DNA from: Nectonema munidae
Taxonomy: Eukaryota > Nematomorpha > Nectonematoida > Nectonematidae
DNA: 64,000 nucleotides
NCBI GenBank assembly: GCA_030549495.1
Contig: JAUIRK010001021.1
Coordinates: forward strand, 124,001 to 188,000
Reading direction: 5' to 3'
The notes below the pieces were generated by a model. That model did no database searches and was not told the origin of the DNA. It saw only the letters and a list, made by a program, of their open reading frames with translations. The position numbers and the translations under genes were made by a program. Shown here piece by piece: positions 1-64,000 of this stretch; position 1 is the stretch's first letter, and the number at the start of each line of letters is the position of its first letter.

Positions 1-2208
1 TTGGCAGGTATGTATATGCGCCATTTGTCAACTTTTTGACCACCCCCCCGTCCGTCTTGGTTGACGTCAATTGTGAAATTTTTTGTTGACGATTAGAAAC
101 TAGTTTTTCATTTTCAGAACCTTTTTTAGTGATACCAAAGTTCAGCTATTCAAATTAATCACATATTTTTTGGTAAAAATTAAGTTCCATCAATTCTCAG
201 CAGAGCTTAGCCTCATGTTTTGACTTTAATTAACCTACTGGCTCTCACAATTTGAAGTTTTCATATTTTATTTTCGAATTTTTACTTTTAACATAACTTA
301 ATACACCAAACATTTTGCAAAAATGAAAATTTGTTGTTTTTAAATGAGAGAAAAATAAAGTTATAAATCGTTACAATTTTATATCAATGAATATTCTCAA
401 ACTCGCGTTAAAAATTTTTTACAACAAAGGTCACTTTAAATCTTTATCAGTACGTTTGTTACATTTTGTAACATTTAAAAATAATTTTTTCAAGTCTAGA
501 AATTTTTTAACACTGTACATAATTAATTAAATCATTTTTTTACGAAAATTTGTTGATTATTATAATAAAAATATAATATCGAAACAAAATGTTTCAGTTG
601 TTAAAAATGTACTTGATCTATTTATGACAGTAGTCAGAATTTTATTTGTAGACAGAAATAGTAAAAAAAACACTTAAATAATTTTGTGAAAAGTGATTAA
701 ACTAGAGTTTTTTGTATACCTTACAAAATGTAAAAAATATAAGCGTTACCAAATCACCTTATAAGGGTTAGCTACTTCAACGTTGGCTTATGCTGCTTAT
801 AAACACTTGAAAATATCAAATAAAGTGCCGATAAACTATCTCATTTTTTATGCCTCCTATTATTTTGAAATTATTCTGAGAACAGACAGTTTCATCTTAA
901 AATATTGAAAATTGCTTTATTAGTTTATTTTGTCTCCTTTCTCTCTTATGTTAGTTATGTAGCTAATTTTTCAAGAGTTATTATAAAAGGCAAATCATTG
1001 CAAAAGGTTAAAAGTTGATATTTTACTTTTTGTAGATCTTTTTGTAAAACGTCCAAGTAATCATATCTGAATTTATCGTTTGACTTTTTTCTGTTTGTAT
1101 CATTTAACTATTTTATTTTGCTTCATAAAAAATTTATTATTACATTTTAATATTTTTTAACTTTGTATTTGAAAATTCTTTCTTTTTAGAAGCTGACTCC
1201 GGCAAAATTATAGTTTGACTAATTTGTGTTTGCTTGCACCAATTTAACTTTTGCACAATTTTATCTTTATTTTATACCCTTTCTTGAGAGTGTAACTAAC
1301 TTACACTTATTCTTATACACTAAAAAGAATGAAAAAATTCTAATACACAGTTTTCTAACTTTAGTTCTGTTTTACATTTTTGATAGAAATTACCTCAGAA
1401 AGGTTATGTAATTTGGATGTGTTTTTTTAATTTATTTTTCTCAATAAAACCATTTCATTTTTTAGGAAGAAGAAATGGAACAACTGAAAATGAATGATTT
1501 TTTTCATTCAATAATATTTCCAATTTTTTTTATTGTTAATTAATATCTTTACCCCTTTTCTACACATACTTTGGAGATTGTGCGCATCTATTTGAAGGGA
1601 GAAAGTTTGTTTATGTATGTTGCTATTTATAAGTTATCATTGATTGTTGACGTTAAACTTAAAAGGCTGCGGTTAAAGTTTACATTAAGCTTAATTAAGA
1701 ATGAAATAGAATAGAATAGACAAGAGAGGAGTAGGAATTCAGGAAAATGTGTTGTTCTTTTTGGAAGACGCTTGAAAGTCCCCCCCCCCCCCCATAATTT
1801 CAAGGATGTGGGCCCCTGATGTATAACATAAAGTTTATGTAATGTTGCCAATAAAAAATCATGTCTACGAGAGTTATAAATTGGGTTTGAGTTTATTTAA
1901 CAATTTTCGAACTTTTTACTTCTAAAGCATAACAATAGAAAATCTTTTCTAACTTTTCTTTTACATAAAAAACATTAAAAAGTAGGAAACCGAAATTGCG
2001 ATACAAAAACCTGTCACTATTTGCTTGAATGGCGAAAATTAATGTAACTTAGAAATACGCTTTGATTTTGAAAGCGATCAAGTTGTAGCATTCTTTTAAT
2101 TAAACGTGATTTTAACATGTTATTTTGAAAATAGAAAAATGTCAAAATGAGGGAAAGGGGAATTGGAAAGAATGGGTTAATAAGCACTGATCAAAAGCAA
2201 AAGGCTAC
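1..2208. other. AT-rich non-coding stretch, probably EFL1 intron
   Basis: No coding region could be supported here. The EFL1 exon that ends at 2209 carries a donor-like GTAGCC, so this stretch is most simply the next EFL1 intron, with the remaining exons beyond the left edge. A tract of about 15 C residues lies near 1780-1794. The short open frames are AT-rich and resemble no family I know. Confidence 0.5.
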
Positions 2209-5200
2209 CTTCCAAAAGGAGAGCCAGCTCTCCAGGATTCTGAGGCTCAATCGATACATGAATAATGGGTGAAGCTGCTAGGTGGGAAGAAGTGAAAAAG
2301 TTCTTAGGTAAATTCGGAAAAGAAGTTAGAATTGCTGACTTCCTAAACGACTTTATGATATCACGCCCAAACAATCCAACAATCGAGCCGGGGCCTGCTT
2401 CAGCTATAGGATTGTAGTCGCGCCCTATTAAAGAGTAAAGGCCCTCGCATTTGGCCTTTAAAGTATTTTCTAAAATGAAGTGAAAGCAAGGATTACACAA
2501 TAGTACTCAAAAGAAAACCTGCATCCGTGCTTTGATCACTCGTAAAGACGTAGTAAGTTTGGTCTCGCTTTACTTTACCAGACAGCACGCGAGCAAGTGA
2601 CAAAAATTCAAATTCAAGATTTTCTTTTTCCTCGTCAAGAATTGATGCAGGAAATTCGCCAAAGCCTATTCCAGCATGTAAAATATAATGGAATTAATAC
2701 ACAAATTAGACCGGCTCATTGTTTCCTTTTTAGATCAGCCAATCATAGGAAGGGAGTCTAACTAAAAACCTTTTTGTAAAATTTCAGTAAAAGTTAAGCA
2801 ACCTAATTTCTGAAGCACCAGGCCTCAGGTTGATAGTCTTTATTGTTAGGCCTCAAGTTGCTTGGGTGGGTTGATTAGCGTTATTTTTTTATATTTATAT
2901 TTAATAATTTTTCATTTTATTCTTCTTAAATTATATTTAAAAATAAATAACTCAGCAGGAGTCATATTTCTTGGGAAAGGGAGAAATGAAGGCGATGTTC
3001 ACAAATGCAAAAATTTAGCAAGAGATCCATATTTCCAAATAAAAGGAAATGAGGAAAGTTAGTTATCAAACTCAAAAATCAAGGATATCACTATTGTAGC
3101 AACAAATTCCAATACTCGAAAGCAATCACTCATATTTCATATTTTACTTCAATAAGACTGGACAAAGAATATAAAGAAAGTGGGATTGTAAAGTTTTTGA
3201 ATTCTCCTTTTTATCATAGATGTTAAGTTAAATTTTAGAATTTTACTTTTCCAATTCCTTTTTTTATTTTCTTTGGATATTACTTTTATGTAAACGAAAT
3301 TTTATTTTTAAATAAAAATAACGTAATTATTATTTTGTTGGGATTTATTGTTATGTAAACTTTAAACATTTTTCACAACTATTTACTCATTATAGGATAG
3401 TGAATTTCTTTTAAAATTTTGAGTCAGCTAAAAAATAATATAAAGAAATACAAAAAATATAATTAATTTTCAATTCTACTGCTGTTAAAAGCTTTTTGCA
3501 CTTAAAAATACGAAATTGATTTACAAAAGAATTCTTCAAGTATTGAAAATATTTGAATGTTTTAAACTCAGAAGATCGTAAAAAAAACTAGGTCAGTCAG
3601 TTTGAGATAGAAAATAACATTTTTTTCAAACGTAATTAGCAGGTAAAAATTTTCTAAACAGTTTTGCCCGTCATTTGGAAAAAAAATCAATTCCTTCGTA
3701 CAAATAAAAAAAAATGTACGAGTGTAAGAAAGTAATTAACTTTTTTTGGATTCACGAATTTGATTAATGGCTATTTTGGTAGCCATTTTCTTCCTTAAGA
3801 TTTCTTCATGACTTAGATATTTGCTAAAAGTTTGGTCATGAGTATAGGAATGAGCCAATGGATTTATCGAAGAGAAAATAGATTTAGCGGGAACTGAGAA
3901 AACTTTAGAGATTATTGCAAAGACTGGATCATCGTCTCCACCTCTACATTCTTTGATAACTGAAAAAATTATTACACATTGATTAATATAGAGAGAAAAT
4001 GAAAATTTAGGTAAAAACCTTTTGTGATATTTTCAACAAACTCATCTTCACCAACTTTTTGATAAGGAATTCCAATTATTTTACTTATTCTTTCATTTCT
4101 TAGCGCAGCTGCACTAGGGAGAATTGAGCAAATGGAATCTAAAAAATAAAGCAACTGAAGCTAGTAGACCAAAATATTCACGAAAATATAATACAGTGAA
4201 ATCTTTTCGTTTTTACTCGCCAATATCAAATAACTTAAATAAGTTTACCTTCTTGCATATAAAAGGGATCGAAAAGAAACTAATGCATACAATTCTTACA
4301 ATGTACTGATGTTATATATACTAATATTTAATTATATTTTAATTAATTATAATTACAAAAAGACAAAATAGAATAACATTTTTTTAATTCTAAACGCTTT
4401 TTCTAAAATACAAAATAAAATTGAAAAAGACAATTTAGGACTAAAAAAATACAATTTAGAAGTAAACTTGGTATATATGTATTATCTTTAAAATAATAAC
4501 GGCCACAGATTAAAAAAACGCTTATTTTTAAAATATTAAAATAAAATTTTTGAAGACAAATATTTTAAAGATTAAAAAAAGATGCTTTACCGAAAAGACA
4601 CTTTGCGATAGGAAGCCACGAAGAAAAGATGGAGGAGAGAAGGAAGGAAGTATCTTCACTTATTTTGAGGAGACTGCGAGAGTGTTGAATGCTGAGCGAA
4701 TGTAACACCTTTTCCACTTGCTCTATGCTGCACAATAGGAAGAATAAATGCACTTCAAACACAAGTTTCACGTGATTCAAAGATATCAATACTTTTTCTT
4801 TAAAATGTGGTTATACAAGGACCAGACATTTTGAAGAATTAGCACAACAAAGAGTGGACTTTTACCCAAATTCTAAAAAAAATGCAGAAAATAAACATAA
4901 AAACAAAAATATATCAAATATGCACAGTTGTTAAAGCAAATTGTCCACTTTTAGAAAAATTGAGTATAATAAATTGTATCAATTCAAGTGAACTAGACAA
5001 AAATGTTAACAAATTTTTGCTTTTCTCCTCTTGGGAGCATCTTTGCCTAATTCGATCAAAAAGGCAGTAAAAGGCATTGATTGTTTGATGTTGCCGCCTT
5101 GCTTCTCATCTACATTAGCCACCATCTCCCTATCTTTTTTTCCACATCACTTTGTAGCACATATGAATAATGCTAACTGTTACTGCTGTACATGACCACT

Positions 5201-8200
5201 GCTATCTCACATATTTCCTCTATTTTTATCTTCACTTATTTTGAAAGCAATATAGCTAGTAATAGACATTAATTGCAAATGTTTAATTACATTTTTTTAA
5301 TTATCACATCTTCATTATTGGTCTATCAATTTTGACAAGCAAAACAATAACCTAATAACAACTAAAAAACCTTTCAAAAATAATTGTTGAGAAATATCAG
5401 CTTAAAAAAGTTTATATTAGAGGGTATCATATTAATAATAATTTATACAATAAAACCTTTCATTAAAAATTAAAGTCAGGATTATAGATGTAAAATTGTA
5501 ACTATTAAATAACAAAAACTGAATATTACACTGAATATTAATTTGAAGTAAATATTACACAAAACTGAAAAAAGTTTTTTTTAACGTTTACCCCTATATA
5601 AAAATTCTAAACGATAATTTCTTTTTAATCAAAAATGTCTACTACAAAAAAAATTCAACTTCTATGTTTAAAAAATGGTGCTTTTTTACGCTTTTACCCA
5701 ACTTATTATACTAAATTCTAGAATTTTTATTAAAATTTTTTCTTAAACGAGCCTACGTTACTTAAAATTGTCCGAAATTTTATATTATAAAATAAAAATA
5801 GAAAATTTTTGAAAATTAAAATTAAATTATTTCAATTAAATTTTAAAGTATTAAAAATGGAAAAACTATGCAATTTGAAAAGATTTTTGTTTATTCAAAA
5901 CTATTTTCATAAATATTTTGTTATTAAAATAATAATTATTATAAATAATAGTATGAGAGAAAAACGATGAATGATAACCATATAAAAAGTCTTTTATCGA
6001 GAGAGCGAGCAAGAAAAGTGATGAGGAAAAAAAGAATTGTGTGATAGTGGCAGTGCACATGAACAAGTTTGTGGCAACATCAAAAGAAAGAAAATTCGCC
6101 AACGCTTCTCCTTTGCCAATCATTCTCCGTTTACCTGTATAACGTCTCCTTATTATTATTTGTGAATATTAATTTTTTCTTCTACAAAGCTATTCATATG
6201 AACATATTCTCCCTAATACAAAATGAGTAAATCTGTCAGTTCTTTTTTTGATTGGAAGATCACGGACTATTCGCAAAAAATAGAAACGAAATATTTTTGA
6301 ATCAATGCTCTCACTCTGTTATTGATTTATTTCCTTTACGTTAAACATTGCACAAATTGTTTCAAATTTGACTATTATTTGTTTTTACTGTTCTGAAAAG
6401 CATGAACCTGAAAAGTGTCCTAGCAAATATAAATGTTATTACGCCCCAAAAATGCCCAAAGTATATATATATATATAATTTAAATATCGTAGTCTTTATA
6501 TTTTTTTGACTTTGTGATATAATTATACAGACTTATATAATTTTTACAGTTTTACAGAACTTCACGTTATAAGAATTTTTTAGTGTATCTTAAAAAAAAA
6601 TTTCAGTTCTTTGGAATCTTCTACAGATTTTCTTTTTATTCAGTTTATGCTTAAGAATAAGAAATATTCACGTCTAACCGGATATCGGCCACCAAAGAAT
6701 AGTATTCCACATTTTTAAAATACCTCAAAAATGAAATTTTTTTATTGTTCGCAACATTAACATTGATTTATTGCAAATATAAAAAAAATGAGGCATCTAA
6801 AGAGTTCCTTTGTCTTATGTTTTCAAATGGATTATTCCCTCAATCAAAATCAATCTCAAAACGAACTCGTTTTCTCCAACGAAATACACTTTAATAGAAA
6901 ATAACATTCTTAATTTAAACTCCTTTAATATTGAAACTACTGTTAGTGATCAGCGTATTAGTGTTTCGATTATGCCGCTATTGAAAAATATTCCTCAAGG
7001 TAAAACAATGAAACGGAATTTTTGAATTTTTTCTTATGATAAATTTTCAAGATATATCTAGAGCATCTTTAAATTCTCAGCCATGATATTCTTTATCTTC
7101 TGTTATTTCAAAGTTTGATTTCTTAATTGAGTCTTTTCAAAATGCTTTCAACATCTCATTTCTTTTTATGAAAAAACATTCTAAACAAACTTCTCTTTGG
7201 TACACTGCAAAACAGACTAATTTACAGCAAATTAAAATAAGTTATAGAAAAATGAAGAGAAAACTATATAAACATATTTAGTACATGTATAAGTCTAGAT
7301 AAGTAATGATATTATCATTTCAATAGCAAGTTTGAAAAATAAATAATCGTTTGGAGATGACGAAATAAGAATAGCATTAAGCTTACCTTTTATAAGAGAT
7401 ATAATAACTCATATATGCAGATGACGTTACTATAATTCTTAGTGCTAATATTCATGAAAACTATTGAAATTGTATATAAATGCTTCCTTAAAATCTTTTG
7501 AACAATGAAGTTTTTTTTAATTTAGAAAAAAGTAATTATACAGTCTTTCCTAAAAAGAAAAGTAAAATATTTAGGCATCAATATCACAGAAATTTTTTCT
7601 CTGGCATCATATTAATAACATGCTTCAAAGTATCTCGACATGTTGGTCGTTTTAAAAAGTAACCTACTACAAAGAGTACTTACGTAGCAAAACTAAAAAT
7701 TCTACTTTATTATAACTTTATATATATATATCCTCATCTCAAATATGAAAACTTTTTATGCAGCTCTTTGCTCTTTACTCAGATTACCAAAATTAGTAAC
7801 AAGATTTTTGAAATTTATTGGTAGAAAAGAAGGTACTTGTCGAAAAATTTTAAATTTAAAGCAACTACATCAACTATCTTCCTTAACATTTTAGTATAAA
7901 AATCATCTAAAAGCAAGGCTTGTTTGAACATACATATTCATAATTATCGTACAAACCAATGTGAAAATGCACATATATCAATATATATTACCTATTCATA
8001 TATATGCAATTATAAATCTCAGGTATATATATTTATTATAAAAAAATTCCCATTTACACTCAAATATTTCATTTATTTTAACTATATAGTATATTTTATC
8101 TACACTAAAGTCTTTGTTATTTTATTCATGTTTGTCTTCACTACTTTACAATCACGGAAGATATGCCGCCACAGTTAGCAGGCTTTTTAGCTCTCCATAA

Positions 8201-11200
8201 AACGCATCTGATTCCATTATGTATCTAACTTTTCCTTGAAAACATTCCAAACTCCAATTTAATCCTACTAAAGTTGTTTTAATGACCTTCTTAGCGAACT
8301 ATAGAAAAGAAAATCACCTGCATATACATACTTTTAAAGAGTGTATATTATGAGTAATTCTTTTATTTTATTTATTAATCATATGTTATATTTAGTGGAG
8401 ATAAAAAAAATGCCGAAGGATATTTCAACATCCTCTTACGTCCTCTACTCTCTCAGGAGCCAGAAATTTCGACTCACTTGTAAAAATATTTCAAAGGATT
8501 TATTTCGTAAATTGTTAAAAAGCTTTCAAAGGTCTGCACACCACAATTCTGTACTCACGAACGCTACTCCCTCTCCTGCCTCCCAAAAAGAAACACTCTT
8601 TTAGTCGAAGCGATAAAATGATTTCATCTTTTACTAATAAAGTTTTCTTTCTTTCTATGATTACTTGATCTATCTTCAAATCTTGCCTTATTTTCCTTTT
8701 GCATGTTACCTTTTCATAGACTAGATTTTTCTGCAAATAATGTATTTTGTCATGATTAGATCCAGTTCTAGCATTTTCATTAGCCATTTTTATATCTCAA
8801 AAACAATTAAATGGTTGTTCTTCTGTAGTTTTAAACCCTTTGAAGATTAGTGTCCACACCAGTGTCATGAAAAGCGCAGACTAAAAAGAGAACGGGGAAT
8901 TCGTTTTCAAAATTCTGGTCTTCAAGGGGGTGACTTTACAATAGATTGCATTAGGCAGTTGGTAAAATGATTCAAAGATTTGAAAAAAATACAATTTTTT
9001 ATCACGTTTATTTTGATTGCTATTCGCCCATAGCACATTGAGGACCAAAATTATCAATACTAATAGTCTTCTTTCTTTTTCTATGTACTTGTAAGCAGAT
9101 GATTTTCATTTCTTGGAACACTGATATCAGTATGTTCCTCAAAGGGTTAAAGAAACATCCTTATTTTGTATCTAATTTCCCTGTCAAAATATAAAATTTG
9201 CTGAATTCTTTGTTGTTGGTGTGCATTTAAAAAAAATATTGTGATTGGTTTCAACAAAATATCTTACAAAGGCGCCTTTTTTAATTTTCATATCCTTTTT
9301 GTTGATGTAATAATCACCCCACAGCGTTTTGAGCAAGACCTTTTTGTTGAATCCATATTTCGCAGCAAAAATATCCGCAAAGTTTGCTATACTAAAAGTA
9401 AAATAGAAAAATAAGCAAACTTTGTAAATCTTCTTAAATTAGTTAGCTTCTTTAATCTAACGTTTTTAGATGTTAAGCTTTTATATACTACGATGTATTC
9501 GCTTTGAATCACGAGCATCTAATCTAGAAGCTCATCTAGAAGGAGAGATGGAGGGAAGGCAAACCGTTCTCCCCAAAAAATCATTTTGACCGGTATAAAT
9601 ATCGTCGCTTGTTATAAATTATTTTAATTATTTATGAATACCAATTTAAAACAGTTTCCTTAAAAAAGTGCGCACACAAAAAGACATTTTTATAAATGGA
9701 ATATATTGATAAAAAAATTTTTAGAGTAAAGAAAATTAAAAAAGTGTCCTGTTATTATCTGCACATATTTAAAGTATGAGATATTCATAAATGAAAAACT
9801 ACACTCACTTTACCTGTTTCTTTTAATATATTCATATAAATATTTAAACATATAAAATAAAACTTGGCTCAAGTCAGTGTTTCACAACTTTGTGATAAAG
9901 TATAATAAAAAAATAATTAATAAAGTATAATAAGTAAATTTTTATCCACAAAACTTTTAAAAAAAGATATTTAATTTATAATTAACTTTTGAAACTATAA
10001 AGTATACAATTATTTGTAAAAAAATGGGTTCTGTTCTTTTTGACTTAATGAAGAAAAAAATAATTTTTTAAAACTTTTTTTAGTCTTTATATAAAAGATT
10101 GATGGTAAACAAATGAGTTTAGGGGTAGCGAGGGTTGAAAAATACTCCTCTAACTCCATTTTTGTGAAGTTGAAAAAATTTGACTTACGCGATGTACATA
10201 GCACATTTGTCAAATCATCATTGTGGTAAAATGGTATAAAGAAAAATTTGGAGAGTAGGAAAATATATACCTGAATGCCCAGCCATTAACAGCACTTGCA
10301 AACAAAACATTTCCAAAGCTTGGACAAAAGTAAATGTACGAATCTGAATCATCATACTCGTCGTTCTGATTCACAATTGCAAACAATTGAAAAAGAATAA
10401 AATAGTTAGCGGTAAAAGTTGTGACTAAATTAATTAAAAGTATTTCTTATTTTATAAAAAAATTAAATAAAGCACACATTAACCCATTTACGACCAATGT
10501 TCCTATTTTGGAACATAAGTAATTTCATCTTCGTCTGCTTTTTTCTATGACTTCGAATATAAATCGTCTGCGTTTTTTTAGATATCGTCTGCTTTGCTTG
10601 GTCTTAAATGGGTTAACCCATTAAGTCCCAATGCTTCCATTTGGGAACATAAGTAATTTCATCTTCGTCTGCTTTTTTCAATGACTTTCAATATAAATCG
10701 TCTGCGTTTTTTAGATATCGTCTGATTTCTATGGTACTTAATGGGTTAAGCATAAGAAGTAATAATAGATCGGAAAAAACACACGGTAAGTTATAACGAC
10801 TTGCAAAAAGGTTTCCATTTAACAAATTAAATAATATTCGATAAACTTAAATTTTGTATACCCTTTAGATCAATAAAGATATTACTTTAATAGAAATACA
10901 ATAAAAAAGTCGTTCATTAATACATTATTAATTATAAATGGAAAAATAGAATTCAATTGAGGAAATTAAAAATTTTTAAGCTAAATACATATTTGTAATA
11001 ACTATATTTTCTTGTTAAAAAAATTTCTGAACGAATTTTTTATTTCATGTTATAATCGTGATTTTAAAAAGGAATTGCTTACAGGTGGATTATAAATTAT
11101 GCATTATATATATATATATTTGCATGTATCGAGAGTTGTGGAGTCGCACCTTTTGAGAAGAAGTCGGAGTCGTAATAATTATTGCGACTCGGACTTCGAT

Positions 11201-14200
11201 TTCATAAATAGTAATATTCATATATGTTAATAAATTCATAAACACTCTTTATGGTGTGCAACGTTGCAAAAACGCGACATGTTAATCATTTTTTTAGTCC
11301 AAGACTTGTATTTTTGCAGCTGATAGACCTTTATAGTTTCAGTTCGGCCTAAGTCTATTCGTAATGAAACATGTTAGGAGTATCGAAACAAACTTTATTT
11401 TAACTAGTAAACGGTACAAATAAGTGCATCAAAGTATAGTCAAAAAGAAAAATGTAGAAGCTCTAATTCTAAATGGAAAAAAAATAAAGAATTTCTAAAT
11501 GGGCCTTAATGTGTAAAATTTTGGAAACCAATTTTAGCTGTTAGAACTTTCCTATTAATTTGTATTGATACACGTCTGACATAAAAAGCGTAAGACATAC
11601 ATATCGAATACATAGATACATACGTATTGACCTGAGACAACGATACACTGAAACAGCGAAATAACCTCAAAAATGGTCTATCAAAAGGTGATAATTACAA
11701 TCAAATCGAGGAATGTGTATGGAAAAAAGTTCATAAACTTACTTCAATATCACTAAAAATTTTGGAAGACATCATTTCTCCAACAAAAAGATTCATCTAT
11801 AAGTAAGAAAGGAAAATATAGACGTTTTGAAACTTTATGACTAAACTACATTTGAACTCACCTTTCCCGAAGAATAAGAGGAAACATGATTGACGATTAT
11901 AATTATTTAAAACTAACTATTTTAAATTAAGCTTTCGAGAAAATAATTAAATCTTTTTTAGTAAATTTGACGTCATTCAAAAAAAAGCATCAATAACAAC
12001 CTAAATATTTGTCTTTGGGTAAATAAAAATTTTGGAGCTATTGCTTGTAGTAATTGAAGAATTATATTTTTACTTATACAAATGCTATTTTAGAAATAAT
12101 ATTTTTAACAAAAAACACGAGGATTCTTCGACCAATGAGTACAGGTTAAGCAGTCACAATACAGAAAAAAAGCTAGGTTTATTTTCAAAGTTGAAGGACG
12201 TAGATCAAGAATAAAAAATAAGTAAAAGGATGATCTATTCGCTTAAAAATTTAGACAGATTGAAATCACTAAAGTTTATAGGCATAAATTGCGACTTTGA
12301 AAAGGTATCCACTCTTTAGAGGAGAGGTTCCACTAATTTATGTCCAGAAAAATACTTTCTTGAGAAGCTAATTTTTAAAACAATAATTTGAATGCTCTTG
12401 GGAAAAAGTGAAACGTGGCTTCAATAGATGGAGCAATGGAAAATTTTCATAATTAAATTTAATAGGAATAAAATTGTTGGAAAGTGTTTGAAAAAGGAAA
12501 AGCTCGTAAAACATCAACAGTCTGCTGTCAAGACCGTTTGAAAGACGGTCTGACAATTGAAATTTGACATCTCTACGTTTTACTGTACTGATAAAATCTT
12601 TGTTGAAAAATGAAAATCATAATGCCATTTATCGAACGGCGAAACAAAATTATTCATGCTTTAAATTAATGTAGATACTTCAATTCAGACGAACAAATCC
12701 ATAGAGATAACTTATTCAAGAATATTTAAAAATTATCCTGTTTCATTCGAAAGTAAAAAGAGACGATGTTTTAGTGGAACTTGCATCATCACATCACGAT
12801 TAAATGCCTTTCCTTATCGATTTACTCAAATTACACGAAAAGAGAACTAAGCCAAGCATAGTGGCTTTTGTGTGTAAATATTGTATATATTATACAAGGA
12901 GAGGGAATACAGATATAATCCAAAATATTAGGCGCTTCAAGAAAAACTACTTCACACTTTTTATCCTAGATAAATGTATATTTTAAAACTCTTTGAGCGT
13001 GTTTGCTAGTATATAAAAGAAAAGTCATTAAAAAAAGTGAGGGATTACTTGTTCTATAATTTTTTTAATGTGCATATAAGCTTCAAAAGGTGACATCTTG
13101 AGCTCAGTGATAAGTCTATCCATTTTATTCAATATTAAGAGAGGAACTAGGCCTTGCATCCATGCTTGCCTCAAAACAGTATATGTCTAAAAAAGGAAGA
13201 AAAAAATATGTAAAAGTTAAGCCAATCTAAATTTGTGTAGCAGCTTATGTGTGCAAATATTAAAAATGAAAAACTGAGCATCATTTTCGTATTATTTTAA
13301 GTCAAAGATTCTCAAATGCAGGTAAATTTTGCCTTTGGGGGTAAAAAAGTTGCCAAAAATGGCAGCCGTACAAAATAATTTTTTCTAGTCTACTGTTCTC
13401 TTTTAAATTAATAATGATTATTTGAAAGATAAACAAATTAACAGTGTTTTCAGCCTATAAGAAAGAATCCAATCATGCAATAACATCATTTGAACACGAC
13501 AGATATTGAGCGGCTTTACACTCAGAATTTTTGTCGCACTTTAAACTTCAAGTATTTTCACTGCTCATCTTATTCATAAAATATGAGTTTGAGTTATATT
13601 TGATTGTCGTTGTAAAAAAAGAACAGAAATTCGATAATTAATTTAGTGGAAAAACAAAAAGATCTATGTTCCAAGTTTTTGCTGATCCAAATTTCATCGC
13701 CTACTTGGAATACCTTTAGATATGTTTGGTTATCTAAATCAACAAGTCAGTGGACAACTCTAGGGAACGACAGTAAACATTTGAAGAGAGCGAAAAGATG
13801 ACTGCATTGCATTGAATTGTGCGTACGAAGAGTTATCTGATGTAACTTTGCAAATTTAGATGAGGTCATTGGTGGAAGGAATGAAGTATCTTCTGATTTA
13901 AGTAAAGAAATATCAGAACACTTAATTCAATCACTACTTTTCAGAAAAGACATTTTAAAAAGAACGCTCCATAATAAGAAGTTTTGCCCTTGAAATGTCA
14001 GAAAATGACCGGTCAAAAAAGATATAATTGATCTTCAGTACTTAGCTTCCCTTAACGAATCATTTGAAAAGTAAAGAGTTAATTTTTGGGTTAACCCATT
14101 AATGACCAAGCAAAGCAAACGATATCTAAAAAAACGCAGACGATTTATATTCAAAGTCATTGAAAAAAGCAGACGAAGATGAAATTACTTATGTTCCAAA

Positions 14201-16199
14201 ATAGGAACATTGGTCGTAAATGGGTTAAACTGACAGATTCATTTCCACTACTTACACGCATGCCTTACAATCACTTGTTCCTTTTGTGACAACATAAAAT
14301 TGTTAATCAGGATTCTTAAGTTTTATGAAGACAAAGTCTAGAAACAGATTCAAAGCAGACCACGATATGCCGGGAGCATTAACATCAACTTCCCCTCGTA
14401 TAAAAATGAGTTTGTAGAATTGCTAAATCAGAAGAGCTCCCATTAGTATCGGTTTCGGTCTTCATACTTAGTGCACTTTTTTTGTTATATATAACTTTTA
14501 AAAAAAAAATTTGGACAAGTAACTTTACAATTTTTATGCTAAACTGAAACTTTATCGTGTTCCTATGATACAAATGTATATCGCTATTATTATGCAGAAC
14601 CAATAAAAAAATGTTATATTTGACTATGACCTTTTTTGGTACCGTTGGAATATTTATGTATGAAAATAAAGGGGGTAGAAAATTTTTTATTATAACAAAG
14701 GACTCACTTAGCCTCCTCAAAGAAAAATTTTTCCTTGATCGTTCATAAAGGTGATTATTTTTTTTTACCAGTTATCCAGAGGTGAATATATATTTATATA
14801 TATATCTCTAACCTGTATACTACGATGGTTTCTATTCCATGTACAAACGACTAGGAAGACAATGTTTAACTTTCTGTTCATATTTTGCTAGATGTAAGAT
14901 TTTATATACTTCATTCGGGAAGACGATGCTACATAAGTCATTACCTATATACCTGTATACTACGATAGTTCATCCCCAACCTGTATACTGCGATGGTTCA
15001 TCTCCAATCTGTCATTTCATATTTTGTTAGATGTAAGATTTGATATACCTCATTCGGGGAGACGATGTTACATATGTTATTACCTATATTTTTGCATTTT
15101 TTTCACGATAATAAATAATCTGTCAAATAATCAAAATAAAATTCTGTAATCAAAGAATCAAAAAATATTCTCTAAAAAATCAAAAAATATGACTTTCTGT
15201 TCAAAATTTGCTAGATGTAAGATTTAATATACCTCATACGATGTTACAAAAGTTATTACCTATATTTTTGCAATTGCACGATATTAAATAATATATTTGT
15301 CAAATAATCAAAATAAAACTATGTAATCAAAGAATCGAAAAATATTCTGTTTATTTTTAGTAAACATATGGAGTGGCCCTCCGTTAGCCAAAGTGACTAG
15401 TGAGAGTTGGCGTTAAATTTATCATGTTTTAAGTACTTGAAATTGGAGTCGGAGTAGAATTTTAGTAAGTTTTGAGAAAAACATAACATTTTCAAATTAT
15501 TTGAAAAAAAATAATATTTCTAAAAGTTTTGCCAATATTGCGAATTATTTCAGCTAATTTAACTCAAAATAATTAAATAAAAAGGTAAAAAAAATAATTT
15601 CTATTATGAATAGTTTAAAACATTGAAATAAAGCACATTCATTTTTATTTTTTTTAAAAAAAGGTTATTTGGGAAAGTTTTGAGAAGATTTGGATTCATT
15701 TTGTTATAAAGCCACTCTATAATTTTGTTTCTTTCACTTACACACCTTTACGGTCTTGAGAGTTACCCATTTTTGGGGGGAACACGTAAAATGAGAAAAA
15801 AAATTCAAAAAAAAGAACTTGAGAGCATGGGCCTTCAACAACATCGATTATAATGAGAGCACCATCGGACAGCTTTATCGCACTGCCCACTTCAGAGCTG
15901 AAATCAACATGACCTGGCGAATCGAGTAGGTTGATAACAAAAATTTCACTGCTGCTATCGTCCGCTTTACAGCCCTTGTACGTGAGGGTTATTCCAGAAG
16001 CTTTGATCGTTATGCCACGCTTTTGTTCTTCTTCGGTGTTGTCCATGAAACGAAGCTTTCCAACGAGTTTCAACGAGATCAGTCCAACCCCAGAGATTAG
16101 AGAGTCTGCAATGGTTGTCTTGCCATGATCAACGTGTGCCAAAATGCAAATGTTTCTGACTCGCGAAGGAGGTATACGTGATAAATCTTGCAAGTTCAT
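2209..16199 (-). CDS. EFL1: EFL1, elongation factor-like GTPase 1 (N-terminal part, 11 exons, continues off left edge)
   Basis: EFL1 is an EF-2-like GTPase that works with SBDS to evict eIF6 from pre-60S subunits in the cytoplasm. Exons read on the minus strand: 15819-16199, 13049-13186, 11743-11796, 10271-10365, 9268-9391, 8837-8880 (tentative), 4591-4727, 4019-4138, 3741-3959, 2519-2665 and 2209-2469. Reading phase is kept across every junction and gives about 573 residues, roughly half the family length. Exon 1 holds the P-loop AHVDHGKT, the switch RGITI and DSPGH; exon 2 holds NKMD and TVLRQAW. Later exons match EFL1-specific segments such as [19 protein letters not shown] and LARVLSGKV. 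The start ATG at 16199 directly precedes the conserved N-terminus. Donors GTTCTT (exon 1), GTTTAA (exon 6) and GTTAAT (exon 9) are weak. Intron 6 holds a LINE relic, and introns 1 and 3 hold MITEs. The C-terminal EF-2 domains are not in the window. Confidence 0.93.
6360..7900 (+). mobile_element. Decayed non-LTR retrotransposon (LINE) inside EFL1 intron 6
   Basis: Three collinear plus-strand relics suggest one LINE. Near 6377-6460 an open frame contains a C-X2-C-X3-H-X4-C zinc knuckle ([13 protein letters not shown]), as in ORF1/gag proteins. At 6810-7025 an open frame ends in a segment resembling the C-terminus of an AP-endonuclease ([13 protein letters not shown]). At 7408-7460 the reading [11 protein letters not shown] carries the RT catalytic YADD box, followed by a KYLGINIT-like stretch near 7565-7590. 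Stops and frame changes separate the pieces. The boundaries are guesses, and the family (Jockey, CR1 or RTE-like) is not resolved. Confidence 0.5.
10479..10616 (+). mobile_element. 138-bp piggyBac-type MITE, copy 1
   Basis: The unit is bounded by TTAA on both sides and has short inverted ends: TTAACCCATTTACGACC at the left and TTAAATGGGTTAA at the right. The interior (CATCTTCGTCTGC and related) is shared with the other three copies in the window. TTAA boundaries are the hallmark of piggyBac targeting. It lies in EFL1 intron 3. Confidence 0.82.
10613..10749 (+). mobile_element. 137-bp piggyBac-type MITE, copy 2 (tandem with copy 1)
   Basis: A second copy in the same orientation starts at the TTAA that ends copy 1, so the two share one target tetranucleotide. 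It diverges from copy 1 at several positions (CATTTGGGAAC in place of TATTTTGGAAC), so it is not a fresh duplication. Confidence 0.82.
14091..14228 (-). mobile_element. 138-bp piggyBac-type MITE, copy 3 (inverted)
   Basis: This is the reverse complement of copies 1 and 2, with TTAA at both ends and the conserved CAGACGATTTATATTC interior. It lies in EFL1 intron 1. Confidence 0.82.
14800..15360. repeat. Degenerate tandem repeat, three units of about 140-180 bp
   Basis: A core reading GCTAGATGTAAGATTT, followed by a CTCATTCGGG-type segment and a GACGATGTTACATA-type segment, recurs at about 14888, 15028 and 15211. A second short motif, CCTGTATACTACGAT, occurs near 14812, 14951 and 14981. The block lies within EFL1 intron 1. 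No coding sense is seen. Confidence 0.7.
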
Positions 16200-17400
16200 T
16201 TTGCTTTATCAACTTAAAAAACATTAAAATATCGTTCTAAAAGTACGAGATGTGGGTCTAGCAACGACCATAAAAATTCATATTCGTGAAAAAAAAATAA
16301 AATAATGTGTTATTTCGATGAAGAGAAATAAATCTAAGAGAAAATAAAAAAAAAGTTAACATTATAAGCTGAATAGAAATGATGTAGAAATGTAAGAAGT
16401 GCACTTCTTGACAATTTAGGAGTAAATACTATGCCCAAATAATTCAGGCTCTCTACAAATTGCATCTTTTATTATAACGCATTGCTTATTAACTCATCCT
16501 AGTTAACACATCCTTTTATTGATCTAAAATGTAGCTCTTCTAGAAAATTAATACTTACTTCCATTAAAGGTGCCATTTGTCTGCTTGACAAATTCAAATA
16601 GCATTCCCTGTATCTTTTCAAGAAATCATTGTCAGAACATAGAAATTCCTTTCATTTTTAAACTCTCTAGTATTTTTAATTAATACCGTGTTCACTAAAA
16701 AAAACTTATATACCTTCAAATTGCAAGATTCACTTTTGTATATTTACTTACAATTCTTTAACTTTAATAATGCTTATAAAAATGATAACAAAGGAACATG
16801 TATAATTAGCGTAAAACCAACAACAAAAATAACCTCATTATAAATAAATTACTTGTTCTTTACGTTGATCAGAATTAAAAGTTACATAAATTAAAAACAT
16901 ATGTGTATATACAACAACAGGTATGCACTAATACAGCAAAAGATTATATCAACCTCTAATAGTGTCTATCTTTCATGAAAAATAGATATTGGAATCAGAG
17001 TTTTGAAGTTGGAATAGGAAATCTCAAAGGATAGGAGTTTGGGTTGGTATTTCGGACTCGGGGTTGGATTTGGGGACTAAGAAAATTTGAGACAACCGCC
17101 CATAATTTTATTCACTATATAACCAAGTATACATTATGAAAAATTATTTGACAAAAAATAAATCATTTCAAAAATAGAGTTTTATTGATCTCAAAGAGTT
17201 TCATTATTCCAAGTGCACGAGTGTTATAAAGGTCGACATAACTTTTTTACCAAGTTTTATATCAATGACCATACTCTCTTTTCCTAAAATATGTTTTCCA
17301 AAACTGTAATTTTGTTATAAATTTAATACGGGTAACTTTTTCGAACATTACAAAATTAAAAATTCTCAATTTGATAAAAAAAAAACCCTTTTTAAAATTT
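16200..17400. other. Intergenic stretch upstream of EFL1
   Basis: No gene is supported. This should contain the EFL1 promoter and 5' leader, but no clear core promoter motif stands out in such AT-rich sequence. The stretch 16985-17085 is rich in GGAGT/GGGTTGG-like words, a weak simple-sequence pattern also seen near 11120-11200 and 15425-15450. Confidence 0.4.
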
Positions 17401-17419
17401 TACTGTAAGAGGGATTTGA

Positions 17420-18210
17420 TAAAAGATGCATAGTGACTAAATTATCAATACACCTTGAATGGATCCATGCATACAAAATGATCAATACATTATATATAAA
17501 TGATCCATACGAGCTAAATGATCCTAGCCTTAAAAACTCATGGGGGAGTCTACTCCGTGCGCATTTTGTAAGTTCAGTTACGTCGATTTTGCATTTGATG
17601 ATTACCAACTTGCATAAATAAGTAGATCTCTTATGCAAATCCACATCCCTAACATCACAACATATCTTAACCCCCGCCTTCCCTCTATTCACTTTTGAAA
17701 CATCCATAAATAACTCAATCACAAATGAATGGCTTTACTCAAACAATACCACCCCCTTATCACAATTTGCACTAAATAAAAACATTACTCTTCCCGCAAC
17801 ATAATAAGGTGGTTCACCTCACATTGCCCGTGTTATGCCTACTTCTATCATTTTAATTTGCACTCTAACCCTTTTTGCAGATTTGGCTGCCCTGATATTG
17901 AAACTCCAATTCACATTATTCTCTATAATTCTCCAATATTTTCATCAGAACGAAACAAACTCATTGAAAAAGCACATTTACATTTTCAAGATCCTCCCTC
18001 CTCTCTACTAAACTTCTTATCATACCCCAAAATCATTCACTACCTCTCTCTTTTCCATAATACAATAGAACCACTCCTCTCTACCCACCAACACTTAACT
18101 CCACCCTTATCAAACAACATGCAAACATATGTACAACCATACACAAGCAACCTAGATCATACTTTTCACAACACTAATCTTTCTCACTTCTATTTTAGAT
18201 GATAAACCCA
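17420..18210 (+). mobile_element. LINE 3' end: C-terminal zinc-knuckle region of a non-LTR retrotransposon
   Basis: The frame 17858-18202 contains NPFCRFGCPDIETPIHIILY, the C-x3-C ... ET.xHI...C-like motif found at the C-terminus of RT proteins of several LINE clades. Just upstream, with one frame change, WFTSHCPC matches the usual LLTGHxPxxxxL stretch. Farther upstream the frame is broken by stops. The preserved part is only the end of ORF2, so this is a 5'-truncated, decayed copy. Confidence 0.65.
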
Positions 18211-21200
18211 CTTCCCATCCTTACAAATCCCCAAGTTAGCAAATGACGCAAGCATATCAACCTACGTTGGAAAGTGCTTAGGTATCTCCTACCCACTACA
18301 TTCAAATGAATATGAATTACTATTGAATACATTTGTTTTCATATTTATTGATTTAATTTTACAAAATAAAATTTTATCGGTCACTTATTCTAGGGGCAAT
18401 TTATCTTGGGTTGTTTAGTCCTAACTTTTTAGACATTTAATAGATCATCGTTATTTTGGCATTGTAAAAGTTCGCCGGTGTAAATTCAGTTAGAGTTAAA
18501 CTTTTTCTAATAATGATGTATTTGATATTATACTTAGTTATTATTGGTTACTTGTTGTGGATCTTATTGATAACCAAGGTATCATGAGATTTTTATAAAC
18601 AATCTTAAAAGCTCTAAACATTCCGTGTTCTTTTTTAATATGAATATACAATTAAAAATTTTTTTATATCATTAAATCAGGGCTTGTTTCATTTAAAAGT
18701 AATTTCAATTGCAGTGATAGTAAAAAAAAATTTTTGCCGGTAATATGATGTTATTCTTGACTAATTTATGGAGATAAATAACTAGAAAAGTGTTGCGACT
18801 TTTTACACAATTAAAAACAAATACATTCAAATAAACAAAAATAAACCCTAACCGAAATAGCAAATTAATATAATTTGAATCAAAGAACCGCATGTTTTTT
18901 TAGCTTAAAAAACCCTTTTGCAATAATAGTACACATTAGTTTTTGTTTTATCATTTCCTTTTTTTAATGTTTTTTCTTATGTTTACGTTTTCCTTCTACG
19001 AACCTCCCCTCACCTTTTTATTATTAAATTAATTAAATTTACAGAAATATGAAACAAAGACTAATGGGTAATGTTAAATTGTTGATTTTAAGAAAGAGGC
19101 TCAATGGTTGTAAGCAGTAATTCAAATTTTTTGTCAGCCTGTTCTGTTACAAAAAAGACAAATTTGTCAGCAAATAAACTGATCAATTATGATTATTTCA
19201 CAATAAAATTTTAGAATAATGGTTAAACAAGCATCATTATGATGATGATGTGGGTGCTTATTTTACTGTACGGTCTGTACTATATAGATAAATAAATATT
19301 TTACTGTTCGCCGAACTCAGAAAATTCCGTGAGACGGTTCTAACGAACCGATGCGAACCGGCTGAATCTCACTACTGGTTGTAAAGGTATACCTCTCAGC
19401 TTAACAGTTGAGGATCAGTTCGATCCCCAAAGCTCCTGACTCTCAAAGACAAAACCAGACAACTGTGATTAACCATCTTTAAGCCTAATGTTGACATATA
19501 GCCTTACAGCTGAAAGTGATTTGACATCCAACCAACCTATCAACAAAGAAAGAGCTATTTTATCTCTAATAAATTTTCATTTTTAAAATTATCTACAATT
19601 TTTTTTTTATTTGAGTTTTTTGGTTAAGAAATGCATCCATAGAAAAGTATCCGAGTTTTAACACATAGGCCGAACTTTTTAAAACGTCCAGTAGGCTTAA
19701 CCGGTTTTCTGAGGAACCAGTTGGGAAAAGTTATACTATATAAATGCTATGTGTAGTTTCGATGCCATTAATGAATGAAATTGTTAAAATTTGATATTAA
19801 GAAACATGTAATTTTATAAATAAGAACCTACCTTAGCGACCACTGAATTTAGGGGCTGCGTGTCTTGAGTAATCTAAATTTCTTCAACGCTTGACAAATC
19901 CCATGTTAAACGCCTTATTTAAGAGACTCATTGTCTTATGCCACCAAGGACCTTGTTTTTCGACCCTATTCAAGGATAAAATCCTGAATTCAAGGACCTA
20001 ATTTTGCAAAAATGGAAGTAAAAGTGATAATCAATTTAAATTTATATTGTTCTTGCGTTATCCTTATCTAAATGCATGTCTATATGTAGTATGTGTACAG
20101 TAAAACATCCACCCTAGTCCTAGTGACTCAACCCAATAAGATTTAAAATAAAGACGTTTAGGTTGAGAAATAAAGCATCCTTTGAATGATCTCATAGTAC
20201 AGGTTTGACTGTATTTAAAAATTAAAAATACATTAATATTTAGAAGCAAATATTATTGTTAAACTTCATAAAGTAAAGATAAATGCCCATTTGGGGTCAG
20301 ACTAAAGTAAGCCGCAGACAAAAAGCATCATAAAATGAAAACTACCTGAAATATTCAGTACACAAGTTTGAAAATATACTAAATTCGAGTTTTTAAATCC
20401 AAAAAAAAATTATATTAAAAAATGATTTAAAACTTTCACTCCATATGCAATTTAATTCAAAAAATAAAATTTAGCAGTCATTTTATAGAGTTGCACTATT
20501 TTTTTGCATACCAAAAAAAAATGGAAAATTAAAAATTATTATAACATTTTAAATTTAAAGGATAGGGTCAAAAAATTTTTAAAAAATTAAATTTTAATGT
20601 CTTTTCATCTCAATAGAAGGTTATTCCAATATTTTCAAAAAATAACATTCGATTGAATGGTTATAAAGTTATTATGAGTGCATAGCAATATCACGAGAAA
20701 AATATATAACAATACACGAATGCCAGATTTTAAGTATTTATCTAATACCTTTTTAATTTTAAGTCTTTTTTGTAAATAAGGTATATATTTATTTCATCTC
20801 TTCCTTAATGGGGAAATCTAAATTTATTTCTACATTAATTTAATTATAAAAAATTTAATAATAAAAGAAATTTAATTTTCTTTTAATTATTCAATCATGT
20901 GGCCACAACCTATCTTGGTTTGTTCACTTTTTTAAATAAATCCTTTAAATCCTTTCTAGCAAGCTATATAGAAGACAAATTTTTGAGTTTAGTAAAGTGG
21001 AGTCTGAATTAAATTCTAAAAAAATAGAAAATGAAAAATTTATTAAAAACAAACGTATTCCTAGACTCACCTTAAAAATATTCCAAATTTTCTTGATATG
21101 GACACTATAAATGATTTCAAAGGTGAAATGGGGCAAAAAAACACATTTTCAAAAAATTTATTTCCTATAATACTTTATATCCTATATTACTTTGCTGAAA

Positions 21201-21256
21201 AGCATGAAATACTTCTGTATAAAAACCTATAGAAATCTCATATTATACATACACAT
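18211..21256. other. Gene-free stretch with TE debris and a possible tRNA-derived SINE
   Basis: No host gene is supported. At 19330-19378 the sequence ends in CTGAATCTCACTACTG, whose reverse complement resembles a hAT terminal repeat; no partner end was found. At 19380-19440 there is a B-box-like GTTCGATCCCC preceded by a hairpin that could be an anticodon arm, which suggests a tRNA-derived SINE. The rest is AT-rich and unassigned. Confidence 0.4.
19380..19440 (+). repeat. Possible tRNA-derived SINE head
   Basis: GATCAGTTCGATCCCC fits a Pol III B box. The preceding CTCAGCTTAACAGTTGAG can fold as an anticodon-like arm. No intact A box or acceptor stem was found, so this is not called as a tRNA gene. 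Confidence 0.35.
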
Positions 21257-22440
21257 TAGAGGTGTACCGAATATTCGGTAACTATTCGTTATTCGGCCTA
21301 TTCGGTCATTTTTCTCACTATTAGGCCTTTTTGTGGACTATTCGGTACCGAATAATTTTATATTATACGGGTATTTTACCACCCCCATGTGGCTCACCAG
21401 GCTACTTAAATGGCTATAGCTATACCTTAATGGCTTTTTTGAACAACTTTATTAATTAAATGCAAACAAGAATATGAACACAAATAAAACATAAGAATAT
21501 GAAAGAAAAAATGAAAAAGTATATGGCTAATGCAAACATGAATATGAACACAAAAAGTAAATACGGTGATTACTAAGCTATTGCTTAATACCTAGTCAGA
21601 AGACTCATTAGTCAGTACTGTACTTATATTGATAAATTTTGACATTCAAAGTTGTTAGGGATCCACTGTGCTGTTAAGCTTATGAACGGAAAGTTTGCTG
21701 TAGTTGCAGTCCATATATCTGTTGTTAAATAAATAAAATTTGCTGTTAGTACCTCAGCTTCAACTTTCTTAAATAGCTGATTATATATATTTGGGACAAT
21801 CTTATCAGAAAAATATCTCCTACGTGGAATACTATATTTAGGGCAAATTTTTTCATAAGGCGTTTGAAACCTTATAGTGTGTAGGTTGTTTGATGCGCCT
21901 TACATACATAAGCCACCTATGCTGGTTTACAGGCAACTACACGTTTAAAACCTTCATTTTCAACAACTGAAAATGGCTGTGTATCTACAGCAATTATCTC
22001 TAATTAATTTGTGAAGTTCAACAGCTCTATGGTTATTTATGATCCATATTTTCTTTCTCTCCGGAGAGAGAGATTTTTTGCAATCCTTCCCTCTCTTGAA
22101 ACCTTATCATTGCATAAATTACACAAACAGTATGTTGGATCATTTTCACGAGGCTTAAAATATTTCCATACGACACTGCGACTTTGAAAATTCAAACTAT
22201 AATTGTATTTCTAATTATGAATATTATATAATGAACAATCGTTATAATTGCTAGGTAAGAGTTTCTAAAAAGATAAAAATAAAATATACAATTAATATAA
22301 ACATAAAAATGGCTAAAACAACATAAAACATATAGACATAAAAGAATATTATGTGTATTCGGCCGAATATTCGGCCATTACCGAATAGTATGCAGCCGAA
22401 TATTTAGTATTCGGCAAAAATGCTGTTCGGTGCATCTCTA
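21257..22440 (-). mobile_element. hAT transposon deletion derivative with perfect 8-bp target duplication
   Basis: The element starts TAGAGGTGTACCGAATATTC and ends ATGCTGTTCGGTGCATCTCTA-type sequence, an inverted match. Both ends are flanked by ATACACAT, an exact 8-bp duplication as expected for hAT. The interior read on the minus strand is a broken transposase: a BED-finger-like segment (WKYFKPRENDPTYCLCNLC) near 22060-22165, then AVDTQPFSVVENEGFKRVV near 21945-22005 with stops and frame changes. At 1184 bp it is far shorter than an autonomous hAT, so it is non-autonomous. Confidence 0.88.
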
Positions 22441-22610
22441 ATACACATACACCAGCATTTATATAAGATTATTGTGTACAATTTTTGCTTATTTATTTTT
22501 CCTTTAAAAAGTGCATGGGGCAAAATCAAAAATTTTAAGGGGGGGGGGGGCAAGATTAATACAGGGGGGGGGGGCACGTGCCCCAAAATTATATAGGTAG
22601 CGCGGGCACT
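22441..22610. repeat. Poly-G MITE-like segment next to the hAT element
   Basis: Two G tracts (about 22541-22552 and 22565-22574) lie close to CACGTGCCCC and are followed by TAGCGCGGGCACTG, which looks like a hAT-type terminus. The left boundary could not be placed, so the element assignment is uncertain. Confidence 0.4.
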
Positions 22611-23858
22611 GTGTTGTTGATATATTTAGTAGAAGGAGGCTTTTTATAGGGTGGAAAAATCTGCCATATGGAGATGAAGTAATAGGGCGTTTCTATTATG
22701 TTACAATCAAACACCAGTATGGGCTTTCGCTTACTTTGATTCGTTAGAGTAATGTTCAACATGCACAGGGACCCAATAGTCAGTTCATAATAAAAAGTAT
22801 TTCTTAAGAAGAATAAGAAGAAATTTTTAATAACATAAATCTGAATCATTTAAAAGAAAGAAATAGAAAATTATTTTTCTTTATGTCTTAGAATAAAAAA
22901 ATGCTCAAAATGTAACTAGTCACTGCTGACGTGTGGCAGCACTTAGGTACGGGCAATTTTATCTTATATTTTTAGTTTATTTACACATTTTTTTCTCATT
23001 TTTTAAATTTATCTAAATGTGTTTAGCTCCAAGCATTATTATTTTTTACGGATTAATTTAATTTCTTTTAAATAAAAAGTAACATTTTTTTTATTTTAGA
23101 ATTAAGTAATAAATGGTGGTTAGATTGTAAGTACTCAAATAAATATAAAATTAATTGTAACATTGGAAAAAAATCTAAAAATTGCTAACTCTTCCTCCTG
23201 AATTTCTAAGATGGTTAACAAGTAACTGCATATGTAAGAAATTTTTATATATGATAAAAAAAATCTACACATTCACTCTGCCGTTTTTGTTGTGAAAAAA
23301 TTGAAGATACTAATTATTTAATAAATGTGAGAAAACTCAATTTTTGATAGGAAACTTTATTGCAAATTGTTTGAAATAACGCGGATTTATTATTATTAAA
23401 TGACTTAATAAAATTTTTATAAAATCTCAACTTATTAAACACCTATCAATGTTAATCAAACATATTGAAAAACTGCTTAATTTAAATTCCACCTAAATTT
23501 ATTTCTTCCTTTTTTTGTTTTTAATTTTTTATTTAAATCGTCACTCCTCACTTTCAAAGTTTATACAAGGCAACTATTTTAAACATCTTTTTTCAATCAA
23601 TTATTGAAGCTTTATGCCAGCTTTCGAGTCCTCAGTGACTTACAAGCTTTGTAAATCAATTAATACATTAAGGTAATTTATATTAACTATTTTGTCTTAG
23701 TTATTTTTAAGTCATTAGGAGTTCATTTTTTATTATAATTTTTAGACCTCAATTTGTATTCCTAGTTCCATTTTGATTTTAACCTAATTTTTAGAAATTT
23801 GTTGATTCAAAATTATTAATATTATAAAAATTACTTTGTTTAATTGCCATTTATTTGA
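22611..23858. other. AT-rich stretch, nothing recognised
   Basis: No gene or element is supported. The longest open frame (22589-22849, minus) is AT-biased and matches no family I recognise. Composition changes abruptly at about 23870, where the GC-rich retroelement starts. Confidence 0.5.
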
Positions 23859-24659
23859 TTGTTCAATGCTAATGAAATCCCGGAGGGGGATATCACCGGG
23901 CCGGGTTGTATAGTAAAGAGATATGGGGATAGAGGGCAGGTTAATCTTATTACTGCGGCGCCTATCATTTCGGTAAGGGACTGGCCCCTTCAGGCTAGAT
24001 GCCTCAAACAGTTGATCTGTGCCGCACTAAAATCCCGAGCGAGTAGAACAAATCTATGTTGCTCGATATCGTCATGCAACTCCCCAACCACGTTTTGATC
24101 TGGCTATGGTTATGAAATCCTTGGCCCCAACGGCGTTCCAGGTAATGGGATAAGCGGCAGTATCTTCACTATTCTTTAAAATCAAGAATATTTGATATAA
24201 ATGATAAGAGGATATAATCTTCTTTTGATCCTTCAACTTCTTGGTTGTGTTTGGATTTTTGCCTGCTTGTGGCTGTGGCTTTGTGTTTCGACTTTGGCCG
24301 TGGCCTTGTCTTTGCTTTGCCTATTTCTTGACTTTGGCCTTGGCTTTGTTTTTGACTTTGTGTCAGATACGGGCTGCTTATATAGGCAGCTTATAGGCGA
24401 AAGGCGGGAAACCCTACCATTAGTTCTTTAAACCAGCCTGTTCTTACTGATAACTGATTTGTTATCACTGGGGAGAGGTCCGACTAACTGGCACCGTCCC
24501 TTTGATCCAAGAGCCGACACTCCCTTGAAGTGCCTCCTATCCTGTATGTGTTATTCGAGATCTGGGTTTGCTGGAAGTTCTTATTCCAAAATTTGAACAC
24601 TTTGTCCAAGATATCTAACGTTTCCAAGTCCTAGGACTGGAAGGTTATACCATATCTGT

Positions 24660-25560
24660 GTAGGAATTGGCCTTGGCCTACCATTCTAGATGGCTCATAT
24701 GCTGGGTTTTCTTTAGAAGGGATGTATGCAATCCCTTCTCTGAGGTGGTCTAGTTCCTCTCTTTAGGATGTAGCTAGCTACTGATGATACTAGCTGACTT
24801 CTGAGTCCGACTTAATCTGGAACTCTGGATATTTCATGAAAGCCACAGTGATAGGTAATAGTTCTAAATTCGTAATGTCCCAATTGAGGTTTACAATTCC
24901 AATCGAGTTTGCTTTGTTATTAGCAAACCCTAGCCTGGTGAGGGAGGCGTCCACGAAAATCAAACCCTTGGGTGTGCTGGGGTTGAACATCCTCCAGTCA
25001 GAGAAAATGGTATTCCATCCTTCTTTAAGAAGCCTCACCGTATGATGGTCGATGGTTTTCTTCAAGACTCGGAAACCGAGGGAGAAGAATCTTAGTCTGT
25101 GCGTGAGGGTCCCTAGGTAGTAGGTGATAATTCCTAGGATCCTCTGCTTCCATCTGATTGACTGGGCTCATCTCATTAGGGCTGCTTTTACTAGCGCCAC
25201 TAGTGCTTTGACTACCAGGGGCCTATTTTCCCGGAATGCCCATGGTGTGGTCTTTGAGATGGCTTCCAAGAAGATTAGTGACTGTGTTGCTTCAAGAATG
25301 GTTTTTCTTCTGTTAATGACAATCTTACATTCATCTTCCAGGAAATGGACAAATCCGTTTGTCCAGTCATTAGTTATCTGTATCGTGGTGACCAGAATCA
25401 AAAAGTCATTGAGGTAAACTATGATCTTGATCTCCGTTTTTGGATGCCGGCTCAGGAACACTCCTTTTAATGCACTAAGTTTGAACACTGTCAAAATTTC
25501 TTTCCTGAGATGAGAACTGGGGCGTATCCATCCTCCAGGATTCTTCTAACCGATTTCTTC
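24660..25560 (-). pseudogene. Reverse transcriptase-RNase H fragment
   Basis: Minus-strand reading gives GWIRPSSHLRKEI, the start of an RT domain, then jumps to IVYLNDFLI, the YxDD catalytic box with Asn in place of the first Asp. The fingers and palm between these motifs are missing. Next come QSLIFLEAISKT (FLG-like motif), a TGA at about 25154, then IFVDASLTRLGF and ITNLELLP (RNase H DAS and LEL motifs) and finally YIPSKENPAYEPSR, the usual end of RNase H with ADxxSR altered. The order RT-RH is that of DIRS and Gypsy elements; the motif spelling looks more like DIRS to me, at modest confidence. Confidence 0.75.
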
Positions 25561-26140
25561 TTTAAGTCTTGAGGGGGAACAAAGAGTGGGTTAGTGACAG
25601 TGAACGTAGCATTATGGGGCAGATCCAATGACGTGGTGACCTGATGAAATTCTGCTACAATGTGGTCTAGGGTGGCTAAGTCCAGGATGGACTCAATTTG
25701 GGTTTGGGGCTTGCTCGGTTTTCTCTTATCCCCCTTATCTACTTTTGGGTTTTGCCCACGCTCCTGATCGTTCTCAGAGATCGGCTGATTGTCTTTTTCT
25801 TCATTTCTGATAGGAACTTCACTCTCGCTCTCGTATCCTGAGTCGGGATGGTCATTGATGGTTTCTTCGGGGTCCCACGAAGAACCTTCTCTACTCCTCT
25901 GGGGAGTGTAAATTTTTATTGTTTAAATACCAAGCTAAGAAGTCAACCATCTCTTGAGGGGACTGATCCTCTCCGGGTAATAACACATCCAACTCCGAAA
26001 GATTTTTTTGACCCAACAGTGAGGATGGTGGTAAGACCTCGTCCAATTCTTGGTTAGTAAGAAATGCGAATGATTCTTCTACCGTTCCGGTCCCACCAGG
26101 AGAGAGAGGGAGGAAGGAGTCTAACTCCCCTGAAGTGATT
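25491..26140 (-). pseudogene. Gag-like acidic ORFs upstream of the RT
   Basis: One frame runs to a TAG at 25891-25893 and contains ELDEVLPPSSLLGQ and QEMVDFLAWYLNNK. A second frame, shifted by one, continues from about 25915 to a TGA at 25491 and contains DPEETINDHPDSGYESESE and LDLPHNATFTVTNPLFV. Both are acidic and read as one original protein interrupted by a frame change. The position 5' of the RT suggests Gag or a Gag-Pol linker; there is no homology I can name. Confidence 0.5.
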
Positions 26141-26510
26141 CACGGGAGGTCGGTATCGACTTCAACCGTGGTGAGCACTTCGGCCCCTTTAAGGTCTCCT
26201 GACTGTCAGGTTTCGTGTGGAGAAGTTGATGGGCTCTGAACCCAACTCCGTCCTGGGGCCTAGGCCCATGAATGATAACGTCGTTTGGGTGAAAGATGGT
26301 GGCGCCGACTGGGGAGGGGCCCGCCCGCGCCTATAAGTAAGATTACTTTGTGCAGTGGAGTGGTTCCATCCGCAAGGAGCGCAAGCGGATACCTTGGAGC
26401 GGACGTCGGAGGCCCTGACCCACTTCGAAGTTCCATCTATCACCTATATTGCCTTGCTTTTTGCCCCCGGACGTGCGCCCCTGCTTTATGAATGTTTTCG
26501 GTAAATCACC

Positions 26511-27862
26511 ATGTCAAATAATTAAAAACACAAAAATTGTGAAAGTAATTATTTTTTGTACATTTAAAATTTTTTAGATATCTCCTGCAATATATTTTTG
26601 AGCATAAGAATTTTTAAACAATAAATAATTATAACCATCCATCTAGCTTTATTCAGAGCCTAAATTTAATAAAACTTTTCTCACCATCAAAGTACATAGA
26701 CTCAAAGGAGATGTTCTTTTTAATCTGACCCAACGTACTTTTCTTGTATAATTTCTTTAAAAAAATAAAATGCTTCTCTTTTTTTGCATAATGATTGATC
26801 AAAGGCACGCCAAGTATTTTAATCATGTTTTTATTTGAAACGATAACAGTCAAGGTAACAACTCTTCACCCCAATAGATTTATTAAGTATGATGATATCC
26901 ATGACTTTTATTCTGCTTGCTATTTTTCTATAATTCCAACTTTATATTTATAAGCGTGGGTAGGATGAATATTTATTTTGTTTGCATCGTCCTCTCAGGC
27001 TTCTAATAATGATTGAAAAATAGCAGGTGCTGTGGATGAAACATTTTTTCTTTAAATAACGTTGAAACTATTTTTTCATTTTTAAAAATATCGTGGGGTA
27101 CAAATATATTAGTTCCAATTTTCTAGCATCTTTTATTGTACACAACTTGTGTATTTTCATCTTGCAAGCTTTCTTGATCATAACTTCTTTCCATCAATTG
27201 CTTCAATTTTTATTTTTAAGGCATGTATTTTTTCTTTTGACCTATTTTTCATTTATTTAAAAACTTTGAATATCAATACTTCCATATCAAGCCCCTTTTC
27301 TCTTTTTTTTTCAAAAACAAAATATCATCATCAATTTTATTTTTTTCAACTTTCATATCTTCTAGTTTTATCAAAACACCCCGTAGCCAAAAAACCATGG
27401 AATGTATTCAATCGTAATAGATGTGGCTAAAAACAACAGCGCACAGGAAGAATTATTATCTATTTGTTTTCACTATGATCTATCATATATGAGTGATTTT
27501 TCTCTCTTTTGTTGAGCTTGAAGTTAGTGTTGCGATCAGAATTACAAACAAGGTAATTTGACTGGATAAAATCCCTGCAGTTATTCGCAGCTATGCTGAG
27601 ATTTGGAGTTGAGAGTGCAAGTATGATGTTGGGTAATAATGGTTGTGTGTTTACTGAAAAAACCTTAATGATCTCTAAAACTTCATTACACATGTACTGA
27701 AGTATGCATAGTATGAAAATCAAATGAAGCAATTTTGGTTTATGTTTATGAATGTGAATTGCAGCTTTAATCATCTATACAATTACTTAAAATATATTTG
27801 TATTAAACTTATTTTAGATATAAATAGTGCCTGTTTTGCGACGCTCTCATACCCTGTGAAAG
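26511..27862. other. Gene-free stretch 5' of USP5, with a possible transposase relic on the minus strand
   Basis: On the minus strand, 26653-26910 reads VIVSNKNMIKILGVPLI ... SMYFD. This faintly resembles the LLGVP ... MSFDTT portion of transposase-like proteins common in invertebrate genomes; the resemblance is weak. The right part (about 27430-27862) should hold the USP5 promoter and leader. No TATA box could be singled out. Confidence 0.3.
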
Positions 27863-30115
27863 ATGTTTTCCCCTGTAAAAATGCCTACTTCCCAGTCCAA
27901 AGTATATAAGAAGGAATGCATGCTCTGCTTTGAAAGCGATTTGTGCAAAGAAGGCCTTTTTGTTTGTTTGGAGCGATTCTTTGCATTCGACAAAGTGCAT
28001 TTGACGAATTACAACAATGTGTGCAATGCTGACGTCTTTCTCAACGTCAAGAGGATGCGAGTGGAAGGAGGAGAAGCGAGCGAACAAGCGCCGAAGACCA
28101 AAGTGACTAAATTGGCGATAGGCGTTGAAGGCGGCTTTGATCTCGACAAAAAGAAAGAGCAGTTTGCATGTGAGTACGAAATATACGTGTATTCGCTCAA
28201 CAAGTTCTTTTCCCTTGACGACGAATCCCTGCCTGTCAACGTTAAAGAAAGTGCAAATGCGTTGATAGGCTTGGAGAGTGATGACGATATGTATAATACT
28301 CAGACACTGGTAGTTCCCTGGAATGATGAGCCAACGATTATATCCAAGCATTCTGACGATCTCTTTCAAGTTAGTGATCCGCCTAAAATTCACTACGATC
28401 TCAATAATATGGAATGCGAGGTCTGCCAGATGAAGGGTGATGGCTTATTATGGATGAATTTGTCTGATGGCAAAATTCATTGTGGTAGAAAGCAATTTGA
28501 TGGCAGTGGGGGCAATAATCACGCTTTAGAGCACTATGAAAAAACTAAATATCCTCTGGCTGTTAAACTAGGCACGATATCTTCTGATTCAACATCTGAT
28601 GTCTATTCCTATGATGAAGAAGTGATGGTATTTGATAAAAACCTACATCAGCATTTGTTACATTTTGGAATTGATTCAAAGGAATTAGTAAAGACATTCA
28701 AAGGCATGATGGAGCTTAATATTGAGCTGAACCAAAAGACCGAAGAATGGTCTCTTTTACAGGAAACCAACTCAAAGTTGGTGAAGATAGAAGGTCCTGG
28801 GTATAAAGGAATTAAAAATTTAGGCAACAGCTGTTATATTTCTTCTGTTATGCAAACGTTATTTTCGTTGGATGAATTTCACTCATTTTTTTCGGATAAT
28901 ATGCCCTCGTTCTTGAAATCAGCCATTGATAATAATGACCCATTAAATAGCCTGAATTTACAACTTTCGAAATTGAATAATGGAATATATTACAGTAACC
29001 CTGAAAACAAAGATGCCCTTTCTCTACTAACCCTGAAAAGATTAGTCGGTAAAAACCATTCTGAATTTGCTTCTTCAAAACAACAAGATTGTCTAGAATA
29101 TTTCCAATACATTCTATCATTGATTAATCGTTCAAACTCATATGAATCTCCATCAAAGTTGTTTGAGTTGGAGATAGTAGAGAAGTTGACGTTTGAAACC
29201 GCAAATAATCCAATAATTAAAATTAGAAGCGAAAATTGTCTTTCTCTTCCATTGAACTTGCAAAACGTGGATAACGAAGAAGTAATGCCAAAGACAGAGT
29301 TACTTTCGTGTATTCAGAAGCTTTTTTCCCTTGAAACCATTGAAGATTTCATTCACCCTAAATCGAAAGAAAAAGTCAAAGTAAATAAGACGTCATTTAT
29401 ACACAAATTCCCGAAATACCTGCTACTGCATATGCAGAAGTTTTCTTTCCACGTTGCACAAAATGGGTTGTATACTTCAAAGAAGCTGCAAGTCTCGTTG
29501 AATGTTCCCGATGAGATTGATTTAACCCAATATGCCTCAAATCTAAGTCAATACGAGCGCTCCCTAATGATAAATGAAAAGGACTGTTACAATAAAGAGT
29601 ATTTTCAGGAGATGTTGGCCATGGGCTTCAGTGAAAGTGCATGCAAATCTGCTCTACACGCGACAAACAACGCGAGCTTAGAAGCAGCACTGGAATACAT
29701 TTTCCTCAATCCGGATCTAATGCAAAATTCTTCCTATACCAATCACAATGATTCACTCAACCAAGCTACAGTCGATAACTTGACTGCAATGGGGTTCCAA
29801 GAGGCGATGGTTAAGGAGGCGTTGAGTAGCACGGATAACGACTTGAATCGAGCGATCGATTGGCTCGAAAGCAGGAAACACTTGAGTTTGACGCAGAATT
29901 CCACATCCAACTACGCTCACGAATCGAGTAAGGGTAAGTACAAGTTGATTGCCTGTGTCAGTCATATGGGTCCATCCGTCCAAAGTGGACACTACCTCTG
30001 CCACATTCTTAAAGAGAGTAAATGGGTTATATTCAATGATGAAAGCATTGCTATTTCACAAAATGTTCCAAAAGATTTAGCTTACCTCTACCTGTATATG
30101 AAAGTGGACAGTTGA
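27863..30115 (+). CDS. USP5: USP5 / isopeptidase T, ubiquitin carboxyl-terminal hydrolase 5
   Basis: USP5 disassembles free (unanchored) polyubiquitin chains in cytosol and nucleus, starting from the free C-terminal Gly-Gly. The 750-codon frame has the full architecture: an N-terminal cryptic UBP-like region (to about 165, with AIGVEGGFDL at 85-94), a zf-UBP finger with C185, C188, C207 and H220, the Cys box GNSCY with catalytic C324, the KQQDCLEYF motif at 406-414, two UBA domains (about 578-615 and 635-670) inserted in the catalytic domain, the His box with H710, and WVIFNDE with D726. It ends PKDLAYLYLY, as in the family. It is about 100 residues shorter than vertebrate USP5, mainly in linkers. 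The frame has no intron. ATG at 27863 opens the frame; ATG at residue 7 is an alternative. AATAAA lies 60 nt after the stop. Confidence 0.97.
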   Translation: MFSPVKMPTSQSKVYKKECMLCFESDLCKEGLFVCLERFFAFDKVHLTNYNNVCNADVFLNVKRMRVEGGEASEQAPKTKVTKLAIGVEGGFDLDKKKEQFACEYEIYVYSLNKFFSLDDESLPVNVKESANALIGLESDDDMYNTQTLVVPWNDEPTIISKHSDDLFQVSDPPKIHYDLNNMECEVCQMKGDGLLWMNLSDGKIHCGRKQFDGSGGNNHALEHYEKTKYPLAVKLGTISSDSTSDVYSYDEEVMVFDKNLHQHLLHFGIDSKELVKTFKGMMELNIELNQKTEEWSLLQETNSKLVKIEGPGYKGIKNLGNSCYISSVMQTLFSLDEFHSFFSDNMPSFLKSAIDNNDPLNSLNLQLSKLNNGIYYSNPENKDALSLLTLKRLVGKNHSEFASSKQQDCLEYFQYILSLINRSNSYESPSKLFELEIVEKLTFETANNPIIKIRSENCLSLPLNLQNVDNEEVMPKTELLSCIQKLFSLETIEDFIHPKSKEKVKVNKTSFIHKFPKYLLLHMQKFSFHVAQNGLYTSKKLQVSLNVPDEIDLTQYASNLSQYERSLMINEKDCYNKEYFQEMLAMGFSESACKSALHATNNASLEAALEYIFLNPDLMQNSSYTNHNDSLNQATVDNLTAMGFQEAMVKEALSSTDNDLNRAIDWLESRKHLSLTQNSTSNYAHESSKGKYKLIACVSHMGPSVQSGHYLCHILKESKWVIFNDESIAISQNVPKDLAYLYLYMKVDS

Positions 30116-30174
30116 GTTTCCAATGTCTTTTACTTCCTCACTTTGTATAAACGAAATTACTTTCCATATTTTTA

Positions 30175-30180
30175 AATAAA
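30175..30180 (+). terminator. Polyadenylation signal of USP5
   Basis: Canonical AATAAA about 60 nt downstream of the USP5 stop codon, at a normal distance for a short 3' UTR. Confidence 0.7.
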
Positions 30181-30189
30181 TGCTAGCGC

Positions 30190-31850
30190 AATCTTCTATA
30201 AAGTTGAATATTTCGTGAAAGTAACTTTTTTCTATTTCGCAATCTTCATACTAAACATTTTTTGATTCGCTTGATGAGTGTAGTTTATCGAAAACAAAGT
30301 TCCATATTTGTTTGGACGCTTCTGATTGGGAAATCGAGCTCAAACGGATTAGGGTTTTTTTTATTTTAAGGCTGTTTTTTTACATACCTCCATTTTAAAG
30401 CAACAACGACGAGAAACTATTTAATTTAAACTAAAAAATATAGTCATTATTTAAAAATTGATACAATACGATTTTGAGATTTATTGTATATTTATATTAT
30501 CTATTGTAAATCTCTAGTATAAACATTTTATATTATTTTTTCTCACATTCAAAAATCTTATGAAAACTCATTTGGAAAAATGAATTGCTAGCCTCAATTC
30601 AGAACGGGCCCTCTAACGGCTAGTATAATATCTTTTAAAAAATGCAACGAAGCTCAAGATCCATAATATGATTAGGAGATTTAAAATCTTGGAAAGAGTG
30701 TTCTTCCCGCTTTATAAATATTCTGATGTAGAGAACATATTTTTTGATTAAATTTATTCTTAAGTCTCTAAACTATAAAATTCGAAATTGTATATGAAAA
30801 GTCTAATGAAAATGTCTATGGTACGCAGACAGAATTCAGCACTAGACAAAAGTGACCGTATCTATTTCACATCTCTGCAGAAATAGATAAACATTCGTAG
30901 CTTGAAAAGATTTGGAAATGCTTCTAACATGCAGTCAAGCTTGCAATAACTAAAAATATCAAAAAGTTTATCTACTAATAAACAAATCGTTTGCTATAAT
31001 GTCTTAAATACAGTAAATATTCGTTGATACGAAGCGACTTGGAACAGACAATTTTGTTGAACTGAAGAAAATATCTTTTGAATGTGTTGACATGAAATAC
31101 GCGTACTTTTATTCATCGAAAAAAGTATGTGTATAATCCCCATAGAGGGTTTTTGCTTTGCAATTAAAGTTTAGTTTGAAATTTTTAATACGCCATCTTT
31201 ATAAGACTACGCGAAACATTTCCTGCAAATAAAAACTGTGTAACGTTCAAAAGTATGTCTTTATGTTTGATGAGTAAAAACATTGTGCAATAAAAAATAT
31301 GAACACAAAAACAAACGACTTTTTAATTTAAGTATAAATATTTATCAAGATCTTTCATCTTAACCCGAGTCGTCTGAGACTGTTCTTATATCAACTAGTC
31401 TCACAAGCTACCCAATGTAGTCAAAAGCACCGGTCAATTCTCTGATTGCCAGTCGTGTTATTAGACATGTTCTGCACGGCGCCGTTCGCTGACGACACTC
31501 CACACTCGTCAAGAAGGCGAGCTACCCTAGTTCAGATTTCTTTGCAAGAGATGGATTCTCCCCTGCAACTCTCTTCACAGATTGCCAATCCAGTTCTTAT
31601 CTTACTTACTCTTCACTCAATTCCTCCTCACAAGTGCGCACATTAAATGTTAGGGGAATAATTTCGAGGACAAAAAATTGATGAATATTTTGCCGAGCCG
31701 AAATCAGCTTACATAGAGTGTTGGGTTAGTGATAATAATTGAATACAAGTTAACCTAACATTAGGAATATATAAGTGCATTAGCAAGTTGGTGGTTAGGT
31801 AGTGTAGGCTGGCAGCCATTCACGTGCAGACATAATCATGGAATCAAACT
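30190..31850. other. Stretch without recognised genes
   Basis: AT-rich down to about 31300. Between 31360 and 31660 the composition is more balanced and a 66-codon open frame (31446-31646, plus) occurs; I recognise no family. Given the RNase H fragment that follows at about 31875, this part may be the leader or terminal region of a decayed retroelement. Confidence 0.35.
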
Positions 31851-31869
31851 CGCGAATACAACATATGCT

Positions 31870-31975
31870 CCACGCTCCCAAGAGATTTTTGTAGACGCCT
31901 TCTTGACTGGTTTAGGCATTACAAGGAACAACGGAGAATTTGCTCATTCCATTGCTTTTCTAGTCGAAGCGTGTT
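31870..31975 (+). pseudogene. RNase H fragment of a retroelement
   Basis: The plus strand reads QEIFVDAFLTGLGITRNNG, which parallels IFVDASLTRLGFANN in the relic at 24.7-25.5 kb. The catalytic Asp context (VDAxLTGLG) is recognisable. Only about 35 codons are preserved. Confidence 0.5.
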
Positions 31976-32100
31976 TTATGTATAAATAACCATTTTTCTG
32001 ATTTGTTCTGAGAAGAATTTTTTTCCTTGATAGCTAGAGGGTAAAAGACTTAAGGAATAAAACCAAGAAAAATTTCTTGAAAAAATTAAAAGGAAAAATC

Positions 32101-32238
32101 TTAACCCCGTTAAGGCCAAGCAAAGCAGACGATATCTAAAAAAACGCAGACGATTTATATTCAAAGTCATTGTAAAAAGCAGACGAAGATAAAATTACTT
32201 ATGTTCCAAAATAGGAACATTGGCCGTAAATGGGTTAA
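32101..32238 (-). mobile_element. 138-bp piggyBac-type MITE, copy 4 (inverted)
   Basis: Same element as at 14091-14228 and in the same orientation, with TTAA at both ends. It differs by a few substitutions (CCCCGTTAAGGCC at the left end). Confidence 0.82.
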
Positions 32239-33699
32239 AGAATTACCAAAAGTCAATTTTTATGAAGAGAGCATATTTTTAAGATAAGAGTTTAAGATCT
32301 TGTCAGAAATTAATTAATTAAAACAAAAGTTTTTCATTAAGGTTGTGCATAAAAATCTGTTCCTACGGACACCTTCTGACTACGAACAATGTTTGAATTT
32401 GCGAATTGCTTTTATAGAAAATAATATCAAACTATATTGCAATAGCGAATAACTGTGTACTGCTGATAGCTACCAGGCGTTGTAAGAATACGTGAAATTT
32501 TCTACTCGGTTTGACTTGTATATTATGCAATGATTTGTATTGAAAACGGTGATATCAATATACTTGAAAAAAATGGTATGAAGATGGGGATTTTGAAATT
32601 ATCGCACAAACAAAGCAAAATACCAAATAAGTTTTTAAAAAAATGATAGATTTATATTATTATTATTATAGAGCTGCAATGCATTATATTAGACTTGTAC
32701 ATGTTATTTATCAAATTGACATGATATAATCATACCCCTTATCGAACAGAGTGATCATACCATATCTAAACGATTATATATTTATAAATTAAAACGGGGT
32801 TTTAACCGGTAAATTGATTCCATTTTGATTTTCACTTAGCGTCTTTCTTTCAATTCTAGATGTCAAAAATACAGATGAAGAAAAGTTTGCAAGATTTATA
32901 AGCCTAAATGCACATACTTATTATTCTCAATATAAAAACACAATTATAAATACATCAAATTTATAATTAAATGTGATTTAAATATAAACACATCTGTATT
33001 TCCAACCCTGATAGAAACCATGTTAAGTAATTAGCAAGTATGTCGTCATCTATCGTATACTTTTTGTTTTTCTCGGCAAGTTTTTGCATACTTCCTACAC
33101 TTTACCTGAAGCAGAATTTTCTAAAGTGCTTGAACCATCTAAGCACTTCCAAAATAAGGCAACTGTTGACACAGTTAGACCCCAGGGTTCATGACAAAAT
33201 TTTAAGAATCTCTCGAATTTTCGTTACTAGCAGGCAACTTACAAGGCAATTATAATATAAGATAAAATGAGTCAATATAAACATCAATAAAGTTCTGGCT
33301 ACGAATGGCGAGCCTTTGCAAATAGTTCTAGCTACACGATATGTGTTATTGTTATCAAAGGGCTCAACATCGATGATGCCTCAAATGCTTCGCTTGTAAT
33401 GAAAACAACCAATCCACACTTTGAACAAAAGGATGAGTAGAGAGTCTTCTTTGAAGGGTAATCTGGACAATGAGATGTCATTTTGCGTTATAGCAAAATG
33501 ATGGAAACGAGCTTCGTAATAATTAAAAAAATAATTTTTTTAACAAATGATCCTAGCCTCTCTTGGCAAATTCCATATCTTTAGATTATAAATGTTTAAT
33601 TACTTTTACTCATAATAATCACCGAAAGAAAAAGCAATATACCTTGTAGAAATCATAATGTTACTAGACGTTTTCAAGATTGAAAATCGCGGGTTTTCT
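32239..33699. other. AT-rich stretch, nothing recognised
   Basis: The only sizeable frame is 33040-33255 (plus, 71 codons). It begins with a hydrophobic stretch but has no neighbour or motif to support it as a gene. Confidence 0.4.
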
Positions 33700-33864
33700 C
33701 AGTGGCGTAGCCAGAGGGGGGGCAGTGCTCCCCCCCCCCCCCCCCCAATACCTTTTCCCCCCCCCCCCCCCCCCCCAAATAATTTTATTTCCAATATGCT
33801 TGCCCCCCTAAATTCCTTGCATGCCCCCCCCCCCCCCAACTTCCATTTTTTGGCTACGCCACTG
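33700..33864 (+). mobile_element. 165-bp hAT-type MITE with poly-C interior and perfect target duplication
   Basis: Inverted termini CAGTGGCGTAGCCAGAGGGG and TTTGGCTACGCCACTG are flanked on both sides by GGTTTTCT (33692-33699 and 33865-33872), an exact 8-bp duplication. The interior is mostly C tracts of 14-18 bases. Termini beginning CAGTGGCGTAGCCA recur widely in animal hAT families. The perfect duplication argues for a fairly recent insertion. Confidence 0.9.
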
Positions 33865-33872
33865 GGTTTTCT

Positions 33873-36160
33873 TCAGATAACTCCGCGTTTTTGTAGAAAA
33901 ATCATAAGTTGAATCAGGAAACTTTTACTAAAATCTGCATATTTTGCTTAGTAGATGATAAAATAGTAAATAAACAGAAAAATAAAATAAAAATAAATTT
34001 TAAATATTTCACTGGTATTTGACTAAGAACTATAAAAAGAAGTCCTATGAAAATATATTTGTAAACAGTGAGCACATAAATAAAAAGGTATTAAACGAGT
34101 TCATAAAATAATGCTTTGAAGGAACTAATGGCGCATAATTGAACACAACTAACATAAACGAGAAAGAAAAATATATTTGTTGCGAAATTTTGATATGAAA
34201 TATCATGCTCAGTTTTGTACAGTAAATGCTGGCGATATTTCATAGGGTTGAGATGTTAAATATTAGTCGTATATCACATATTGATATTAAATTATTTTCC
34301 CAATCATTATAAATATTTTAAATCATTCATTAAAAATAAATACATTTCAGTTTATTATATATTTATGATCGTACTCATCCCCAAATTTATTACTTTTTCC
34401 CAGGTACCCTAATGTTAAAATTTATTGTATACTGAGAATATATAAAAAAAATTGGGGAAGTTAGAATACTGAATTTAGAACAATTTTAAAAGCAAAACAA
34501 TATGTTAAACTGCCAAAAAAATCGTGGAAAACGCGTTGGTAAATTTATTTCAGTTTTCAAAATGGAGATTAAATTTGCAAAAGATTAGAACAAAATTTTA
34601 AGTACCGCAACGAAGATATGAACTAAGCAGATCAATTTGATCAGAAGACTGAATTTAAAATGACGAGAAATTTAAACCATGATAGATATGATTAATTTGC
34701 TGGTGAATAACTGCTGGATTATCCATAAATACTATTAATCAAAAAATCCTTGTGATCAGTTAGGTTTGAGAAGAAAAATTTAGGAATACTTGTGTTTTGA
34801 TTTTGATTCGCCAAAATGTAGAAGATGCCTTTGAATACAATTACCAGATATACAAACCCAGATAAAAGTGGTATAAGATGGCATTGTAAAGAATGTGAGT
34901 TACTATGTGAACAGTGAATTCCATAGTATTTGAAATGCTTGAAAAAAGACAACCAACATTGTAAATAATAACATAATTTTTATCTTTATTTTGAAACGAT
35001 TTTTTCTTTAATTTAACATTGCATTAACGAATCTTAAAAAATACCTCAACTTATTTTCTTGGCCTATTCAGAAAAACCTGTAGAACAAAGAGATAACGGA
35101 TTTATGTTGTTAAGTTTATCGAAATAATTTTTAATTGCAAAATAAATTGAAGATGCAGTAGTTTGATTGAAAGCTATATTTATATTCTGATTCGTTTATC
35201 CAATTGAATGAGTTTCACATTTTCTAACAGAGAATTAATCCAAACTTAATAACTTTGCAATCACCTAGCAGTATATTAATATAAGCATCCTTTTAAAGAA
35301 AGATGACTTAGATAAACTGTCTGCAGGTTCATAACTTCTTTCAAGGTGAATTGTTTTAAGTTTCTTAGCGAAACTTATCAAGTACTCAGAGTACGAATGC
35401 TGAGAAGAATGACGAAAAAAGACAAAATAGAAACGAGATAGTAGCAAATATCCTAAAAGTGGCAAACGCTACTCGAGAATGTTCAGGAAATGATTGAAAG
35501 CGTATGAGCATGTGAAAAGAAGATTGATTGCACGATGAAGAAGGCCTAGGCACTAAAGAAAAAATTGCATCAATGCAGAAAAAGGATTCAAATTTTAAAG
35601 TTGGGTCAAATAGCTATTTTTTTAGTTGTCAGTATTGCATCCAAGGGAAGAATAATATCTTCCACAGCTGGTAGGGATAGTCACGATCGGGAATCGAACA
35701 CAGACCAATTGGATTGAGACTCCTCTACGCCCTCACCTTTGTAATAGAAAAAATAAAGAACTAAAATAGCGATTTGAAATTAAAAAAAGTCATTTTCAAG
35801 GAATAAAATCTGGGAAATCGTACACGAGTGATTTCTTTAAAAATAAACACAAAATCGCTTAAACTAATTCCAGAAGCATAAAAACGTGTGTGTTTATATT
35901 AATTTTGTTTCCCCAGACTAAAAATAATGATTCTCCCTTGTTTTAAACACAGTTAAGAAGTAAAATTTGGTTTTAATCTAAAAATAAAGAAGGAAGTAGA
36001 CTTTAAAATAATGATTTGATACTTAATTTTTATGAAAAAACTCGATGCAAACCAAGGTTTTCTCCATTTCCAATATCTGAACAAAAATTATTTTTAGAAA
36101 TCTAAAATAAAAGGATCATTGTCATTTTGTCAACTTAATGCGCAAAATATTTTTTAAAAG
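33873..36160. other. Gene-free stretch with a possible SINE
   Basis: At 35690-35740, read on the minus strand, TGTGTTCGATTCCC is a good Pol III B box, and GGGCGTAGAGGAGTC lies about 20 nt upstream of it. This may be the tRNA-like head of a SINE. Everything else is AT-rich with no supported gene. Confidence 0.35.
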
Positions 36161-36166
36161 TTTATT
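36161..36166 (-). terminator. Polyadenylation signal of MCRS1
   Basis: AATAAA on the minus strand about 60 nt downstream of the MCRS1 stop codon. Confidence 0.6.
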
Positions 36167-36224
36167 TTAACATAATTTAAATATGAGTGAGTGTTCTCAT
36201 CTCGTTAATGGCAAATAAGGGCGT

Positions 36225-37649
36225 TCAGTGATTTAAGCTTTGCATTTGGTAAGCTCTGTCTTTCATTTGCATGATTAAGTGCTGGTTGATGATAAATGTG
36301 AATTTTAAAACGGATATATCAATGATCGAATTATTCTTCAGCTTCGTCGACGCTCCGGCGTTAACAGGCCTGCCATCAACGATCAGCGCGTGCTTGCCAA
36401 CATTCATCAGAACAAATTCGATATTGTGGCGTAACTTTAGTTGAGCCTGTAAGCGAGAAATTTTATTGGTTGGTCCTTCCAGGCTTAGGTTTATGTCCAC
36501 GGGCGGTCCTTCTGCACTCTCTCTGCCGATTGAGACGTCTCGGGATTTGATCAAATACCTCACCACTCTTCCTTGAAGCGTGGCAAAAACAGAGGAGTCA
36601 AAGGAAAAGGCGAGGTTCAACTCACTTTGCACGAGTACTTGTTGCAAATTTGACATTTCTTTCTCCACAGACTTGACATTTTCTTCACATAAGAGAGCGT
36701 GGTAACACGATTGGAAGGAAGAATCAACGTTGGCTTCGAAAGATATCTGATGCTTGCTACAATCTCCTTCCGACAAAACACTATTTTTCTTCTCAAACTC
36801 CAGTAAATTCTCCATATCTGAAAATTCGTAGGGCAAGACAATGTCGTCAATGATGGTGAACGGCTTAGAAAGTTGATCCGTTAAAATGTTTTGTCGTTTA
36901 AGATAGCACCAGTACTGCAATAAGTCATTTGCATTTCTGCTGGGCAAGAATATTGAGGAGCTTTTGGTAATGATATCCTCAAAGTAAGCTATATCGGGGT
37001 TCAAGTTTGATGAAATTTTTAGAATGATCTCTTGTTCCTCGTGGCTGAAAATGGCTTTGGCGTATATTTCATTAACAATCTTGGAATCCAACTTTTGAAT
37101 AGCACTTTTGGAAGATTTGCTCAAGTCTGCTTGGTACAATAAGCAATACCATCTCTCCTGTATCTCTTTTAGGGAATAGGCAGTGGTGAAGGCAACCCGT
37201 TTGTATACTTTTGTTAAGTCGCACGTTTGCATCGTGTTTACGATCAGGGTCAGATCATCCTCAGGTGTCCACTTTCCTTTGAAGTCATAAGACAAAGAAG
37301 GAGCTTCCACACTCGAGTATTTTCGCTTCGTCCCATTCAACTTCTCCGTTTTGTTATGAGCGCGGGAAGAAGCTTGGTGAGTTGGTAAGGCTGCTGGCTC
37401 CAAGTGAGGCGCTTCCTTGAAATTCGGCTGCACGACCGGCTGCACTCTTTCGTTGAAGGTGTGTTCGTTGCTGCAGGCTTGGGGAGTTGGCACACACGAG
37501 GACGTGGTAACAGCTGACGATGAAACTTCATCCTCAAAAAACCTCTTCTTTTTGATCGTTCGCGAACTCTTTCTTATTTGAGAGGGGTCGTGCGTGCTTA
37601 CAGAATCAATAGAATTGGACAAAAAAGGATCAGAACGTGTTGAAAGCAT
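36225..37649 (-). CDS. MCRS1: MCRS1, microspherule protein 1 (FHA-domain chromatin-complex subunit)
   Basis: MCRS1 is a nuclear protein of the NSL histone acetyltransferase and INO80 remodelling complexes, and also acts at spindle microtubules. From the chosen ATG the product has 474 residues: a low-complexity, basic N-terminus with an RTIKKKR stretch, an MCRS_N domain starting at GKWTPEDDLTLI (about residue 125) and including QERWYCLLY, an acidic linker, and a C-terminal FHA domain (about 360-459). The FHA carries SIGRE, DINLSLEGP, KISRLQ and VDGRPVNAG, all typical of MCRS1, and FxFIINQHLI closes it. An upstream ATG at 37802 is in frame, but its 51 extra residues are AT-driven and hydrophobic, and TTTTTTTTTAG just before 37649 looks like a splice acceptor of a 5' UTR intron. 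The coding region itself is uninterrupted. Confidence 0.95.
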   Translation of the reverse strand: MLSTRSDPFLSNSIDSVSTHDPSQIRKSSRTIKKKRFFEDEVSSSAVTTSSCVPTPQACSNEHTFNERVQPVVQPNFKEAPHLEPAALPTHQASSRAHNKTEKLNGTKRKYSSVEAPSLSYDFKGKWTPEDDLTLIVNTMQTCDLTKVYKRVAFTTAYSLKEIQERWYCLLYQADLSKSSKSAIQKLDSKIVNEIYAKAIFSHEEQEIILKISSNLNPDIAYFEDIITKSSSIFLPSRNANDLLQYWCYLKRQNILTDQLSKPFTIIDDIVLPYEFSDMENLLEFEKKNSVLSEGDCSKHQISFEANVDSSFQSCYHALLCEENVKSVEKEMSNLQQVLVQSELNLAFSFDSSVFATLQGRVVRYLIKSRDVSIGRESAEGPPVDINLSLEGPTNKISRLQAQLKLRHNIEFVLMNVGKHALIVDGRPVNAGASTKLKNNSIIDISVLKFTFIINQHLIMQMKDRAYQMQSLNH

Positions 37650-38179
37650 GACTTGTTTTAAACTAAAAAAAAAGTTAGCATAAATCAAATAATACAGAGA
37701 GCTTTCTTTATTTTGTGAAAAATTTAAAGGAGGAATTTTTAAATATAAATCGCAAGTTTTGAATAGTCGACGTTTCCTACTTTTAATTAGTAAAATATGC
37801 ATAAAATATAGCGTCTTTGTCGCTTGCGTTGTCCTCCTCGACGTTTATTAAATAAATAGTGCTGCTAACATTCTAAAAATCTCTAGTTAAAGACTTTTTA
37901 TTAGGACGGTATATTTACTTTTTATTGTTATTGTCGGCCCCACTCATTTGTCGACAAGTGATAAATGAGCCCTTACGCCAATTCCAGACGCTCTCTTTAA
38001 AAGGATCTAGTATGTGTGGTAATGGCACAGACTGCTGAGTTATGTGCATGCATGCGCTGAGTAATTGTGAGTATTTTTACTTATGCGAAAAAGTCGAAAC
38101 GCATCAATTGACACAAATTGTACATTTTCAAAATCAAAAGTTTCCATATAAAAATTTAATTTATTGACATAAAATAAAG

Positions 38180-38760
38180 AACTTTATTAATTTAAATAAG
38201 GCATTCACATTTCGCAGAGATTGCTCTATTGCAGTTGCTACAAACTTATGCCATATTCAAAGTGGAACAAGCAAGACGATGTTCTTTAGGTTCAATATTC
38301 AAGCAAACTTTATTTGTAGTTTCTGTCACCACAAAGATCTTCAGCAACCCTGTTACTCATAATTATAAGCTGTAGCAGACTGAAACAACAGTTTTGGACC
38401 TACAAACAGTTACAATCCAGCTATTTATTAGAGCGTGATCAATTACATTGTAGAAAACATACATTGACCAACTTCTGCTACATGCTTAGACTGAAAGGTT
38501 CTACAATTTTATCAAAAGCATCTACCCCAACTTTGTTTTTATTATAAAATAGCATTGTTTCTGGTTTCTTTTTTAGGTTGTTTTCTGATGGAATTTGAAC
38601 ATGTAGATGAATGAGCTGAGAACATTCAGAATTTTTGATTTTATTGTCTCAACAGACTTTTTTTTCTTTAGATTTTAAAAAAAAAGTTTGAAGAAGTTCA
38701 TCTTTCTTATTTACATATTTTGGTAATTCTTTGTGTTGTCGATTTGTTCCGACCAAATTA
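38180..38760 (-). pseudogene. piggyBac-family transposase relic
   Basis: Minus-strand reading gives KKKPETMLFYNKNKVGVDAF near 38520-38590, the KPxxxxxYNxxKGGVDxxD motif of piggyBac transposases. After frame changes it continues FYNVIDHALINSWIVTVC near 38400-38460, matching the FxNxIDxAxxNxxxxY segment that contains a catalytic Asp. Cys-rich remnants follow toward 38200. Stops and frameshifts rule out function. It may be related to the source of the TTAA-flanked MITEs, but the termini of this copy were not found. Confidence 0.7.
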
Positions 38761-38779
38761 TAATCTTGTTCAACGACAC

Positions 38780-41700
38780 AAACAAAGATCCAAAAGAGTA
38801 ATTATCGCAGCAAATTTTTTTGAACAACGGCTTCATCATACAACATATTACTTTCAAATAAACTCATCATACCTGATGCAGTTATCATCAATCATCATAC
38901 AATATATTACTATTATTAAATATACTCGTCAGATAAATATTTACATCATACCAAATATATTTAGGAATTCCTATAGGTGCATGATACAGGCATACACAAA
39001 ATAATAGGAAAAACAAAAGTGCTGCGTGATCCTCTTGGTATGGGCCCATGAATAATTTAAATAAGTTTGCCTCCTTCAAAGGAAGCGATCTTTACCATGC
39101 AGATTACACTTCATCATTTGATTCTGATTAATAGATATATCTAAATGTAACCATATCTTCATACTCCAGAGTATCATAGGTGCCAAATTTTTTCATGTTC
39201 TCGGGACCTATTTCTCTATGGTTTTGAAAAGTTCTCTATCGCACATAATAAAAATAAATTCACGCCAAACAATTGTGAATGTGCTTATTTGTATGAGAGA
39301 ATGAAATGTATGAAACGAAATAATAAATCAAATGCGTCAATTGAAGGAAAACGTCCTTGTAGTAAGAAGATATTTCTTCTACACAGATATCCAATATGAG
39401 AAATTAGTTGATATTCACTTTTAAATAATGAAACGGGTTTGGAGAAATTCATCCTTTGCACAATTCGGCCTCAAGGCAATATTTATTAGAAATATATTTA
39501 GAGGCCGATTTGAACCGCTTCCATGAAAAGTCATGAAATTTTAGCATTATTACTTGAGTTGAAATTCGTCATTACACCTCGTCCTCCTAGTGGAATTAGT
39601 GGTATTCATTTTTGGTTCTGCAAACCATGGAACTTGTAGCTTTAAATTATTTCCATTTGTTATAATAAACTATGATTTAAAAAAATGGAAAACTTTCAAA
39701 CAGCTAGTGAAAGAATTTGTTTTGATTAAATGATATTAGAATATTTAGTAGAGCATCTTATTTTTTGAAACATTTTCTATAAATTGAAATAGAAAAATAG
39801 TAAAAAAATCCCACCAAGCTCAAAAAATTAGTTGTATATTGATAGAAAAGAAGAGAATACGTTACTGTTATCTAAAAATGCTTCAAAAATGCAATCAACC
39901 GTTTTTAAAATCATTTATTGCTAAATCAAGGGTCGGCAAGCTGCGGCACGTGAACCCTTTTTATGTAGTTCCATCTCAAAATCTAAAAAAAGATTTTTAA
40001 AAGAATTTTGTGTAAACTTTTTAAGATTTTAGCTCAAACATGCATGTTTTGTAGCGTTTTAAAACAACTTCACATCGTTTTATTCAAAATGATTTAAAAA
40101 AATTGTTTCAATTCTTACAAAATAACGGAGAATAATTACAAAATTATCACTCCTTGCTCAAGTATATTGACAATTAACTAAAATGCTTTTAGAATTTTAA
40201 TATAATAAAAGTAGTAGGGTTATAAGGGAAACAAATAAAACAATATTCAACAAAATAACAATAAAAAAGATATAATAAAGAAAACTGTAAAATAGCGCTG
40301 ATTATTATTAATCATAATACTTACCTGTTGACTCTACCAACAATACCGGGAGACTCTCGGTTTTGGTTGCTTTCTCCTGATCTCCAGTTTTTCAGGTTTT
40401 ATTTCCTGGATTTTAAATTTTTTTATAATTTAGGTCTAAAAAATTGATATCAATATATTGCCCTTGTCATCGATATTGATGACAAGGGCAACAACATTGG
40501 GCATTATCGACTAGATGTTTTTTGGCATTATATTTCCAAGCTAAAAGTCTCTAGAACATGAACAATTCAAAATCCTTCTATATGTAGATGTCTTAATTCT
40601 TGTATTTCAACATAGCAATGCAAATGGGGAACGATGATCAGTAATGTACGACAAAATAAAAACGATATATGGTCATCTTTAAAGTTAGATGGTACATTAG
40701 CAAGGATTTTAGCTACGAAGAAACATACTCCCGAAAGCAAAAATATTTGTTATACTTGGAAACCAGATAGAGTATTACTGAATTTGTCAAAGAAAGCTAC
40801 CAAAACATATAACAATGAAAAAGAATGATTCATTTAGTTTATATCTTTGTTTTTGTTTAGATAAGTATTCTTTTGTTATTAATTAGTGTTTTGCATTATC
40901 CTAAAAAATGGTCAATTATATTTTTAAAATGTTTTTGTTAAAGAGATTAATTCAGAATTTAGTGGCTTTTGTTAGCCTTTTCTAAAAACCTTGTTAGTTA
41001 AAAATAAATTTCAATCTATAAAACAGTTTTCCCTTTTTTAAGCAAAATCTCCCAATTTTTTCAAAGAAAAAATCAAGAATCTCGAAGCTTGGATAATATT
41101 AGTTCTACAGGTATGATAATATTTAAGCCTAACAAAATAATACCTAAAATTTTTAGGATAAAATTAATAGAAGATATTTTAGAAATAAAGTTCGACTAAA
41201 CTTTCAACTAAGCCGCAAAGTAAAAGTCCATAAAATTAACGTTTAAAATTAAAAAAGTCAAATATAGGTTGTATGTGAAAAAAATTCATTTAATTTTTTT
41301 TACAAAAAACTTTGATAGACATTTTAAAAGTATTAACTGATAAATATAAAAACTATTTTTAAAAAAAATTAATAAATGGCAATATTGAATAAGTACAAGT
41401 ATCATGTAGGAAAGTAAATTTTGTATATGTGTGGATCGTGTTGGAAGGCGTGAGTAATTTAAAAAATTTCAAAAATCAAAAAACTTTTGTGGTATGAAAA
41501 TGAAATATTTAAAAATAAGATACTAAACCTTTATTTATATGTATAAGCGAAATTTTTCTCTTTTGTAACAAAAATTATGCAAAGACAGATCGTTGAATCT
41601 TTCTTGTTTATAGTTTGTAGGTTGTTTGATGCGACACACATACATAAGCCACATACGCTGGTTTACAGGCAACTACATGTCCCCCGGCAGAATCTTTCTT

Positions 41701-42350
41701 ATGATTGAGTTGCTCAATAAGAAGTGTTTACTTTCTTTTTCGTGGAAAATGAAATATTTTATTTCTTTGTTTAAATTAAGAAAAGATAATTCTTGTTATT
41801 TATTTTAAAAATTTAACGTTTTACTCGATAGATTTAAGCGTTAAAACAAAATCAACTCTAGCTATTTGTGTTAATTGCATAAATATGGGAAATATTTTAC
41901 TTTAAATTTAGTTTAAAAAACCTATAAAAAGTACGTATCACATGACACTTATAAGCGTGTTAAAATTTATTAGTTGGTTGAATTATAAAAGTAATGTAAT
42001 ATATTCCGTAAATAAAAAAACTCTAAAAGTGGCTTGGTTTGAAAAACTTGACAGAAAAAGAAATAAAAGTCAAAATTGAACCAGCAGCTGTCTTAAATCG
42101 TAATATGTCAATTTATTTACCCAAAAGAAATTCTTTATCTGTTTATAACCGAAAAGTAGTAATTTATCTTGCAGCAAAAAATTATTCAAATTAAAAAACT
42201 AACTGTTGAAATAAGAAGAACAAAGAAAATAATAATTATTGATAGTGTATGGGTCAAAATACTCAAATTCTTAGAAGAGAGAATATTTTAGGAATGATTA
42301 GTTTGTTTACTATACATCAAAAAATTATGAATTAATTAACATCACATCTA
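38780..42350. other. Long stretch without recognised genes
   Basis: TE fragments are visible. Near 39930 the sequence GGGTCGGCAAGCTGCGGC resembles a hAT terminus. At 41612-41685 about 75 bp match the interior of the hAT element at 21877-21950. A perfect hairpin lies at 40458-40491. Open frames at 40634-40828 (64 codons) and 42025-42195 (about 57 codons without ATG) resemble no family I know. Confidence 0.4.
40458..40491. repeat. Perfect 14-bp inverted repeat with 6-nt loop
   Basis: TTGCCCTTGTCATC and its exact reverse complement are separated by GATATT. It is GC-rich against an AT-rich background and so stands out. Its role is unknown. Confidence 0.85.
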
Positions 42351-42365
42351 ACAATGGACATTCTA

Positions 42366-42518
42366 AAAGGGGTGAAAAAAAAAAAAAAACAAAAAAAAAA
42401 AAAAAAACCCCCCCCCCTGCTTTTTTTTTTTTTTTTTTTTTTAATAATAATAATAATAAAAAAAAAGGTTTTTTTTTTTTTTATATATATAATTTATAAA
42501 AATAAAAATATATATTTT

Positions 42519-42562
<44 letters not shown>
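42366..42562. repeat. Extreme low-complexity block
   Basis: About 200 bp composed of A, C and T homopolymers, an AAT run and AT runs in succession. A frame translated through it is meaningless. It may be a real microsatellite cluster or a poorly resolved assembly spot. Confidence 0.8.
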
Positions 42563-42564
<2 letters not shown>

Positions 42565-43511
42565 ATATCCCTCTCTCTAAATAAAATATTTTTTTCTCAT
42601 GCATCTACTGTTTGTGAAAGAAAACAACTTGTTACTTCATCATCACAATGAATGTAGTAATCACAACGGAAAATATAGGCAAGGACTTTATGATTTTTCT
42701 ATGGAATTCTTTCTACAGTAATTTTAATATTCCGTCTTTATTCCAGATTCTAATATAAAATGGATACGAAAGGAGTTTTTGGATTAAGAGCCAGTCCTAA
42801 AACATTGAATGAGGTATAGTTTAGACTTTAGAGAATGAGTGAATACTCATGATTAGTAAATCAAACTTGAGTGTATAGCTTATATAGCGGCAAGTAGATA
42901 GATGCTAGGTTAGGCATGAAGTATATGCTAAAAAGAAATTGTCTACACAATCTCGTAAATACTGATTATTTAATATATGTTGTGGATCGCAAGTATCGAG
43001 ATAATCAATATGTATCAGATTATATCCAGGGTTAATGCCATATATTTAGCTCACCATGAATATACGCCACTGATGTGGGTTCAATTTTAATGAAATAAAA
43101 CAGAACAAATATAACAATTGTGTATATTACATAAAGAGTATCCATTTGTAAATTTATGAATTTTTACTTCATTCAAAATTTTTGAGAAAGGTAAGGTATG
43201 TATGTATTTATGAATTATCTCAACAAAATTATTCAAGGAATTTAATAAGTGACACCTTACTTACACCTTGTATTTTTAGTTAAAAAATTAAATAACTTTG
43301 AGATACATATCCTGAAGATCTAAAAGCACACTTAAGTAGTTTAATTTTGTATGTCCTTTATTTTCATACTATTCATCAATACAAATTTTTTTTTATTATA
43401 ACCATTATATCTTAGATAGAAAATAGCAACAAAAAATCTTTTAATTCAGCGTGACACCAATTAATAATTGAGAATGGTAGTATCGATTCAATAAGGACTT
43501 GTATTTATAGA

Positions 43512-45682
43512 GAAGGGTTTCTAAACCTTTTTGTTGCTGTGTACCACTTATGGACTTATTCTGTAGGTACGTACCACCTAACTTTAACGATTAGTTTTTG
43601 ACCATAAAAGAACTATACTAAAAGGTTAACAGACACAATAACATATAAAAATAATACAAGTAAACGAATCCGCAATTAAAAAATATACAAAACTTAATTT
43701 AATTTATTTTCACCTGTGCATAACCATAAACAAGTAAAATATTTAACTTATCGACCAATAAGTACCGTAAGTCAATGCGATGGCTGGAGTTGCTTTTCTT
43801 TTACTAGTTTTGCAAGCCGTAGAGATATTATACTCACACAACATCGAAAATTGTGTTCTGGGTTTACGAAACGATTTCTTGTGTTCAACTTGATTGTAAG
43901 AAAGGTAGAAAACTCTTGTTCGCATTCCCATTTCGTTGGAAATATGAGAACCTGAGGAATTGCTTTTCACTAGTGACGGATAGGAGGGACTTACATTTAA
44001 CCGGAAGTTGGCCAATTGATGTTTTTCACCTTCGTCGTACTGCAAATCGATGAGTTTTTCTTGTTCGCTAGTTCCTCCTGCGAGATCTCCAGTGTTAGTA
44101 GTAGTGAATGGATTGAAAATTTAAGTGCATGTTTGTGCATCACTATCATTGAAATAGTACCGCCTGATTTCATCTTTCAACAAAAGGAGATCTTTGGTGA
44201 TCTCTTGACCAAATGCAATACTAGGCTCCTCCTTCCCTAAGTGACGCCAAATTCTCACACATTCCAAACGGTCTGTTCTCAATCAACAAATTGAGTTTTC
44301 GAGTAAATGCAGTCAATTTGATTGAGAAAACAATGGTGTTATTTCAGCGCCCTGAGAACAATTGAAATGATACATGACTCCAAAATTATCTGACAGGTAG
44401 GCAAGGTAAAGAATGAAGTTTCCATCTTCAAGGATCTTCTAAACTTCGTGATTTGTTTGGAAAAACTGAAGCAGCTCCTTTCTCAGCACAAAATGGAGCA
44501 TAGTGGTATTCCCTCGAGACAGACACCTCACTTCCGTATGAAAAGCAATGACGTGTATTCTGATCCGATATCCTCACAAATGACCTTGAAGAGACGACTA
44601 TTTAGGGCAGATGTCATAATGTAGTTTACCATTTTAACCACCAGTTTCAAGCTTGTCTTCATATCGGGAGGTAGAACTATAGCAGAGAGAGCAAATCGGT
44701 GTATGAAACATTGAACAGAAGTGACAGATGGAGATACTGGTTACACCTGAGCTTGAAACCCAGATTTTCTCCTAAGCATAACAGGATCGGCGTCAGTTGT
44801 GCAACCTACTAGCTTGGTACATTGGAGACCTTTTTTTTTTTAAAATGTTTCATAAGCTTGAACAGGTCTTCTCCTTTTGTTGTAGTTGTCATTTCATTGG
44901 TCAAGAGTAATTCACTTCGAATTGCATCCTTAGTAGCATAACGCACATATACCAGAAGCTGGCGCAGTTTGACACGTCCGTTGATTCGTCGAGTTGTATT
45001 GCAAATCCATATTTTGAGACCTGTACTTCCGTAATGACTGGTTCATTAATAGCAATAGACATTTCTGTAATACACCTCTATATCGTTTTATTTGACACTG
45101 ATTACGGATGCCATGCTTCACCATTTGTTGTGGAAGGCTTTTATTTCTTCGCCAAAAAAAGTGCAATTTCACAGAAGGCTGTCACAATACCAACCGACTG
45201 CTGATATTACTTCCCCATTTTGTCTAGTCGTTTTTCTCAAGTCGCTCAAAATAATTAGGATCGCGGTATTTCTAGTCTGGATGATTAGTCTGGTAATAAA
45301 TTGATCGCTATACTGTCGTTTGGGCATCTTGATTTGACGCTATAATAATCTGAAATAAAACTAAAAGTTGATTTTTAATATATTAAATATATATAATAAT
45401 TTGCATAATAATCGATAAAAATAAACAATCACGAAGATGGTAAGTTAATTAATCATAGCACTATACCTACTAAGTCAACAGAATGTGATGCATGGAACAT
45501 TATACGCATATGCACATATTTACAAACATTACAGTTGCGGAACTAAAGAAAATGAACTTTAGCCAAATTCACATTTCTCTCTGTGGAAATTTCTGTGAAA
45601 ACAAGTACTTTTTTAAAATTTTTGAAAAACATCTCACGTACCACTTGGAAGGCCTTCGCGTACCACAGGTTGGGAACCCCTG
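43512..45682 (-). mobile_element. Decayed hAT transposon, ZBED5/GTF2IRD2-like family
   Basis: The right end reads inward CAGGGGTTCCCAACCTGTGG, and the left end GAAGGGTTTCTAAACC is a degenerate match (12 of 16). TTATAG occurs just outside both ends, consistent with a decayed 8-bp duplication. The length of 2.17 kb fits an element carrying one intron-less transposase. The coding strand is minus. Confidence 0.78.
43743..45230 (-). pseudogene. hAT transposase pseudogene (ZBED5-like)
   Basis: Pieces in order on the minus strand: TAFCEIALFLAKK, then IAINEPVITEVQ and FAIQLDESTDVSNCA (the first catalytic Asp region), LLVYVRYATKDAIRSELLL, TTKGEDLFKLMKHF, then CFIHRFALSAIVLPPDM, LFHTEVRCLSRGNT (the family's TEVRWLSRG motif) and finally LLLLKDEIRRYY. 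This order matches ZBED5, FAM200 and GTF2IRD2-like domesticated or active hAT transposases. At least six stops or frameshifts are present. The N-terminal BED finger was not found. Three short plus-strand open frames here (43716-44240) are shadows. Confidence 0.82.
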
Positions 45683-46449
45683 TTATAGTTTTTTTTTTAA
45701 TTGCTAAAAAATTTACGGAGCTTGAAAAGTAGATTGGTTCTTACAAATATAATTTTAAATAACATTTTCTTTTTTATTAAAGTCTTTAGAAAATTAAAGC
45801 GCCTTCGTCTTTTCAAAATTTATGGATAGACGTTTTTCTTTCAAAATCTATTGCACCTATCAGCATATGTACATTGTTTATAAAGCAAAACGTTTGCTTT
45901 TTATGTTTTTAAGAAATTTACATACTTGTATGCCTCACTTAATAGACAGTACGTATAAATTATATTCATGCATATCTATACATATTTTAACTTTCTTACT
46001 GACCAACCAAATCTTTTTCAACAACTATCTTCTCACCACACATATTTTCAAACCAAAACCCAAACAATGCAATAAAGTTCCATTTTTCATCAAATTAAAA
46101 ACCCTCAACATTGAAGAAAACTTGATGTTTTGTATCTTATATGCTAAGCTGGCTTATCAATAAGATAGAACAATTATTCCACAAATTACTTCTCTTTAAC
46201 TCATTTTTATCACAACGATTTTTTTTTCTGATAACTCTTCGATTTTTTAACGCTGAAATTGGTATGAATATCTTACTAAAGTATCATTTACAACTCCTCC
46301 TTTTACAAGAACATTTTCTCTTAACTTCTTTACAGGCATATAAAGATTAAATATTTAAAACTTACCTAAAAAAACAAAAATACACTAATTTATTTGTTGG
46401 AAAAATATTTAAATAAAATCAAAAATTAATTTGCACTGTATGCTCGTAA
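45683..46449. other. AT-rich stretch, nothing recognised
   Basis: A 113-codon plus-strand frame (45822-46163) is AT-driven, has no recognisable motif and sits next to no supporting signal. Confidence 0.4.
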
Positions 46450-46779
46450 TCTATGGGCTACCTATCAAACACCTGCGGTACCAAAACTCTTCCGTTACTT
46501 ACTGACATTTTTTTTTTCATCGACCATATCTCCGGAACGGCTGAACCGATTCGGTCCGGATCCTCGGGGGATGAGAGGGATACACCTATCCATCATATCC
46601 ATCAAAAAAAAAAATTCGGAGGTATAGCCTTTTCAAAACGGAAACGTGAGACTAGAGAAAAGTATAGCAGCTAGAGCAAAAATTCCAACGGGGATATGAT
46701 GGATAGACCTGTCCCCGTCTTTTAAGCAAAAAAATTTTCCAGTACCATTATGTAGAACCATTTTGCCAGGAGATTTCGG

Positions 46780-47075
46780 TACTTACTGACGTAAAAAGTC
46801 AAAAAAAGTACCGAAAAATGCATTAGAAGTATATACGAAGGTGTACATAAGTATATACGAAGCATATATGAAGCCTTTGTAAAGCAGTATAATGTATTAG
46901 CAAAGATATACGAATAGGTTTTTGACAATAAAAACGTCAGTAAGTGCCATAATCTCCTGGTATTTTTTGAGTTTTTTTTTCTAGGAAATTTCGATACTTA
47001 ATGACGTAAAAAGTCAAAAAAAGTACCGAAAAATGCATTAGAAGTATATACGAAGGTGTACATAAGTATATACGA
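46780..47075 (+). repeat. Direct duplication of about 85 bp
   Basis: The segment from GACGTAAAAAGTCAAAAAAA to GTACATAAGTATATACGAAG at 46788-46862 recurs at 46999-47073, nearly identical. Both copies follow a TACTTACTGACG/TACTTAATGACG motif. Confidence 0.85.
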
Positions 47076-47149
47076 AGGTCTTATAAGTATGGCTTTTAAA
47101 CTACAAGTTAAATCTTTCTGAAATTTTGCATGGCTATTCATTATACATA

Positions 47150-48640
47150 CTACTATCATAATCTCTCATAAAAAAAAATTTTGGAATAAATTTTCCAATA
47201 CCCCCCCCCCCCCCCTTGGGAAAAATTGTCACTTAGTGACAAAATTTCCTGGCTTTTTAATTAAAAGAGATATTCAAATTCTGTTTGCAGATTCAGAATC
47301 TACGCATAAATCCCTCTCAGAATCACCTATAAAATAATTTTCGAAAAAAATTATCCAATACCCCCCCCCCCCTTTGGAAAAAAAGTCAGTAAGTGACAAA
47401 ATTTCCTAACTTTTTAATTAAAAGAGATATTCAAATTCTGATTGCAGATTTAGAATCTACGCATAAAACTGAGTAAGAAACGCCTCTTTACATGTGTAAA
47501 GATAATTTAAAAAAAAAAAAAAATTAAAAATAGAAAACATTAAATTTAACGCTGAATTGTGCCAAAAGTAAAGTAAAATGGTTAAAACTAATAGAATATT
47601 CGAAATCTACGTAAAAAACTGAACCAGAATCGTATAATTAAAATTTAGTTATAAATTTAATAATATGTATAAAAATAATTCAAAAAGTCAACTCATATAC
47701 TATATATATGTGTACAAAGTATAGCGATTTTCATTAACATTTCCAAATTGACATATTGAAAACCCCTTTTTTGCGATAACTCAATAATTATAAGTCCAAT
47801 CTTGTATTAATGGGTATCAAAATGTTCGTCTCTGCAAGAGCTTTCGAATGATACCAGTTTCAAGTTATTCGGATTTGTGGTTCAGGTTTTAGAACGAAAA
47901 GACACTTTTTGAGCTAAAAAAAGGACTTAGGGTTAAGTAAAATCACTAATATAGACCTCTAAAATAATGAAAATCTAACATATTAAAGTACTATCCGATG
48001 TAAAATTTGATTTTCTTTCGAATGGCCTAGGTTAGAAGTCTGTAAGTAGTGTAGTTCCAGAGTTACGATGCTTTAAATGTCTAAAAATGGGAAAAAACAT
48101 CAAATTTCAAATAGGGTAGCATCTAAATCCAAATATATCAAGCCGATCTCTTAGATATTTAAGCAAAATATTTTATTAATAATGTTCTACAACTTTGTAA
48201 AGTTATAAGTGGCTGTGATAAATATAAATCTATTTTATACACTCTGAAACTTATCTATATATATGTACAAATAGTAAAATCTTCGATATCTTTTTAATTA
48301 TAAGAGATATTCAAATTCTGATTGCAGATTTGGAATCTACGCCTAAAACTGAGTCAGAATCATCTATAAAATAATTTTCTAAAAAATTCTCCAATACCCC
48401 CCCCCCCCCTTGGGAAAAAAGGTCAGTAAGTAACACTTTTCCTGGTAATATTAAAAAAATGTCATAACTTTTTAATTAGAAGAGATATTCAAATTCTGAT
48501 TGCAGATTCGGAATCTACGCCTAAAACTGAGTAAGAATCACCTATAATTCGTTATAACTTTTTAATTATAAGAGATATTCAATTTCTGATTGCAGATTCG
48601 AAATCTACGCTTAAAACTGAGTCTGAATCAATTATAAAAA
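47150..48640 (+). repeat. Left array of C-tract repeat units
   Basis: Units contain GAGATATTCAAATTCTGATT, GCAGATTCGGAATCTACGC, a CTGAGTCAGAATC-type segment, TCCAATAC followed by 9-16 C and TTGGGAAAA, then GTCAGTAAGTGAC. Copies are seen near 47165, 47270, 47400, 48300, 48475 and 48565. The part 47461-48290 is also present as a whole at 53588-54415. Confidence 0.85.
47461..48290 (+). repeat. Large direct repeat, left copy
   Basis: About 830 bp matching 53588-54415 in the same orientation with few differences by eye. It includes the landmarks ATGTGTACAAAGTATAGCGA and GCAAGAGCTTTCGAATGATA. The two copies bracket the recombinase gene. Confidence 0.88.
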
Positions 48641-51639
48641 ATTAATATAATAATTTTGTATAAATATATAAAAAAAATTGAACATAAAAAACAATTTATT
48701 TTTTTAATAATCCATCTTAATTTATCATACAATTGTTTAGGTTCATATTTTGAAAGCGAATCATTCGTTGCCATTACATCTTTAACTTCATATAAATATA
48801 TACATGAAGAATTGATATATTTTTCAAAAATTTTGATTAACTTTATGTCATCTTTTGTAAAGGAAAACGTTTCTTTCTTTGCCTTTTTCCTCAAATATTT
48901 ATCCACAAGCCCCTTTTCCAATCTAACTTTGAGGAAGCGTTGGCATAATGGACTTTCTTCAGATATTAATGATAAGTTTATATCATTAATAGGATAACTT
49001 TGCCTTTCTGGGTTTTTAGAAGTAGTAGGAGGCGAATTATATTTGGAATAAATTTGATTAGGTGATGGAGAGAGTTGAGGAGGTGTAAGCGTATATGAAG
49101 GTGTAGATAAAACAGTTTGTGATTGAAGAATTGTTGATTTTGGAGGTGTATGTTTATAAATGGTTTTTTAAGAGATGATGATAAAGGAGGATGTGAAGAG
49201 GATGCTGGTGAAGGAGGAGGAGAACAGGATGGTAAAGGAGGAAGAGAACAGGATGGTAAAGGAGGAAGAGAACAGGATGGTAAAGGAGGAAGATGTAAGG
49301 AGGAGGCTGGAGAAGGAGGAGGAGAACAAGATGGTAAAGGAGGAAGAGAACAGGATGGTAAAGGAGGAAGATGTAAGGAGGAGGCTGGTGAAGAAGGAGG
49401 AGAACAGGATGGTAAAGGAGGAAGAGAACAGGATGGTAAAGGAGGAAGATGTAAGGAGGAGGCTGCTGAAGGAGGAGGAGAACAGGATGGTGAAGAAGGA
49501 GAATATGATGGTGAAGGAGGAGCAGGTGAAGAAAATTGGAAGTATTGATGCGTTGGAGAAGAATTCTTATAGGATGAAGGATTAAATTTTAGGATTTTGC
49601 TTGGCCCTACAAATAAATAAATATTTAAATAAATAAACAAAATTGTTTAAATAAAGTAAATTTACTTTTTTTTATAATATCTTCAGAATCCGAAGAACTT
49701 TGGGAAAAACTTTCTGAAAATTCATCTACGAATTTAACAATTTTGCTTTCTTCTAACAAAAAAATAAATGTACATTAGAAAAGAAAAAAAAACTAATTAC
49801 TTTTCTTTTTGAAAGACTCTGATAAATTTTCCAAAACTTTATTTATTTTTGTTTGTGATTTTTGATTACTTATCAGTTTATCAGTGTGATCATAATACCT
49901 AAAAAAAATTAATTAAAAAAATATATATATATATAATTAATTATATACATTCTTTGGGTTTTTTCTGAATGATTCATAATATTTGCCAAATCTGGCATAT
50001 GTTCTTCATAATGATATTTAAAAAAGGTCACCAAAGATTTTCTTAAAATGTGGTTACTAATACTTTTATTAAGTATCGCTTTTGCATATCTGTTTAAAAT
50101 TAAAGTTTTTAAAACAATAAAAAAAACATAAAAAAAATATAATACGAAGAAAAAATTTTTCCAACGTAAGATGTTGTTAGTTTGTTATTTGTTAGGGTTG
50201 TGAAAAAAAAATTGTTTTTGCAACAATTATTTTTTCTCCAATCACTAAAAACAAAATAAATAAAGTAAATGAACATAAAGAAATCAAACATAAAGCTTAC
50301 TTTAAGTTAATATTCATTTTTTCATATAATGAGGTGCTGATCGACATAATTGCCGGACCTCTTCTTTCATTTTTGTGGGCCTTAACCCTTATCATTAAAT
50401 TTTTGTCATGTTGTTCGGCCGCTTCAAATTCGGAGATGGTCAAATTAATTGCCACTCCTACTCGTTGAGCGTTAACCGACAAAAATTTAATGATAAGATA
50501 GTCCCTTAAGCGGCACACATCTTTATTGGAAGGTGTCTTTTTTATAACTTTAAAAAGGAATTTAATGTTATAATGTTCATCCATTTCACTTAAAAATTTA
50601 TTGATTTCTTCCGAACTCAGAACTGTTGTCTGAGACATCAGTTCATGAGTTCGACAAATTGTTGCTTTCTTGGATCCTTTAAACATATAACGTAAAATTT
50701 TTAAAAAATTAATAAAAAAATTATATCTACCTTTAATTGTTCTATTAAATAATACGGAAAAAGTTTCCGTATCAAATTCAAACGAATCAGGAAATTTATT
50801 TTTGTACAGTTTAAAAAAATCTAAGAAACGATTCAAGTAAATGATATAACTTATAATAGTTCCTATTTAAAATAAAATTAAATAATTAATATACAAATTT
50901 TTTTTATAAAACCTGGTTGTTTTGCAACTTCCCATTTAAATATTATTGCGTTTTGAAACAAACTAATATCAGAGAAGACTTGCAACCATGTTTTGTTAGT
51001 GTAATACTTAACATAGTCAATGAAAACTTTAGATACCGATCTAAAGTTTTCGTAGCTTGCTTTTGGATTTTGACGGTCTAACAGACCCGACCCCAAACAA
51101 ATAAAAAAATTTAGTAAAATAATATGCAAATTTCCTAAATAAAAAAAAACTTATAATTTAATACGACTAATTAGTATAAATAAATTTACCCCATTTGTTT
51201 TGTTGACTTTCAAAAATTCGATAATATTTGGAATTAACAACAGGGCGAGTATCAACTTCTTTCGAAGTGAGAACCCACTCCACCTTCTTACCCTTATTTA
51301 GAGTATCATCTATTTCATTTTCTAAAAGTTAAGTTTGAATTATATTATACTCAATAAATAAAAAAAAAATACTTTCTAATTTGTGAACTTTTTTTAGATG
51401 TACTCTAATATTAGAATACGAAATTTTACAAATGTTACACTCTTCTTTATCTTTACCAGCACTAAAAACCTTCTGAGTTTTTGATAAATTAGTCACACTA
51501 TGTACATCTTGGATATGTCTTTTTAAGCGACATACCATTCTTCCACAATAAGAACATTCAAATTTCTAACAGAATATTAAATATTACACTTTAAATTCTA
51601 TACCTCAAAGTGAACAAAAAAACTTACTTTTAGAGACAT
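48628..51639 (-). CDS. Zinc-finger tyrosine recombinase (transposon-encoded), 11 exons
   Basis: Exons (minus): 51628-51639, 51373-51565, 51190-51321, 50913-51077, 50731-50862, 50301-50676, 50146-50244, 49949-50089, 49801-49898, 49666-49752 and 48628-49606. All junctions are GT-AG, phase is kept throughout, and all introns are about 50-170 nt (one of 54 nt at 50677-50730 could be retained in frame). The product would be about 804 residues. It starts MSLKKFECSYCGRM with two C2H2 fingers (residues about 6-27 and 40-62). The recombinase domain has R283 (AQRVGVA), K313 (KAHKN), H383-x-x-R386 (HILRKS), H410 (MNHSEKT) and Y418/Y419 (RMYYDH), the complete catalytic set. The tail is rich in Pro and Ser repeats and ends in a charged region (RLEKGLVDKYLRKK). 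One base is missing in an A run at 49164-49169, which breaks the last exon; otherwise it is intact. Such enzymes cut and rejoin DNA through the Tyr. No RT accompanies it, so Crypton-like is the nearest label. Confidence 0.85.
49195..49545 (-). repeat. 24-bp coding minisatellite in the recombinase tail
   Basis: On the plus strand GGTAAAGGAGGAAGAGAACA-type 24-nt units repeat, interrupted every two or three units by a GATGTAAGGAGGAGGCTGG segment, so there is a higher-order period of roughly 105-130 nt. On the coding strand this gives PLPSCSLP and PASSLHLPPLPSC repeats. Plus-strand Gly/Glu-rich frames here are shadows. Confidence 0.9.
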
Positions 51640-52203
51640 GTATATTATTTCAATGAAAAAGTAAAACAGCGAGGCAAAAATGAATTTGAAATGAAAAACT
51701 TCTAACTTAAAAAAAGTTATTAGAAATCGAAATACGTCACAAAAATAGTTTATAAAGAAATTGGGCATAGGTTCACCTTGGAAAACTGAAGAAAAACATA
51801 GGGCAAATCATTTGAAATTAATAGACCGGAATATTTTTTGAAAAAAAATTAATTTAAAAAAAGTATTATAAAAAACAAAAAAAAACTTTTTAGATCGTAA
51901 AATAGATAAAAAATAACGTTTTCTCCACCCCCGAAAACCTCAGAAAGGTGAAAATTCGGTTTTAGAAAAGTCAATTCGTCAAAAAAACGGACTTTGTTTT
52001 GGTTAAAAAATTGCAAAAAAATCGTGGCGTTAACTGCCCATTGGGCTATCCATCACTTTTTGTCAGGGGTCAGTGAACTGACCTCAAGTTAGTACAATGT
52101 ACTAACTCCATTCATCAAAACTTGACTCTATACTGTACTAATATTCCGTAATTCATCACTTTTTGACAGGATGGAATTTTTTGTATATTTTTTATTAAAA
52201 TAT
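51640..52203. promoter_or_regulatory. 5' region of the recombinase gene with a palindrome
   Basis: Upstream of the start codon the sequence is non-coding. ATCACTTTTTGTCAGG and ATCACTTTTTGACAGG lie at 52052 and 52156 as direct repeats. Between them GTTAGTAC-aat-GTACTAAC (52088-52106) is a perfect palindrome. A promoter is expected here, but no core element is certain; a recombinase-binding role for the palindrome is speculation. Confidence 0.35.
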
Positions 52204-52665
52204 TACCAAGGGGGGTACATCTAAATTTTGTTTTTTTTTTATAAATTTTTAAAAAAAGATTTTTATGATCCCGTTTATATTTTTCTATAATATTTGGCTC
52301 TCTGGGGTAGTTTTTGATGCTGATTCCAGCGCTGCCTTCAGTTTTTTCATATCTCATACCGGTCCCGATCTAGGGCGCCCTGAAGTAGCCAAAATTTAAA
52401 GCTGAGAGACCGTGACCTATATAATAGTTGAATATGTTGTAGTTTTTGATGCTGATTTCAACGGTGCAATCAGTTTTTCCATATCTCATACCGTTCCCGA
52501 TCGACGGCGCCTTGAAGTAACCAAAATTTTAATTTTAAGGACCGTGACTAATATAATAGTTGAATCTAATGTAGTTTTTGATGCTAATTCCAACGGTGCA
52601 ATTAGTTTTTCCATATCTTATACGGTTCGGAAACTACCGGGACCCGGGTTCGGCCCGGAGGAAAA
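52204..52665. repeat. Left arm of a foldback (inverted) repeat
   Basis: This arm is the reverse complement of 55770-56258. Matching landmarks: GGCTCTCTGGGGTAGTTTTT here versus TACCCCAGAGAGCC at 56111; GGGACCCGGGTTCGGCCCGG here versus CCGGGCCGAACCCGGGTCCC at 55776. Inside the arm a unit of about 130 bp (TTTTTGATGCTGATTCCAAC with TCAGTTTTTCCATATCTCAT) is repeated in tandem at 52313, 52441 and 52573, with a fourth at 52704. Confidence 0.85.
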
Positions 52666-52829
52666 ATGTTTGGACGTAAAAAATATAATAGTTTATTTTG
52701 GTATAGTTTTTGATGCTTATTCGAACGGCGCAATCAGTTTTTCTATATCTTATACTTTTTTTTTTTAAAAGAAAAAAAGTAAAAACGTCAGTAAGTAACA
52801 GTTTTCCTGGTAATATTAAAAAAATGTCA

Positions 52830-55640
52830 TAAGTTTTTAATTATAAGAGATATTCAAATTCTGATTGCATATTCGGAATCTACGCATAAAACTGAGTCAG
52901 AATCATCTATAAAATAATTTTCTAAAAAATTCTCCAATACCCCCCCCCCCCCCCCCCCTTGGGAAAAAAGGTCAGTAAGTAACAGTTTTCCTGGTAATAT
53001 TAAAAAAATGTCATAACTTTTTAATTAGAAGAGATATTCAAATTCTGATTGCAGATTCGGAATCTACGCATAAAACTGAGTCAGAACTATAAAAAATATT
53101 TGAAAAAATTCTCCAATACCCCCCCCCCCCCCCCCCTTGGAAAAAAAGGTCAGTAAGTAACAGTTTTCCTGGTAATATTAAAAAAATGTCATAAGTTTTT
53201 AATTATAAGAGATATTCAAATTCTGATTGCATATTCGGAATCTACGCATAAAATTGAGTCAGAATCATCTATAAAATAATTTTCTAAAAAATCCCTTGGG
53301 AAAAAAGGTCAGTAAGTAACAGTTTTCCTGGTAATATTAAAAAAATGTCATAACTTTTTAATTAGAAGAGATATTCAAATTCTGATTGCAGATTCGGAAT
53401 CTACGCCTAAAACTGAGTAAGAATCACCTATAAAATAATTTTCTAAAAAAATTTTCCAATAAAAATTGTTTATTTTTCTGGAAAAATAAATTTTCCCTTG
53501 GGGAAAAGAGGTCCGTTAGTGACATTTCGTTATAACTTTTTAATTATAAGAGATATTCAATTTCTGATTGCAGATTCGTAATCTACGCATAAAACTGAGT
53601 AAGAAACGTCTCTTCACATGTGTAAAAATGATTTAAAAAAAAAAATTAAAAATATATTAAATTTAACGCTGAATTATGCCAAAAGTAAAATAAAATGGGT
53701 AAAACTAATAGAATATTTGAAATCTACGCAAAAAACTGATCCTGAATCGAATAATTTAAATTTAGTTATAATTTTAATAATATGTATAATAATAATTCAA
53801 AAAGTCAACTCATATACTATATATATGTGTACAAAGTATAGCGATTTTCAGTAACATTTCCAAATTGACATATTGAAAACATAATATTTGCGATAACTCA
53901 GCAATTATAAGTCCAATCTCGTAATATTGGGTATCAAAATATTCGTCTCTGCAAGAGCTTTCGAATGATACCAGTTTCAAGTTATTCGGATTTGTGGTTC
54001 AGGTTTTAGAACGAAAAAACACTTTTTGAGCTAAAAATAGGACTTAGGGTTAAGTAAAATCACTGATACTGACCTTTAAAATAAAGAAAAGCTAATATAT
54101 TAAAGTATTATCCGATGTAAAATTTGATTTTCTTTCGAATGGCGTATGTTAGAAGTCTGTAAGTAATGTAGTTTCAGAGTTACAGTGCTTTAAATGTCCA
54201 AAAATGGGAAAAAACATCAAATTTCACATAGGGTAGTATCTAAATCCAAATATATAAAGCCGATCTCTTAGATATTTTACCAAAAGATTCTCTTAATAAT
54301 GTTCTACAACTTTGTAAAGTTACAAGTGGGTGCGATAAATATAAATACTTTTTATACACTCTGAAACTTATCTATATATATGTACAAATAGTAAAATCTT
54401 CGATATCTTTGTAATTATAGGATATTCAAATTCTGATTGCAGATTCGGAATCTACGCCTAAAACTGAGTAAGAATCACCTATAAAATAATTTTCTAAAAA
54501 AATTCTCCAATACCCCCCCCCCCTTGGGAAAAAAGGTCAGTAAGTGACACTTTTTTTGGTAATATTAAAAAAATGTCATAACTTTTTAATTAGAAGAGAT
54601 ATTCAAATTCTGATTGCAGATTCGAAATCTACGCCTAAAACTGAGTAAGAATCACCTATAAAATAATTTTCTAAAAAAATTTTCCAATAAAATATTCCTT
54701 GGGGAAAAGAGGTCCGTTAGTGACATTTCGTCCTAACTTTTTAATTATAAGAGATATTCAAATTCTGATTGCAGATTCGGAATCTACGCATAAATCCATC
54801 TCAGAATCAACTATAAAATTAAATTAAAAAAATTTTTTTTGTCCCCGGGCCGAATTCGGCTATCCCGTGGATCGGGAACGGTATGAGATATGGAAAAACT
54901 GATTATACCATTGGAATCAGCGTCAAATTCTCTACAAGACCTTAAACGTGCTCTAAATCGCTTGAAAATAGTGCTAAAATGCTTATATTTGAGTAAAATA
55001 TCACATTGTGAAATTATATCAGATTTTCATTGTAAGCAACGTAGTCAGTAAGTGACAACATTTCCTAACTTTTTAATTAGAAGAGATATTCAAATTCTGA
55101 TTGCAGATTCGGAATCTACGCATAAATCCCTCTCAAAATCAACTATAAAAAATTTTTTTGAAAAAATTCTCCAATACCCCCCCTGGGAAAAAAAGTCAGT
55201 AAGTGAGAAAATTTCCTAACTTTTTAATTAAAAGAGATATTCAAATTCTGATTGCAGATTCGAAATCTAAGCTTAAAACTGAGTCTGAATCAACTATAAA
55301 ATAATTTTCGAAAAAAATTATCCAATACCCCCCCCCCCCCCCCCCTTGGGAAAAATTGTCACTTAGTGACAAAATTTCCTGGCTTTTTAATTAAGAGATA
55401 TTCAAATTCTGTTTGCAGATTCGGAATCCATGCATAAATCCCTCTCAGAATCACCTATAAAATAATTTTCTAAAAAAAATTTCCAATACCCCCCCCCCCC
55501 CCCCCTTGGGAAAAATTGTCACTTAGTGACAAAATTTCCTGGCTTTTTAATTAAAAGAGATATTCAAATTCTGTTTGCAGATTCGGAATCTACGCATAAA
55601 TCCCTCTCAGAATCAATTAAAAAAAAATTCGAAAATTTTT
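52830..55640 (+). repeat. Right array of C-tract repeat units
   Basis: About thirteen units of the same repeat as at 47150-48640, in the same orientation, occupy the interval between the two foldback arms (near 52850, 53035, 53215, 53385, 53550, 54420, 54595, 54755, 55085, 55240, 55400 and 55560). C tracts vary from about 7 to 18. A lone copy of the foldback 130-bp unit interrupts it at 54840-54950. Confidence 0.85.
53588..54415 (+). repeat. Large direct repeat, right copy
   Basis: Counterpart of 47461-48290, same orientation, on the other side of the recombinase gene; the offset is about 6.1 kb. Confidence 0.88.
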
Positions 55641-55769
55641 CAAGTTTTTGTCTTGCCTCATAACTGCGCAGCCAAAACTACAAGTCCGATCCTTCTGAAA
55701 CTTTATATAATTGTTTATAAATGTATTCTATATCATATTCAGTGATTATTTTGTTCACGTCCCATCATG

Positions 55770-56258
55770 TTGACCCCGGGCCGAACCCGGGTCCCGGTAG
55801 TTCCCGAACGGTATGAGATATGGAAAAACTGATTGCACCGTTGGAATCAGCATCAAAAACTACATCAGATTCAACTATTATATTAGTTACGTCCCAAAAT
55901 TTTTGATCCCGGGACCGAATTCGGCTGTCCCGTGGATCGGGAACGGTATGAGATATGGAAAAACTGATTGCACCGTTGGAATCAGCATCAAAAACTACAT
56001 CAGATTCAACTATTATATTGGTCACGGCCACTCAGGTTCAAATTTTGGCTACTTCGGGGGGCCGTAGATCGGGACCGGTATGAGATATGAAAAAACTGAA
56101 GGCAGCGCTGGAATCAGCATAAAAAATTACCCCAGAGAGCCAAATATTATAGAAAAATATAAACAGGATCATAAAAATCTTTTTTTAAAAATTTATAAAA
56201 AAAAATAAATAAAAAATTCGGGAAAATTATACCAAAGTACCCCCCCCCCCCCTTGGCT
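55770..56258. repeat. Right arm of the foldback repeat
   Basis: Reverse complement of the left arm, with tandem 130-bp units at about 55806, 55938 and 56075. It ends in a C tract followed by TTGGCTA, mirroring ACCAAGGGGGGTAC at 52205. The arms are about 3.1 kb apart. Confidence 0.85.
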
Positions 56259-56329
56259 AATATATAGAAATCTATAGAAAAAAATTTTTTTTTTTACCCA
56301 GGTACCTTACCTTAGGGAAAAATCCAAAA

Positions 56330-56485
56330 TGTCAGTAAGTAATCGAACGTCAGTAAGTAATGTCAGTAAGTAACGGAAAAAAGGTCAGTAAGTAATCCAA
56401 CAGCCTGGGAAATTACTTACTGACGCTCCAGTACCATCTCCCAGGACCTCAGATTACTTACTGACGTCAGTAAGTGCCAGTTTTC
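56330..56485. repeat. Cluster of GTCAGTAAGT motifs in both orientations
   Basis: Within about 150 bp, GTCAGTAAGTAA or GTCAGTAAGTGCC occurs five times and its complement TTACTTACTGACG twice, ending in the palindrome-like TTACTTACTGACGTCAGTAA. It is the likely right boundary of the recombinase element and may be a protein-binding array. Confidence 0.7.
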
Positions 56486-56598
56486 CTTGTATAAATGTCA
56501 ATTTTTTAAAAATAATTATTAAAATATTTGATGTTTAATATTTATTTTGCTCATTCAAATCTTGTTTTTCCAATCAACATTTTTGGCTACTAAGAATA

Positions 56599-59120
56599 CA
56601 GTGGAGCCCGCTTATTGTCATACCCTCCGTGTATGAATAAATTATGACATAATCCGGGATATTCTAATATCCGGGCTTAGCTATTTTCATGATTATGGTG
56701 GTTATAACGATTTAACTGTGCGTGATTATACATGTAGGGGCCTACACTGATAAGTGGCAACACGATGGTTAACAATTAAAACAAGTATTTATTACATTTT
56801 TCAGACATTATTATCACAATATACAAATAAAAAATTTATTTAGTATCATTTTTTTCATACATTATTTATTAAAATGTACAAATAAAAAATATATACACAC
56901 GCATTGACAAGTAGGCCTAAACAATCCATCAGGTAAGTTTTTTTTTCATTTGAAGTTGTGGATCTGCGAATTGTCTATTTAGATTTAAAAAAAGTCTGTT
57001 ATGCAGGTCTGTTTGGCAGATGTTGCAACCGCTGTTTGCAGCTCACTTTCCAGAGTGTGTTGTGGTGAGATCGTGGCCGATGGCTTCCAGATAGGCACGC
57101 ACAGATGACAGGCCGTCGAGGGCAACATGGGCCTTTGGTGGTGGAGGCAGTTCAGCTGACTCATCGTCACTGTCAGCAGTGGGGCAGACATCTGGCTGGC
57201 GTACTGTGTCACAGATGTCGCTTCTGTCAAGACCCCATGGCACTCAGTCTGGGAATCAACGTCCACGTAGGCCTGGAACTCTTCTGTTGTCATCCCATCT
57301 GGTGCCTCGACCTGGTGGTCTGCAGTGGGAGCATCTGGAGCAGAGGGGATGCGGAAGCCGGCATGGGCAAAGCAGTTTGCCACACTGGACTGTTTTACAT
57401 CCTGCCATGCCACTTTCAACATGTGCATAGCATCCAGGACTGTAAACTTGCGGGCGAAGGTGCTGGCAGAGAACTCAGCTTCACCTGCGTCGATGTATGC
57501 AACAATCTTCTGAACCACCTTCTTCCTGTAGAGTGCCTTCAGGTTTCGGATGATCCCCATGTCACATGGCTGCATGATGGAGGTCGTGTTGGGCGGCAGA
57601 AAGAAGAGGCGAATGTGGGGAAGGTCATCTGCTGCATCCTTGGGGTGAGCCGAGCAGTTGTCGAGGACAAGGGCAATGTGCCGCCCCTGCCTGGCCGTGT
57701 CACGTTCAAAGTCTCTTAGCCAGTCTCGAAAAAGGTTGCCAGTCATCCATGCGTTTTTATTGTTCATGTATGGGACTGGAAGCTGGGGGACTCCTCTAAA
57801 GCACCTGGGCTTGGCACTTTTGCCAACCACCAGTAGAGGACGCTTGTCACTGCCGTCCATGTTGGCAGTGACGAGGGCGGTGAGACGCTCCTTGACCTTC
57901 TTGCTGCGGCTCAGCTTCTGTGCTACATCTGCCAATGTGCCGTCAGGTAGGGCACGGAAGTAGATTCCCGTCTCATCTGCGTTGTAGACGTCACAGGGTT
58001 CATACTTCTCAAGCAGCTCGGGCAGCACAGTTGAAAGCCATGTGTCTGAAGCTGGGATGTCAGCATCACTTTTCTCCCCATGTGCCTTTTTATATTTGAT
58101 CGAGAAACGGTCCTTCCAACGGCAGATCCAGCCATTGGTTGCCTTGAAATCGTCCTTTCCTAGGTTGGCAGCGAGCTGGTTGGCCTTCTTCTCCAGGACT
58201 GCAGTGGTGATGGGACAGCCATGGGTACGGGCATCCACGAACCAGGTGTAAAGGGCCGTCTCGACGTCAGCTGCCTTGCCAGTCCGCATGCGCATGCGGT
58301 TGCCGTTCTTGTTCTGCTCAGCATCTTGCAGGATCTGGGACTTCTTGCTGAGAATTTTTGAAATGGTGGACTGTGAAACACCATACGTTTTGGACAATTG
58401 AGTTTGTGATTGGCTAGATGACCACTTTATGATCTCCAGCTTCTGGGCAAGGGACAAGTCATTTCGCTTACGTTTAGCACTCATGATTAAAAACTGAACT
58501 GAAGAATAGCTTAGCACAGTGTCCGTAACAATAGAGCAGATCGGCAAATGTTGTTTTGATTGGGAAGTTTATTTAAGATCAAAAGAATGCATCCTTTCAA
58601 GACCTGTGTGTGCAGCTGTGTGTGTGTGTGTTGCTATGCGTGCGTGGGTGCATGTGCGAAGCTTCGTGATCACAATGTTGCTTTCATGATCACATGTGAT
58701 TTATCGACGCATTAACCTGTCAGAAGTCTCACCAAATGGTTAAAGCCAAATGATTTTTAACGGGAAAGTGCGACCATGCGCGAACACTCATCATGGTGAT
58801 GCTTATCGATAACATCGTCATGGTCATGGTTAATTAAGGGATTAGACTTTGATGTAACTTATTGGTGCATTACTGTTGGTTTAGTGATAAGATAGGAGTT
58901 CAAGTTGATGAAAAAATGCGTGTACCGGCGCGATAATCCTGCAAAATGTTATTCTAAAAATTAATTTTGGCTAATTTTCTATGACAATAAACGAGAATAT
59001 CTATGACATTAAACGAGTAAATTTCTATGTTTTGTAAAGGAAATGGTTTGGGATTTCAATATTTTATGACAATAAACGGGATATTCTATAAAACGGTATG
59101 ATATTAAGTGGGCACTACTG
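56599..59120 (-). mobile_element. Complete Tigger/pogo DNA transposon
   Basis: Terminal inverted repeats CAGTGGAGCCCGCTTATTGT (left) and CAGTAGTGCCCACTTAATAT (right, read inward) are flanked by TA on both sides, the Tc1/mariner-pogo target. Subterminal segments around CATACC and GACAATAAACG also recur. The length of 2.52 kb and the single intact transposase frame are typical of Tigger. The coding part is far richer in GC than the host. Confidence 0.93.
56985..58484 (-). CDS. Tigger/pogo transposase (CENP-B-like, DDE)
   Basis: The protein cuts and pastes its own element at TA sites. Starting at the Met of MSAKRKRNDLS it has 499 residues: an N-terminal pipsqueak-type HTH (about 1-55, LSLAQKLEII ... 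YGVSQSTISKIL), a CENP-B-type HTH (about 70-135, NGWICRWKDRF), and a DDE_1 catalytic domain with YNADETGIY (D170), IALVLDNCSAHP (D275) and PPNTTSIMQPCDMG (D308), the DDD triad of the pogo group. The frame is uninterrupted. A start 21 codons upstream (58547) is possible, but its extension looks unlike transposase. Several plus-strand frames at 57105-58251 are shadows of this gene. The intact catalytic residues suggest recent activity. Confidence 0.95.
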   Translation of the reverse strand: MSAKRKRNDLSLAQKLEIIKWSSSQSQTQLSKTYGVSQSTISKILSKKSQILQDAEQNKNGNRMRMRTGKAADVETALYTWFVDARTHGCPITTAVLEKKANQLAANLGKDDFKATNGWICRWKDRFSIKYKKAHGEKSDADIPASDTWLSTVLPELLEKYEPCDVYNADETGIYFRALPDGTLADVAQKLSRSKKVKERLTALVTANMDGSDKRPLLVVGKSAKPRCFRGVPQLPVPYMNNKNAWMTGNLFRDWLRDFERDTARQGRHIALVLDNCSAHPKDAADDLPHIRLFFLPPNTTSIMQPCDMGIIRNLKALYRKKVVQKIVAYIDAGEAEFSASTFARKFTVLDAMHMLKVAWQDVKQSSVANCFAHAGFRIPSAPDAPTADHQVEAPDGMTTEEFQAYVDVDSQTECHGVLTEATSVTQYASQMSAPLLTVTMSQLNCLHHQRPMLPSTACHLCVPIWKPSATISPQHTLESELQTAVATSAKQTCITDFF

Positions 59121-59526
59121 TATTACCCCATTTTCTGTTGTTTGTTATGAAAAACAATATCGATTAGACCATAGTGCAATCTTGATAAAAAAATTTGAAT
59201 TAATAAAAATCACTAGTGTGTTCATAAAGAATCAAAATTATTTCTCCAAATTAGATTAGAAGATTTAATTGCAGCTTATATATATTATTGTGATAAATAT
59301 TCTATTCAGAGTAGATCTGTTGAGAGAGAATTATAATTTTTATATAAGTTTGATTTGAAAACAGAATTCTTACGAGTTACTCTTGGAAAAATAGCTTATA
59401 GGATTTTCACAACGTTGGAAACCATTTGTATCATTTAGGCTTTACAACATATAAAATCATATATCTTATTTGAAAGAATGAAAAAAGATAAATTCACATA
59501 ACTTCATATAAATAAAAAAATTCAGC

Positions 59527-59532
59527 TTTATT
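59527..59532 (-). terminator. Polyadenylation signal of RPS7
   Basis: AATAAA on the minus strand about 15 nt past the RPS7 stop codon, a normal place for a ribosomal-protein gene with a very short 3' UTR. Confidence 0.7.
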
Positions 59533-59546
59533 AATTTTTTTATATT

Positions 59547-62500
59547 TTAGAATAAGGGATCAGGAAACTCAAATACAACTTCCTTTCCTGTAAGCTTTTT
59601 GTAGACTTTTGAAAAAATTTCCACCTAAAAAAAAATAATTTATATAAGACATCATGATAAAGACTTAAGATTTTATAATTCTATAAAGTAAAACAGCGTT
59701 GTAACACAAAGCTAGATTTTTTTTTATCAAAAATTAGATAAAACGCTTTCCAATTGAATAAATACTAGCTTTCTTTATACCCAAGAAAAAAGGATGCGTT
59801 TGACAAACATTACTGATCGATTGTCCTTGTATTATGTTTGTCATGTGAATTCGTTTGATTTGATTTCAAGCACTCTAACTGAGGAAATAAATTAGAAGGT
59901 AGCTAATTAAGATCATAGAAAAAATTGTTTAAGCATCGGCATTTTATAAGCTTAGCCAAATAGGTCAAAAAATTAGGATTGGTACATCAATGCTAATAAT
60001 AATTTGTCACATATAATCTTGACTTATATAGAATTGGCGAGATACCATTGTCTTTCTATTTTTTGGAGTCTACCATAAGTTGACTTTTTGATTGTGATAT
60101 TCTAGCTTTACTAGCTTAGACAGTTAAATATATTTAATATGCTGAAAATTTTAAACAAAATATACATAAAAATTAATAAAGCTAAATATTAAGGATATTA
60201 AAGTTAGCCAAATTCAACAATATATAAAAGGAATTAAAATTTAGCTTGACAATTATCAAACATTCATAAAAGTTATATGAACTGCAGTAGAAATTATATT
60301 TATAAAAAAATAAAATAAATTTATTGAAATATATAAAAAGAACTTTTAAATATTAAATTGTTAAAGTGAATGTCAAAGCTATTTAGACAACGTCAACCTG
60401 GATTAGGCAAGAATAATTATGTTATCAGCATTAACCAAGAATCAACGATATCGATCTCACGCAGAAATCATTAGCAAGTAATGTTTTATAATATCTATCG
60501 TGGATAAAATTTAATCCAAAAAATAATTATGTTACTATAACGATAAGCTTAACAACCGTGCTTATTTATTTGCTACTGTTATTTAAATAGAAACACGATT
60601 ACCTTCTTGGTTTACAAAATTAGTTCAAAGAGATCACAATGAAGTGATCCACACTATTGCATAGGTCAGGGATGTGCAACTTATCTTAATGGTGAGTCCT
60701 TTAATAGTAAACTTTATTAAAAAATTGAGTTAATGAGATTTTTGGCAATTTTTGTTTTTTTTAAATTTGATCTATGCTTGTCTCTATGTTGCTATTTTGT
60801 TTTCTAAGAATGCTTGTAAGATGTGAATTATACAGACGAGTTCTTTCGTAATTTTTGATGTTTTTCACAGAAGAAAATAGTTGTTCACAGCAAGATGTGC
60901 TTCTCAACATACAATTTTTTTTTATATAAAAATTGCAAATTTTCTTTGAAAGTTATGAAGAGATTGTTTTCTATGTAAAGATCTCAGATATTCTTTACTT
61001 TGAAGATCAATCAATTCAAGCATAATATATCAAACGGGATAAATTATGGAAAATGGATAAATTCAATTTTTTTTGAAATCACAAAATCTTGTGCTAAAAT
61101 CTTTTAATAAAATCTCACAACTTTAAATGTATTTTTCTACATTATTTTTTTCTTTCCTCATGTATTAAATTTGGATGCTATTAATTGTCTGATAAAAAAA
61201 GTCACAACTTTTTCTTGAAACCTGTTAAAACTCAAGTATTTCAAACATTATAATTTACTTGACGGAGAGTGTCTCCTACTTAGTCTCTCAAGATTCTCAA
61301 ATATTTTTTTCTAATTATTTTGATATAAAAATTCTCTGAAATTGTATTAAAAATAATAAACCTCTAAAACAGGATTTCAGCATTATAAATTTGATATATA
61401 CACACATCAATTGAGGAGTTGAAATACGAAGAGTAAATTTTTATTTTCATTTATTCTATTTTACTATTAACAACGAAATATACTTTTAACATGATTTTGA
61501 GGCGTAGACACAAATTTGACTCAGAAGCGAATGATATAATTTTAGGAATGATAGAAATTGACGAGTTTTCAAAGTTTTTTGAACTATAAATATACACAAA
61601 TTAATGCGAATTATTATTGTTTTTTTAATTAAATTCTATTGCAATAAATTCATAAAGTTATATAACGAAAATTATTGAAAAATATTAAAATAGAATTTAT
61701 AATTTTTTGTTTGTGAGTTCTTTTTCAATCATGGTTGGTACTTATATTATAATATAATTTGCTTGGATCACATGTAGAGCAAGCACTCTAAAGATTTTAG
61801 GGTGTATTTTCTTGATGTGAACACTTTTAAGGTGGTTGTTTTTCATGTGAGCCATATAACTTCATGTGAAGGGATGAGTTTTCTTCATATGATACATTAA
61901 GGGTGCTTGATATTCATATGATTAACTTGTTAACCGATAGCCTCAGATGTCTGTTCTACCTATTTCAAAGGAAATTGTTTCAAATAACTTTTATCATGTA
62001 TAATATTTACGAAAATTATATAGTTAAATAATTTCAATAAGTAGTTGCTAATTTTGTTAGAAAGAACTTGAATGTCCTTCAGTTGTGTCAAATTCTTTTG
62101 TGAATGCTCACTTATATTATACAAAGTCCAGGTAGTAAGATAGATTTATTTGTGGAAATAGAAAAGCGAACGTGTAGTTTCAAATACTCTAATTCTTAAC
62201 TTGCGAACATACTTTGAGTAGTTACAAAAATATTTTTGTCGGCATTGTAGCTATATGAAATTTTCTTACTTTATGTTCTGTATTCTGCTGTTGATTTTTG
62301 TCTAGGTGAACTTTCATAAGTCTTGAACCACCTAACTTTATGCGAAGCCTTTTTCCAACTATTTCAGCAGGATAAACCATATCTGCTAAGTAGGCATCAT
62401 GCACCGATGTCAAAGTTCGACTAAAGATGTTAAAAAATAGAGGAAAAGCATTAAACAAAATATTTTAATACCTCCTTGGCCTTTTTTGTTTCTGCTTTTT

Positions 62501-62677
62501 AACTAACTTCTTTGATGGTTTTGGTAATATTTGACGCCTTGCTAAAAACAAAATTGTTGCACCGCTAAACTTCTTTTCCAATTCTCTAACAAGGCAACTT
62601 TGAATCTTTTGATAACTTTTTAACTGCGGAACCGGTACATAAATGATAATAACAGTTTTTCCATCTATATCAAATGT
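59547..62677 (-). CDS. RPS7: RPS7, 40S ribosomal protein S7 (eS7), last three exons
   Basis: eS7 is a structural protein of the small ribosomal subunit needed for early pre-rRNA processing. Exons on the minus strand: 62472-62677 ([45 protein letters not shown]), 62270-62420 ([43 protein letters not shown]) and 59547-59624 ([20 protein letters not shown], stop). Phases agree and introns are GT-AG (49 nt and about 2.6 kb). Together this is about 144 residues of a protein of about 194. The first exons, with the start Met, were not found between 62678 and 64000 and probably lie beyond the right edge. The large last intron holds a hAT relic. Confidence 0.96.
60664..61030 (-). pseudogene. hAT transposase C-terminus relic inside an RPS7 intron
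   Basis: Minus-strand reading gives [15 protein letters not shown] near 60980-61020 and [20 protein letters not shown] then [11 protein letters not shown] near 60800-60900, the STYxCEQxFSxMKxIK...RSRLTxxHLxxxLR region of the hAT dimerisation domain. CAGGGATGTGCAAC at 60666 looks like the terminal inverted repeat that follows it. The rest of the gene is not recognisable. Confidence 0.7.
61031..62269. other. RPS7 intron, otherwise unassigned
   Basis: AT-rich, no further coding signal. A hAT remainder may extend into it but could not be followed. Confidence 0.45.
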
Positions 62678-64000
62678 CTGAAAAGAATAATTATAAATAT
62701 TTTCCTTATAATTGAAAAATTCATGGAATGTGATTCAGCAGGATATGAATTGATATAACTAATAGAGCAAATGGTAAAATGTAGACTTAAAAATTTTGAA
62801 CAAAGGCGCTATTTTGAATCTCAAAGGGGGAAAAATTGCTTTTTTCGAACTCTGTATCATGACCAAGTCAGACCTTCAACTCTGTTGGGGTATTAAGTAC
62901 CTAGTGGAAAATAAATAATTCTTACAAAACTGAAAACAATGCTATGTGAAAAGGAACGAAATTATATGTATTTAATAAATGTTCAATTTCTTTGTATGAG
63001 CGCTTATGCAACATAGTCCTAACAAAATAATAAAGTTCTAATAACAACGAAGTCATTAGTCATTTTCTTTTCATTGGTCATCAGTGACCAATTATAACTC
63101 AAAGAGGAAATCTTTATTTTTAGATACTCTTAGGATGCCTTTGAGAAAATAACAATGAATAGAGATCATATTTATGTCCATGTCTGGAAATAGTCAAAAA
63201 ATTGCCGTAGAATCTAGCAGAAAATAGGAAGCAAACATAAGACATGATACCATGCCAAAACTTGTAGCTAAAAAAATTCGAAGTGTTGAAGATCAAAGAA
63301 GAGGTGATCACGTACAACATTCGATGAAAATTAAACACTTGCAGTTTTCTTATTTTAATAACACAGTGGTCCCATAAAGTACAAGAAGTTGAAATAGGTA
63401 AAACTTTTTCGATTATGCGATCTCAACTTCTTTTTATATAAGATATAACGGAACTAAAAACTTCGAAAACCTAATTATCGAAAGCTTTTTCGAAAAGCAT
63501 TTTTGTGATTGTTTTGTCTGTAATATAGATTAGGATAGTGAGGGGTGTGTTTTGGCGTCGAATTGTCAGAAATCCAGCTAACAAAACGATAGTCAATAAA
63601 AATCGAAAGTCTAATTATTTAAAAAAAAAAAAGCAATTTTGATTTGATCTACCAAATTAAAATAGCTTTAAAATGGAAGAAGAGGGAATACATACTCATA
63701 CCTTTTTAATTTAGAAAAGGAATGTTTGTTAGGAGAAATTTTTTTCAGGGCGCACATCCTCAAAATTATTGGGGAGGAATTTTTTTTATAAAATTTTCAA
63801 AATTACTGGTCTGGAAATACCACGGGAGAGCAAATATTCAAGCTATCGTTTAAAATAGAGTGTATTCAGCGCATACATAAATTTATAAGACTACTTTATA
63901 TTTTTTTACAACATTGGTGAATTTTAAATACTATACTTCCAGCGAAAATATTTTAATTAAATTTGCATATCGCATATACACTAGTTTAAAAAATACAAAT
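62678..64000. other. Probable RPS7 intron to the right edge
   Basis: The RPS7 exon at 62677 starts after a clean TTTTCAG acceptor in phase 0, so an upstream exon must exist. I could not find it here; the 72-codon minus-strand frame 63120-63338 does not match the eS7 N-terminus. Confidence 0.45.

Follow-up and report, generated by a model that had tools for sequence, protein, structure and literature searches.

In animals, transposons with a tyrosine recombinase (YR) as their only enzyme are said to be rare and little understood (PMC4157794). By description, the closest enzymes to the one reported here are the telomere-targeting C2H2 integrases of endogenous nimaviruses. These have a C2H2 zinc-binding domain and insert in (TAACC/GGTTA)n; they are characterized as arm-binding YRs not close to those of DIRS, Enterprise or Crypton elements, and multi-exon genes are described in the group related to them (PMC10871703). 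Cryptons are portrayed in PMC3212892 as having, in animals, neither terminal repeats nor a C-terminal domain, with gene-less, non-autonomous members known, and, in fungi and oomycetes, 4- to 6-bp direct repeats at the ends. DIRS-type elements carry a reverse transcriptase (RT) and have split repeats and internal repeats related to their termini, as described in PMC4157794, and TATE of Leishmania, a YR element in telomeric hexamer repeats, is treated as a YR retroelement (PMC6681497).

Extent and layout of the element

Within the window (the whole 64,000-nucleotide stretch of DNA analysed), positions 46459..56497 are one copy of a mobile element that occurs as several subfamilies in the same genome. 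The source assembly comprises 211.6 Mb in 748 contigs, and other copies are labelled by contig (C65, C9 and so on). The element is roughly 10,000 letters long in the window, with an intron-rich YR as its single recognisable enzyme gene. The subfamily-A copies C9 and C132 agree with the window as far left as 46477-46479, and C281 as far right as 56487; comparison of junctions places the edges at ~46459 and ~56497. An earlier note, drawn from the letters of the window, had bounded the block at 46450..56490, good to ~10 bp against these copy-derived edges. The ends lie beyond the coding region, at edges shared between copies, rather than just outside it, the arrangement that the note had associated with an ordinary Crypton. 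The features are as follows.

46459..56497, no strand: whole element; ends approximate (~10 bp), left edge common to C9 and C132, right edge to C281, extended by junction comparison
46459..46468, plus strand: left junction stretch TACCTATCAA, corresponding to the spacer AACCCTAATT in C65 and C9 (aligned by eye)
46495..46506, plus strand: left terminal motif TTACTTACTGAC
47192..48644, no strand: left block of repeat units with the first copy of a ~740-bp segment (47543-48283)
48628..51639, minus strand: YR gene, 11 exons
51700..52250, no strand: noncoding region beside the gene start, with counterparts at this place in 18 other contigs
52232..52507, plus strand: foldback arm 1, 95% complementary to 55930-56205
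52772..55629, no strand: right block of repeat units with the second copy of the ~740-bp segment (53660-54400)
55930..56205, minus strand: foldback arm 2
56331..56475, no strand: right terminal cluster of seven motif copies in both orientations, with CCCAGGACCTCAG at 56440-56452
56476..56497, plus strand: right junction stretch GCCAGTTTTCCTTG..., without the CTAAC found at five other right ends

As aligned, the window's left junction stretch TACCTATCAA may be diverged or partly host.

The window also holds coding exons resembling USP5, an EF-Tu-type GTPase (which we take to be EFL1-like) and MCRS1, and by its gene content it is eukaryotic. Directly to the right of the element, a GC-rich stretch at 56985-58568 contains an open CENP-B/Tc5-type transposase (DDE_1, E 1.8e-43), and at 10479-10749 a 134-bp unit occurs as a tandem pair (88%). 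An Rfam search of the window gave no match.

The recombinase gene and its product

The exons of the YR gene and the positions of its diagnostic residues are listed below.

51639-51628, 51565-51373, 51321-51190, 51134-50913, 50862-50731, 50676-50301, 50244-50146, 50089-49949, 49898-49801, 49752-49666, 49606-48628, minus strand: YR exons
51373..51565, minus strand: exon 2, both C2H2 fingers
50301..50676, minus strand: exon 6, catalytic R302 and K332
49949..50089, minus strand: exon 8, H402-x-x-R405 and H429
49892-49894, minus strand: exon 9, Y438

Ten introns, all GT-AG and 48-62 bp long in the gene model, separate the eleven exons. Exons 1-10 encode 497 residues, comprising two C2H2 fingers (signatures CSYC..HIQDVH and CNIC..HLKKVH), followed by a linker and then by the tyrosine recombinase domain. 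The R-K-HxxR-H-Y catalytic set of tyrosine recombinases is complete, with R302, K332, H402-x-x-R405, H429 and Y438 in register with archaeal XerA, which a profile of six copies matches at E 4.3e-5. The earlier note had thus read the gene at 48628-51639 correctly in its two fingers, its catalytic residues and its eleven exons, and the phage-integrase comparison that it proposed yielded a PHROG integrase match at E 3.7e-9. Its product of 804 residues, in contrast, is not what the window encodes: the frame stops after 706 residues because of a frameshift in an A-run near 49160, where the window has six A and copy C84 seven. The last exon encodes a Pro/Ser-rich repeat and a C-terminal part, a putative domain, that is present in other copies and lies in a different frame in the window.

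Over 457 codons, dN/dS is 0.088 between the window and C281, 0.079 between the window and C9, and 0.135 between C281 and C9; the YR protein was therefore under purifying selection.

With weak matches filtered out, Pfam gave no match at E ≤ 1 in the window to DUF3504, the Crypton-derived domain, or to DUF3435, the YR domain of the fungal Starship elements. NCBIfam returned one match, at chance level, and PDB entry 9i5v_14, whose molecule name is unrelated, matched at E 5.3e-5 in one search and at 0.036 with the six-copy profile. Searches for wider relatives gave none for the single protein at E ≤ 0.001, none for the alignment at E ≤ 0.01 and none in viral contigs; as they depend on short words in common, they are barely informative about distant relatives in eukaryotes.

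Five RT queries from the same genome gave no match in 46459-56497, in line with the earlier note, and ten of the open reading frames of the element outside the gene, scanned with Pfam, have matches only below curated cut-offs. RT relics occur in the window at 24.7-25.7 kb; the stretch 23859-25700 that includes them holds relics of an RT-bearing element related to those beside C274 and C66.

Ends, empty site and core

The C65 copy spans 10,370 bp (497782 to 508151) inside a LINE. Its left junction reads ..GCCAACC/CTAATTAGAGTCCTGGGACC.. and its right junction ..GTGACACGGACTCT/AACC/TCCCTACG.., with slashes at the boundaries. When joined, the C65 flanks align across the junction with an uninterrupted LINE in C9 that has a single AACC, and this is the one clean empty site. 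Most simply, AACC would be the element's end and would already have stood in the LINE before insertion; end and target would then have it in common, which is what recombination by a tyrosine recombinase requires. It may alternatively be a 4-bp target duplication, which is compatible with a single clean site. The alignment of copies that the earlier note had suggested for finding ends and duplications has accordingly defined the ends, and has given AACC at this site. As in YR DNA transposons generally, there are defined ends and an insertion with an empty site (C65, one site). We set C281 aside as an empty-site case, its left side being a mosaic of Helitron-like and RT fragments.

From the C65 ends, the expected circle junction is GGACTCT-AACCCTAATT-AGAGTCC, in which 7-bp inverted arms (GGACTCT/AGAGTCC in subfamily B) surround a telomere-like 10-bp spacer, AACCCTAATT. 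Of the six right ends, five carry CTAAC, as CTAACC in C65, C740, C618 and C281 and as CTAAC in C717, with unrelated flanks after it; the window's own right end is the exception. The five left ends read AACCCTAAT(C/T)AG in C9 and C65, TTTAATTAG in C740, TACCCTTAAA in C132 and TACCTATCAA in the window.

A short copy of 2477 bp in C740, within a minisatellite, has the same ends as C65; its left part agrees with C65 at 99.6% (1489 bp) and its right part at 97.7% (565 bp), and a YR profile search of it gave no match. This copy may have been moved in trans, or recombination between arrays may have removed its gene in place. Because the minisatellite is variable, the core there is unreadable. The flanks of C740 (L048, L052) and the left flank of C132 (L020/L021), which belong to different subfamilies, consist of a similar minisatellite with CCTGTGTTTGAGTGC-like units, as judged by eye; such a minisatellite is a possible second preferred target.

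These ends bear on two other readings of the locus. An animal-type Crypton (CryptonA/I or a sister group) that had acquired introns, fingers and repeats would move by the same mechanism and be nothing new in kind, and it is in keeping with a YR as the sole recognisable enzyme, with a short sequence common to end and target at C65, and with the known non-autonomous animal Cryptons (PMC3212892). However, the animal groups are described there without terminal repeats or a C-terminal domain, and the window gave no Pfam DUF3504 match at E ≤ 1, so that we regard this origin as unlikely. A host gene sitting immobile in a satellite could likewise show purifying selection and many introns, but it is scarcely credible in view of the edges common to gene and repeats across loci and of the C65 insertion into a LINE with its empty site.

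Terminal motifs and subfamilies

The terminal motif differs by subfamily, being ACTTACTGAC in A and AGAAAGTGAC in B. Counted on both strands, the A and B motifs number 19/0 in the window, 13/0 in C9, 13/0 in C281b, 3/0 in C132 and 2/0 in C84. B-type ends show the reverse, with 0/2 in L051, 0/7 in L037, 0/4 in L039, 0/7 in L048, 0/2 in L052 and 0/5 in L049, and an interior B piece, L036, has 1/0; among these loci, L051, L036 and L037 are one copy, as are L048 and L052. Neither motif occurs in L038, L040, C274, C66, C281c, C326, C134 or C743.

Strict pairing of motif with recombinase is made less likely by C281a and C126, each with six B motifs and no A motif in units beside a type-A gene fragment, whose exons are 73-89% identical over the matched parts. 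C281a and C126 look like duplicates of one region. Since they combine B motifs with a type-A gene, either the pairing of motif with enzyme is not strict or the region is a mosaic.

The earlier note had called the motif clusters unique to the block. Within the window this holds, with all 19 exact matches of GTCAGTAAGT inside the block (0.06 expected; none of 100 shuffles reached 19), but within the genome it does not. Beside the right cluster, CCAGGACCTCAG is conserved in the window, C281, C65 and C740 and differs in C618 and C717; it has eight matches in the genome, four of them elsewhere (control, 2 and 2).

The repeat body

Two families of diverged repeat units, with 13 and 16 positions, together occupy 17 distinct positions, against the 20 or so units of the earlier note, which had also reported the foldback; its arms are 276 bp long and 95% complementary. 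The ~740-bp segment is present in two direct copies, 93% alike, that flank the gene. Several internal units resemble the right end, with GTCAGTAAGTAACAGTTTTCCTGG inside and GTCAGTAAGTGCCAGTTTTCCTTG at the terminus.

In C65 and C618, the body is more alike to that of the window than the protein is: 92-94% over the full ~740-bp segment versus 42-63% in the listed exons. This difference points to exchange or homogenization of the noncoding body between subfamilies.

Copies across the genome

The protein search, which scored 86 of 191 candidates, gave at least 153 exon-level matches; those listed lie on 35 contigs and range from 97% down to 28% identity. By hand count, 24 of these 35 contigs have a body match within ~5 kb of the gene (C132 by separate comparison), and two more (C326, C693) have one at 10-11 kb among the matches listed. 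The YR element with many introns that the earlier note had described is thus supported, and in other copies its body travels with the gene. No nearby body appears among the matches listed for the remaining nine (C218, C658, C246, C656, C248, C696, C231, C10, C78). As the body queries came from the window's own subfamily and the figures from the matches listed, there may be genes without a body. The body likewise occurs without a gene match among those listed, for example in C559, C39 and C713.

The layout is conserved in several copies. In C9, C65 and C618, the gene is flanked on either side by segments of the ~740-bp type in the orientation of the window (the left one partial in C618), and one segment lies in a consistent place in C281, C84, C14, C743 and C317. 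C571 was excluded from this set because its segment and its gene match are oriented differently with respect to each other. At the gene start, a matching noncoding region is also found in C9, C274, C609, C281, C1, C84, C317, C65, C578, C695, C325, C89, C719, C134, C618, C66, C156 and C743.

RT open reading frames adjoin copies in C274/C84, C281 and C126, and the direct ~740-bp copies around the gene with a second repeat pair recall split repeats (PMC4157794); both would suit a YR retroelement of the DIRS, PAT, Ngaro or VIPER type that had lost its RT, with the internal repeats as remains of split repeats. Neither the direct ~740-bp pair nor the inverted arms are terminal in the element. The adjoining RTs are not uniform: their family varies, as do their strand and side with respect to the YR gene. 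Moreover, the window element has no RT within it, the second repeat pair is inverted and not direct, and the loci searched gave only exon fragments of the element's own YR family. A retroelement ancestry is, in our judgement, quite improbable. An RT-linked element was also considered for C274/C84 and C281 and set aside, as these loci disagree in strand, side and breakpoints; C84 and C274, which have both flanks in common, are probably one insertion seen twice.

Some of these contigs carry other unusual sequences. At C274:7975-11208 (L011/L012), a 1078-aa open reading frame joins a mononegavirus capping methyltransferase-like stretch (PF14314, E 3.2e-5, just below the cut-off) to an RT (RVT_1, E 1.4e-17), an unusual combination, and C84 6233-8965 (L009) is related to this region. 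At ~1-33 kb, C326 holds a tandem and then inverted array of ~3.86-kb units (L025, L026). Every unit carries the 5' half of a diverged YR gene together with an open reading frame of 626 aa (653 aa stop to stop) that has no Pfam match above the cut-off.

Telomere-type repeats

The telomere-type repeat of this genome is (CCCTAA)n. A CCCTAA 21-mer occurs 2658 times in forward and 20 times in reverse orientation (control, 0 and 0) and is present at the first bases of contig C467, and the five-base arthropod-type telomere repeat has three matches (control, 31 and 17).

In C559, by match positions, element units and a foldback arm at 15256-25621 lie between (CCCTAA)n at 14720-14861 and (CCCTAA)n from 25920. 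The right gap from arm to repeat, 299 bp, fits the ~282-292 bp from arm to end in the window; the left gap, 395 bp, is a misfit to the window's ~780 bp. No YR was found on C559 among the matches listed, and a genome search for an exact telomere-joined left end found none, with three one-mismatch matches, none of them on C559. A third (CCCTAA)n tract lies at 3625-3670, ~11 kb to the left of the tract bordering the element repeats, and the DNA between it and the 14720 tract may be another insertion. On this sequence evidence, telomere targeting by the element is a well-founded lead rather than an established result.

The C2H2 domains of nimaviral YRs, and the insertion of some of these viruses in telomere repeats (PMC10871703), raise the alternative that the locus is the remnant of a large endogenous DNA virus, nimavirus-like, of which the integrase was kept. 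Against this stand the absence of any other coding found in the window element, the closed 10,370-bp unit inserted at C65 (its interior at 500.3-507.6 kb read in part) and the searched viral contigs, which held no relative, and we consider such a remnant very improbable.

Proposed mechanism

We think it probable that the element is a DNA transposon moved by its YR, with a core site at a circle junction and a telomere-like spacer that recombines with a partly matching target. The element ends would meet in a circle, where the inverted arms (GGACTCT/AGAGTCC in subfamily B) and the 10-bp spacer AACCCTAATT would form the core site to be recognised by the YR. Recombination would then take place between the spacer and a stretch of target that matches it in part, leaving only the bases common to both as flanks of the insertion. 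Host (CCCTAA)n is probably the natural target, and the scattered copies would have landed where a chance match allowed. The terminal motif, present in clusters at both ends, is probably what the zinc fingers bind, much as phage integrases do with their arm-binding domains. The internal units, several of them similar to the right end, may offer additional sites for binding or act as decoys.

We speculate, more tentatively and with the odds against it, that the element represents a new YR transposon superfamily that homes to telomeres by a lambda-like two-part site, exchanges its body among subfamilies with different enzymes, and was the cellular source of the telomere-specific integrases of nimaviruses. 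In such a two-part site, the catalytic domain would read the arms around a telomere-identical spacer while the fingers would read arm sites, which cluster at the ends.

Animal Cryptons have no recognisable ends. Here the ends, the one empty site, the spacer and the motifs provide a system for recombination tests. Several diverged recombinases, present in a single genome alongside different terminal motifs, would form a natural series for the study of changes in YR specificity. If the telomere link is true, the element would be a non-viral counterpart, and perhaps a source, of the integrases through which giant endogenous viruses are able to reside in telomere repeats.

Comparison with known systems

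The earlier reading of the element was largely right in its observations and partly supported in its interpretation. Its view that the combination matches no described family needs correction: the element fits the described families poorly, its structure departing from that of animal Cryptons as described, but the integration anatomy at C65 is Crypton-like, and C2H2 YRs that insert in telomere repeats are described in endogenous nimaviruses (PMC10871703).

Like Cryptons as described, the element is a YR-only DNA transposon with a short direct repeat shared with the target (here AACC, at one site) and gene-less derivatives. It differs in its inverted arms, terminal motif clusters, repeat body, fingers and C-terminal part, and in the lack of a DUF3504 match. 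It works like a Crypton, but we file it as a YR DNA transposon rather than as a Crypton. The nimaviral integrases resemble its YR in having a C2H2 domain, and telomere-type insertion may be represented here by C559, going by match positions; the nimaviral integrases, as described, are carried by large viral genomes and insert in TAACC/GGTTA, whereas the element is a ~10-kb, one-gene unit in a genome with the repeat CCCTAA, and no viral gene set was found in the window element.

With DIRS, PAT and Ngaro elements, in the available description, it shares a YR and internal repeats related to the termini, but it has no RT or RNase H inside and its second repeat pair is inverted. TATE is alike in combining a YR with placement in telomeric repeats; none of the RT features described for it are present here. 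The integrase of phage lambda acts on core-type inverted sites around a spacer and on separate arm-type sites. It serves as a model for the core and arm sites of the element, which has many more motif copies and in which arm binding would fall to the zinc fingers.

A search of the open literature (subscription journals, preprints and Repbase lie outside this coverage) yielded no transposon with the same combination of features. What is new is a two-ended element that unites inverted core arms, a telomere-like spacer, clusters of terminal motifs differing between subfamilies, and a shared repeat body.
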